Of a DNA stretch of 64,000 nt, positions 1-64,000 are shown in pieces. Source of the stretch: Quercus robur (lineage: Eukaryota; Streptophyta; Magnoliopsida; Fagales; Fagaceae); the NCBI RefSeq assembly GCF_932294415.1, contig NC_065538.1:80117834-80181833 (forward strand). Reading direction: 5' to 3'. How positions within the stretch are numbered: the stretch's first letter is position 1; each line of letters starts with the position of its first letter. The translations under genes were made by a program, and so were the position numbers. A model generated the notes under the pieces. That model searched no databases, was not told where the DNA came from, and was given only the letters and a program-made list of their open reading frames with translations.

Positions 1-745
1 ACCTAGGAGCAAAATCTATTTAAGAACCAAACCGAGAAATGGCCCAAAATGTAGGGACCAAAAGTGCATTTAAGACTAAAATATTTTCAATGTAAAATAT
101 TTTACATCTAAAAATATTTTACAGCAAAACAAACTAAGCATAAGTGACATCTTTAATTTCTTTACTTTCCTACAGCCACTCAAATACCAAACAAATGGAT
201 TATGTGAATTCAAATAAAATATTAGCAAATTATTGCATAACTTCAATATATATCAATCAACAAAATTAAGGCTAATTACCTTATTTTTATCTATACTATT
301 TACAAGAGAATTCCTCTCTCTGGGTTGGATTTTATATGGTTCAGAAATACCTCTAAACCTTATATTTAATTGGGAAAAAACTTGAGAACAATCAGGTAAA
401 AATATATTTCTAACTTCATTTAAAATGCCTACAAAATAGAACATTCTCTTACTAATTCATGACTTCAAAACAAACTTATCCAAAATTTAAATTAAAAAAA
501 AGAAAAAAAATTATGATACCAGACAAATAAATAAATAAATAAAAACCTCATTGTACACGCATAGGGTGTATGATGAAGCTAGTTTTATATAAGAATTTAG
601 CCAATAATCCTAATTCTAACAGATGTCAATTATAGGATGAGTTTTGAGTACATGTTGCTTGTAGTTGAAGAGAGTGGTTCCATGATTGCCAATCTAACAA
701 TGGATCTGGGTTGAGGTATTACGTACGATATTGTAACTGCGGTAT
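1..745. other. AT-rich stretch, no gene recognised
   Basis: Low-GC sequence with A and T runs. The first ~90 bases contain a phrase of the type 'agggaccaaaagtgcattt', a common plant noncoding repeat motif also seen near 6.1 and 7.0 kb. The only open frame (253-444, minus) has no domain or codon signal. I see no RNA gene. Confidence 0.6.
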
Positions 746-1175
746 TTGTGGCTTAGGGTGCATTTGTTTTGGTTGAAAAGGGTTTCAGGAAATCATTTTA
801 CACCCCTCTATGTGTTTGGTAAGCATAGAAAATTGGGTCAAACGGAAATCAATTTCCGCATTGACCGTAAAATAACCCTCTTAGCCCGTAAAACCAATTC
901 AGTTTTTATTTTACCTTCAAAGGATTTCCACCCCAAGAAAATAGGAGAGAGAGAAATAGCAAGCTACCCATCGCACCAGAAGCACCGATCTCGTCGCACC
1001 CCAGCACTGGCTCGTCACACCCCAACACCGACTCATCACACCCCAACACCGGCGAGATCGCACCCACTCAACCTCACTGCCATGCTCCACCGCTGCATGT
1101 CTCCAATCCACCACTGCCATCACCACCACTGCCATCACCAACCCCGCCATCATCCAAGCTACCCTCCTTCATGAG
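746..1175. repeat. Short GC-richer minisatellite and CAC/CAT repeat
   Basis: At about 985-1055 a unit of about 21 bp, core 'tcacaccccaacaccg', is repeated three times with small changes. It is followed by a CCACCACTGCCATCA-type repeat (1108-1155). The repeat keeps an open frame of 142 codons on the plus strand and 78 on the minus, but both translate to low-complexity Pro/His/Thr-rich or Trp/Val-rich strings with no domain. The block begins with 'agggtgcatttgttttgg', a phrase often found at ends of nonautonomous DNA transposons, but I could not find its partner end. Confidence 0.55.
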
Positions 1176-1538
1176 CTCCGATCCATATCCAAGCTACCCA
1201 TCTACCCACATAACCCAATCCTCCATGCGCATGTGATACGAATTGTATCAACTACTATCAAGTGAAAAAAAGGTATGAATTGTAGATAAGTATTGATCAT
1301 ATTTATGAATCGTATGCTATACGTATCTTATAAAATTGAGTGACAACCGTACAGAAATAGATGACTTAGATTTACTTGTGCAAAATGTCTAGGATCACAC
1401 GTATAAAACCATAATTGTCTATATGGTAGGCAACCAGTAATAGAGAAAAAATTGTAGGTCCATGTGAAAGTAACAGACAATTACTCATAATCAATTATAA
1501 GAAAAATTTTTACCAAAAAAAAAAAAAAAATTATGAGA

Positions 1539-1702
1539 CGTGTTATGTCCACAATATTTTTATAACAAATTCAAGTTAGCAAGTTGTTACAGGTTTTTAA
1601 TTTGAATCTACAACTGAAATTACTTTGTTGCCCACTAATAACAGTAAGTAACAACCTGTCACATAGAATTTGTTGTGAAAATATTGTAAACGTAGTGTTC
1701 CT
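1539..1702. mobile_element. Foldback MITE, family A copy 1
   Basis: The ends are imperfect inverted repeats of about 35 bp. The left arm reads 'gtgttatgtccacaatat'; the right arm reverse-complements to a similar 'acgtttacaatattttcac' string. The inside carries another inverted pair ('caagttgttac' / 'gtaacaacctg'), so a transcript would fold on itself. A second copy lies inside the hAT element at about 46799-46956. The superfamily is not assigned because I could not resolve a TSD. Confidence 0.6.
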
Positions 1703-1807
1703 CCTTTTTATATGGTACTAAAATTACTCTTATTTGTGAGAAAGGGAATCAAAAGAAAATGAAGGACGGATGGGGCCAGTTTGAAATTCTCAACCTCTTG
1801 TTCAGCC

Positions 1808-2554
1808 TACAATGATATGGCGTTTGGTACATAATAATGTTTTAGGATTCCCAAGAATATTTAAAGATTCTCATGTTTGGTTGCAAATTACTCTAGGGAA
1901 TTAGATGTTAGGGGAATCTGAAGTCCCCCTTTAAACCTCTCTTAGCAGGAATGTGGATTCCATTTAAAATAGGTGAGTATCTAGATTCCCAAGTTTAAAG
2001 GAAATTTTATTTTTTTTATAAATTGACAATTTTAATCTTTTTTTCTTATTATGTAAGCAATTAAGAAAAAATATAAAACAAATCATCAATATCTTTTCCT
2101 GCCAAAATAACATAAACATGATAGACAACTTTGTTGATATATTCTTCAACAAAGTTCTATTCAGGTTTTACGTGTGGGGGAAAAAAAAGTTTGAAGGGGA
2201 CCCTCCATTATTGCTAGGTATTCACTTTTGCTATTGTGCGTGTGTTGCTTAACAAATTATTAATAGTTTATATTTTATTTTCCATTATTTATTTAGAGGA
2301 AGATTTTATTTTTATTTATTTATTTTTTAAGGAATTGGTAGTTCATATTCAAATCTAAGGATAAAATGGAAAAAAGAAAAAAAAATTTCCTTTAAGATTC
2401 CTAGAAATAAACTAAACATTATTTGGTAAGAGATTCCCAATGAAACCAAACATAGGAATAACTATATTCCTAAGCATCCAGATTACAAGGAATCACATTC
2501 CTAGGTATTTGGATGATAGGAGTAACGTGGATTCTCCCGTACCAAATGCCACAT
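1808..2554. mobile_element. Nonautonomous DNA transposon with TGGCRTTTGGTA ends
   Basis: The left end contains 'atggcgtttggtac' and the right end 'gtaccaaatgccacat', which are inverted repeats of each other with one mismatch. The interior is AT-rich with many 'aggattcc' / 'ggaatc' strings in both orientations and no coding potential. The related block at 43.64-43.67 kb reads straight from 'ggttcagcc' to 'atgagagtaaa' without this ~750 bp, so it is an empty site. The superfamily is unsettled; hAT-like is plausible. The exact TSD is not clear. Confidence 0.65.
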
Positions 2555-2659
2555 GAGAGTAAAATAAAAGAGTGAGACAACGTCGCCTAAATTATAAAAT
2601 CAAGAAGTGGGGTGGTTTTGTTGTCAAGTCATAGTTTCAGTGCAAAAAGTGTGCACGGT

Positions 2660-2997
2660 TATATGCAATAACAAGTGTGAAATAAACACCACTCACAAAG
2701 ATGAAACGTGATCCATGAGGATTGCCATGTGTATGGCCGTTGGGGTGGTTTATGTACGTAAATTTGGCTAGGTGAAATATAATCATTGGATTTTTTTTTT
2801 TTTTTTTGATAAAATCATTGGATCTTTGGTAGTTTACGAATCATTATGGTCCGTTTTGATTGTCAAGGTTTGTGCTGGACTGATATATACCTTACATCCA
2901 ATTCTGACCGAGTAAAATGGAAAATAATAATTTGTTTTCACTCTCGAATTCTAAAATTCGTTTCTCTCATCAAATAAAAGATGAATTTTATTATTAA
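2660..2997. repeat. Left copy of a segmental duplication (second copy 43.74-44.03 kb)
   Basis: The phrase beginning 'aaagatgaaacgtgatcc' and running through 'gtatggccgttgggg', 'ttggctaggtgaaa' and 'cttacatccaattctga' recurs almost word for word at 43746-43915. Matching sequence also flanks the transposon at 1735-1807 (copy at 43580-43665). Together with the ATL pseudogene downstream in both places, this marks a duplicated block of several kb in the same orientation. Confidence 0.85.
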
Positions 2998-3031
2998 CTA
3001 GTCATAGACCCATGCGATGTGTGGGAATAAA
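2998..3031 (-). mobile_element. Probable Helitron 3' terminus (minus strand)
   Basis: Read on the minus strand, the sequence is an imperfect GC-containing hairpin ('cccacacatcgcatgggt') followed by 'ctatga' and CTAG before T. This is the usual order of a Helitron 3' end: a hairpin, about 6-10 bases, then CTRR inserted next to T. The hairpin is degraded. The other end was not found; the element may occupy 2998-3825, or only a remnant may remain. Confidence 0.45.
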
Positions 3032-3094
3032 TAATTATTTTGTATTGTAATTTTCTCTAAAATTTGTTGAAGATAATTTGTTCTCCCTAAAAAT

Positions 3095-3838
3095 TAAACT
3101 GTTTCTATTCAGTCTAATTAGGTCTACTTTGGTCTCATTCGGTCCAATTAGGTCTATTTCGGTCTACCCGGTCAATTTCGGTCCACTTTAGTCCATTTTA
3201 GACTAATTGAACCATAAATTAATTCTTTTTGTAGGTTGCCTTTCCAAGTTTAACTCAAAAATTCCTTTTTTTTTTCCTTGAATTTTTGTTTTGAAAAGTA
3301 TGATTTGTTATATTTCGGCTAAATTCTTTAGTTTTGAGTTAAAATATAAAAAGAAAATAGACATTAAAAATTAGAAATATAAGCTCTAAAAATGCAATAA
3401 AATGATAAATATTTGATAAATATTCAAAAGTCTTATTCAGTCCACATTGGTTCTATTCGGCCCATTTTGTCTTCTTCAGTCCTATTTAGTCTATTTTGTC
3501 CACTAAAGTTCTATTCAATCCATTTCAGTCCATTCAATCTTATTTAGTCCACCTCAATCCACATTGACTCTATTCGATCCACATTGGTCCTATTCTATTC
3601 ACTTCGGTTCTATTTGGTTCACATTGGTCCTATTCGGTCTATTCCGTATACTTTTGTCATATTCAGTTCACTTTGGTCCTATGTGGTCCATTTTTGACCA
3701 CTTTGGTTCTATTTGGTCCTATTTAGTCCATGCTATCCACTTTGGTTTTATTCGGTTGACATGGGTTCTATTCAGTCCATTTGGTCCACTTCGGTCCTAT
3801 TTACTATTCACATTGGTTTTATTCGGTCTAGCAGTAAT
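3095..3838. repeat. Degenerate GGTCC/TATT minisatellite
   Basis: Two blocks (about 3108-3200 and 3432-3838) are made of short units of 9-11 bases of the type 'tcggtcctatt' and 'cggtccacttt', varied by single changes. Several long frames are open here only because the repeat contains few stops; their Phe/Ser/Trp-rich translations are not proteins. The second block runs directly into the membrane-segment codons of the ATL pseudogene. Confidence 0.8.
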
Positions 3839-4790
3839 CCTCTTCATCTATGGTCTTCTCTATTCACTTACAAGATTTTGTATGAAAGTGCCATCTTCTT
3901 CAGCTTTTTTTCAATCAAATAAATACCCAGAAACCTCTAGCTCCCATTCAACTACTCTTTCGCTTACATGACTCAGGTCTAGACCAAGCTTTCATTGATG
4001 CTCTACCTATGTTCTACTACAAAGATATGATAGGCTTGAAGGAGCCATCTGATTGTGCCGTTTGTTTGTGTGAATTTTCTGACCTTGACAAGCGAAGATT
4101 ACTTCCTACTTGTAGTCATGCCTTTCACACTGCATGTATGAAAAGCACGCCCTCTCTGTAGAGGGACTCTATTGGGCTCTGGCAATCCTAAGAAAATTCC
4201 AGCATTATATTTTGTTGTTTCCAGGGAGCAATCAAATAGGTTTCCCAGTGATGGAGAGAACATGTCTTCTAGTAGTCAGAAGCCAATAAATATAGAGGAA
4301 GCTGTTGGCGAAAAGAGGGTATTTTCTGTGAGACTTGAGAAGTTCAGAAGCTTACATGATGGAGTAGGTTGTGGAAGGAGAGAAATTGAAACAAGTAGCT
4401 GCAATTTTTATGTTTGGAGATGTTATTCAGTGGATACATTTCAATATGTGGTTGATGATTCAAATCTACAAGTGGCATTGTCTGATGGTAATAGTGTTGG
4501 TGATGGAGGTAGTAACGTGAAGCATTTCAATGAAAGAGGATACCTTGCAAAATTTTCAGATAACGGGGATGTGGAGGGAAAGAAAATCAGTGGCCGCATT
4601 AAAGGCGAGAGCTTCTTTGTATCCAAGATCTGGCTTTGGTCAAAGAAGAAAGTGCTCTGAACAATCGAATGGATTTGCTGCATTTCCTTAATCCAAGTAT
4701 ATCCCAATTAATAATGATGAAACTCATGCTCTGTAAAAGGTGTATGAGTATGACTAAAATTTTTTGTGTTCTCTCTTGATTAATCAATCA
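3826..4790 (+). pseudogene. ATL-type RING-H2 E3 ligase pseudogene, copy 1
   Basis: Members of this family are membrane-anchored RING-H2 ubiquitin ligases. Remnants follow the family order. First comes a hydrophobic segment (LAVILFIYGLLYSLTRF, 3833-3883). A frame change leads to 'SGLDQAFIDALP', then the GLKEPSDC linker and the first half of the RING-H2 (CAVC...CSHAFH, about 4050-4137). The segment carrying the Trp and the last metal pair is mostly deleted, and what remains (PLCRGTL) is in another frame. Last come the ATL13/ATL46-like tail motifs EKRVFSVRLEKFRSL, GRREIETSSCN, QYVVDDSNLQVALS and SKIWLWSKK (4172-4660). The N-terminus is replaced by the minisatellite. There is no complete RING, so it cannot encode a ligase. 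A second copy lies at 47.2-48.0 kb. Confidence 0.85.
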
Positions 4791-5150
4791 ATCACACACG
4801 TAAGCTAGTAAGGTTCTGTCCTGTTTATCTTATTTCCAGCTATAATGGAAAGATACACCTCTTATTTCAAAAATTACTCATCTTTTGCCAAAAGTTTCAA
4901 GGGCAGGTTCCATAGATTACCATGCATTATGTTACATACACTTTGTTACAAACACATTCATTCATTATCTTTTGTCAAAAGTGAAAGCTCGTATTTGTGT
5001 TAAAACACAAGAGCTTGTTCAGAAAAAAAAAAAAAAAAAAAAAAAAACTACGGTTAGATTGCTTTTACTCTAACTTATACTAAGTATGAAACAAGAGTAA
5101 ATAAGTGCACTGATAACACTACCCTAAGCCAAATTCATCCATCATCAACA
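4791..5150. other. Intergenic, 3' flank of the ATL pseudogene
   Basis: The section 4791-4945 matches the flank of the second ATL pseudogene (48.0-48.13 and 49.03-49.1 kb). It includes 'gccaaaagtttcaagggca' at about 4887, which is the uninterrupted form of the MULE target site at 48.12 kb. A poly(A) run of 24 follows at 5023. No gene is seen. Confidence 0.7.
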
Positions 5151-6060
5151 ATAAAATAAAAGCTTAAAGAGTAGGGAAGAGAGATGCAAACACAAGATAA
5201 CATCAAGACGTGTTATCGAAGAGGAAACTAAAGAACTCAGCAAGAAACCTCTCCGCGACCCTTCAAGTCAAAATCGATTCACTAGAGAATAAAATTGGAG
5301 TACACGAATAACAAAAGACCCTCCAAGCCTAGTCTATCACATATACTTGAGCCTTCCAAGCTCCTACTACCAACGGATTTCTCAGAGTCATGTCTTCTCT
5401 AGCTTTTTGAATCCTGCACTACGCCCGATTGCATTCGTCAAGCCTTACTGGCTTCTTTTGGCAAATCCCCAAAACTTCCTAAGTTCCAAAACACTCTCTA
5501 CACTCTGAAAAGGTGTGGGTTGTGTTTAGGTACAAATCTCCTCTCAAGGTACGACAATGGGAGAAGGAAGGAGAAAATACTAAAATGATTTCTCACTAAG
5601 GATGAATAGCTCTCTCTCTAAAAGATGGGTGTGTTGTGTTGTAGAAAACCTATCTAGGGTTTTTCTCTCTGAATAGTCTCTTTTACTTTTGTGGGTAATG
5701 AGGGTATATATAGTATGGGTGAAGGGTAAGAAAGTCACACTTAAAATCTTCCAGGCAGAATGTTTCATAGGTACCTTGCGAGATGGCTTGTCTTTCGAAG
5801 TACTTGCAAAATGAAGCCTGGCACTTGACTCTTCAGCTTCTAACATGTGTTTTTCACGTGGTATTTTTGCATGTTACTCTTCTCACGATCTTCTTGCAAG
5901 CTAGTTGCAAAACTGTATTGATTCTTCATTTCATGCTCGATTCTTCACCAACTTAATACTAAACCCAATACAATAAAATCCCACAAAATACAAGGAACAA
6001 AATAATGCAATTACAACACTTTTTGTCATGAAATAAAGCCAACATAAAATATAGTTGTAA
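5151..6060 (-). mobile_element. Possible old LTR or LTR fragment
   Basis: Read on the minus strand, this block has the feel of a plant LTR: a TATA-type box (actatatatacc, about 5706-5717), then a pyrimidine-rich leader with 'aaccctag', and a long tail with 'gagaggtttcttgctgag'. There is no protein domain. I could not find matching termini, a primer-binding site or a partner LTR, so family and ends are open. If real, it is an old single LTR. Confidence 0.3.
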
Positions 6061-6089
6061 ATCACAATTTTACAAAAAGTTTCATGGGC

Positions 6090-6250
6090 AAGTTCTCATC
6101 TTGGTCTCTAAAGTTTACCAACTGAGTTTTTTTGCTCTCTAAAGTTTCAATTGCGCATTACTGCCTATTGGTCCCTAAAATTTAAAAAATGAGTGCTATT
6201 GGTCATTCTGTTAACTTCAGTTAGTTTACTAACCTATGTGTCTAACATAA
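6090..6250. repeat. Dispersed repeat, copy 1 of 2
   Basis: This copy is built of three or four degenerate units around 'ggtctctaaagttta' and 'ggtccctaaaattta', ending in 'ctatgtgtctaaca'. A diverged copy in the same orientation sits at 6935-7095. The pair lies about 850 bp apart with a SINE between them. There are no coding features. Confidence 0.65.
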
Positions 6251-6589
6251 CCAATTGTAGTAGCTAGATTTTCTTTGTTGTAAGTATGTGAAATCTAACA
6301 CTACACATTCAATTGAATTAAGTGATTCTTACAATCCAGAACAAAATTTGCTATTTCCAAGGACAATTGCACTTAATGAATTGGAGATAAAATTTTACCT
6401 TTTACATACTATTTTGTAAATACGTTGCAGTGGGAAGAACCCATAAAATGAATCTAATTTCCATTTAAATTTTAACTTAATTAGAGTACTAGTTTAATAT
6501 ACCACAAATGTAAAGAGAGAGAGAGGGTACCTCAATGCTTTGGAGTTAGATGGCACTCGGATGAAGAGTTCAAAATGATAGAAAACTCG

Positions 6590-6792
6590 TTGAGAGTCTA
6601 ATTTTTTTTTTTTTTTTTTTTCAGAGAGAGTTTTAACCTATGGCGTCCGCTCCTATTGATAGCTCTTTATCATCAGACCAAGACACCAATCAGTTTTTGG
6701 TGTAGGCGGAGATTGAACCCCATATCTCTTATTAAACTATTAGAGACTTTACCAGTTGAGTTAGCTGGAACCCACCATTGAGAGTCTAATTT
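6590..6792 (-). mobile_element. tRNA-derived SINE with target-site duplications
   Basis: On the minus strand the body starts near 6777 with a tRNA-like head: an A box (TTAGCTCAACTGGTAAAG-like) and, ~40 bases on, a B box (GGGTTCAATCTCC). A tRNA-unrelated region follows, then a poly(A) tail, seen as a T run at 6602-6622. A 15-bp direct repeat, 'ttgagagtctaattt', flanks it at 6590-6604 and 6778-6792. Together these show retroposition of a Pol III-type SINE. The head is not a usable tRNA: no anticodon arm fits. Confidence 0.85.
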
Positions 6793-6934
6793 GATCATCA
6801 TAAATTAGGTCGTAGTTAGTAAGTTTAAGAATAAATACAAGGTTAAGGATAAAAACTAAAAGTTTAAAAAGTTTAATAAACTAAAAACTAAAAACTCTTT
6901 ACCACCAAATTCTTCCATTTTTTTTTTTTTTGCC

Positions 6935-7095
6935 AAAAATATACTCTTAGTTCCTAAAGTTTATCCACGGAGTGATTTTGGTCTCTAAAGTTTTAAGTAA
7001 GCACTATTGCCTATGGGTCCCAAAGTTTAACAAATGAGCGTTATTGGTCATTCCATTAACTTTTGTTAGTTTGCTGGTCTATGTGTCTAACAGAG
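6935..7095. repeat. Dispersed repeat, copy 2 of 2
   Basis: This is the diverged partner of the repeat at 6090-6250. It shares 'ggtctctaaagttt', 'gcactattgcctat', 'gagcgttattggtcatt' and 'ctatgtgtctaaca'. The region from here to 7519 is otherwise AT-rich. It includes a poor SINE-like phrase at about 7325-7410 ('gttcaaatccttccaacca'), which I did not call. Confidence 0.6.
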
Positions 7096-7519
7096 TAATG
7101 ACATGACAATATGCCATTGACCAATTGACGTGACAACTTTTTATTATTACAAAATTACACATAATAAATTCATGATTTACAAAATAGGTATGATCTTTTC
7201 CCAAATCAAACCTGCTTCAAACGGTTCTTCCCCCAAACATTCCAAATCCCTTAACATGCAAGGCAATGGAGAAATCAATGATAAGATACCCTTATTATTT
7301 AAAGAGTAACCAAGAGTTATGTAACTTAACTGATACTTTTTGGTGTTCATAACGGAAATGCCTAATGTTCAAATCCTTCCAACCAATGTAATTATCAAAT
7401 TTATAAAACCTAAAATAAAAGTATACAATAAAATATTTTTCCACACCCCTTAGCCTTTAGTCATCTCTCCTCCCTGTCACTATTGTTTATAAATGTTATC
7501 TACTCAAATTCTCCCCTTA

Positions 7520-10500
7520 TCTAATACTATATATAATAGCAAAAGCCTTTAAGGAGGTGTTGCCACGTTAGGAAAAATGGCCCCTTAAAATTCAGACACG
7601 TATAAGTTAAAAGCGATAAAATACAATGTTTAGCAATACTGTAGCACCATTTAAAAGCCTCTCTATAAATAATAAAAATTAACCGGTTAAAATACTATGC
7701 ACACAGAGATAGAAATAGAGAGAGAGAGAGAGAGAGGCAATGAGGCAATGAAGCCTCCGTTCAATCTGATAAAAGAAAAAAACTCCATTAAAAAAAAAAA
7801 AAAAAAAAAAAAAACCATTCCAGAGCACATATTTATAACAAAGTAGCGCGTCTAACTCTATCACTTCTTCACTCCATATTCGGAAGGTACGCATTGAATT
7901 TTTCTGGAACTTCTTACTGGCAAAGAGAGAAATATCTAAGGCTAGCCATCACCATCAATTTCCCCACCACCATCCGTTCCCTTTCCAGATTCAGACCATC
8001 AGATTGCCAGAACCGACATCGACAACGGTACATTTTTTTTTTCTCAATTTTGTAGGTTTGTGTATAAAACGTTACTTTTAATTGAATTTTTTTTTTGTTC
8101 GGTCGGTTTAGATTTGATTCGTTTTTGTTATGGGTTTTTGGATTCTCTATCAAAATGTTTATTTTCTCAATTTTAGATATTTGCTTTTGTTTTGTTTTTT
8201 GTTTGTTTTTTCAGATTACAGAAATCACTAAAAAAATTGATTTTAGTTTGGGTACTTCTGTTTCTAATCTTAACGAAATATTTGGGATTAAATAAGTATA
8301 GAATTGAATGTTGCATTGATACTTATTTTAGGTTTTTCTGCCAAAATACGGTTGAGAGAGAGAGAGATATGTTGCAAAAATACAAGGAGAACCGAGAAAG
8401 AGAACAATAGAGAGAGAGATTCGGTCTGTCTCGATTTCTCTCAAGATTAGAATTCACATAAAGGCCTACTTCCTCCCAAAGTCTACGTCCTTCCAGAACT
8501 GCTACCGGTTAGTTTTTCTCTTTGCTTTTCAGTTTATATATTAAATTAGATCAGGTTTTAATAATTTGGCTGGATTGTTTTTAATTTGACTTTTTGGGTT
8601 ATATTTCTGATTAAGGTGTTTGAGTTATTATTATTATTTTGTTTTGTTTTGTTTTGGGTATTTGGTTAAATTGATGTGTGGGTATCTATTTATGGTGTTC
8701 GATTAAAACTCAGATGAATGGAATGAAAGTCCTTAAGTGAGTTCCAGTCTCTTTTGGATACTTTAAAGATCAAAACAGAGCAATAGATAATTGGGTTTTT
8801 TCCTTTTCTAGGTCTTTTAGAAGAAGTAACGTGGATCTCTTTGGGGTATGCTTTTCAATTTGTTCAATCTATCATTTTTTTGAAGAATCAGGTATTAACT
8901 TCAAACAATGGGTATGACCTTTTTAATAGTTTGTTGAATTCATTTTTTTTCCCAATTTATTACACATGGTACAATCTTAGGTATTATACAAAAATGAAAA
9001 AAAAAAAAAAAAATGCCTCTTCAAATGTGGCATCATGATTATGTGAGCAGGGTATGTATTCTCTTCATGATATGTTGCGATCAAATTGTATTCTAATCAT
9101 GCACCACAACTGTGTATTATCCATACTCTCAAGAGGATTGACTCTATATATCTTATGTGCCTACTTTGCTATAATGGATGTGGTTTAGTATGGTGTGACT
9201 AGGTGCCATGCATTTTGAGTCTCATTTGAGACTAACTGTGAGAGTTAACAAAACTATTTTTTGAGAAATTAATATAAGAAATGCATTTACTAAATAGGAG
9301 TACATTAATAGAAAAGACATTCCTAAATCCCTAAAAATTATTTGCAAAAAAATTGTAAAACCCAGGTAGAATCAAATGCAATCCAAATAGTGGTAATGTT
9401 TATTTGCAATGGTAAATATACGCATCGCTTTATCATGCATAGTGGTAATGTTTATTTTTCATGACTTCTATCTGTTCAGAGTTTAGGAAAAAAATTTTGT
9501 TTTGGCCAGAAGGAGATGATTGTTGAGAGATTGAATACATACTAGATTGCTTTCGAATATGCTTTGTTAGTTTTTGTGTTTTTCTATTAAAATAAAAATA
9601 TATGGGAAAAATTGTGTGCTTCATATTTGCTTAAGTTGGTAGAAGTCTTGACGGTGATAAATTTTTGTTTCTCAAGGTTCAGCAAAGGTGAGTGTAGACT
9701 TATTGACAATTTTTTTTCAAAGTGAAATTGGAAGTAGGAACAAATAAAGAAATAGCAAAGATTTTGTTAAAAAACTGTGTTACTTCATATCAAGGGATTA
9801 TTTATTTAATATGGTTGTATGATTATTTCCTGCCATTTTAAAAAACCTTCTTACCCTTTCACTTTTTGTTGAAATTCAGATTTGCTGAGTTTTCCTTGTC
9901 AAGTATGAAACTTAATAATTAATGAATATGCCAAATTTCAACTTGGATGGTTTAAGATCTGAAAGTTTAGACTGCATAGTTATGGGTTTACCCTCTTTCT
10001 ATTGATGTTACGATATGAGATTATTACTTCTGGTAGTTATTTTGCATTGCTGGAATTTTGCTCATGAAGAACAAGAAAAGGCATATATTTTAAAAGATGA
10101 TTCAGTTATTGTTGCTTTGGTATATGAATAAAAATAATTAATTATTGAATGAGTTTTGAATTTTTTATTTATTTACATATTCTGGAGTATTTAATAAAAC
10201 CCAATTTCTTGATATGTTAATTTAAGTGCTATTTGGGAAGAATAGAAAGTAGTTTGTACCACCTGAGAAATTTCTTTTTAATGTTGTTTGTTTAGAAATG
10301 GATATGTGTTCTTCTTTCTACTATGCATTCTAAATTTTTTATTTTTTGTGGGAAAGGGTCAAAAAGAAAGAAATAAACTAAAGAATAGAGCACATGGTGT
10401 GTGTATAGTGTCTTAGGTAAATTTGGAGAACTATGTTGAATCGTTCATATGCTAAGAGGTTTTTTTCCCTGCCTAAAAAAAAAAGAACCAAGAAATTAAA

Positions 10501-11660
10501 CTAGAAATAATAGTCTATTTGAAGTGAAGGAAATGTCTATACTTGATGAAATGAAGGAATTTTACCTTTGTTCTCTGATGTAAAAAGTTAAGAAACAGAA
10601 AATATCCAAACTACTTGATGTGTTTAAATTTGTTAAAGATGAGATTTTAGATGCAATTCCTCCAGCATGTATGTGCTTCAACTTTGGACATTAGTTTAGT
10701 AAAAATTTTCTTGACACTATAGTGCTTATGACCATTACACGCTTGAAACTTCCATGGAGGAGATTTGGTGGCTTGGATTATAAGATGCATTCTTAGAATT
10801 TAGACTACAAAAGATTGAGCAAAGTGTAACTTGGCAGAGAAAAAATATGAATTTGTTTTTCTTTTCCAATTTTGTTTTAGGTTCTTTTGTGGTTTTCAAC
10901 TTTTCATAGATTTAATTTAGAGTGTTTCTTCCAATAGATATTAAAATATTGTTTCTTTGTTTTTATACATTGGAATTTTACCTTATATTATTATTGAATA
11001 CGTTCTCCTTAGTTTTCGTGATTGTTATAGATTAGCAAAAATAGTTTGAGTGGATTATGAATAGAAGTGCACTTCTACTAAAGAAAACAATTTTTGAAAT
11101 GTGGAGCTCAAAAGGTTGTATTAGCTTCTATCATTTTAGAGGTTACATTTAAACGTGGACAACAATCATCCATTTAGCACACCAAAGAATCCATTTTGTT
11201 CTTATTGTGTATACCTTTGTAGTTGGCATGTTCAAGATGGACAAAATAAAAAAATAATGCATGTGAGAAGATATGTATTTGTCATCATTTTTTTTCCAAG
11301 TGCTATTGTGCTATAGTTTTTACAGGTGAATGATGATGGCCCAATTCATCCAAGTGAAATAGAGCTGGCACTTACAGTTCATTAGGGCTAGAATATGGCT
11401 TAGCTCACTAAATGATTTTTGGGTTAATGAGTTCTTAGATTTTATTTTCTGCAATGGCGAATTTTGGACTTTTGACAATGTTATTAAACCTAACTCTATA
11501 TCCCACAATTGTCATTTTTGTTTTTTGAATTGATTGGCATTATTAAAACAAAGCCTTTAATAAACATATTGACTATTGTATTTATTGTATAGTTATGTCA
11601 AATTGATGGTATTTTAAATGTGTAAAATGTACCCCGCGCATTGCGCGGGTTAAATGCTAG
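7520..11660 (+). mobile_element. Helitron, nonautonomous, both ends visible
   Basis: The 5' end is TCTAATACTATATATAATAGC starting at 7520, directly after an A. The 3' end has a perfect 7-bp hairpin (CCCGCGC, loop att, GCGCGGG; 11633-11649), then TTAAATG and CTAG, followed by T. There is no target-site duplication. That is the Helitron signature: TC start, hairpin plus CTRR end, insertion between A and T. The 4.1 kb interior has no Rep or helicase motif in any frame, so it would depend on another element. Near the 5' end lie GA repeats and a GC-richer leader-like patch (7840-8035 and 8430-8510) with splice-donor-like steps. This may be captured gene 5' sequence, but I could not identify the source. 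Confidence 0.85.
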
Positions 11661-11992
11661 TTCTAATAAAGGAGAAATAAATTAAAATTTAATTATTAGT
11701 ACTATAATTTTGTACCCTTATTCCAAGAAGGGAGAAATAAACTAAAATTTAATTAGTACGATAGTTTTGTACTAACCAATAAATTAATTAAAAAAAAAAA
11801 AAAAAAAGAACCCACCAACATGTGTCGTGTTGGGTTTCAAAACGAAACCGTCATATTTTCCCATTTGACTCTGAGGCTCCCAAATTTGTGTCCCGTTCCC
11901 CTTAGCTCATGAATAAAATTCATTTCAAGTTTATCATTAAAACTAATAATAACTACACTTATCACACGTGGTTTGGGTGCACCATACATAAG

Positions 11993-12193
11993 GAGAAATT
12001 ATAAAATCTACATGGTGGACAAGTGACGTGATTCATCATTCCACTAAAAAACTTCTATCTGTTTAAAATTGTTAGTTAGAAAATTTTTTTAAACAGAAAT
12101 TAATTATTGACTCAACAGTTTTAAATAAGTGGAAGTTTTTTAGTGAAATGGTGAACAAGTGACGTGGTCCACCAGAGGACTCTATAATTTCTC
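11993..12193. mobile_element. Foldback MITE with 9-bp near-identical TSD
   Basis: The 201-bp element has arms of about 85 bp. The left arm reads 'gagaaattataaaatc...ggtggacaagtgacgtg' and the right arm reverse-complements to the same series, ending 'tataatttctc'. It is flanked by 'atacataag' (11984-11992) and 'atatataag' (12194-12202), 9 bp with one mismatch, which fits a Mutator-like target duplication. It has no ORF. Confidence 0.75.
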
Positions 12194-12305
12194 ATATATA
12201 AGGCTCTTTTTTTTTTTTTTGGATTTAGTATTATAATTTTTCATTCATCACAATTTGAAAAAATAAATAGAATTTTTTTCGAAGAGAATAGGATTCTTAT
12301 TTCAA

Positions 12306-12308
12306 TTA

Positions 12309-12344
<36 letters not shown>
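12306..12344. repeat. (AT)n microsatellite
   Basis: Uninterrupted AT dinucleotides, about 19 units, inside AT-rich spacer. Confidence 0.95.
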
Positions 12345-12348
<4 letters not shown>

Positions 12349-12633
12349 TGATCAATGTTGACTATTTAGTAGAGAGTTAATAACCAGTAGATTTTTTTCT
12401 TTTAATTTTTATCTATTTATTGTTTTAGCCTCAATTCTTATTTGTACGAATAATGATAAATTAAGGGTATTTTTAAAAGACAAAATTTAGGTATAATATT
12501 TTAGGTATTATTCCATAAGTTCCTCACTTAAGATTGAGTCATGTGGCTACTTAACTAAAAAATACATTTCAATCCCATGAAGAAAAATCCACATGACAGA
12601 ATCTTAAGAGGAAAATCTAAAGAACAACACGCC

Positions 12634-12763
12634 TGTTTGGATGGAGGGAGGAAGGAGGGGGAGTGGAGGGGAGTAGAGTAGAGTCAGCTAAAAATAAGCT
12701 AATTTTGTGCTGAATCGACTCCACTCTACTCTACTCTCTCTCCCTCTCTCTCAATCCAAACGG
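12634..12763. repeat. Purine/pyrimidine foldback unit
   Basis: The left arm is nearly pure purine ('tgtttggatggagggagg', then 'gtagagtagagtcagc'). The right arm is its pyrimidine counterpart ('gactccactctactctactc', ending 'aatccaaacgg'). The centre is about 25 bp. It looks like a very short inverted-repeat transposon with TGTTTGGAT ends. The strand asymmetry could allow triplex or cruciform structure. Confidence 0.65.
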
Positions 12764-12839
12764 ACCACTGTACTGTACTTAAATCTTGCCAATTTTTAAA
12801 AGTGAAAAAATGTAATAATTAATTTTCTGAATTATTTTA

Positions 12840-13790
12840 ATATATAGAGATTGCATTCATCACCAATGTATTATCCCCTTCAATGACCAATCTTGAGAAA
12901 CTAGCTTCAATGGAGAACTCAACAGCTTTCCTACACGCCAAAGCTTCAACTTCTGCACTGTTATGAACCAAAGGACCCTTAACCGACATTCAAGCCATCA
13001 CCTCACCCTCTTCATTGCGGATAATTGCCCCAAATCCAGAGCAGTTTAGATCAGAAAAGATTGCTGCATCAAAGTTCAGCTTATAGACTGATGGAGGTGG
13101 TGGTTGCTAGGAAATTCTAGCAGGTGTTGTGACTGGTATAGCAACAAGCTGAACTTGTGATTTTTTGTACTCATCAAGGTAGTCCAGTGCTCTTTTATTC
13201 AACGATTGAACAAGAAACAACTCAAAATCTGCATTAGATAACTTGTCAAAAAGAAATTCAAATAGCTGAATAATATCACATTGGTTAGTTTAACACTTCT
13301 GTAGATTGATTGAACTTCCTGCCCACACATCTTGAGCAGTACCACACTCCCATATAGCGTGAATAGTAGATTCTAGAAGAGATTTGAAGCAATGACACAC
13401 CGGATCTGATATGATTTTTCTTCAAGCAAGGTTGACAAGAGTTGGTAGAATTTCATGGCAGGCCTTCCATCCAAAAACCTTAATTTTATTAGGCACCCGT
13501 AACTTCCATAACTTCTTCCAAATCTGCAAACCACGAGGACCCCTTGAACTTTCTGCCCAATCCTCTTTTCGCATCACCCTTCTTGCTATATAATATTCGG
13601 ACCTGACTGAATACACTTCCTTCCTATTGTGTAGCCACACCACAGAATTAGATACTTGTCTATGGCTCAAATGAATTTTGCAAATAGCTTCAGCATCGTC
13701 CCTATGGAAACTAGATATGATAACATCACGCCTCCAACAGTGTGATACTCATCACACACCTCTAGGTTTTTTTTGTTATTGGAAAATGTA
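12840..13790 (-). mobile_element. L1-type LINE fragment, 3' part of ORF2
   Basis: On the minus strand, about 13670-13422 encodes a zf-RVT region (WKKLWKLRVPNKIKVFGWKACHEILP). Downstream, about 13110-12850, an RNase H-like region follows with recognisable 'KLNFDAAIF'-type and 'VEALACRKAVEFS'-type strings broken by stops. It is truncated at both ends, lacks the reverse transcriptase and has no clear poly(A) tail. It belongs to the same broad family as the full-length LINE at 49.5-55.4 kb but is older. Confidence 0.75.
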
Positions 13791-13861
13791 GTGATCCGAA
13801 ATTATAATGGATGTTTTAAATTAACATTTACCCAAAAAATAGAAGAGCCTCTGAACATGCG

Positions 13862-14790
13862 TCTCCAATTCTCTCAATTCTGTGTTTTCAAACTCTTTCA
13901 CCCACTGCTTTGCTTTAGATTTCACTACAAATAACAACAACAGCAGATGAATTTGAGGTAAGTTTTTTCTTAGATCAAATCTCAGCCCTCTCTCTCTCTG
14001 ATCTCATGTGCGTGCTCAGAGGCTAATAGATTCTTATGATACTAGCCCTTAGGACACTTCACCAATAGGATATTCTGGAAGAGTCCAGAATAGCGAAAAT
14101 TATCTGTATCTTAACTCTTAAGAGACTATGACATTATAATTTTTCCTAAGGATGAAATTAACATTTCCATAGTAGATTTGGATTTGAAATTCAACTTAAA
14201 TTATGAAGAACTCTATCTGAATAATAACTAAGAGACAAATATTTATTTGGTTTTGAATTTGATTTATCCAATAAGCATGGCAATGTACCGGTCCGCGTTA
14301 CAATAGTGTCTACCTCTATTAAAAAAAAAAAAAAAAAGTGTATAGTCCATACCTAGTGATCAAGAAGTACAATTCATCTTCAACGTCTTCGCCAAGTCAA
14401 GTAATGAAGTAACTTTTTTCCCGTGTAATGTCATTTTTCCCCCTGTAATGCTAAAGAAAGCATTTTTTTTTTCTTATCTTAAGTTATGGAACTGATAAAT
14501 TATTATAATTATTGCAATGTTTTTTAACTTGACCACCACAAATATCATTCGTATTTTGCATCAATTATTATGTAACATCTCAATAAATCATATATGTAAC
14601 AATAAGCAAAACATGGCCAAATAGAGAGAGAAATTGAAGTGAGAAATGTAGAAATAAAAAAGTGAGATTAGAGAGAGAGGGCTGAGAGCTTACCTCAAAT
14701 CTATCTGCTATTGTTGTTGTTTGCAGTGAAATCTGAAGCAAAGAGGTGGGTGAAAGGAGTTTGAAAACACAGAATTGAGAGAATTGGAGA
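13862..14790. mobile_element. Element with ~150-bp inverted repeats
   Basis: The left arm (13862-14012) begins 'tctccaattctctcaattc'. It continues through 'ttcaaactc', 'caacaacagcagat', 'gaggtaag' and 'cagccctctctctct'. The right arm (about 14640-14790) is its reverse complement. The 630-bp centre is AT-rich and without an ORF. Each arm reads like the start of a transcribed gene, with a GAG|GTAAG donor in the left arm. This fits either a long-TIR (MULE-like) element or an inverted duplication of a gene 5' end. No TSD was found. Confidence 0.6.
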
Positions 14791-14859
14791 ACTGAAGAAG
14801 AAGCAATTTGAGTTTGAAAACCGACGTGAGTGTACTGGGAGTGTGGTCCTATTTTGTAG

Positions 14860-15460
14860 ATAGTATTTTGCGTGGAAGTTAAAGAAGCATTTTTACTAAG
14901 TTTTGCCCCTACTTAAACATAGGCTGTAGGAGTATTTTGTAGGCAATGTTTTAGTGCAAATTAGATATGTATTTTTACAGAACTATCCTTTAGTTTTGTC
15001 TTTACTTAAACCTAGGGGTGTAGGAGTATTTTGAAATGAAAAAAAAATTCGGTCCAAATAGGAGAAGCCCCTTAAATAGTAGTAGAAGAAATAGAATAAT
15101 AATAATAGTAATAATAACTAGATTTTTTTTTTTTTTTAGCAAAAAAAAGTATTTTTATTTTATATATATTATTTTTATTTTGAGAATTTTATTTATAAGT
15201 GGAAAAAACAATTTGAAAATTAACAGGAAAGTTGTCTTATTTTTCAGGTAATGTTTTAGTGGAAGTTAGATTTGTATTTTTACCAGATTGTTTTTTAGTT
15301 TTATTTCTATTATCTTTATTTAAACATAAGAGTGTAAGAGTATTTTTAAATTAAAAAAATGAGGATCCCAAATAAGAAATTTTTTTAAATAGTAGTATAG
15401 ATAAATGGTTGGATAGAAGACAAAAAAAACTTTTAAATAGTAGTATAGATAAGAAAAAGA
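14860..15460. repeat. Degenerate tandem repeat with repeated Helitron-like 5' termini
   Basis: A unit containing 'aatgttttagtg', 'tatttttac', 'cttacttaaacctag' and 'gtaggagtattttg' recurs about three times (14860-14940, 14941-15075, 15247-15400). The string TTAAATAGTAGTATAGAT occurs at 15385-15402 and 15433-15450, with a variant at 15072-15086. Its reverse complement, A|TCTATACTACTATTTAA, looks like a Helitron 5' start on the minus strand. No matching 3' hairpin was found, so it is not called as an element. Confidence 0.5.
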
Positions 15461-15687
15461 AAAAAAAAACTAATAAGAAATAACTGACCCACTAGCACTA
15501 GAAAACAGAAGTGGAAAAAGACTCCCAACACTCCAAAGTGAACTGACTTCCTTAACTCTCGGATAAACGATCCAGCACGATCCCATGATTTTGCCTATGC
15601 CTCTTCCGTTGCTCTTGATGCATATCACTCTCTCTTTGACCTCACAGTGCTTTGATTCTCTCTCATTCCCAAAGTAACTACTAAGCA

Positions 15688-16213
15688 ATGAGTGTGGCAT
15701 CAGAGAAATCCACAGTTGCGGTGTCAAACCTTCCACAAACAATCACAGTCCTCGACCTCCGTCACTTCCTCGAATCCCAACTCGGCAATGACTCAATCTT
15801 CGCCCTCGAAATCTTCACTGAGCGCAAGCAATGGAAGCCCCGAAGCTTCGGTCGAATTCAGTTCACCACACTCGAAGCCAAGCTCAAGGCCATGGCTGTG
15901 CCTCTTAATTTCGAATCCCACACTCTCCGAATCTCCGAGACAACCTACGATGACATCGTCGTACGCCCCGTGGAACCCAACCACCGACTCGATAACTGTG
16001 TTTTGCACGCGGGGTTTTTCGTTCGAGAGTGTTGCATGAGTGTGTTGGAGTCTTGGGAGGGTGTTAGGGTCTGGGTTATGCCCGAGAGACAAAGGGTCGA
16101 GTTTTGGGTGTGGCAAGGTTCGGAGTGTTATAGACTCGAGATTATGTTTCATGATGTTGGAGACTGTTCGGTGTAGTCTTGCTGATGGGGATGCTGATGC
16201 CTTGGTCTTAAAG
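15688..16213 (+). pseudogene. RDR2: RDR2-like RNA-dependent RNA polymerase, N-terminal remnant
   Basis: RDR2 copies transposon transcripts into double-stranded RNA for 24-nt siRNA-directed DNA methylation in the nucleus. This remnant starts at a clear ATG and runs about 163 codons with the RDR2 N-terminal pattern: VSNLPQTITVLDLRHFLE, ALEIFTERKQWKPRSFGRIQFTTLEAK, SETTYDDIVVRPVEP, then RVEFWVWQGSECYRLE. At about 16158 one extra G shifts the frame, so reading stops at 16174-16176, although the family string (ETVRCSLADGDADALVLK) continues in the next frame to about 16213. A possible donor (AAG|GTTTG) follows, with an acceptor at 16288. The Tat LTR element begins at 16305. About 500 residues of the middle of the protein are not found anywhere in the window. 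Confidence 0.85.
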
Positions 16214-16304
16214 GTTTGATTTTTACTTTGTATTTTTTTTCTTAGCTTTTTCTTTATGGTTTTGTTATTTTATGATGAATGTGTTGCAGCTTTAATAGGA
16301 GAAG
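16214..16304 (+). other. RDR2 relic sequence up to the LTR insertion
   Basis: A pyrimidine-rich stretch ending in TTGCAG at 16289, like an intron with its acceptor, followed by 15 bases. The 5 bases before the LTR (AGAAG, 16300-16304) nearly match those after the 3' LTR (AGAAA, 26402-26406), giving a TSD with one mismatch. Confidence 0.5.
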
Positions 16305-16930
16305 TGATGAGGATAAAATTATGCTGACAAAGGTGACGGGACAAACTTGACAAAGGTGACGGTACAGACCTGACAAGGGTGACGGGACATACTTGACAAG
16401 GGTGACGAGATGGTTTTGCCGTCAGCATTCCTTCAAGGCTGACGGTGACCTGAACTAAAAGAACTCCACATAGGGCCGAACATCCTGAAGTTGACGGGAT
16501 AAGCGTAGACTGACGGGATAACATAAGCTGACGGCGTCAGTCTATGGAATGTTTGTTCTACACGTTTACGTGTACAAGTAAATAACTTGCTCCCCACGTT
16601 TCATGAAACCTAAGGACTCCTATATGGAAAGAATCCCGTAAAATACGCCCAAGAAGACTCTTATAAGGAAAAGACTTCTACTCCAAGGAAAAGAGGGGCA
16701 GCCCTCGCTACTATAAAAACCCAAGCACCCTCACAAACCAAGGTACGCATAATTTACCCTCTCTAGCACTTTAGAGCAGTGAGAATATTTCTAACTTGAC
16801 CTTCGGAGGGTGTTTGGCCGGTACCACACCGGTACTCCCCGCTAGGTTATTCCTTTTCGTTGTGCAGGTGCCATTTGCGATCGTACGAGGAATGTGTGAC
16901 TCACTGGTGGTATTATTTCCGGCATCATCA
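16305..16930 (+). repeat. 5' LTR of the Tat element
   Basis: The LTR starts TGATGAGG and ends CATCA, so it has TG...CA ends. The U3 begins with a 23-bp unit, 'gacaaaggtgacgggacaaac' type, repeated almost four times (16325-16410). In all, about ten TGACG cores on either strand fall in the first 230 bp. A TATA box (ctataaaaac) lies at 16711-16720, so transcription should start near 16745. The 626-bp length equals that of the 3' LTR. Confidence 0.95.
16711..16720 (+). promoter_or_regulatory. TATA box of the 5' LTR
   Basis: CTATAAAAAC downstream of the TGACG-rich U3 and about 80 bp before the conserved 'ctagcactttagagcag' stretch. The same box occurs in the 3' LTR at about 26182-26191. Confidence 0.75.
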
Positions 16931-16931
16931 G

Positions 16932-16949
16932 TTGGAGCCGTCTGTGGGA
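16932..16949 (+). other. Primer-binding site of the Tat element
   Basis: TTGGAGCCGTCTGTGGGA follows the LTR end by one base. It resembles the TGGCGCCGTCTGTGGG-type sites of many plant Ty3 elements. Which tRNA it matches I cannot decide by eye. Confidence 0.7.
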
Positions 16950-16990
16950 ATCGTTTTAGCACATTTTCGCTTCCCAGACAGAAGAGTTAC

Positions 16991-18290
16991 ATGGTACTCA
17001 CTCGCTCAATGGCGACCACCAACGACATTCAAGAAGAAGAAGCCCCTACGACCGCGCTTGAAAGAAAGGTGAGGACACTCGCCGCCGCCGTGGAGCGCCT
17101 CACCAAACAAAACCACGACCTAGAAGAACAACTGAGACAAAAAAATGCAGCTCCCAACAACCATGGAGCAGATCAAGAAGGAACTAGCGCCGACAGAAGA
17201 AACCAGGAAGGACCCCAGGCCAGCAATGCCCCGAGCAAACCAGAACGGCAAAACACGAGCATCCCCTCCCTTGCAGAAACCACTCTGCCACTTGTTATCG
17301 CAGAGATGCAAGCCATGAAAGAACAAATGGAGGTTATGATGAATGCTCTCAAGGGACGAGTATCCAGCGACCTTGACGACCTTGTCAACCGAACTGACTC
17401 GCCGTTCACCGCCACCGTCAACACCTACCCTTTACCAAGTAAGTTCCGCATGCCACAGATAGACAGTTATGACGGGGTCAAGGACCCACTGGACCACCTG
17501 GAAACCTTCAAGACCCTAATGCACCTTCAAGGAGTTGCGGACGCCATCATGTGTAGGGCCTTCCCTACAATGCTGAAGGGCGCAGCAAGAATTTGGTTCA
17601 GCTGACTGACGTCGAACTCCATCAGCACCTTCAAAGAGCTCAACGCTCAGTTTACCGCACACTTCATTGGAGGCCATCGATACAAGAAGTCTACGGCTTG
17701 CTTGATGAGTATGAAGCAGCGAGAAGATGAAACTTTAAGAACCTACATCTCCCGCTTCAACAAAGAGGCACTCTCGATCGACGAAGCCGACGATAAAATA
17801 CTTGTTGCGACATTCACGAATGGCTTGAAGAAGGGTAAGTTTTTGTTTTCCCTATACAAAAACGACCCAAAAACCATGTCGGAAGTACTTTATCGTGCCA
17901 CAAAGTATATGAACGCTGAAGATGCGCTATTAGCTCGGGAAGAGAGGCCCAGGAAAAGAGAAAGGCAGGAAGACAATCGGCAGGACCAAGGCCGGAAGAA
18001 GGCAAGAACAGGAGACCGAAGGGACGAAAGGCGCACCAAACCCCTAGGGGGAAGGTTCACGAGCTTCACTCCGCTAACAGCCCCGATAGATCAAGTCCTT
18101 ATGCAAATTAAGGACGAAGAGGCTCTGACGTTCCGGGGAAAACTGAAAAGCGACCCCAACAAACGTTCCCGGGATAAGTATTGTCGATTCCACCGCGACC
18201 ACAGCCACGACACAGCTGATTGCTATGACCTCAAGCAACAGATTGAAGCCCTCATCAGACAAGGAAAGCTGTAGAGATTCGTTAGCAAGG
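16991..18290 (+). mobile_element. gag region of the Tat element
   Basis: It begins with an ATG (MVLTRSMATT), followed by a coiled-coil stretch (LERKVRTLAAAVERLTKQN) and a low-complexity Gln/Asn-rich linker. The capsid-like retrotransposon gag domain follows (PQIDSYDGVKDPLDHLETF ... FPTMLKGAARIWF, then FIGGHRYKKS and MKQREDETLRTYISRFNKEA). The end is a basic region with a zinc-knuckle-like motif (YCRFHRDHSHDTADCYDLK). The region is recognisable throughout but not intact. Confidence 0.88.
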
Positions 18291-18539
18291 AGAAAACGGA
18301 TCCCCCCGAACAAGACCAACGTCCCCGATGGGATAATGAGCGTCCGAGGCCCCCAATCGGAGATATAAGGATGATCGTAGGAGGAACGGCTGCCGCCGGA
18401 TCGTCCAAGAAGGCCCGCAAGACCTATCTTCGGATGGTACAAAATGTTTAGCTGACGGGAGTCGTACCAAAGATAGCACGGAGAGAGGGTCCCATAATCG
18501 GATTCTCGGAAGAAGACGCGCGACGCCTTCACCATCCAC

Positions 18540-21500
18540 ATGACGACGCACTCGTCATCAGCTTGCGTGTAGGAGATTACAATATGCACCGGGTGCTGGT
18601 CGACAATGGCAGTTCAGCAGATATCTTGTACTACACAGCATTCCAGCAGATGAGGATCGACAAGGAGCGACTGATTCCAACAAATGCATCGCTTGTTGAC
18701 TTCAGCGGGAGCCGAGTATTCCCACTAGGCGCGGTCACATTATCCGTGATTGTAGGAGATTACCCTCAACAGATAGCCAAGGACGTGACATTCTTGGTAG
18801 TTGATTGTTCGTCAGCCTACAACGCTATTCTCGGGAGACCCACGCTCAACTCGTGGAAGGCGGTAACCTCCACTTACCACCTGATGATAAAGTTCCCAAC
18901 TGACTACGGAGTAGGGGAGCTGCGCGGGAGTCAGATGGCCGCACGCGATTGCTACATAGCCATGATGGAAATGGAGGATCAGGTTCAGGCTTTAAGCATA
19001 GAAGAGCACCGGACGGTAACAGAGCCGGTTGAGAAGTTAGAAGAGATACCCCTTGACAGTTCCGATCCCGGCCGGACGACCAAAATTGGAACACTCGCTA
19101 ACCCCACGGTCCGTCAGGAGCTCATAACCTTCCTCAGATGCAATCAAGACGTATTCGCATGGGGTCATGAAGATATGCCGGGAATAGACCCTTCAGTCAT
19201 GGTGCACAGGTTGAATGTGTCGCCCGCCTTTCCACCTATCAGACAAAAGAAGAGGGTGTTTGCCCCCGAGCGAGACCGAGCCATAGCAGAGGAAGTCAGA
19301 AAGCTACAGGAAGCGAGCTTCATTAGGGAAGTATACTATCCCGACTGGTTAGCAAATGTATTAATGGTCAAAAAAGCGAGCGGGAAATGGCGGATGTGTG
19401 TGGACTTCACTGACCTTAACAAGGCCTGCCCCAAGGATAGCTACCCCCTCCCGAGGGTTGATGTCCTAGTAGACTCTACAGCCCGACACCAGTTGCTGAG
19501 CTTCATGGACGCTTTCTCGGGGTACAACCAAATCCGAATGCATGAAGCCGACCAGGAGAAAACGTCGTTCGTGACCAGCCAAGGCCTCTTCTGTTACAAG
19601 GTCATGCCCTTCGGCCTGAAGAATGCGAGCGCAACATACCAAAGGCTCATGAACAAAATGTTCGCGCAACAGATTGGGAGGAATGTCCAGGTCTACGTAG
19701 ACGACATGCTAGTCAAAAGCCGAAGGGAGGAAGATCATCTAGGAGATCTCAAAGAAACATTCGACACACTTCGCTCATACAACATGAAGCTCAATCCGGG
19801 GAAATGTGCCTTTGGAGTGACGGCAGGAAAATTCTTGGGATTCATGGTATCTCAAAGGGGAATCGAGGCGAACCCGGACAAGATTCGGGCCATTATGGAT
19901 ATGGCACCACCAAGAAATGTGAAGGAGGTGCAAAGCCTCAATGGAAAGATAGCGGCGCTGAACAGGTTCGTGTCAAGGGCGACGGACAAATGCTTGCCCT
20001 TCTTCCGAACATTAAAGAAATCCTTCGAGTGGACTGACAAATGCCAGCAAGCCTTCGAAGAATTAAAGGCTTACCTCTCCTCCCCACCATTGCTAAGCCC
20101 GTCGCAGCCGGGAGAAGAACTTTTCCTCTATCTTGCCGTCTCCCCCGCAGCCGTTAGCGCGGCCCTGGTCAGAGAAGAAGAGAAAGTGCAAAAACCCGTG
20201 TACTACGCAAGCCGAGCGCTTCACGGTGCCGAAGAAAGATACCCGCCCATGGAGAAACTTGCCTTCGCATTAGTTACGGCAGCCCGTAAACTCAAACCAT
20301 ACTTCCAAGCTCATACTGTAAACGTCCTGACTGACAAGCCCTTACGACGGGCAATGAGCAGCCCCGAGGCTGCGGGACGATTGGCGCTATGGGCTATAGA
20401 GCTGAGCGAATTTGACATTCAGTACCGCCCGCGGACCGCCATCAAGGGACAGATCGTCGCCGACTTTATAGCTGAGTTCACTCATGACGAAGACAAGGGG
20501 GCAGCAGAGTCCCCTCAATGGAGCATATATACGGACGGATCGTCCAACAGGCAAGCTGCAGGGGCCAGCATTTTGCTACTATCGCCCGAAGGAGACACCA
20601 TCGAATGTATGGTCCGTCTCGACTTCCCTGCCACCAATAATGAATCGGAGTATGAGGCTCTGATAGCGGGACTTGACCTCGCCAAAGCAGCAGGGGCCGC
20701 GAGGGTAGTCATCCACTGCGATTCACAGGTCATCACTAACCAAATAAACGGAGACTACGATTGCAAGGGCGAAAAGATGAAAAGGTACCTTGATGAAGTA
20801 AGGACGAGGGTGGGTGACCTAGAAGCCAAAGTCGTCCAGATTCCCAGAGAAGGAAACGAAAGGGCCGACCGTCTCGCAAAGGCCGCTTCAGCTGAACAAA
20901 TGGTCATCCCTGGTAATGTACTCTCTTTCGTACAGCTTTCCCCGCTAATAGATCTCAGCAACATGCAGGAAGTATGCTCCGATAGTAGCTGGACAGCGCC
21001 GTTAGTTTCGTACCTAAAAAACGGGGTCTTACCAGACGAGAAGGAAGCCGCAAGGAAACTTAAAATCCAGGCGGCGAGGTTCGTCCTGATAAAAGACGAC
21101 CTGTATAAAAGAGGTTTCTCCCGACCATATCTGAGATGCTTGGGTACGGAAGAGACAGACTACGTCATGAGAGAAGTACATGAAGGAATCTGCGGAAACC
21201 ACTCAGGGTCTAGATCGTTGGTACACAAGCTTGTGTGAGCAGGATATTATTGGCCTACCATGCAGAAGGATGCCGAAGCCTATGTCAGGGCCTGCGACAA
21301 ATGCCAAAGGTTCAGCAATATTATTAGACAACCAACCGAAGAGCTGACCCCGATGACAGCCCCATGGCCGTTCGCACAGTGGGGATTAGATATTATGGGA
21401 CCATTCCCTACAGCCGTACGACAGCTAAAATTCCTGGTAGTAGGCATCGACTATTTCACAAAATGGGTGGAAGCTGAAGCTTTGGCAACGATTACAGAAA

Positions 21501-22225
21501 AGAACGTGCGGAGCTTTGTCTGGAGATGTATCATATGCAGGTTTGGCATTCCTAGAGTCTTTGTCTCGGACAACGGGAGACAATTCGACAACGACCCCTT
21601 CCGGGATTTTTGCTCACAGTTAGGAATAAAGAACCACTACTCCTCCCCCGCCCACCCTCAAGCTAATGGACAGGTCGAAGTCACGAACCGATCCTTGCTC
21701 AAGATTATCAAGACTCGGCTCGAGGGGGCAAAGGGTATATAGCCCGAAGAATTGCCAAGTATACTATGGGCATACAGGACGACGGCAAGAACACCCACGG
21801 GAGAGACACCGTTCCGACTGACGTACGGAAGCGAAGCAGTTATCCCAGCCGAAGTTGGACTCACAAGCTACAGGGTGCACAACCATGATGAGAACAAAAA
21901 CGACGAGGCTATGCGACTACAGCTCGACCTAGTGGACGAGATCAGAGCAGCAGCAGAACAAAGGCTCGCCAGGTACCAGGACCGCATGGCCAAACACTAC
22001 AACTCTCGAGTCCGACATAGAGACTTCCAAGTTGGAGACCTTGTTCTTAGAAAGGTCATGGGTGCCGCTAGGGACCCTACTCAAGGGAAACTCGGCCCCA
22101 ATTGGGAAGGACCTTACCGAGTTACATCGTGGCAGAGAAAAGGTACTTACCACCTAGAGACATTGGAAGGACAGAAGCTACCACACCCATGGAACGCCGA
22201 ACACCTACGGAAGTATTACCAATAG
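18540..22225 (+). mobile_element. pol region of the Tat element
   Basis: The domains in order are: aspartic protease with VDNGSS (about 18592); reverse transcriptase from about 19300 with FIREVYYPDWLANVLMVKK, MPFGLKNA and the catalytic YVDD (19694-19705); a first RNase H (about 20050-20470); a second RNase H with YTDGSS, NNESEYEAL and HCDSQV (about 20515-20890), diagnostic for Tat; and integrase with a His2-Cys2 zinc site (about 21170-21310), a D-D-E core (GLDIMGPFP, SDNGRQF, NGQVEVTNR) and a C-terminal WEGPYRV box. The integrase has no chromodomain. In the family gag and pol are read as one long polyprotein. The copy is broken in a few places but every domain can be seen. Confidence 0.93.
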
Positions 22226-23130
22226 GAGCGACAGCATGAAGACCGACCTATTTTTGTTATTCCAGCAAACTTTAGTTTTACTCCTCGGATTTATCATTTA
22301 CTTCAGTTTTTTCTTTTCTTGCAACAAATACTTTTTAGCCCGAAGGGTAGGATTCGGTTTTAATTACTTTTATTTAAATGCATGCCAATAAGAGGAGTTT
22401 ATTCAGAAATTGCTGGAGTATTTATTCTTTCTACAGTTCACTAATCTCATATTCTAGGACGACTAAGTCCACAACACAAGGTCCTAAAAACTGACGGACC
22501 AGAAAGATGTCAAATGACATCAAGGCCAAGGCCAAGAAGCTGACGGTCCGAAAAGGCCAAAAGCTAAAAGGCTGACGGTTCAATAAGATGGAACAACCAT
22601 CATATGGACAAGGTCCTCAAAACTGACGGACCGAGAAAAAATATGTCAAAAGACATCAACGCCTAAAAACTGACGGACCAAAAAAAATGTCAAATGACAT
22701 CAAGGCCAAGGCCAAGAAGCTGACGGTCCGAAAAGGCCAAAAGCTAAAATGCTGACGGTCCAATAAGATGGAACAACCATCATATGGACAAGGTCCTCAA
22801 AACTGACGGACCGAGAAAAAAGATGTCAAAAGACATCGAACGCCTGAAAACCAACGGTCATAAAGCTGACGGGGTTTTCAACAGTTGAAAGAACTGACGT
22901 ATTCCAAGCAGACGGGAATTTTTAAAGAGATAAAAGCTACCGAAATGAAATACATGTGCAACTGTACATAAACGACAAAGGCACTTAAACATGGTTCGAA
23001 ATGAAATACATGTGCAAATGTACATAAACGACAAAGGCACTTAAACATGGTTTAAAACTACAACTGTTTAAAAATTACAACTGTTTTCCAAAAAAAAATT
23101 TAAAAGCAACAGTTTTATACATGGCTACAA
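22226..23130 (+). repeat. 3' untranslated region with tandem repeats
   Basis: A unit of about 180 bp is present twice in tandem (about 22483-22662 and 22663-22842). It contains CTGACGGACC, CTGACGGTCC and the dyad GATGTCA-aa-TGACATC. A second array follows: a 56-bp unit starting 'cgaaatgaaatacatgtgc' occurs at 22941-22996 and 22997-23052 with two or three differences. Tat/Ogre elements are known to carry tandem repeats here, which can seed satellite DNA. No protein is encoded. Confidence 0.88.
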
Positions 23131-25362
23131 TTAAGCAGCAGGAACGTCAGTAGGGTTGCCGTCAGCCTGATGATCTTCAACATCCACGATCACGGCTGGA
23201 GAATCAGAAGCTGTAGGGTTAGCGGCAGGCTGTGCCAGGACTACACTGCCGTCATGCTCCGGAGTAGGGCCAGGCTGAGGAGAGCCGTCGTCTCCATCAT
23301 CCATTGTGATCCCAGACAAGTCCAGCTCCGGGAAGGCTGACGCGACCTGTCGAAGGCAATCATCGAACCTAGTGCCGTAATACTGACCACATGAGTTGAT
23401 AAAAGACTGCGACGCTTTGAAGTCTCTAATCGCGTCAGTCCCCGCCGTCTGTAACTTCTCCTCCAGAACCGTCACTTCTCCTTGGAGCTTGTCGTTCTGG
23501 CCACTGATCGCCGTCAGTTTTTCCTTAACCTCCTGCAGCTCTTGGTTAAGGAGACGGACGGCTTCCTTGTACTGAGCCTGCTGATTCAACAGGTTCCTGT
23601 TGTGGCTACGAACTCGGTTGACGACCCCCTCCTTCGCCACACAACGGTCACGAAGGGCCTTGACACGAACCAAGGCCTAAAAGAACGTATCCGTCAGTTA
23701 AAAAGTACACCAAAACAAGATACGGCATGTTCAACCCAAAAATGTGAGAAACCTACCCTGGAGAGATCAAAGAGGGTCGACGCCCCTAAATCCTCCGTCC
23801 CCACTTGGTCACAGGGCTCCATGTTCGTCGGCTTTATCAGAGATTCAACCTCCCCGACGGCATATTCCTTGTGGGTTAGGAGACGGCACGGACCCTCGTT
23901 GACGGGACCAGTGGAAGTCATCACCCCCTTTCCCGCGCCATGGCCAGACTTCGGAGGGGACTTTTCCGTCAATGGTTCGTCTGCAGGAGTGACGGCAGTC
24001 TTTTTTGATGGACGGCCGTCACTCCCGTCAGGTTTCCTCTTCGCCACTTTGGCGACGGCCTTGGGGGTTGACGAGGCTTCCCCCCCTGCTTCCTTGGCCT
24101 TCCTCTCTTCCTTCTGACGGGCTGCGGCGGCCCGTATCCTTTGCTTTGCGGATTCCATCTCTACAACACAAAGAAAGACTGTTAGGAAAAGTGACGGAAA
24201 AAATTAAACTGACGGAAAATAAAAGTCTACTCACGACGGTGCGCAAACTCTTCCAACCTACGAGCTTCCGCTGACGGATCTGGACCCCCACAGTATAAGT
24301 GGAGGGTGTCAAGGGTGATCAAATCCCTGCACTTACGGTCTTCCAAAGGGATTTCGAGAATCCGTTGGATGAACTCCTTCTGCTCGTCAGTTATATGCGG
24401 ACGGGTATAAGCTGAAATAAATAAGAAGTGTTAGTACCATCACCTCAAAAAACGCACAAGCCTCATGGTTGACGGGATTAACTTGAATCCCTGACAAAGG
24501 CCCAGGTGTTGTCAAAGTAACCGCGGGCCATCGTCGCCCACTCCTCCTGACGGCAGACCCAGTCCGTCCCTTCAACAAAAAAATACCTACTCTTTCAGTT
24601 CCTATTTGAGTCTGGCATATCTGACACTAGCAGTAGCCCTTTCTCCCGGGCATTAAAGTGATACGTCCCCTTAGACGAGGCGATGTGGTGAGGCCTATAA
24701 CAATAAAAGAATTCTCCTAGGGTAAGCTGACGGTGTCCTCCACTAAGACTGCCCCATAGGATTTCAGCTCCTATAAAAGTCCTCCAGGCGTTTGGGGCAA
24801 CCTGGGTGACGGATATTCCAAGGAAGTCAGCTAGTTGACGGTGCAGAGCCGTCAACGGTAACCTCAAGCCCGCAGCAAACATGGCATCATACATGCCGAC
24901 GTCAGCTGTCCTCCCGGAGTAACACCTCTCACCCTCTCTAGGGAGACGGATGGGGATGTGGTCTGGGATTTGGTAACGAACCCACAACTCCCTAAAAACT
25001 TTACCACTCATCCCAGGCAAAAATTTGTTGACGGCCCAATCCTCAGGAAGAATGAAGGGACGGTTATCTCCAGGACCCTCCGAGGTTCCTTCACTAGATC
25101 TCTCATCCCCGTCACTATCCTCCCCGTCAACATCCATTCCATCCCCGTCATTTTCATCCCCTCTTCCCTCATCCTCATCTCCCTCGGCAAAACTCTCATC
25201 GCCGTCAGGAGATTGGGCTAACGACTCTCTCTCTGACGGGAGGGAGAAGTCTGACTCGTTTCCAGAACCAAAGGTTTCGTCGTAGCCCGCTCCTTCGCAG
25301 ACTGACGACTCATCACAAGACGCGTCACTCGACATCTGACTACCTACAAGTGACGGGCTCAA
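23131..25362 (-). mobile_element. Antisense extra ORF (aORF) of the Tat element
   Basis: This lies on the strand opposite to gag-pol, between pol and the 3' LTR, the position and direction of the aORFs described for Retand-like Tat elements. The first block (about 25362-24600) encodes a Ser/Asp/Glu-rich acidic start. It is followed by a domain resembling the Pfam family 'transposase (putative) gypsy type', with MYDAMFAAGLRLPL, FLGISVTQVAPNAWR and LTLGEFFYCYRPH. Later blocks (about 24160-23760 and 23680-23131) encode a basic KRKPDG...RPSKK stretch and a coiled coil (LLNQELQEVKEKL, NDKLQGEVTVLEEKL), ending ...DVPAA. Short gaps between blocks carry splice-like GT and AG steps, so the gene is probably spliced, as known for the family. 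The function of aORF proteins is unknown. Confidence 0.75.
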
Positions 25363-25760
25363 ACTAAGTACCTAGGCTGACGGCCTTACTAATGAGGCAA
25401 AAATAAAAAAGAAAAAGAAGGAAGGAGAGAGAAGATGAAAACTTACCGGTATGGAGGCCTTCTGGATGGCTCTAGAGACAGCAACGGATAAGCCGACGGA
25501 AGTGAAGCTGACGAAAGGTGGGCGACGATCTTTCTCTCCACAAGATCAGCAAGGTTGAAATAGTGAAAAATGACTGGAAAGCGCTGTTTATATATGGAAA
25601 AAATGGCGCGGAAGACGAAGCGACGTCTCGTCAGAAGTGAAGCCAATAGGAACGAGCCACCTGTCCAAGGCATTAAATGCACAAATCCACGCAAACGATA
25701 TTCCTGCCTCTTTTGAAAACAAACTCCATAACCCGTCAGTACAGAGTCTGACGGAGGTAT

Positions 25761-25775
25761 GGAGTAGGGGGCAAG
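25761..25775 (+). other. Polypurine tract of the Tat element
   Basis: GGAGTAGGGGGCAAG directly precedes the TG of the 3' LTR, the site where plus-strand synthesis is primed in LTR elements. It includes two non-purines, so it is slightly degenerate. Confidence 0.65.
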
Positions 25776-26401
25776 TGATGAGGATAAAATTATGCTGACA
25801 AAGGTGACGGGACAAACTTGACAAAGGTGACGGTACAGACCTGACAAGGGTGACGGGACATACTTGACAAGGGTGACGAGATGGTTTTGCCGTCAGCATT
25901 CCTTCAAGGCTGACGGTGACCTGAACTAAAAGAACTCCACATAGGGCCGAACATCCTGAAGTTGACGGGATAAGCGTAGACTGACGGGATAACATAAGCT
26001 GACGGCGTCAGTCTATGGAATGTTTGTTCTGCACGTTTACGTGTACAAGTAAATAACTTGCTCCCTACGTTTCATGAAACCTAAGGACTCCTATATGGAA
26101 AGAATCCCGTAAAATACGCCCAAGAAGACTCCTATAAGGAAAAGACTTCTACTCCAAGGAAAAGAGGGGCAGCCCTCGCTACTATAAAAACCCAAGCACC
26201 CTCACAAACCAAGGTACGCATAATTTACCCTCTCTAGCACTCTAGAGCAGTGAGAATATTTCTAACTTGACCTTCGGAGGGTGTTTGGCCGGTACCACAC
26301 CGGTACTCCCCGCTAGGTTATTCCTTTTCGTTGTGCAGGTGCCATTTGCGATCGTACGAGGAACGTGTGACTCACTGGTGGTATTATTTCCGGCATCATC
26401 A
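25776..26401 (+). repeat. 3' LTR of the Tat element
   Basis: Same 626-bp length and ends as the 5' LTR, with about five single-base differences. It is followed by AGAAA, the near-copy of the AGAAG before the 5' LTR. The leading 240 bp with all the TGACG cores appear identical between the two LTRs. Confidence 0.95.
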
Positions 26402-27150
26402 AGAAAAAACAAGATTTTATTGTTCTTTTTTTATTTATTTATTTATTTTTTTTTTTTTTTTATTATAATTATCTCTCTTGGACCCTTTATTCCTATAAGT
26501 ATGAGATAATAGGGAACAATGTATGCTATCATTCTCTGGTTTAGTTACTGAGCTAGATAGGGGTAAATGGTTTCTGATAGTATATATATTTTTGATAGAA
26601 TTATGTTATTGTTACTAGGTCCTCTACCGGATCACCCTCGTTGTCAAATGGCAAAATTGGGAGATCTTTGGGTGGAGAGGCGGTAGTTTCACAAAGTTGC
26701 TGATTTTCCTCAAACATGGGTGGTTAAAAGCCTGTTTAAAGTTGAATTGAAAGGATTTGAGATTTTGATGGAGGAAGGGGGCCTAACCTGAGAATTTACA
26801 AAAGAGGAAGATTCCATCTTCATTCTATTTTCTTGGGCAGAGATGGAGCATGGTGGCTCCTGAAACGTCTATAGGAGCTAATAACACTGGAATGATACTT
26901 GGATTTTTTTTTTTTTTTTTGGTTTGTTTGTTTGTTGATAAATGCTACCTGGGGTTCATTAGATCAAAAGGGAAGCTTTTCTGCACTTTTTTTGCTTGTG
27001 ACAAAGAAGCTTTAATGGAGAACTATATGAGATTGAATAATTGCATAATGTGTTGGGATGTCATGTTTTACTAGACTTGTCCAGGATTGAGGGTTGGAGA
27101 TGTTATGCTTGTTCCTGGGCCTTCTTTATTCCTCCAAAGTTAAAAGGGAT
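26402..27150. other. Noncoding remnant between LTR element and LINE fragment
   Basis: AT-rich sequence with T runs at 26444-26461 and 26906-26921. The stretch 26840-27150 may be degraded LINE sequence (it precedes the zf-RVT codons), but no motif is clear. Nothing here matches the missing middle of RDR2. Confidence 0.5.
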
Positions 27151-28150
27151 GAAGTAGAATGACTGTTGATTTCCTACTAAGAGCGGTGTTTTTGAGGTAA
27201 AATACTACTCCCTCCGTCCCACTTTGTTTGTCCTCTATTCTATTTTGGGATGTCCCAAAATATTGTCCTGTTTCTAAAAATAAAAATCATTAATTTACTA
27301 ATGTTCCTATTATACCCCTATTTTATTAATAATTCAATTTTTTGATAAATTTATTTAAGGGTAGTTTTGGAAATTTTTATATTTTTAAAAGGTAGACAAG
27401 ACAATAAATGATGTCTCCTTAAAAAGTTTGACTTTTCAAACAGGACAAACAAAGTGGGACGGAGGGAGTATTTTAAGGTCCTTTATAACAGATTTCCCCA
27501 CTTCTTTCCATGGAAAAGCATTTGGAGGAGAAGGGCCCCATAAGAGTAGATTTCTTTCACATGGACAACTATTAGAGGGAAGACTCTCAGTATGGATAAT
27601 AATCTTCAGAAGAGAAATATCTGCAGTGTACATATCAAATAGATATATTTGCGTTGTAGAGTAGTGTTGCATGTGTAAGAGAAGTGGGGAGTCCTTAGAT
27701 CAACTGCTCCTACATTGTGATTTTGCTTATAATCTATGGTCTTTGGTGTTTTGTTTGTTTGGACTCCATTGAGTTATGCTGAAATGGGTTATGGTCTGCT
27801 AGCTTATTGGAAACGGGTTCTGGTAGGCATCATAGTGCTGAATTGTAGAGGAGAGAGGGGAGGGTGGGGGGGGGGGGGGGGGTGGCAGTTTCCTTATTCA
27901 TTATGTGGACTGTCTGGAGAAAACACAGTCAACGTATATTCAAAAGGGTTGAAAGTTCGTTGTTGGAGATAAAATCATTGTATGTACATCCTTTGTATGA
28001 TTGGATGGCTGCTTTAAGTGGTCGCTCTTTTTCTAGTTGTATGTAACTTTCAATGATGTTTGTAGCCTCCCTACTACACTTCCTGTTTACATGGGGAACA
28101 TTTCCATTTTTCCTTTTCAATTACTTATCAAAAAAAAAAAAAAAGAAAAA
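27150..28150 (+). mobile_element. LINE 3' end fragment (L1 type), split by a MITE
   Basis: Before the MITE the frame gives a 'KSGVFEVKYY' zf-RVT start (about 27175-27207). After it come 'FHGKAFGG'-like and 'SRFLSHGQLLEGRLSVWI' strings, then '[21 protein letters not shown]'-type codons in shifted frames. Next are MWTVW (about 27903) and 'LYDWMAALSGRSFSS' (about 27990-28035), which match the C-terminal tail of plant L1 ORF2. An A-rich tail ends it at about 28128-28155. It is 5'-truncated and full of frame changes. A run of 18 G interrupts it at 27868. Confidence 0.75.
27208..27468. mobile_element. Stowaway-type MITE
   Basis: The 261-bp element has a perfect 27-bp terminal inverted repeat beginning CTCCCTCCGTCCCACTTTG, flanked by TA on both sides (27206-27207 and 27469-27470). 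CTCCCTCCGT ends with a TA target define Stowaway MITEs of the Tc1/mariner group. It is nested inside the LINE fragment, so it is younger than that fragment. It has no ORF. Confidence 0.96.
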
Positions 28151-28155
28151 AAAGA

Positions 28156-29484
28156 AAATTGGGCCAATTTATCTGTCAATGTTCTCCTTGCATTCAATAA
28201 AAGTATTGTGGTTTGTCTCAAATCTGTTGGGTGGTAGTCTCTGATATGTATGCTGAGATATTTCTTTTGTTTTGGGTTTTGTTGATGTTCTGACTTTGTC
28301 TGATTGTGTTTGCTGCTGTCTTGGTGTGCAATGTAGGAGAGAAGAAGTTTTTAATTTGGGATATTGTAGGTGAATCAGAAAGAGGTGCTATAAGTACACC
28401 TTCATTTCAATTTCCATTATTTTCCTTTTATTGAGTTTTCTGAAAGATGTATTGTCTAACCTTGCTAGATTGAGAATGTATGATCAATAGAGATTGAGAG
28501 TTTATTTATGTTATGGAATAAAGGATTATTGGGTTGATTCGGTTGAATGTGAACCCAATATAGATGATTGCAGTTGCTGCCAAAATCTTGTGTCACATTT
28601 TAGTGCTAAGCAAAATGTAGACTTTTGCATAATAATGCAGCCTATTCCTTCTGGTAATTCCCTGCCACCTTTGTTTCAAAAGATTTATGAAACAAGGTTG
28701 CTAGAGAAGACATGATTGCATATTAACTAGCTAATGATGCAGCCCCATATAAAGGGGAATGGCAATAAATGACGTGTTTAGCCAACCTCAAAGAGTTGAA
28801 TTAGATTTATTAATTTGAGACGACTTTAATTAATTTTATTAATAAATTGTAATTTATATTTATTTGAAAGTGAAGTTATAATTGAAGTTATTTCTTTCCT
28901 TTGTGATAGGAACTTCTGGATTTTTTTCCCTTTATTATTCTACTAAATAATGAATGCATCAGTAAATTACCTGAATGCTGTAACTGACAACCTATTGTCA
29001 AGATTCTCTATTAGGTTAACTTTATAGTTCCATAGGGGTGGAGACGATAGTGAGTTTAACTAAATTTATCTAGTTGATTAGGATTCAAGGATAGGTTTTT
29101 ATTAATGAATATTTAGAGCTTTTTATAAATAGAATATGTTTTGACTCTATTACAGATAGCATCACATATGAATTAGTAAAGTCATAATGCTCTTAATAAT
29201 GATTAAATTCCCTCTTAGGCCTTTAAGTTGGTAAAGTATCTGATATGATGCATGAACAATGGCAGCTGTATAACGAAGTATGTTGTACTCAACTTTGTAA
29301 TATCATTTGCTTGGGGTTGTTAAAGAGGGAATAAGTGGGAGATTGGGCGTTTGTAGCATACAACTCTTGGATGAAATTATCGTTTTTCAATAACTTTATC
29401 TCTTTTCTGACATTACTTTCTCTTGTTGATTGGTTTCTGGCTTTAGAATGCTTTGACTCAAAGTGTACTAATCTTCTCTCTCAG
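28156..29484. other. Intron-like remnant of the RDR2 relic
   Basis: AT-rich and ending in the pyrimidine-rich acceptor CTCTCTCAG at 29484, just before the RDR2 C-terminal exon. A 73-codon ORF at 28494-28715 shows no similarity I recognise and no RDR motif. No trace of the RDR2 central exons was found by eye in any frame. Confidence 0.5.
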
Positions 29485-31913
29485 CTCAAGTATGGGAAAA
29501 ATGTTGACCAATAGAGATGCATCTTTAAAGGTCTTAGAGATATTGAATGGATCAGATTCTAGAAACATTCTGGTAAAAATGCTGCTTCAAGGTTATGAGC
29601 CAAATCAGGAACCTTATCTCTCAATGATGCTTCAAGCACATTATGATAACCTCTTGTCTGATTTGAAAAGTAGATGTCGAATATTTGTCCCAAAGGGTCG
29701 GATCCTGGTTGGTTGCTTGGACGAAACCGGTATTTTAAATTATGGCCAAGTGTATGTCCGCATTACCATGTCAAAAGCAGAACTGCAATCTGGGGATCAG
29801 AGTTTCTTCCGGAAGGTGGATGAGACAACATGTATAATAGTAGGGAAGGTTGTTGTGACCAAAAACCCTTGTCTTCACCCAGGAGACATCAGAGTTCTTG
29901 AGGCTATCTATGTAGTGGAATTAGAGGAAAAGGGTCTGGTGGATTGCCTTATCTTCCCTCAGAATGGACAACGGTATACATCACATCTCTAGATTAATTG
30001 TTTTTTAATTTACATTTTTGGATTAGAGTCGGCAATTATCATGGCTGCACCAGATATGGTATGTTAGTGAAGTGCAATTATTAGAACCATTGCGTTGCTC
30101 AACCTTTATTTTACCACAACGATTTGACAAGATCATGAAAAACTCATCTTCCTACTTTGACCATTTCAGTTTACCTTCCTAAAGTATTTAGGTCCTCAGA
30201 TTGTTATATATCACAAGGATCAGGGTGACATATAGTTCTGGCATATGAACTGTAGAGTTTAAACTTGGGCATGTCCCTGTGTAGTGAAGTTAGTTAATTT
30301 CATATTATGGATATGTTAATATTCACTTGGTTTTATTGGGAACTCTGTATTCCTTTCCTCGTGGAGTTCTTCTTTGTTTATTATTTTTATTAAAGAAAGT
30401 TATTTGTTGGAAGGCTTTGCTGGGTTGAGCGGAGTTTACTACCATTTTTACTACATCCTTCATGTTTTCCTAGGCAATGCATTTACATTTGATGTCATTA
30501 GTGATTGCGACAATCTAATGCCTTTCTCACAGGGGCAATTTTACCTAGTATCCTGGTTAGCAACTACTCTTGAAACCCACTTTCCCTTGCCAGGAAAAGG
30601 AAATTTTCATTTCATTAGTGATTGTGACAATCTCTTGCCTCTCACAGGAGCAGTTTTACTTAGCATCTTGATTTGCAACTACTTATGAAACCCACTTTCC
30701 ATTACCAGGAAAAGAAAATTTTCATTTCATTCTGTCTAAACACCTGCCTGCATTTAACCTCTCATTCTTTTTAGTCACTTACCTGCACTGGGCAGTCATT
30801 TCCTACAACAATATCTTGAGCCATGTATTATTATAACAACACATAACAGGGCATGAAGGAATGGTTAGTTCTTAAACAGATAATAATTTTATCAAGAATT
30901 TGTGTCCACAGACCACATCCAAATGAATGCTCTGGTGGTGATCTTGATGGAGACCTGTACTTCATTAGCTGGGATAAAGATCTCATCCCCCATCAAACTG
31001 AGGCCCCAATGGACTACACAGGGAGACGACCTCGTATAATGGATCATGATGTGACATTAGAGGTATATTTTCTAAACTTAGTTTTACCCTATAGAGTTGA
31101 AATAGAAGTTCCAGTATATTTTTGTTATTTATTATTTGCTCTTCTCATTAGTCTGGGTGAACTTGCAGGAAATCCAAAAGTTTTTTTGTTGATTACATGA
31201 TCAATGATACTTTGGGTGCCATCTCAACTGCACATTTGGTTCATGCTGACCGTGAGCCAGATAATGCCCTAAGTAAAAAATGTCTAGAGTTGGCAAACCT
31301 TCACTCAATGGCCGTCAACTTTGCAAAGACTGGTGCACCAGCTGAAATGCCCAGGGTTTGGAAACCAAAGGAGTTTCCAGATTTCATGGAGAGGGTAGAC
31401 AAACCCATGTATACCTCCAACAATGTATTGGGCAAGCTCTACCGTGCCACTGTTGAATCAACCGTGCAAGAAAGGCCAAACTTGGTCCAGTTGGAGAAGT
31501 TTTCTAAAGAAACTTACGATAATGATCTTGAAGTGGATGGTTTTGAGGCCTTCCTTGAAATTGCAGAAAAACACAAAGACCAATATATAGAGAAAATGAC
31601 TAGCTTAATGAAATATTATTAAGCTGAGACTGAGGATGAAATGCTAACAGGTAATCTGCGGAAACGTGCTGCATATTTGCTTCGTGATAACAGGAGATAT
31701 GGTGATTTTAGGGATCGGATTTTGCTCTCAATGAAGAGGCTGCAAAATGAAACCAAAGAATGGTTTGAAATGAGTTGCAAACCGCATGAACGTCAGCAGA
31801 TGGCCTCAGCATGGTATCATGTTACTTATCACCCTACTTATTACCGGGAAGACTTTAATTGCTTGAGCTTTCCATGGATTGAAGGTGACTATTTGTTAAC
31901 ATTAAAAAATTGA
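29485..31913 (+). pseudogene. RDR2: RDR2-like RNA-dependent RNA polymerase, C-terminal remnant
   Basis: Three exons with good splice sites survive. Exon a (29485-29973) gives MGKMLTNRDASLKVLE, LVKMLLQGYEPNQEPYLSMML and GRILVGCLDETGIL. Exon b (30912-31062) holds the catalytic GGDLDGD loop, the DxDGD signature of cellular RNA polymerases of this type, with DLDGD intact. Exon c (31169-31913) gives STAHLVHADREPDNALS, KTGAPAEMPRVWKPKEFPDF and RDNRRYGDFRDR. Two lesions in exon c disable it: seven T instead of six at 31181-31187 (the FFVDYM codons), and an in-frame TAA at 31620-31622. Sequence order and wording match RDR2 rather than RDR1 or RDR6. With the middle ~500 residues missing and the Tat element upstream, no full protein is possible. 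Confidence 0.9.
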
Positions 31914-32660
31914 ATACCGGAAAAGTTCGCATAAAAACAAGTCACAAGTAGCCAATTTGTGTTCAGGAAGAATTTAAGTTTATTATTTTCAGTTTATCAT
32001 TGACAAGAATTTCGTTTGGTTCACTTTTTACTAAGTTCTAACTAGTTAAAAAAGCACTTTTCTAAGATATAAGAAGTGATGGGACTAGAGAAAAATCATA
32101 AATGTTAGGAAATTGACTAAGTCATTCATCAAGTTTTTAGTTGATACAGGTAAAAATATATTCCTGTAGGTGTTTAAATTCAGGTTACTCAATTTGGACA
32201 TCTTATTTGGAATACAGATGAAGTTGTCCACACAAAATTTATCTCTTGGTGTATTAATTTTTAGAAAGCACTTGATAGGAAATTAAGTAGTTTAAGGAGA
32301 TGGTAGTGGCCAAGAGCCTTGTTGTTAAAGCTAAACTAGTTAGCAACTCTTGATGTTTTCAAGACATTCAGGGTTTAAATCCTTCTCTCACCAATTGTAA
32401 CTATCAATTTGTTTTTTTTGTTTTTGTTTTTTCTGTTTAAGGAGATAGTAGTAGATTTCATCATAAGTTCTAGATAATATCATTTCATGTTGTATCATCA
32501 TATATTATCTTCTTTTTTGTCATAATTTACATTATACATATTAGGTTTCTGTAATAAAATAACAGTGTAGAATGTAAAGTAGATTTAGAGGAAGTCAATC
32601 TTATGATGCAATGGCATATTAGTACATTGCTCCAAATAGTATGGGGCTTTAGCTTTAGCT
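31914..32660. other. Spacer between RDR2 relic and receptor kinase
   Basis: AT-rich. It contains a SINE-like piece at 32318-32425. The last ~100 bases (from 'aatgtaaagtagatttagaggaag') resemble the sequence downstream of the other two receptor kinases (about 45030-45105 and 57660-57745). They are therefore the shared 3' flank and probably the 3' UTR of the array. Confidence 0.6.
32318..32425 (+). mobile_element. Small tRNA-derived SINE-like sequence
   Basis: It has an A-box-like 'taaagctaaactagtta', a B-box-like 'gggtttaaatcc' about 50 bases on, then 'ccaattgtaactatcaa' and a T/G-rich tail. This layout recurs in many short plant SINEs. A relative lies in intron 5 of the next gene (33370-33470). 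No clear TSD. Confidence 0.5.
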
Positions 32661-38448
<5,788 letters not shown>

Positions 38449-38496
38449 CGTTTTCCAATGAAGATTGTAGGACATGAGAGTGCGTAAGAAGAGCAT

Positions 38497-39540
38497 CTGA
38501 ATGCATGTGTGTTAATTCATATTAATACCTCAAGCCGAAGCTCACTATTCACATATATCCACATTTGTTTTTAGCGTGTTGACCTTCAAGTAATTGCGTC
38601 ATTTCTTATTTGCTTTATTAAGCCTTCTAGAATGAAACAGATTGAGATATGGTGCAGGAAAACCAAACTGCCGACAGGGGTGGGATCATGTACAGTCCAG
38701 GGGTTCAAAAGAAGAAGACGAAACACCTGTTAATATTCCAGAATTAAAAGAATTATTTGAAATTGATTGTTTATCATCTACAAAACACTTTTTTTTTATT
38801 TATTATTCAAGAACCAAACACCTTTAATACTCAAGAACCAAACACCTTTTTATTTATTTATTATTTATTTATTTTTTATGACATGCCCACGGAATAAGAT
38901 TACCTGCCCCCAGAATAAGATTACTGCCTTGAATTAACCAAATGGGCACTACGTTATATAGATTATTGGATTGCACGTCCCACACGGCTAAGAAAACTGG
39001 CGTGAATGAAGTTTCGACGAGAGTTGACATAGAAATTGACTTTGCTTCCATCCGTCAATGGTTACGGGAAATGGAATAATCATTTCAGGGAAGACGACGG
39101 ACGGTCGAGTAATATTATAATAATACCTGATTCCTATACCTAACGGGTTATATTAAAATCACAACATTTGTCACACCCTATATATATATATATATATATA
39201 TTGTTTGTCATTTTTACATAAACAGGTTATTTTCTTTTTTTTTACCACTTATAGTTTGTTACACCATTTTCTTTATTTACTATTTATAGTTTGCTATGTT
39301 AGAGTTAGTGGTAGCTTTAGGATTTTTTTAGAGGAGTTGATAAGAAGATGCATTTTGGGTAATAAATTTATCTTGCAGTCAACATTGTTTCCTTATTATA
39401 AATTTGTCTATTGTATGCACTAGCAATAGAATAAAAAAAAATAAAGTATAAGTTCATTTGACATTTTTTTCTTAATGCAACAAGCATATTAATTTTTTTG
39501 CTAAGCTAATTTTATTATTACTGCTTAAAATACTTTTATC
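38497..39540. other. Upstream region of the intact kinase
   Basis: Contains a possible TATA-like 'gatatatgtgaa' on the minus strand at about 38547-38558, roughly 100 bp before the preferred ATG, and a GGTCAA/TTGACC W-box-like core at about 38578. An (AT)n run lies at 39180-39201. The rest is AT-rich with no ORF of substance. Confidence 0.4.
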
Positions 39541-39552
39541 TATTAGTTTAGG

Positions 39553-39753
39553 TTAACTATATGTTTATACTGAACTATCAATGTAAGATTTACATTGTAG
39601 AAAATTATATTGTACAAGTTTGTTTAGAATCAATGTAAAGTTTATATTATAAATAATTATACTGTACACATTAGCAAAAAATATACAATATTGTACACAT
39701 TTGTTTTAAAACAATGTAAATCTTATATTGATAGTATAATGTAAACTATGAAT
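39553..39753. mobile_element. Foldback MITE
   Basis: The left arm, 'tatactgaactatcaatgtaagatttacattgt', pairs with the right arm, 'acaatgtaaatcttatattgatagtata'. The arms are about 45 bp around an AT-rich centre of about 100 bp. No TSD resolved, no coding. Confidence 0.6.
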
Positions 39754-41680
39754 TTTCCATTAGTTTATTTCAAATTTGTTAAGATCTAAGTGAAGTGATG
39801 CCTACGACATTGAGCTATAAGGAACTTACTCTCAATTTACAAATTTTCTGTTTTTATTATTATTATTATTATTATTTTGTTTTTAATATGTACTTTTGCC
39901 TCTATATCATAGTTCTCAAAACGCGTGAAGCATGAAATGAATTGGTTTATATTTAATGATTTCTATGGTGAATTTGTCGAGTCTTTTTACAATTTGACAA
40001 TAATACCCAAGTAATTGACTAAAATGTTCTTGACTAAGTCTTTGGAAATTAAGAAGGGTAATGTAGATAATTTGGATGGATGGAGTAATGTTCTTTTGCA
40101 ATCTTGTAAGGTTTTGTCGGTTACTTTGCCTGAAACAAAGGGAATGGGGGAGGGAGGGTTCCTTTTTCAAAGGGAGGAAAGTTATCATTCCCTTAACTTT
40201 TTCATTAATGACAAAGAAAAAAGCTATGTTTTCAGCACTATGCCGTGGTATGGGCATTTTGGGAATTTCATAATTTTTTTCCTAAGTATTTAAAACGATT
40301 CTTTTGGCATTAAATGGTTGAGAGGAAAAGGGAAAGAACGGAGACGTTGCAGTCACGGGAAAAAGTCTACAGTTACCGAAGATCTGGAATCACGAGCTTT
40401 GTTTTTTTCTAAGGTTTATAATGACTAAATTGCCCTTCAAATATGGAAATTGTACCAAAAGTCCAAATTTATGTGCTAACTTAACACTGTTTAAGAGAAC
40501 TTAAATGTTGACACGTGTTTGCATTGCTCTATAGACTTTCCTTGGTGTGACGTTCCACGGAATAAATAAATAAAGAAAACAATTTTCCTTTGTCTTAAAT
40601 GCAAATAAATGAAAATTATGAGGATTTATCAATGGGGAGAATGCAAATAAATGACTAAAATGCAAATAAATAAATAATTTGATAATTGGGAGATTGAGGG
40701 TTTGAATTATGAACATTTTCAATGAAAATGTCAAGAAGTGCAATTTTAATGACAAGGTTCTTGCTTCTCAAAAAAAAAAAAAAAAAAAAAAAAAATCAAG
40801 GTTCTTAGTTGACACATGTGTAACAGTGTAGTCAAAGACTTGATACATCACTTCCATATATATTTAAAAATAAAACCCAATAAGAGTGCTCGGACTGTGA
40901 GTTCATTGATGGTAAACTTGAAGTTTCCAAATCCATCAATCAAATGAAACCTATCATAACTTTGAATTGTTCATGATACTTAATAGTTAATTGAATTGAA
41001 TCTTACTTCGAATAAAATTATATTACTTGATAACTTAAGATTGACTTATTTTTAATACTTTTTAAATTAGAATTTTTTTTTTATTTTAATAAGAAATTGT
41101 CACATTATCTACTAATTAAATAAAATGTAAAAATTAAAACTCACTATTACTTATCATTGTATATTTAAAATAAAAGGACATGTCCAATTAAAAAAAGTAC
41201 TCTAGATATGCCACACCCTAATAACTTTAGACTTTTATTTATTTATTTTTTTTTTTTTTTTTGAGAAACTAGACTTTTAGTTATTTAATTTCCTTAATGT
41301 AACTAGCATTATCTTCATTGACCTTAAAAAAATCTTCTTAATTAAGGCATCAAGAAAACACACCCTTTTTTAAAACAAAGTCAAATAATCAAATCAAGTC
41401 TATCACAAACAATATCGCAGCCTAATAAAGGTCATTGATCCACATGTAATCAGATCAAGCAGGCAAAATTAAAATTATCTTAAACACATCTCAAACGACT
41501 TTCTCATATTTTCATGCATAAGAGCCACTCTTATATTTAACCGAATTTTCTAATTTTGAAACAGATCTTTCCATGTTTCCTTACAATAAATATGAAGTGG
41601 GATTCAATCTATAATTTGCCTAACAATTTAAGTCATGTATAGAACAAGTAAAAATTAAAGGTTATAAAACCTTCAGTAGC
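39754..41680. other. AT-rich spacer
   Basis: Includes a (TTA)n run at 39856-39877 and poly(A) at 40769-40795. The open frames on both strands at 39916-40293 have no recognisable domain and overlap each other. No gene called. Confidence 0.6.
40753..40806 (+). mobile_element. Minimal poly(A) retroposition event
   Basis: The 10-mer CAAGGTTCTT occurs at 40753-40762 and again at 40797-40806. Between them lie only 'gcttctc', about 26 A and a T. The full-length LINE of this window ends 'gttctttctc' plus poly(A), so this looks like an extreme 5'-truncated LINE insertion. Confidence 0.55.
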
Positions 41681-43540
41681 TTGTCCAATGTGGGCAACAA
41701 TCTCTATATTGTCATTATAAATTTTTGGAGCCCCTTTAGCATCAGTTTGGATAGTTTGGTTTCAACTGCGTTTGCATCCAACTTAGTGGGTCCTGTGCAT
41801 TGTTTACGGGACCCACAAGTACTTTGTTCAACAAAATTTTCATTAAAATTGAGTTCCACGGTACTATTCACATATTTGAAAATTATTTTGTTACAATATT
41901 TTCAATTTTCAGTTTTCAACTTTTAATAATAAGTGATATCCAAATAGACTCTTAGTAATAGAACTCTAAACATTTCTATTTGTGTTAAGTTACAGAATTG
42001 GGAAAGCCCATGACATTGATGATGAAAAAAATGTTGTACAAAAGATACATTTCTAACAGAGATGGATGGATATAATTGAAAATGTACAAATATTTTACCC
42101 CCCCCCCCCCCCCCCCCCCCGCCCCCCCCCAAAAAAAAAAATGTACAAATTTTAATTGCATAGCTGTCTGAGAACTATAGAGAGGCTCCAATAATGCAAA
42201 TTTACATTTTTGGCAATAATACCTGATTGGACTGGTGTATCTTTCTTTCCATAATATCACTAATTTAGCCGAAACAAGATTGGACTTGTGTACTATAATC
42301 ACTAGTTCAGTACAATCTAAGTTCGGATGATGAATAAATTTTCCCAACCTTCTTTCCTCCTCCTTCGTTATTGTTAAATATTAGGTACCTATAAATTTTT
42401 TTGTGTGCTAAATAACCATTTTAATGAAATAAAGATAGAATTACAAAATAAGAGAGGGCCTGTAACCGTCTATGTCTAATGCCTGAGCCATCAAGCTAAG
42501 AAGACTAGAGCGGAAAATTGGCCTTGTCTAGTTGAACAAACCTCCAACGTAGGTACCTATAATTTAGTTTGACCGCCATTAGGAAAATTATAAAATTAAC
42601 AAAGATTGGTTGCGTAGGTTAGGCATTATCAACATTACTTTTGTAAAATTAACAAAGATTGGTTGATTTTTATTACTCTTTTCTCCCTATTGTCAAATTG
42701 ATAAATTTGATTATCACATTAACATTGCCACATTAAAGATTAAAATAAACGAAACCCAAAAATACGACGGGTTAATCAGAAAGTAGGTTTGTCAAAGAAA
42801 ATAAGATATATATATATAGCATTCAAACTTCTTTCAATTTCAATCACACTTTTGAATGGTTTTTAACCACTAAGGATTTTTGGCAACCTAAAACAACAAC
42901 TTCCTTAACATTGAAAGAAAGCGAAACCCATCAATTTGATTGGCCCACAAAGTGAAGAAATTATGCACACAACACATTTTTATTTCCAAATCATGCTTTT
43001 AAAAGGTTTTTGCCTACCTAAAGATTGTATTTATGAATGATCTTGGTTTTAAAACTAGGATTGAGGTTCATTGGTCTCCGGGTATACATCTAACTCAACA
43101 AAGATATACAATGAATTTTTGTTTGTTTGTTTTATTTTGTTTTTGAATTAACATAAAATCATAAATTTGAGACCATTATTTCATTTGAAATTGGTAAGAG
43201 TTTATTATACGAGGCAAAGTATTCCTTCAATTCGGATTGGAGGAATCTTCCGAAAGTTATTACATGACTGTTCATAAAATTATTCACATTAAATCATTTA
43301 AATAAGTGATATAATTTTAATTATGTAATTAATAGTACATATGGATATTCATATGTGTCCATAGAAAGTTAAGAGAAATATTATAAACTTAAATATATAG
43401 GCGAATACTAATGCGTGTCATGTCCATAAAATGTTAGAAGTCATTATAGACTTGGTCTTTAAATTACAAAGGAGGAGGAAAGTGACAGCATAAAGAAGAG
43501 AAAACCTTCCTCAGATGATAACGAGGACCCTGTAATTAAG
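41681..43540. other. AT-rich spacer with a poly(C) tract
   Basis: A run of about 22 C, a G and nine C lies at 42099-42130 (G-run on the minus strand), followed by 10 A. An intact family of direct phrases ('aaaattaacaaagattggttg') repeats at 42591 and 42645. No gene is visible; the short frames are shadows of the homopolymer. Confidence 0.6.
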
Positions 43541-43559
43541 GTCATCAAATGACAGCTGT

Positions 43560-44040
43560 GCAGAAAGAGATGGCTTAGATTTATTTGTGAGAAAGAGAAG
43601 TGAAAGAAAATGAAGGGGTTGACGAGACTGGTTCAAAATTCTCAACCTCTGGTTCAGCCATGAGAGTAAAAATAAGAAAAGAAAAGAGTTGAAATGACCT
43701 GCTCTAAATTATAAAAACAAGAGGTGGGGTAGTTTCTTTGTCATAAAGATGAAACGTGATCCATGAGGATTGCCATGTGTATGGCCGTTGGGGCCGTTTA
43801 TACAGGTACATTTGGCTAGGTGAAAATATAATTTATAATCATTGGATGTGGCCAATCTTTGATTGTCAAGGTTTTGTGCTGGACAGATATGGACCTTACA
43901 TCCAATTCTGAATATGAATAATGGGAAACCAAAAAAAAAATCATAATTTGTTTTCACTCTCAATTTTTGATGTTGAAATTTTTGATAATTGTTAAGAATG
44001 AAATTAATTTTATTATTACTTTGGAGTTGCTTGCAAAGCA
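43560..44040. repeat. Right copy of the segmental duplication, first part
   Basis: Matches 1735-1807 and 2555-2990 in order and orientation. It lacks the ~750-bp TIR element present in the left copy. Beyond 44040 the left copy changes to Helitron and minisatellite sequence while this copy continues into ordinary spacer. That shows which parts were added on the left. Confidence 0.85.
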
Positions 44041-44499
44041 TTAAAATTTCCCTCACTTGTTGAGTTCTTGATAGGAAATAAAAAAAAGGGTTTGTTGAGG
44101 GGACTGTAGAGGAAATAAAGTTAGAATAGTGGTTGAATAATTAAATTCGCACTTTCTTAATAAGTTATGTTTTTTTGAGACAAATGGTAGTTATATCAAT
44201 GCTAAGAACTGGCTGAAAAAATCTTTTTAGAATTCATTTATGTGTATTAATGTAGTAATATAGCTTCACGCTGCAACTTAAGGGACAACAAATTGGCAAT
44301 CAGAGCAACCTTGGGCTTCAAATATTACACTTTTGGGTTGCTAGAATAGGTATAGTGCCCACAGCGAAAGTGTCAATACCGTCTTCATGTGGTATGGGCC
44401 TGGAGAGAGTTGGATATCATTTATGGTTTGCAACTAGATGGCCATGTATAGCCTAATATACATATTATTACATACTAAAGATGTTTTTTTTGCAGCCAG

Positions 44500-45109
44500 T
44501 CATAGAATGAATAAGAAACATGAAGGATGTCTTTTAACCTTTCAGGAAAAAGGGGAGAAACTTATTGTTAGTTTTTATGACAGATTCCTGTCTCACTTTC
44601 CTTTGCTTATAGGGAGATAATCTACATTCTAGTTGTATTTATCTTCCACCCTATTTGTTACTCTTTTTTAGGTTCAAGTGTTCTTTACATTTAGATATTA
44701 GCCATATGAGATCAGATCAACATTTTTAGCACAATCCATAAGGTGACTCTTCCCTGACATTATAATTAAGATGATACTAAAACTTATTTTCATTGTATTA
44801 CATTTATTGGTTCCTTTACTTTTTTCGATTCTATGGTTGCAATTAAACTTGGACATCTCAGTGGGCAAATCAATGAATTTATCATCACTGCCCATAAGCA
44901 CTTGACTCTTGGTAATGATTTCATTACAAGTCTTGGACTATACCATTTTATTAGCAGGAGTATTACACATTGATTTTAAAAAAAATATTTTTTTATATAA
45001 TACATACTATATTCGTACAAGAAAAATAAATAGGGCAGAGTAGATTTAGAGGAAGTTAATCTTGATGCCGAAAGGACATCTTAGTACAATGCTGAAACGG
45101 CCTGGGGCT
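44500..45109. repeat. 3' flank of truncated kinase, shared with third kinase
   Basis: The phrases 'cctttcaggaaaaaggggagaaa', 'gttagtttttatgacag', 'ctgtctcactttcc' and 'caaacttggacatctcagt' recur in order at 57175-57460. The two kinase copies were therefore duplicated together with at least 600 bp of downstream DNA. Confidence 0.8.
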
Positions 45110-46205
45110 TTAGTGACCATCAATTAAAGAAATTGTTACTTCATTTACAGAATTGATCTTTTTACTAGTTGATCTGTATTTACTATTATAAGAACTCTTC
45201 AAAATAAATGCAAGTTGTTTTGGAGAAGGAAGGGGTGTGTCATTACCCAACATGAAAACAACTGCTGCCATGGTTGGTCGATCTATTGGATATTCTTGCA
45301 CCCATAAAAGCCCAATTTGAATGCATTTGATAACTTCAGTAGCAGGGCATGTCTCACCTAGTGATGAATCAACTATTTCCATAGCTTTGCCTTCTCTCCA
45401 TAGGTCCCAAACCTACAAACAACATATTCATTATATTAGGCAAAATAAAATGAGGCTAATATTGTAATTCACTCTTTGCATATGTACTTATATGTCCAAT
45501 TAAATTTGAAGAGGGATTGTCACGATAATAATTACTATTCCTTTTACTAGTTATGATCTCTAGTAGCAACACCCCAAATCTAAATACATTAGACTTTATT
45601 GAAAATAGTCTTTGCATTGTGTATTCTGGTGACATATAACCACTGTAGCAAAACAATGAAAAAAGAACTACTGAGCCTTGCTTATTATTCAACAAAAATT
45701 AAGAAAAAAAGCTCTAGCTTTGTGCACCAACTATGCAAAAAGTGGAAACTATTAATAAGTTTTTATCTTGGGATAGACTTACTATGTTCCAACGATGCAA
45801 TTTATCTTTGCTTCAATTTGGTCCCCTCCAAAGATTCTAGCCATACCAAAGTCTGAAAATTTTGGATTTAGTGCAGTATCAAGTAGGACATCGCTAGACT
45901 TTAAATCTCTATGGATAACTCTTAATCTCAAGTCTTAATGAAGATATAAAATTCCTCAAGCAATCCCACAAATAATCTCCAACCATTTTCCCCAATTTAA
46001 ACATGACCGTTTTGTGTCATCTAAAATAAGGGACAAGAACATAGATCAGACGGCATGGATGCTTAAGTGTTTATTCGTTATGGACCTATTCTAATGATGA
46101 TGCAAGAAGTTCATATAAAAAAGAAGACATACCAAAAAGGACAAAGTCCAAGCTCTTGTTTGGCATGTACTCATAGATTAACATTTTCTCTTCTTCTCTT
46201 CTAGC
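45110..46205 (-). pseudogene. S-domain receptor kinase pseudogene, truncated
   Basis: Only the kinase 3' exons remain: part of exon 4 (about 46205-46133, [16 protein letters not shown]), exon 5 (46020-45783, with [14 protein letters not shown]), exon 6 (45642-45492, [18 protein letters not shown]) and exon 7 (45412-45110). Exon lengths 5-7 (238, 151, 303) equal those of the intact gene. Lesions: lectin, PAN, membrane and P-loop exons are missing; a stop replaces a Gln in the YLHQD motif of exon 5; and the exon 6 donor is AT instead of GT. It cannot make a receptor. Confidence 0.9.
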
Positions 46206-46428
46206 TTGCACACACTTTTTTCTTCCATGATCTCAATGCTGGAAAGAATGTCTCTTGGAGTTGAAAACAATGCGCTTTTCAAATATTAAGTGACTAAGAT
46301 CAAGAAACTTATGACAAAGAATTGATTTTGACATACCCATCTGTAAAAAAACATGTCTAGAATATCATATGAAACCAAGCAAAAAGATAGTAATTTGGTA
46401 TACCCACCTCCTCAATCATCTCTCTGTG

Positions 46429-47144
46429 CAGGGGCGGTTTGATGCATTTAGAGGCCTTAGGCGAAAATTGACTCGAGACTTTTCATATATTTAAATATGA
46501 CTTTTTTTTTTTTATAAAAGAAAATTAACATTACTTAAATTCTATTATCTTGTTTTAAATGCAAAATTATTAATTAACCATGTAGAATCGTTTTTTCTTT
46601 AGAAAATCTATAGACATAAAAAAATTGACAAAACTTTTCGCAGTTGTTGATGTGGCAAATTGGCAATGGTAAGTAAAAATGTGATATTAGTGGTAGACCT
46701 AGATGAAAATTAGTGAAAGTTGACAACTCAACTGTTATGAAAAATTTGTGAAATTCTTTGTGTATTGCTCTATTTTTTTTTTTTTTTTTTTGTGAAAAGT
46801 GCTATATTTACAATATTTTCACAATAAATCCTAAATATTAAGTTGTTACTAGTTCTAATTTAAACTCACCACTGAATTACTTTTTTTCCCACCAATAACA
46901 GCCAGTAACAACTTGCCACTTAGGATTTATTGTGAAAAATGTTATGAACGTGGCATTTTTCTCTCTTTTTTCTTGTTTTTTATTTGATAAAAAAAAGCTA
47001 TTTTATTTATTGGCTAATATTTTTGGGCTTAATGAATAAGTTTATAATATAAAAAATTACTTTATTGGCCAAAATTTGGGGGCCTTTTTCTACTCGGGGG
47101 CCTTAGGCAACCGCCTCACTTGCTTTCATACTAGAGCCGCCCTG
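46429..47144. mobile_element. hAT-type nonautonomous transposon with perfect 8-bp TSD
   Basis: The element starts CAGGGGCGG and ends CCGCCCTG, and is flanked by TCTCTGTG on both sides (46421-46428 and 47145-47152). CAGGGGCGG-type ends with an 8-bp duplication are typical of plant hAT elements. Interior strings 'ggccttaggc' near both ends extend the inverted repeat. It contains a nested foldback MITE at about 46799-46956. No transposase codons. Confidence 0.92.
46799..46956. mobile_element. Foldback MITE, family A copy 2, inside the hAT element
   Basis: The arms read 'gctatatttacaatattttcac' and, on the other side, 'gtgaaaaatgttatgaacgtggc', the same family as 1539-1702. The internal pair 'agttgttact' / 'agtaacaact' is also shared. 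It is preceded by a T run (46772-46791). Confidence 0.65.
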
Positions 47145-47195
47145 TCTCTGTGCTCCATATTTTAGTTTTAACTACGAGACCGAAGCAACTCCTAC

Positions 47196-48015
47196 ATCAT
47201 CTTTCAAGAGAATAAGTCCAGTACTTGTGCTAATAGTAATTCTAGCAGTACTCTTCTTCATTTATGGTCTTTCAAAAAGATGGGATGCTTCCTACGTGTA
47301 GTCATGCTTTGCTTTTCATAGAGTGAATAAATATATGGCTTTTTTCAAACTCAACATGCCCTCTAGGTAGAGGGACTCTATTGGGCTTTGGCAATCCTAT
47401 GGAAATTCCAGCACTTAATTTTGCTGTTTCCAGGGAGCAATCAAGTAGGCTTCCTAATGATGGAGAGAATAGGTCTTCTAGTAGTTAGAAGCCAATAAAT
47501 ATAAAGGAAGCTGTTGGCGAAAAGAGAGTATTTTGATTTTCTGTGAGACTTGGGAAGTTCAGAAGCTTACATGATGGAGTAGGTTGTAGAAGGAGAGAAG
47601 GGGAAACAAGTAGCTGTAATTTGGATGCTAGAAGGTGTTATTCAATCTTAATGGTACATTTCAGACTTTTCAGTAAGTGGTTGATGATTCAAATCTACAA
47701 ATGGCATTGTCTGATGGTAGTGGTGTTGGTGATGGAGGTGGTAATGTGAAGCATGTCAATGAAAGAGGATACCTTGCAAAATTTTCAGATAACGGGGATG
47801 TGGAGGGAAAAAAAATCAGTGGCCACACAAAAGGCGAGAGCTTCTCCGTATCGAAGATCTGGCTTTGGTCAAAGAAGAGCAGATTTCCAAGTTCTTTAAA
47901 CAATCGTATGGATTTGCTGCCTTCCTTAATGCAAGTATCCCAATTAATAACAATGAAACTCATGCTTTGTAAAAGGTGTATGACTAAATTTTTTTGTGTG
48001 CTCTCTTGATTAATC
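47196..48015 (+). pseudogene. ATL-type RING-H2 pseudogene, copy 2
   Basis: It begins with a hydrophobic segment (SPVLVLIVILAVLFFIYGL, about 47216-47275), then jumps by deletion to 'MLPTCSHAF' of the RING. The 'GLDQAFIDALP' and CAVC parts are lost. A corrupted RING end follows, then GTLLGFGNP. The tail motifs are RLGKFRSLHDGVG, EGETSSCNLDARRCYS, VDDSNLQMALS and SKIWLWSKKSRFPSS, spread over more than one frame (47540-47960). It keeps the 'LDARRCYS' tail better than copy 1, while copy 1 keeps the RING better, so the two decayed separately. Confidence 0.85.
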
Positions 48016-48127
48016 AATCACAGACATATAAGCTAGTAATGCTGTGTCCTGTTTTTCTTATTTTTAGTTATATTGGAAAGATATACCTCTTATTTAAAAA
48101 ATTTCTCATGTTTTGCCAAAAGTTTCA

Positions 48128-48388
48128 GGCCAAAATGGCCAAATGGCTATAAAATTCTAAGTATATAGTTAGTAGTTCTAGTTACCAAACTATATTACTT
48201 ACTAGCATCTCGAGTTTAAAAGACTCGATTTTACCCTATAAATCGAGTCTCAGGGACTCGATTTTCATGGTCTAATCATTTCCGACGTGGCATATTTTTC
48301 CACGTGGACACATGAAAATCGAGTCTCTAAGACTCGATTTGTAAACCTTATAAAGGTCAAAGCAGCACCTAGAAGAACCCAGACTCAG

Positions 48389-48442
<54 letters not shown>

Positions 48443-49026
48443 AAAACAGATGGAGAAGAACCCAGGCTGCACGGCGAACCACACTGCCTGGCCTGGGTCA
48501 CGCACGGCCAGGCCACGTGTGCTGCGCACGACCCAGGCCTGCGACCTGGCCTGGGTTGCACACGGCCAGGCCGCGCGACCTAGGCCAATCGATCCAGGTT
48601 CTTCTGTTCTGGGTTCTTCTCTCTTTCTGTTTCTGGGTTTTTTTTTTTTTTTTTTTTTTTTTTTCTCTGGATTCTTCTCTGATATGTTCTGGGCAATTCG
48701 CCTCTCTCATCTGATCTAATTCTTTCTCCTTTGATTTGATTGTTGTGTTTCTGGATTTCTTAAAAAAAAAAAAAATTGTTTATTTTGGCTTGTACGAGAG
48801 ACTTGAGAGTTGAAATTTTTTAAAATTTTTTTGGTTTATAAATCGAGTCTTAGAGACTCGATTTCCAAATAGGGAAAAAATGCCACATCACACCATGGAA
48901 ATCAAGTCTTTGAGACTCAATTTATAGACTAAAATCGAGTCTTTTAGACTCGAGATGTTAGTAAATAATATAGTTTGGTAACTAGAACTACTAACTATAT
49001 ACTTAGGATTTTATAGCCATTTGGCC
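48128..49026. mobile_element. MULE-like element with ~110-bp TIRs and 9-bp TSD
   Basis: The terminal inverted repeats begin GGCCAAATGGCTATAAAAT and run over 100 bp, almost identical between 48136-48235 and 48930-49026. AAAGTTTCA flanks both sides (48119-48127 and 49027-49035), a 9-bp duplication as for Mutator-like elements. The left duplicate at about 4887 reads 'aaaagtttcaagggca' without the insert, an exact empty site. Inside are six near-palindromes of the type ATCGAGTCT...AGACTCGAT, a run of about 52 A (48389-48440), and a GC-rich patch (48450-48600) with 'cacggccaggcc' twice. No transposase. Confidence 0.92.
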
Positions 49027-49035
49027 AAAGTTTCA

Positions 49036-49466
49036 AGGGCAAGTTCCCTCGCGTGCATTTTATTTTATTTTTGATAGGTCCATAGCATGCATTTTGTTGC
49101 AGTAATGGAATTCAAGATTGTTAGAGAAGTGTGGGGGGAAAGGCCCAATTGTAAAAAATGGGCCTGTGATAGTAAGTCCAAAGATCCAAAGGAAGAGTCA
49201 GAGAAAGAAAGTATGGCCCACTCAGGCAAAGCTAGCCCAACCTTGAAAAATCCTGAAGGTATACCATGTGAGGGCCAACACCTCCTCGTCAAGTTTTCTC
49301 GGCTACAATTGAAGTGAGACAAAAAACAAACAAATCCAACTGCCCAACGGAGGAAACGTCTTAACTAAGCAACCATCCTTTTCACGTTAAATGACATCCA
49401 CTCACTAACAGTGTCACATTTATTGCTAAATGACCCATTAAGACAATACTTAACATCATTTTTTCC
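49036..49466. other. Flank between MULE and LINE, possible LTR left part
   Basis: The first ~70 bp continue the ATL 3' flank. From about 49118 ('tgttagagaagtgtgggg') the composition becomes GC-richer with 'gggcc' strings. Together with 55442-55700 past the LINE, which holds a TATA-type 'aatataaatag', this could be an old solo LTR split by the LINE. Ends and family are not established. Confidence 0.3.
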
Positions 49467-49634
49467 GAATAAAGTCAAGTTCGTAGAGATGCTCTCGGGC
49501 TTAGGCACGTAGAGCAGGTTCAGTCTTGCAGCTCCGCTTGCAAGAAGTGTGGTGGCTCCCGGAGTGAGGCCGTGGCTCGTTCCCCTCTTTCACCTCGTCC
49601 GCTGCTGGGCTGACCCCCAACGGAAGTAGTGTCG

Positions 49635-51293
49635 ATGGCGGAGGAACTAGAAGTGCTTTGGAAAAAACTTACTTTCACTGAAGAGGAAGACGTAGGAATA
49701 ATATTAGATAGTAGTAGCACAAGAGCAGCGAAAGAAATAGGAAAATGCTGCGTTTTGATGAAGATACTGACTCAAAGATGCATAAGTTTGGATGCACTGA
49801 GGAAAAACCTGCGAATGTTGTGGAAGCCGAACAAAGGGGTCCAGATTTCTGAGATTGATGAAGAACTCTTTTTAGTGGAGTTTGGGGATGGGAAAGACAA
49901 AAAGAGGGTGATTGAGATGTGTCCTTGGAACTATGAAAAACAACTAATTCTTATTCAAGACTTTGAAGGTGAACTTACCCCAAAGGAGATCGACATCAAA
50001 TGGGCCCCGTTCTGGATTCAAATTTACAACCTCCCATTGAAATGCAGAACCAAGGAAACCGGATGGGCTATTGGCTCAAGCTTAGGGACGGTGTTGGATG
50101 TTGATGTTCCAGAATCCGGTGTTCAATGGGGCAAATGTCTTCGAGTTCGGGTGCGGATTGATACGACAAAACGATTGCTGAGAGGAAAGAAAGTAACCAT
50201 TGAGGGTGGCGAGAGCAGGTGGGTGAGCTTCAAATTTGAGAGGCTACCAAACTTCTGCTATAGATGCGGCCTCCTTGATCATGCTCTGAAAGATTGTAGT
50301 GAGGAGTTTGACACTACCAGAGGAGCGGAGACGAACTTACTCCAGTACGGGTCTTGGCTGAGGGGTGAACCATTACGACGGAGTGGATATGAGAGCTTCA
50401 AAATGGGGTCTAGAACTGAAGGTGTCGGTGGCTCCGGTAAAACAGAAGGTAGCAAGGGGAGGAGTGCGACGGTGACACAGGAACCAAGCAAAGATCCTGT
50501 GAGTGGCGGAAATCACGGATCTGAGTTGACAGCTCTGAAGGGTAGTAACTCGATGCAGGACAGCAACCCGAGGAGTGATGGAGATGTTTCTGGTCCCTAT
50601 ACTCCTCTGTCAGAAGATCTAAGTGAGAAGGGCAATCTCACTGAGAGGGAAGGAAAGCTAGGGGGATCGGAAACCTCTTTGGGCTGTCAGAAAAAGGTGC
50701 ATACCTCAGTCCAAGCTTCCCCTTTAGCTGAAATGCAATGGGAGACAGCTCACCCGGTGGTTTTGGATGAAAGTCACGTGGGTGCTTTGGCGCCAACAAA
50801 AATCCTGGATGAAAAGGTGATGGGCCAAAATCCCGTGGGCCAAGATTTGGGCCTATCTACTTATAGTCACTCGGTGGGGCAAAATGAGATTGTGGAGACT
50901 CCAAGCCCACCCAAAAAAGAAGGAAGCAGGCCAGCAAGGGATGAAAAGTCCAAGCCCAATAATGATGGAAAATGCCCCCTGGAAGTCAAAAAAGAGGGCC
51001 CAACCCCACTACAAGTCGTGGACACCAACATACAAGTCCCCCACGACTCCTCCATTTTAGCTCTTCTCCCTGAGAACAAAAATGGCACGGTGCAAGCTAA
51101 ATGGAAGCGTATTCCTCGCATGGAGACGGGCACACCCTCTCTCTGTGCTGGTATTGCTGGTTCTAAACGTCCCACGGAAATGGTTTCGGATCTTAATGAG
51201 TTACCAAGCAAAAAAATTCTGGTTTCTCATTCGGATAAAGAAAATCATATTGTAATGGCGAAGGCTGGCTCCCAGCCTCGCCAGATGCAATGA
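49635..51293 (+). CDS. LINE ORF1, nucleic-acid-binding protein
   Basis: 552 codons from ATG 49635; a longer frame would begin at a GTG at 49629, which is unlikely. The N-terminal half is a DUF4283 domain (roughly residues 25-180; FGDGKDKKRVIEMCPWNYEKQL, WAPFWIQIYNLPL), an RRM-like fold. Near residue 210 is a CCHC knuckle (CYRCGLLDHALKDC, C-x2-C-x4-H-x4-C). The second half is a long Ser/Gly/Pro/Lys-rich linker without a fold signal. ORF1 proteins coat LINE RNA in a ribonucleoprotein. The frame is intact. Its stop overlaps the ORF2 start as ATGA. Confidence 0.9.
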   Translation: MAEELEVLWKKLTFTEEEDVGIILDSSSTRAAKEIGKCCVLMKILTQRCISLDALRKNLRMLWKPNKGVQISEIDEELFLVEFGDGKDKKRVIEMCPWNYEKQLILIQDFEGELTPKEIDIKWAPFWIQIYNLPLKCRTKETGWAIGSSLGTVLDVDVPESGVQWGKCLRVRVRIDTTKRLLRGKKVTIEGGESRWVSFKFERLPNFCYRCGLLDHALKDCSEEFDTTRGAETNLLQYGSWLRGEPLRRSGYESFKMGSRTEGVGGSGKTEGSKGRSATVTQEPSKDPVSGGNHGSELTALKGSNSMQDSNPRSDGDVSGPYTPLSEDLSEKGNLTEREGKLGGSETSLGCQKKVHTSVQASPLAEMQWETAHPVVLDESHVGALAPTKILDEKVMGQNPVGQDLGLSTYSHSVGQNEIVETPSPPKKEGSRPARDEKSKPNNDGKCPLEVKKEGPTPLQVVDTNIQVPHDSSILALLPENKNGTVQAKWKRIPRMETGTPSLCAGIAGSKRPTEMVSDLNELPSKKILVSHSDKENHIVMAKAGSQPRQMQ

Positions 51294-54200
51294 GTTGCAT
51301 AATGTGGAACTGTAGGGGGCTTGGGAACTAACTGGCAGTTCAGGAGCTTGTGGAAGTGGTGCAGGCGAAAGCTCCCTCTGTTGTGTTCTTAGCCGAAACA
51401 CTGGCAGACGAGGCAAGGCTGGAATATGTTAAGGATAGGATACGGTTTGACAAATTATTCACGGTGGAAAGAGTGAGCAGAGGCGGTGGTTTAGCTTTAC
51501 TGTGGAAATCTGACATTGATGTCGAAGTTGAATCATCCTCGGTGAACCACATTGACGTCACAATCAACAATCACTCTGTGGCAGCTTGGCGTCTCACTGG
51601 GTTCTATGGTGAACCAGAAACTCACTTGAGACATGAGTCGTGGGATCTTCTTAAGCACCTCCACAGACAGAGTCCCATGCCGTGGCTTTGTGCTGGCGAT
51701 TTTAATGAGATAACTAAACAGTCGGAAAAAGTGGGTGGTAGATTGAGGCCCTTCTCGCAAATGCAGAATTTCAAGGAGACTTTGGACGAATGTGGGTTAA
51801 TGGATTTGGGCTACATAGGTTCTCCATTTACGTGGAGCAAACATTTCAGGAGTGGAGCGTCAATATGGGAAAGGCTGGACAGGGCAGTGGCATCTCATGA
51901 TTGGTTTATTAGATTTCCAGGCTCTCGTGTCCACCACGTGGACAGCTCAACATCGGACCATAAATTTCTGTGGATTGATCCTTCATTCCTGGATTTTCAG
52001 TTAAAAAAGAAGATCTTCAGGTTTGAAGAAATGTGGTTAGCGGATAAAGGTTGTGGCGAAACAGTTGAAGGGGTGTGGCAAGCCAGTTTTGAGGGGACTG
52101 TGAATTTGAAGGTGATCCAGAAAATTGAGAATTGTGGGGAAAAGTTGACTCTTTGGAGCCGCAATAATTTTGGCAACGTCCGGAGGGAGTTGGTTAAAAA
52201 AAGAAAAGAATTAAACCGGGCGGAGCAACAAGCTGTGAGGACTGGGAACTCGTTTCGGGTTGTGCTCTTAAAGAAAGAAATAAATTCTCTAATGGGGAAA
52301 GAAGAAAGGATGTGGAGACAGAGATCGAGATTCACCTACATCAAAGAGGGTGATCGGAACACCCGTTTTTTCCACAGCCGTGCCACAATGAGAAAGCGAA
52401 GAAATTACATAAAAAATATCCGTAACCAAGAGGATGTGTGGTGCACCGGCCAGGAGGAGATTGCTGTTACCTTTGTGGAATTCTATAAAAAGTTGTTCAC
52501 TTCCTCAACTTCAAATGTTAACCCAGAAGATCTTGACTGTATCCCGCAGGTTGTGACTGGAGAGATGAATGAGATTCTGGTGGGTGAATTTCAAGCTTGG
52601 GAGGTTGATGCAGCTCTGAACCAAATGGCCCCTCTCAAAGCCCCAGGACCCGACGGAATGCCTCCCCTGTTTTTCCAGAACTTCTGGCATCTGGTTAAAG
52701 GTGATGTTACCCAATCTGTTCTGCATTTCTTGAATTCTGGTTCTCTGCCTCATCCTTTAAATCATACATTTATTACATTGATTCCAAAAACAAAAAATCC
52801 TGAGCGGGTTTCCGAATTCAGACCCATTAGCCTGTGCAATGTGCTATATAAAATCTTCTCTAAAGTTTTAGCCAATAGATTGAAAAAAGTGCTTCCTCAT
52901 ATCATTTCTGAGCATCAGAGTGCATTTATTAAAGGCCGGTTGATCACAGACAATATTCTTGTGGCCTATGAAACATTGCATTACATGAAGAACCATAATT
53001 CAGGGAGTTCGGGCTTTATGGCTCTCAAATTAGATATGAGCAAAGCCTACGATAGGGTCGAGTGGTCTTTCCTGAGAAATGTTATGCTGGTTATGGGGTT
53101 CGATGAGCGTTGGGTGGCTCTTGTTATGGAATGTGTTACTACGGTGACATACTCCATTTTAATTAACGGTGAACCCATGGGTGACATCAAGCCGAGTAGA
53201 GGTATTCGACAAGGTGACCCATTATCACCTTATCTTTTCTTGTTGTGTTCCGAGGGTCTCCACAGGATGATTCAAAGAGCGGCTTGCAATGGGGTTATCA
53301 AAGGTGTATCTATTTGTCGCAATGGACCAAAGTTGACTCATTTATTTTTCGCCGACGATAGCCTCTTATTTTGTAGGGCTACCATCCAAGAATGTCGAAA
53401 GATTATGGGTATCCTTGCTGCATATGAGGAGGTTTCGGGGCAAAGATTGAATAGAGAGAAGACGGCCCTTTTCTTTAGCAAGTCCACGACCCTAGACCAT
53501 CAAGCTCAGATTATGGAGGAACTCGGGGTGTCAGAATTGAAACAGTATGAAGACTACTTGGGTCTTCCAGCTTTGGTGGGTAGAAATAAAAAAGCTAGCT
53601 TTGGCAAAATAAAACAAAGGGTCTGGAAGAGAATGCAAGGTTGGGAAGGGAAACTTTTGACACAAGCGGGTCGTGAAGTTCTAATCAAATCGGTGATTCA
53701 AGCTATACCCACGTACACGATGGGCTGTTTCAAACTCCCTTCCACTTTGTGCCATGAGATTGAGATAATGGTTAGGAAGTTTTGGTGGGGTCAAAGAGGT
53801 GAGAGACGGAAAATCCATTGGGTAAGATGGGATGACCTTTGTCGCCAAAAAAATGACGGGGGAATGGGGTTTAAGGACCTCACTATGTTCAACGAGGCCA
53901 TGCTTGCTAAACTTGCTTGGAGACTCCTTCATGATGACAACTCCCTCTTCTTTAGGGTCTTTAAGGCTCGTTTTTTCCCCTCGGGAACCATTCTTGATGC
54001 CAAGGATTCTGTTTCGGCCTCTTATGCATAAAGGAGTATTCTAAAGGGCCGCGATGTCATCCAAAAAGGGGCACTTTGGAGGGTGGGTGATGGGCAGCAA
54101 ATTAGAATCTGGAAGGATAATTGGCTGCCTTTAAGGGGCTTAGCCAAAGTCTCTTCTCCTCAGGTGCAGGGGCAGGTAAACTCTTCAGTGGCAGTACTGA

Positions 54201-55375
54201 TCAATGAGTCCACTAGATGCTGGCGCACCGAGGTTATTGAGCATGTTTTTGTTCCAGCTGAAGCTGCTGCCATTATGAGTATCCCTCTGCCTTCCTCCAA
54301 CCAAAGAGATAAGCTCATTTGGCCTTTCACCCCTAATGGCCAATATACTGTGAAATCGGGTTACCGATTCTTGTATGAAGGCACTTCAACAAACCATGCT
54401 TCAGCTGATGACCCTCTGTTTTGGAAAAAGATTTGGGGTCTTGAAGTTCCTAACAAAGTGAAAAACTTTTTCTGGCGTGCGTGCAGGGAAGCTCTCCCAA
54501 CTAAAGCTAACTTGTATCGTAGGAAGATTGCCCAGGACGCTCTCTGTGACAGTTGCAAGGGGCGAAATGAAGATGGCTCACACTCTATTTTCTTTTGTCC
54601 TTTGGTGCAGGTAGTGTGGCGGTCCGATCCTCGATGGCTTTGGCTCCGTACGTTGGTCGATCATCCAATGAAAGACATATTCAATTATGCCATCTCGGAG
54701 AAGAAAGCGGTAGAGCTTCTGGCCTTCACGGGATGGGCAATCTGGAATTGTCGTAACCAGGTCCGGCTCAGGGTTGATGCATGCCCTCTGGACCAAATTC
54801 TCAGGCTGTCGGAAGGTCGGCTTGCTGAATTCAGGGGCACTAGAACACTCATCCAAAAAATGGTTCACCATAACCATGTTCGCTGGAGACCACCTGTGGG
54901 CGACTCGGTGAAGATTAACTATGACGGTGCAATTTTCCCAGAGGAAGGACGCGCCGGCCTGGGAGTTGTATGCCGCAACTCGAAGGGTGCTGTCATTGCC
55001 TCTCTTTCTGAGCAGATTCCGTTACCAGCGACCATTCCTCTTGTCGAAGCTCTGGCTGCTAGGAGGGCTGCCGTTTTTGCTGTTGATCTTGGCCTCTCCT
55101 CGGTTGTTTTGGAGGGTGACTCTGATATTGTATTTAAGGACTTGTCAAATACTGAAACTTCCCTTGCGCCCCATGGGCATATTGTACAGGACGTTAAAGT
55201 CTTAGCTTCTTCTTTTTCATGTATTAGCTTCTCCCATACACGTAGGCAAGGGAATGGTGTCGCCCACTTTTTGGCTAGGAGGGCAATCAACTCGCCCAAT
55301 CAAAATGTCTGGATGGACAATATGCCACCAGACGTATTCCATGTAGCTCTGGCTGATTTAGCCACTTCGGTTTAA
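51290..55375 (+). pseudogene. LINE ORF2, endonuclease-reverse transcriptase-RNase H
   Basis: About 1361 codons. AP-endonuclease domain: WNCRGLG at the start, then FLAET, GDFNEI and STSDHKFLW. Reverse transcriptase: FRPISLCNVLYKIFSK, HQSAFIKGRLI, LKLDMSKAYDRVEW, GIRQGDPLSPYLF and the catalytic FADD (about 53350). zf-RVT: FWKKIWGLEVPNKVKNFFWR. RNase H: INYDGAIF, VEALAARRAAVF, LEGDSDIVF. These let the protein nick target DNA, copy LINE RNA and possibly degrade it. Two in-frame stops break it: TAA at codon 14 (51329-51331), inside the endonuclease, and TAA at 54029-54031, between RT and zf-RVT. Otherwise the frame is continuous. Confidence 0.93.
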
Positions 55376-55397
55376 TATTATGAAAGCTGTTCTTTCT

Positions 55398-55429
<32 letters not shown>

Positions 55430-55441
55430 ATCATTTTTTCC

Positions 55442-57150
55442 ACCCACTTTCACTTCAAGAGAAGGGGGAAATAGGGGATGGGACAAGTATGTCCTCTACT
55501 CACCATCCACCCTACAAGTGGACAGTGAAGGAAGAACCTCCAATATAAATAGGGACTAATCCCCTATGTGAAGGGATCCAGAAAAATTCAAGTGATAAAA
55601 GTGCAAGAGCAATTGAGAGTGAAAAGCTGTATTTATCATACCAATCCTTGGGATCCAAAGGACATATTCGTTAATCAGGTCTTAATCAAGTTCTTCATTC
55701 TATTATGTGCGTTGTCTCAATCCTTTTGGGATCTTTTACTTGATTAAGCACTTGACCCATACTTTCTGTATTAATTGTGTCGGTAATTTAAGTAATACTT
55801 CCTTAAAAACATTTTTGACCCACACAAGACAGATTTTTTTCCCTGTAAATGTTTTTGGGCCATGTAAAAAAATGAGTTTGCGAAAGATATGACCTTCTTT
55901 TATTAAAGACTAACAACATGTCAATTACACACAGGAGGTTGGTTGGTAAGAACTGGGGACTAACATTTCGGATGTCGTTGGACCTTCTTAAAGCTAGAAT
56001 TGTCTTTGGCCCCCCAAAACGAGACTAGCATTTTGGATCTTCACCTGAATAATTACTTCTCTCCACTCTACCATGGTCTTTTCTTGTTAGGCAGCATTCA
56101 GTCGAAGACAATTCTATGAATCAGATTAGCTAAGATGGTGTTAATTGCAACCTGTCAATTAATTAAACATAGACTTTCACTTTTCGAGAATGAAAAGTCA
56201 AGGAAGTCCTTTGAAAACAGGCTTATTTACTATTGGCACCTACAACTTTCTATGCACTGCCAAAATGTTTTCTTTTTTCATATGTTTATGATAAAAATCT
56301 AATGCAACATGAAGATAAAAATTGGTTGAAATTTGGGAATGGTTAATCATTTACGGAGGCCAGAATTATGTTTGTATTGTTGTGTTGTGTGTATAAAGTT
56401 TTTCCTTTTGGTTAAAGTGCTAAAGAAAAAAATCATGATTGACCATTGTTTTTCCATCATGGTTTTGAGGCTTGGAGTTCTTTCCCTTTTCGTTATGACT
56501 AAAAAACTCATCCTTTGAACTAAAGTCCTCCTTTTAGTACTAGATATGGGAGGGGGAGATCTTGAAAGTGGTAAGAAAGATTTATGGTCATGATAGCTTT
56601 GTTCTCTCTCTCATGCTGGGCCTCTGCTTCAAACAGTAACTATAGGAGGTTTTTCCAGTATTCTTCTATTTCTCATCCTTGGTTCTCTTTGTTCAACTAT
56701 ATCACAATGAGTGTCCGAGTGTAGGTGTTCTTTTTTTTTTTTTTTTGATAAACAGGAGTTGTTACATCTAGCAAGCAAGAAAGTCCAGAAATCCTAATTC
56801 CCCCTCCTCTTATTTACATTTCTTGCAAATATTACAGAAAAGATCAGAGAAATTCAACCTATAGCAGTTTTGTTGGAAATGGAAAGATCTGTGAACAACA
56901 AAGGATGCTATTTTACAACAAAATGTTACAAGTTATGGCCACCAAAACAATAGAGTCCCTGTATGACAAGGCTGAGGACAGAAATTATGATCGCCAAAAC
57001 TTGATAAAAATCAATAGGGTCTGCCAAAATCACATTTTTATGACAAGAGAACTGGTCTAATAAGCAGATTTTGTTCATGTGTATAAGAAGCAGCATAAAA
57101 GCCAGACTACGCCATGTTGTTGTAATGTAATGCATTAGCATTGTTCACCA
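55442..57150. other. Spacer after the LINE, with possible LTR right part and a retroposed tail
   Basis: 55442-55700 may be the right half of an old LTR (TATA-type box at about 55541). A T run at 56731-56747 starts a GC-neutral stretch to about 57150 that could be a minus-strand processed 3' UTR, source unknown. No coding frame is credible. Confidence 0.4.
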
Positions 57151-57751
57151 TGCATAAGAAACAAGAACGATGTTTGTCAACCTTTCAGGCAAAAGGGAGA
57201 AAATTTTGTTAGTTTTTATGACAGAGTTCTGTCTCACTTTCCCTTGCTATAGGAAGATAATATCTACCCTGAAGTTATATATTTATCTCCCACCTTATTT
57301 ATTACTCTTGTTTATGTTCAAGTGTACTTTCCATTTGGAAATAATACCCAGACATTATAAAATGATACTAAAAGATACGAGCAGTGTATTAGATTTATAG
57401 ATTCCTTTACTTTTTTTCAGATTCCTTGGTTGCACTCAAACTTGGACATCTCAGTTGGCAAACCAATGAAGTTATCATCACTGACCATAAGCACTTAACT
57501 CTTGGTGTACAAAATTTTATGAAAGCACACATTAAGCATTATTGAGACTGGTGATTTCATTACAAGTTTTGTACTTTACCATTTTAATAGCAGTGGTATT
57601 ACGCAATTTTTATTTTTTAAAAACAACTTTACATTATACATACTATGTTATACAAGAAAAATAATTGTGTACAGTAGACTTGAGGAACTCATTCCAATGT
57701 TGTAATGGTCTATAACAAATATTAATACACCACTGAAAATAGTCTGGGGTT
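57150..57751. repeat. 3' flank of the third kinase, shared with truncated kinase
   Basis: Same phrase series as 44500-45109, in the same orientation; identity is high but broken by small indels. It probably includes the 3' UTR of the array genes. Confidence 0.8.
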
Positions 57752-58540
57752 TTAACGACCATCAAGTTTAGAAATTGTTATTTCATTTACAGAATCAGAT
57801 GCTTCGCTAGTTGATCTATTTGTACTAATGTAAGTACCCTTCAAAATAAATGCAGGTTGTTTTGGAGAAGGAAGAAGTGTGTCATTACCCAACATGAAAA
57901 CAATTGTTGACATGGTAGGTCGGTCCATTGCATGTTCTTGCACGCACAAAAGCCCAATTTGAATGCATCTTGAAACTTCACTAGCAGGGTATGTCTCACC
58001 TAGTAACAAGTCGACTATTTTCGTGGCATTGCCTTCTCTCCATAGGTCCCAAACCTGCAAACAACATATTCATCATAGCAGGCCTAGCAATATAGGCCTA
58101 ATTTTGTAGTCATTGTTTGCACATGTACTTACGTGTCCAATCAAATTTGAGGAAGGACCATCATGAAGATAAGCACTGTTCTTTTTACCAATAATTATCT
58201 CTAGTAGCAAGACCCCGAAGCTATATACATCAGACTTTATTGAAAATAGTCCTTGCATTGCATACTCTGGTGACATATAACCACTGTCGTAACACAATGA
58301 AAAAGAAACTAATAAGCCTTTCATTATTAAAAAAAAATGATCAAAGAGAGCCTTAGGGCACTAACATAGCATGTAACATTTGAATTAGCACAATAGGGAG
58401 AAAATTACGAAAATATCCTTAATATTTTTTCTTACAAAAGTTTGAAGCTTGTACCCTCTTCTTAGATAAAAAAAATGGTAGTCAAGTAATCAGTTGAAAA
58501 GTATAAATATATCCTTTCTTTTTTTTTAGCACACTTACTA

Positions 58541-58738
<198 letters not shown>

Positions 58739-59869
58739 TCACTTTCCCCAATCTAAACTTAACCTTTTTGTTTCATCTAAAAAGAAATGAGAACTTGGAT
58801 TAGATTGCATTTCTGCTTACTTGCACTACGTATATAATATAATCTCACTTCTAGAATATGATATGTTTGTAATTGGAGGATGTGAAAAGAAGACATACCA
58901 AAAATGAAAGAGTCCAAGCTTTTATTTGGCAAGTACTCATAGATCAACATCTTCTCTTCTCCATGAATGCAACAACCTAAAATTTTGACAAGATTCCTAT
59001 GCTGGAGTTTAGCAATTAATGCAACTTCATTTTTAAACTGTTCTATTCCTTGTCCAGAGCATTTGGATAGTCTTTTTACAGCGATTTCCATTCCATTTTG
59101 TAGCAAACCCTGCAATTATAGTCCAAATTTCATTTTGTCATAGTGCACAACTATTGAGAGAGTCAACTTAGAGAATTATTTGAACAAGCTCAATTTCATC
59201 TAACAAAGTTATGCTCAATGAATTTTCTTTTCTTAACCATTCGTGACGGAATTTTTTATGCAAATTTTGAGGCTTGTTCAAGGAGACTACCTTATAAACT
59301 GAGCCAAAACCACCTTTACCAAGCTTGTTAGTAATAGAGAAGTTATCTGTGGCTGCAATAATTGTTCTTAGATCAAATAATGGTGAATTTGAATTTCTTG
59401 TAGTTCCATCAAGGTCCCTTCTACCTGGGCAGTCTTCAAAGTATGGTAAATTGGAGGCAACACTATTTAAGTATACGTTTTGCCTCTTATCTGTCATAAA
59501 GCAAGTAACAAATAATGCTAGTTAACTTATTTGTCCAATCAAGATTCAAGAATTCTCACACAAAAGTCCAACTTAATAAAACTGGGAAAATACACTAATA
59601 TAAAAGAAAGAAACAAAGGAAAATAGGAGGAAAAATTGAGTTTATAATTTTCAACTTATTATTGACAGAAAATCCCATTGGGTTTCTTTTATTGACCTTG
59701 TCAAGATCTTTAGATAGTTGGCTGATTCTATGCCAATTTTCCTTGTATTTTTTGAACATTTGTTTTGTATGTCAATACCTGAAATGGGATGTATTTTGTA
59801 TTAGGATCAGGAGGCTTCAAGCTGAACTTGAAAGTGCATGCTACAACTTGACACTTTGTCAAGCAAAAA

Positions 59870-59990
59870 TGCCAAAACATGAGAGAAATTTATTACTCTC
59901 TCTCTCTTTTCTTTTTTCTTTTTTTTTCTTTCTCTTTCTTCTTCTTCTTTTTTTTTTTTTTTAATTTTTTTAATTTTTTATTTACTGTGC
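59870..59990. repeat. Pyrimidine-rich low-complexity run in intron 2
   Basis: A CT and T-rich stretch (tctctctctcttttcttttttc type), about 90 bases, inside the intron between exons 2 and 3 of the third kinase. Confidence 0.8.
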
Positions 59991-60359
59991 CAACCTTTTG
60001 TCCATTTATTTAAGCTTCATTTTCCGCGAAATTTGACAACCAGAAATTCCAAATTGAAGTGTTAGTGAGCCAAGAAAAGCCCAAGTTCATATACCCATTT
60101 CTCTCTACCTTCTCCCTCTCTACAAATTCAAACACTATGAGAGGAGATTGAATCCTTCATACATAAGTATCCTTCAAAGAATTTGTGTTGTTTGAAAATT
60201 TGGGAAGCATTGGAGCCACCACAGTACATCCAACTTGAAGGTTGCTATTGGAGGACAATTGTAGATCGGAGTTAGCGTGGACATAGGACTCATGGAGTCG
60301 GTTGCTAGTTGGAATTTGGAGGGATTTATTAGGGTCATATTTGTTATGTGTTGGCATAT

Positions 60360-61560
60360 CCTTTGACAAAATGCATTTTACTTGTAATTGAGTAAATCTA
60401 AGATGTGTTTATGATATCAAGAAGTGTGTTGATAAGTACAGACAAGTGATATCAATGAAGACATGAAGATTGAACCAAGAAACAAGTAAAAAAAAGTTGG
60501 AATAGTGAAGCTCGACCCTAGTCTTGACATAAGCTGGACACTAGCATCTATCGAGACTTAATGAAGAAATCTTAACACTAGCTCGACACCTCTCGATCTA
60601 TCAAGTTATGCAAATGTAGAATTCCCAGTTAGAATTTTGGCCATGATAACTTAGATTGCTAGGGTTTCATTCACTAAACTTCTAGAGGATATAAAAACTT
60701 TATTTTAAAGTCATCAATGACATAGAGACTTAGATTAGAGACCTCATATATTCTTAGAAAAGCAATTGCGTTCTTATGCGTCTTATAGAGTTTTGTAACT
60801 AAGTGCTTCTAGATTCTTAAAGTGTTCTGAAGTGAAGAACTTTGCATCCAACAACAAACATCAGTAGCTGAGAAGTCAAACACTAAGATCCATGCAAAAA
60901 GGAAGAAGTCTCTGCAAGATTAATTCCAATTGAGTATTAGAGTGAAGGTTCAAATATAGGTTGATATTTTGGTATAGGTTAGGATAGTGATAAAATTTCT
61001 TATACTTGTAACCACTTAATTATTGATAACCTGAAAATCACCTGGTGAGGTTTTTGCCTTGCGAAAGGTTTTCTCCATTAGTCAACAAATCACCATGTCA
61101 ATTTAATTTCCACTGCACTTTAGTTTATTTGGTGATTTGTGTGTGCCTCCATGATTTTCATGTAATTTGACCAACTTAATCAACTTGGGTAATTGAATTA
61201 ATTAACTGAGGTCAATCTATAATGCAACATGATTGAGTACATAGATACTACTATACTTGGAGGGTTTTGTATTTATTATGTATTGCAACTATCTACTCTA
61301 GTTGATCGTTTTCATCGATGAGGTTGCAAAGAGGTTTTTATGCCTGACACTTGAGTTTTCTTCTTCAATAACACATTCATGTGTTATGGTTGTGTTATTC
61401 TCCTTTCGATTTTTTGTGGGTTGTTCATTTTATATGTTTATCCATGCTTATTGATCATCCATGCTCATGTTAATTGGTTTATCACTTAAATTTGGACTTA
61501 AATGTTAGACTAGCCTGAAATTATTTAAGCTGTATTTAAAATTTGGGGTCTAAATTAATA
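60360..61560 (+). mobile_element. Probable Copia-type LTR remnant in intron 2 of the third kinase
   Basis: The text resembles LTRs of plant Copia elements of the Sire type. A TATA-type box, 'ggatataaaaac', lies at about 60687. A transcribed-looking stretch follows, then 'ggataggttagg'-like and 'gaggtttttgccttgcg' phrases and 'caacaaatcacc'. No internal coding region and no second LTR are present, so it would be a solo LTR. Ends and TSD were not resolved. It helps explain why this intron is larger than in the intact gene. Confidence 0.4.
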
Positions 61561-62014
61561 CCATAATTGAAGTTGGTATTTCTCATACCTCGAACAAGTT
61601 AACAACTCTCAAACATATCGTTAGAGTTATCTTAGGGGCATTTGTTCACCAGCCTTAGAAATAAAGAAATAAGTTAAAAAGAAGTTGCTTTAAACAAAAG
61701 AGTGAGTAAATATTTGCTTACCTTTTTTCTTTCTCCTTACCAACCAATGTACAACCAAGACCACAAGAAGAAACATTACCACAACAAAAACTCCCAGAAT
61801 TGTCAACATCCTCTTTTTCCGAGTAAGACCATTTTTCTGAGCATATTGAGCTAAGGTAAAAAAGAAGCATTACTAAGTTATGTGCTAAACTATTACTAAG
61901 TTTAGAGAATACGAGACATATCTATGATATCACATTTGAAAAAGAAAAACATATTAAGAGAGAGAGAGATGTGGTTGAAACTTAGCACATCTTATGTTCG
62001 CAATTGAAAAACTT

Positions 62015-62540
62015 TAGGACATATTTGGTAGACTGTAATGGTAATTATATATGAATAAAAATAGGTATTACAAGGAATACATGACGTTATAATGTAATAC
62101 TTATTACTATTCATTTGTTTGGTGGTAACACAATAATAGAACCCTAAAGACAATTGAATGAAAACATTTTAAATCAAACTTAAAATATATTTTAGGAAAT
62201 ATCTTACTCATAAAATTATATTTCCTAAATAATAATATTTTTCAAATTTGAAAGAGAGATTAATTATTTTTTAATAATTTTTTTATTTTGATAATTGTTA
62301 TGAGCATATGGAAAGTTTGTTTATTTGGAAATGTACTAATTTTATAAATTTATACACCTAGCAAGTAATAATTATTATAACCTTTTTAGAGATGAATAGT
62401 TATTTTTTATTTTAAAGAACGACTATTCATAAAGAATGACTATTCTTTGTAATAAAAATATAACCAAACTACTGAATAGCTAAACTAAAAGAATAATTAT
62501 TACATTACAATGCCTATTACAGTCTACCAAACATACCCTA
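62015..62540. mobile_element. Nonautonomous DNA transposon in intron 1 (family B, reverse copy)
   Basis: The ends read 'taggacatatttggtagactgtaat' on the left and the complement 'attacagtctaccaaacatacccta' on the right, an inverted repeat of about 25 bp. It is the same family as 36277-36986 but in the opposite direction and without the nested foldback element. It is 526 bp long with no ORF. Confidence 0.75.
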
Positions 62541-62892
62541 AATGTCTATATCTTTACCATAGAACTTTGTGTATTACAATAACCCATTAAATGGTATATA
62601 TGTTAGACTAACCCCAATTAAGTTAAGATTTCTATTACAATTATGATTAGAATTCACAATAACATTTGGTCTATGATAACACAATGGACTTGGGTTTTGT
62701 GCGGGATAATATAATAGGCTTGGGTTCTTCAAGGAAATTATTATTTTTATTCAGCCCCCAATGACAACTTCTTGCTCCGCTACTATTGGTAAGGATTACT
62801 CTCTGGACTATTAAAGGTCATGAGGGTGTAATTTTATTCCATTTCAGTAAAGATATTGATACATAATTTTGGTACCATGTTAGAATAAGATA

Positions 62893-62896
<4 letters not shown>

Positions 62897-62924
<28 letters not shown>
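62897..62924. repeat. (GA)n microsatellite in intron 1
   Basis: About 13 GA units within the first intron of the third kinase. Confidence 0.9.
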
Positions 62925-62928
<4 letters not shown>

Positions 62929-64000
62929 ATGATTAATATTTTATTTCTAGTGTATACAGTGACATGATTAATATTTTATTTCTAGTGTCTATAGTGACCA
63001 GATAATTTAAAATTTTAAATGTATGGAATGAAATATTTCTTTAAGTTTATAATATTTAATTTGAACTATATTAATGTATTTCAAATGCAAAGAATTATTT
63101 CTCTAACAATATATGACTCTAAACCAAAATTAAAATTAGTAGTATAACAAAAATAACATGTTGATTTAGGAATAGGATTCCAAATACAATTTGGAGTAGA
63201 ATAAAACAACAGGTTGAGCTTTGACCAAGATAACACAATAGGTTTGGGTTTCAACTATTTCTGTAGCACAAATAATATAACTTACAATTTGGGTTGTATG
63301 TATTCTTCATTACATATGAGTTTTTGGTGACAAAAGAGGGAAACATATATACAATTGATTTCCAAAGGACAAATATTTTGTCTTATGCATTAGACATTAC
63401 ATAATATGTTAAAAAGACAAGTAGATGAAATTTTCATTGCATAGTATGAGTTAAAACTTTGTAAAAGACAAAGGGGGTACCTAGTACAACTGCATCCACA
63501 CGTATGTATAAATCTTGCCCTGTATCAGAATACGTTCTTGTGTCCACCAAGTTACCATGCCATATCAAGCATCCAATCCCTCCCTCACTCTCATTGGCAC
63601 TAGCATAAGCCATACAAGAACAATTCCTCAAACATTGTTGCTCACACTCTATCAGACTCAAACTCATATCTACACGTGCTATTGAAGTATCTGGTACCTT
63701 CACACGTGCCAATTTCACAAACCCTTCTCCATTATTGCATGTGGACATTCCTTACTTACTCACACACCCACCCGATGCGTCTCTCAAGTACCAATCGCGG
63801 GGCGACTTGGGTTCTAACCCGGGTAAGCATGTGCACTCAAACTTTTCCCCATTATACGGGTCACAATAACTATTTGGACCACAACTCAAATATTTATCAC
63901 ATAACTCTTGTGGGGCAGACCATAATTCAACCCATCTTGTCTCATGCCATGTAGATCGCCGCATGGTTCCTGATTCATCCACCACCATTTTAGAGAATAC

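Follow-up and report, generated by a model that had tools for sequence, protein, structure and literature searches.

Why is one hexamer, TGACGG, packed into the noncoding and antisense parts of a retrotransposon of Quercus robur, and what would read it? We analysed a window of 64,000 nt (assembly GCF_932294415.1, NC_065538.1:80,117,834-80,181,833, forward strand), and all coordinates given here are positions within this 64-kb window. The word is dispersed and in excess over the element, differs between clades of related elements and bears signs of selection. We favour, with moderate confidence, the reading that a clade-specific DNA-binding protein, likely encoded by the element and with TRP28 as the best candidate, recognises the word element-wide and has an anti-silencing role like that of VANC in VANDAL transposons.

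The element and its parts

In its anatomy the element matches Ty3 retrotransposons of the Retand type (Table 1). It combines 626-bp LTRs, Pfam matches in gag-pol to Retrotrans_gag, RVT_1, RT_RNaseH, RVT_3 and rve (hence reverse transcriptase, RNase H and integrase), a long region of ~3.55 kb between pol and the 3' LTR, and in that region an antisense ORF with TRP28 (PF04195), matched below the curated cut-off. The label Tat, used in an earlier note on this DNA, holds at the wide level, and the anatomy places the element more precisely in the Retand lineage. The TGACGG cluster of the 3' LTR is flanked by the antisense TATA-like site and by a sense TATA-like site near 26183, at about 210-410 bp from the former and 180-380 bp from the latter. 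The antisense site TATATAAA stands at the same place in all 30 close copies, this one included, and an exact match is absent at that place in 4 diverged copies.

Table 1. Features of the element, in window coordinates
Feature	Position	Strand	Remarks
5' LTR	16305-16930	+	8 TGACGG at 16334-16534, upstream of TATA-like site at 16712
gag-pol	16931-22225	+	gag, RT, RNase H domains, integrase; interrupted by in-frame stops
Post-pol noncoding (UTR) region	22226-23130		two-copy 180-bp tandem repeat; 9 TGACGG, all +
TGACGG field	22492-26005		47 sites (tallied over 22226-26398) from UTR repeat to 3' LTR; 32 +, 15 -
Antisense gene (aORF) region	23131-25371	-	23 TGACGG wholly inside its frames, on both strands
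aORF open frames, stop to stop (splicing putative)	24595-25371, 24227-24430, 23694-24203, 23131-23676	-	
PF04195 Transposase_28 (TRP28) match, aORF exon 1	24774-24885	-	E 7e-4, 20.2 bits
Antisense TATA-like site TATATAAA	25587-25594	-	candidate aORF promoter
3' LTR	25776-26401	+	8 TGACGG at 25805-26005

Abundance of TGACGG

Counting both strands, we found 68 occurrences of TGACGG/CCGTCA in the window against 10.0 expected, a number reached by none of 100 shuffles, so that the excess is real. Split by compartment and compared with first-order expectations, the counts were 8 against 0.28 in the 5' LTR and likewise 8 against 0.28 in the 3' LTR, 9 against 0.24 in the UTR repeat region (22226-23130) and 30 against 1.38 in the antisense region (23131-25772; p 1.6e-29, 16 sites on the + strand and 14 on the - strand). 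The 5.3-kb gag-pol carries 5, with no significant excess (synonymous-codon shuffle mean 2.5, 107/1000 shuffles reaching 5). The hand counts of the earlier note proved exact in every compartment. When all hexamers were counted by compartment, TGACGG had the lowest p in the antisense region and in each LTR; in the UTR it ranked second, behind CTGACG, which overlaps it. Of ten control stretches elsewhere in the window, outside the element, one reached p 1.8e-9 with its best non-simple hexamer (ACTCGA), and in the remaining nine no such hexamer did better than 1.8e-6; a LINE within the window showed no comparable motif.

Related copies and clade-specific words

The relatives all belong to a single genome, and the clades with a word, three in number, provide only three independent contrasts. 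TGACGG is the top word in 34/34 copies examined of the clade to which this element belongs (clade A), the present copy counted among them, so none of these copies with the same type of aORF lacks it. In this genome two further TRP28 clades, diverged to 23-27% protein identity, have different NGACGN words: GGACGA is enriched in 3/3 copies of clade B and TGACGA in 3/3 copies of clade C. No clear motif was seen in the two old TRP28 copies of clade D (2/2). The word thus tracks the type of aORF, as the earlier note had proposed should be examined. Its p ranges from 7e-17 to 1e-39 in stretches of clades A and B and is 8e-12, 4.5e-11 and 7e-6 in clade C, the last of these not above the control stretches. 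The statement that the word spares gag-pol stands for the TGACGG clade and fails for clade B, the integrase end of which bears its own word (3-5 GGACGA against 0.6-0.9 expected). A word conserved within a family and differing between cousin families suggests a protein, made by each family, that recognises the family's own copies.

We also counted dense triplets of the words genome-wide against reversed-pattern controls, obtaining 876 against 209 for TGACGG, 1094 against 87 for GGACGA and 1671 against 135 for TGACGA. On contig C1, a TGACGG triplet lies within 10 kb of 10/11 clade A genes and of 0/10 clade B genes. Dense GGACGA triplets failed as a marker of clade B, being near 0/10 of its genes on C1; the 5 GGACGA places there that are near a detected TRP28 gene do not stand clearly above chance, since 1000 random draws at 10 kb averaged 0.93 and reached 6. 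Triplet places away from a detected TRP28 gene on C1 numbered 42/47 for GGACGA, 19/36 for TGACGG and 14/25 for TGACGA. Among the LTR-like TGACGA pairs listed for C1 and C2, 10/13 have a TRP28 signature ~1.1 kb inside one end; TRP28 was not detected in three LTR-like pairs with TGACGG and in another three with GGACGA. The pattern TGACGGTGACGG served poorly as a marker, its 93 matches falling below the 283 of the reversed control.

Retention of the sites

In 4 relatives of 73-80% identity, 42-57% of TGACGG sites survive, against 16-24% of position-matched CpG hexamers, and of 29 close copies 25 retain more sites than the CpG control would give, 1 as many and 3 fewer. Ranked by retention p, TGACGG comes first (lowest p) among 647 hexamer classes in clade A (71/154 kept) and GGACGA first among 172 in clade B (55/95 kept); retention of the word is weak in clade C (31/45, fifth of 75 classes), and in the LTRs it is slightly over control (0.825 against 0.780). 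Private losses per site are alike for the motif (1.74) and for control CpG hexamers (1.63), as expected of ordinary decay after insertion, whereas shared losses are ~2.7 times rarer at the motif (0.37 against 1.02; Fisher p 0.0025). Since shared losses are rarer than at the controls, selection probably keeps the motif sites in replicating lineages.

The antisense TRP28 protein

Exon 1 of the aORF scores 20.2 bits against PF04195, under the curated cut-off of 26.2; clade A as a whole scores 20-21 bits, and clades B and C exceed the cut-off. The exon-1 frame is 258 aa long here against ~297 aa in most of the relatives listed, owing to a premature stop. At a threshold of E up to 1, PF04195 matches 11/11 aligned exon-1 proteins and is the only Pfam family that matches any of them; DUF1985 and DUF287, the domains of the VANC family, gave no match. 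A sequence search of TRP28 against solved structures gave one match, at chance level (E 0.57), and a single-sequence AlphaFold model of exon 1 was of low quality (pLDDT 40.9). In the available part of Vicient 2025 (PMC11963269), TRP28 is described as a predicted DNA-binding protein of unknown function, and of the recently active Retand clusters in that survey 97% carry the antisense TRP28 gene. Two Helianthus clusters are reported to lack it. Among the papers listed in our literature search, judged by titles and abstract openings and with most subscription journals outside it, none reports a TRP28 motif.

Possible readers of the word

In the explanation that we favour, TGACGG would be a recognition site on double-stranded DNA, scattered over both LTRs, the repeat that follows pol and the antisense gene, and held by selection during replication of the element. 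From one TRP28 clade to another the reader changes together with the element and is therefore most likely encoded by the element itself, with TRP28 from the antisense gene as the best candidate; since the element is inherited as a unit, another of its proteins could be the reader. Dense binding would most likely single out copies of the element to be released from silencing, to be transcribed from the promoters of the LTR and of the antisense gene, or both, much as VANC proteins act on VANDAL transposons. It is the identity of the binder and the effect of binding that we infer here.

The aORF protein could also read the word without any anti-silencing role, as a plain transactivator, like Tax/Bel proteins, that acts on the promoters of the LTR and of the antisense gene, as a factor targeting integration to copies or as a nuclear positioning factor. 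We give this a modest chance: the LTR cluster does lie between sense and antisense TATA-like sites, and a role of TRP28 in transcriptional regulation is suggested by Vicient (PMC11963269, in the part available), but promoter activation alone would have no need of ~30 sites in the gene body.

A host transcription factor, either a TGACG-binding bZIP/TGA protein or a WRKY-like one, might instead bind the sites for expression of the element, with the aORF protein uninvolved. In favour of such a factor, each LTR has its 8 sites upstream of the LTR TATA-like site. In TGACGTCA-type sites (as-1-type, TGA/bZIP), TGACG is followed by T; among the 51 TGACGN in 22226-25772 the next base is G in 39, A in 6, C in 3 and T in 3, so that most are not of the as-1 type. 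TGACG is indeed the core of TGA-factor sites and the source of the family name (PMC11900138), but the clade B word GGACGA does not contain it. Because of that word and of the prevailing G, the host TGACG-binding factor that the earlier note had offered as an alternative reader is disfavoured. The 23 sites inside antisense frames also speak against a host factor, and a shared one would not predict a separate word for each clade; we judge it unlikely.

It is very unlikely that the hexamer was spread without function by slippage, tandem duplication or gene conversion. Tandem-repeat copying covers most sites of the UTR (8/9, within the two-copy 180-bp repeat) and of the LTR (6/8, within 23-bp or 19-bp repeats), yet just 2/30 in the antisense region (within a 15-bp repeat), where the flanks of the 30 sites share <=0.31 bit per position over 14 positions on each side. 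A mutational origin is further opposed by retention above control, by the deficit of shared but not of private losses, and by the CpG in every motif, which decay should erase.

That the aORF protein sequence and codon use produce the excess can practically be dismissed, as the earlier note had reasoned: although 23/30 antisense-region sites fall in antisense frames, synonymous shuffles yield 4.36 there on average and 13 at most (0/1000 reach 23), the other 7/30 fall outside the frames, and the UTR and LTRs are enriched too. Synonymous shuffling of L074, in three pieces, gave TGACGA 10 against 2.56 (0/1000) and GGACGA 9 against 4.00 (5/1000). A mild excess of GGACGA was found in gag-pol, with 12 by count and 11 against 5.2 in the tested frames (8/1000 shuffles).

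Comparison with known systems

Plant LTR elements such as Tnt1 and Tto1 carry promoter repeats bound by host factors, with sites in the LTR. Like our element, they have short motifs repeated in U3 ahead of the TATA, but most sites here are internal and the word varies by element clade.

Closer is the VANC/VANDAL system of Arabidopsis MULEs, as described in the available parts of PMC5735166 and PMC10398659. Both have element-specific short words at high density over the element (unclear here in the 2 clade D copies), different words in related families with divergence of protein and target, a candidate element-encoded protein, and tandem repeats among the motif-bearing regions. VANDAL is a Mutator-like DNA transposon, whereas the carrier here has LTRs and pol and is an LTR retrotransposon, so it falls outside that type; the candidate protein is TRP28, without the DUF1985/DUF287 domains of the VANC family. 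The word here is 6 bp long with a CpG and lies on both strands, also in antisense frames and LTRs, whereas VANC21 motifs are mostly noncoding and arrayed in one orientation (PMC5735166, PMC10398659). For VANC, binding and demethylation have been demonstrated (same sources), and the present word is known from sequence alone.

With the Retand elements carrying an antisense TRP28 ORF (Vicient 2025, PMC11963269, in the part available), our element shares the 626-bp LTR, the ~3.55 kb from pol to 3' LTR, the tandem repeat and the antisense ORF with PF04195. That part predicts DNA binding by TRP28 and names no target motif; the candidate words come from the present analysis.

We tentatively extend our reading to Retand at large, as a possible case of self-recognition independent of VANDAL. 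TRP28 might read a clade-specific NGACGN word in LTRs, repeats, introns and exons and oppose the silencing of the family to which it belongs. As the protein diverged, the word might have changed with it (GGACGA, TGACGA, TGACGG), and traces of an older GGACGA word may persist in gag-pol of the TGACGG clade. A candidate target word for each clade opens the function of TRP28 to direct binding experiments and to re-analysis of methylomes. If our reading is true, sequence-specific self-recognition like that of VANC would have evolved in another, second class of plant transposons by means of an unrelated protein; clade-specific words under selection would then reveal it from sequence alone.

TGACGG in the window element

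By its anatomy the window element is of the Retand lineage type; it shares its antisense gene (hereafter aORF), a TRP28 gene, and its overall organisation with Retand as described in PMC11963269, which reports such a gene in 97% of Retand clusters, with predicted DNA binding and no known function. Exon 1 of the window aORF matches TRP28 (PF04195, Transposase_28) under the cut-off (E 7e-4). The window copy is decayed: its gag-pol is interrupted by in-frame stops and its exon 1 frame is shortened (258 aa, against ~297 aa in most relatives listed). Its two LTRs mismatch at just 5 of 626 positions, and AGAAG/AGAAA is a possible but imperfect 5-bp target duplication. The flanking pieces of a host gene (RDR2-type PH-like domain, E 7.5e-6, slightly below the cut-off; RdRP, E 5.8e-39 and 8.4e-29) point to a possible insertion of the element inside an RNA-silencing gene.

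Counted on both strands, TGACGG occurs 68 times in the window against 10.0 expected, and the counts reported in an earlier note for the antisense region, the UTR and the LTRs were reproduced, far above expectation. No TGACGG enrichment was found in the gag-pol of this element, either by hexamer count or by synonymous-codon shuffle. As that note had also held, the antisense region carries the hexamer on both strands (16 on +, 14 on -), and codon use alone does not explain it inside the aORF, where the open frames hold 23 copies against 4.36 in shuffles keeping protein and codon use (maximum 13 in 1000). Flanking information does not exceed 0.31 bit at any of 14 positions per side, so that, with the presence on both strands and the excess over the shuffle, TGACGG in this region is a six-base word repeated many times, within frames and beyond. 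Tandem repeats contain 2/30 sites in the antisense region, 8/9 in the UTR and 6/8 in each LTR. TGACGT makes up just 3 of 51 TGACGN sites, and we rejected a field of as-1/TGA sites. In ten control stretches elsewhere in the window, ACTCGA/TCGAGT was the sole strong non-simple hexamer; the LINE-type retrotransposon showed no strongly enriched dispersed hexamer.

Coordinates of the window element, its hexamer sites and other features (the window lies on contig C5; C1 and C2 are further contigs of the same genome)
Feature	Position	Description
Ty3/gypsy element	window 16305-26401	626-bp LTRs, gag, RT, RNase H domains, integrase, tandem-repeat region, antisense gene
gag-pol	window 16931-22225	
TGACGG, UTR repeat region	window 22226-23130	9 vs 0.24 expected
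TGACGG, antisense region	window 23131-25772	30 vs 1.38 expected, p 1.6e-29
TGACGG, each LTR		8 vs 0.28 expected
Host RNA-dependent RNA polymerase gene pieces	window 15685-16176 and 29447-31622	flank the element
S-locus lectin receptor-like gene, extracellular part	window 37078-38511, - strand	B_lectin, S_locus_glycop, PAN_2
ACTCGA/TCGAGT	window 45700-50499	12 vs 1.07 expected, p 1.8e-9
LINE-type retrotransposon	window 49614-55375	endonuclease, RT, zinc knuckle
LTR-like TGACGG pairs, no detected TRP28	C1:5434273/5444156, 11843764/11853800, 17166143/17175719	
LTR-like GGACGA pairs, no detected TRP28	C1:11924652/11934024, 14940143/14949600, 43270739/43280399	
GGACGA array	C2:2534216-2534945	long, regular, mostly 19-bp steps, satellite-like
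TGACGA array	C2:20894018-20894503	long, regular, mostly 30-bp steps, satellite-like

Retention and probable selection among clade A copies

A protein search of the genome (G000, 786 Mb) gave at least 161 matches to the aORF protein, some with an uninterrupted exon 1. For the TRP28 type of the window element (clade A), we counted words in 34 copies, comprising the window copy, the 29 loci ranking next in the search and 4 selected diverged loci. TGACGG was the commonest NGACGN word in 34/34 (3.8-11.3 per kb of stretch examined). The 4 diverged copies, at 73-80% base identity to the window copy over the antisense region, retain 42-57% of its TGACGG sites, against 16-24% for hexamers with the same CpG placement; retention exceeded the CpG control in 25 of the 29 close copies, matched it in 1 and fell short of it in 3. 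Of the 647 hexamer classes represented by 15 or more sites, TGACGG had the lowest retention p (71/154, p 8e-8, over 6 non-independent pairs from the 4 diverged copies). In the LTRs retention was barely over the control (0.825 vs 0.780, 28 LTR loci).

We then compared site-breaking alleles in the 29 close copies, using sites retained in at least half of the copies (27 of the 30 motif sites, 128 control sites), without a tree and with the window copy as reference, and taking single-copy alleles as mostly post-insertion and shared alleles as mostly inherited via transposition. Single-copy alleles were equally common (1.74 per TGACGG site vs 1.63 per control CpG hexamer), whereas alleles common to at least 2 copies were rarer (0.37 vs 1.02, Fisher p 0.0025; p 0.0046 against non-CpG hexamers). 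By this treeless count, dead copies seem to lose TGACGG at the ordinary rate and replicating lineages more slowly; the sites are therefore probably held by selection in replicating lineages rather than by mutation.

Other words in other TRP28 clades

Among the 150 matches listed for PF04195 in the genome, each over the cut-off, we examined 8 (L073-L080). Exon 1 of TRP28 shares 23-27% identity between clade A and clades B, C and D. The related copies of clade B (L073, L075, L076), taken over 4.8 kb, contain 32, 33 and 24 GGACGA sites, where ~1.9 would be expected (p 3e-18 to 7e-30), and just 3-5 TGACGG sites. GGACGA is dispersed on both strands in L073 (flank information at most 0.41 bit), exceeds synonymous shuffles in the antisense frames of all three copies (8, 14, 10 vs 1.3-2.6, 0/1000 each) and has the lowest retention p among 172 classes (55/95). 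Clade C (L074, L077, L078) carries TGACGA 18, 15 and 9 times (p 8e-12, 4.5e-11, 7e-6), with GGACGA as second NGACGN word; in the antisense frames of L074, the sole clade C copy tested, TGACGA reached 10 vs 2.56 (0/1000 shuffles) and GGACGA 9 vs 4.00 (5/1000). Across clade C, TGACGA retention ranked no higher than fifth of 75 classes (31/45). The supposition that TGACGG is tied to the aORF type was thus borne out, clades B and C using other words than clade A. Hexamer counts gave no clear word in the two old copies of clade D (L079, L080), which either counts against a universal rule or reflects decay; in comparisons involving this clade, TGACGA and GGACGA were the best-retained two of 24 classes (p ~0.008 each).

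The statement that the word avoids gag-pol stood for TGACGG in clade A but failed for clade B, whose integrase end carries GGACGA (4, 5, 3 vs 0.6-0.9 expected). The gag-pol frames of the window element show a milder GGACGA excess on both strands (11 vs 5.2, 8/1000 shuffles), possibly the trace of an earlier word, and confinement of the word to non-pol parts is therefore a property of clade A.

Genome-wide triplets and proximity to TRP28

Triplets (three copies of one word, gaps of at most 30 bases) were more numerous than those of the reversed pattern for TGACGG (876 vs 209), GGACGA (1094 vs 87) and TGACGA (1671 vs 135). A degenerate TRP28 signature was found 707 times in the genome (control 0). 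Proximity was compared on C1 only, among the triplet places listed and within 10 kb. A TGACGG triplet lay near 10/11 clade A genes found, and a TGACGA or GGACGA triplet near 0/11; clade C/D genes had TGACGA nearby in 3/7 and TGACGG in 1/7, clade B genes TGACGA in 1/10 and GGACGA in 0/10, and the 24 places known by signature alone TGACGG in 1, TGACGA in 4 and GGACGA in 5. Conversely, any TRP28 lay near 17/36 TGACGG places (random mean 0.67, maximum 4 in 1000), 11/25 TGACGA places (0.44, maximum 4) and 5/47 GGACGA places (0.93, maximum 6; within 5 kb, 5 vs 0.44, maximum 3 in 2000). TGACGA places listed on C1 and C2 form 13 pairs spaced 8.5-10.7 kb, 10 of them with a TRP28 signature ~1.1 kb inside one end, an LTR-like arrangement.

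No TRP28 was detected near 19/36 TGACGG, 14/25 TGACGA and 42/47 GGACGA places listed on C1, which may represent diverged TRP28 missed by the signature, non-autonomous elements or unrelated sequence. Six LTR-like pairs among them are spaced 9.4-10 kb, each with dense triplets of a Retand word. The C2 arrays perhaps grew out of Retand post-pol repeats.

A putative reader of the word

The clade A word occupies LTR, repeat, antisense frames and sequence outside frames, mutually non-homologous parts, and it differs between clades, which calls for a reader with clade-dependent preference. Since a host factor would be common to all clades, the simplest reader would be a protein encoded by the element, its preference shifting with the clade. 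We infer that TRP28 is the best candidate among the element's proteins, because nuclear localisation or a link to DNA has been reported for some such aORF proteins (PMC7264820), DNA binding is predicted, clades diverge strongly and the aORF holds coiled-coil-like frames, which could allow joint binding of many sites. In the literature searched, none of the papers listed was seen to describe a motif linked to TRP28.

The analogy with Arabidopsis VANC/VANDAL drawn in the earlier note holds as a likeness in anatomy and evolution, as judged from sequence alone; membership was rejected, the element class being different and no VANC domain being found in the TRP28 exon-1 proteins. A 2025 meeting report (PMC12859917) mentions that VANC structure and its DNA target coevolve. 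The LTR cluster lies between a sense TATA-like site and the antisense TATA-like TATATAAA (30/30 close copies; the 4 diverged ones lack an exact match there), and by this position could serve both promoters. VANC21 localisation on VANDAL21 depends on motif density, with methylation lost across the whole element (PMC5735166); by analogy, binding at gene-body sites would mark the whole copy.
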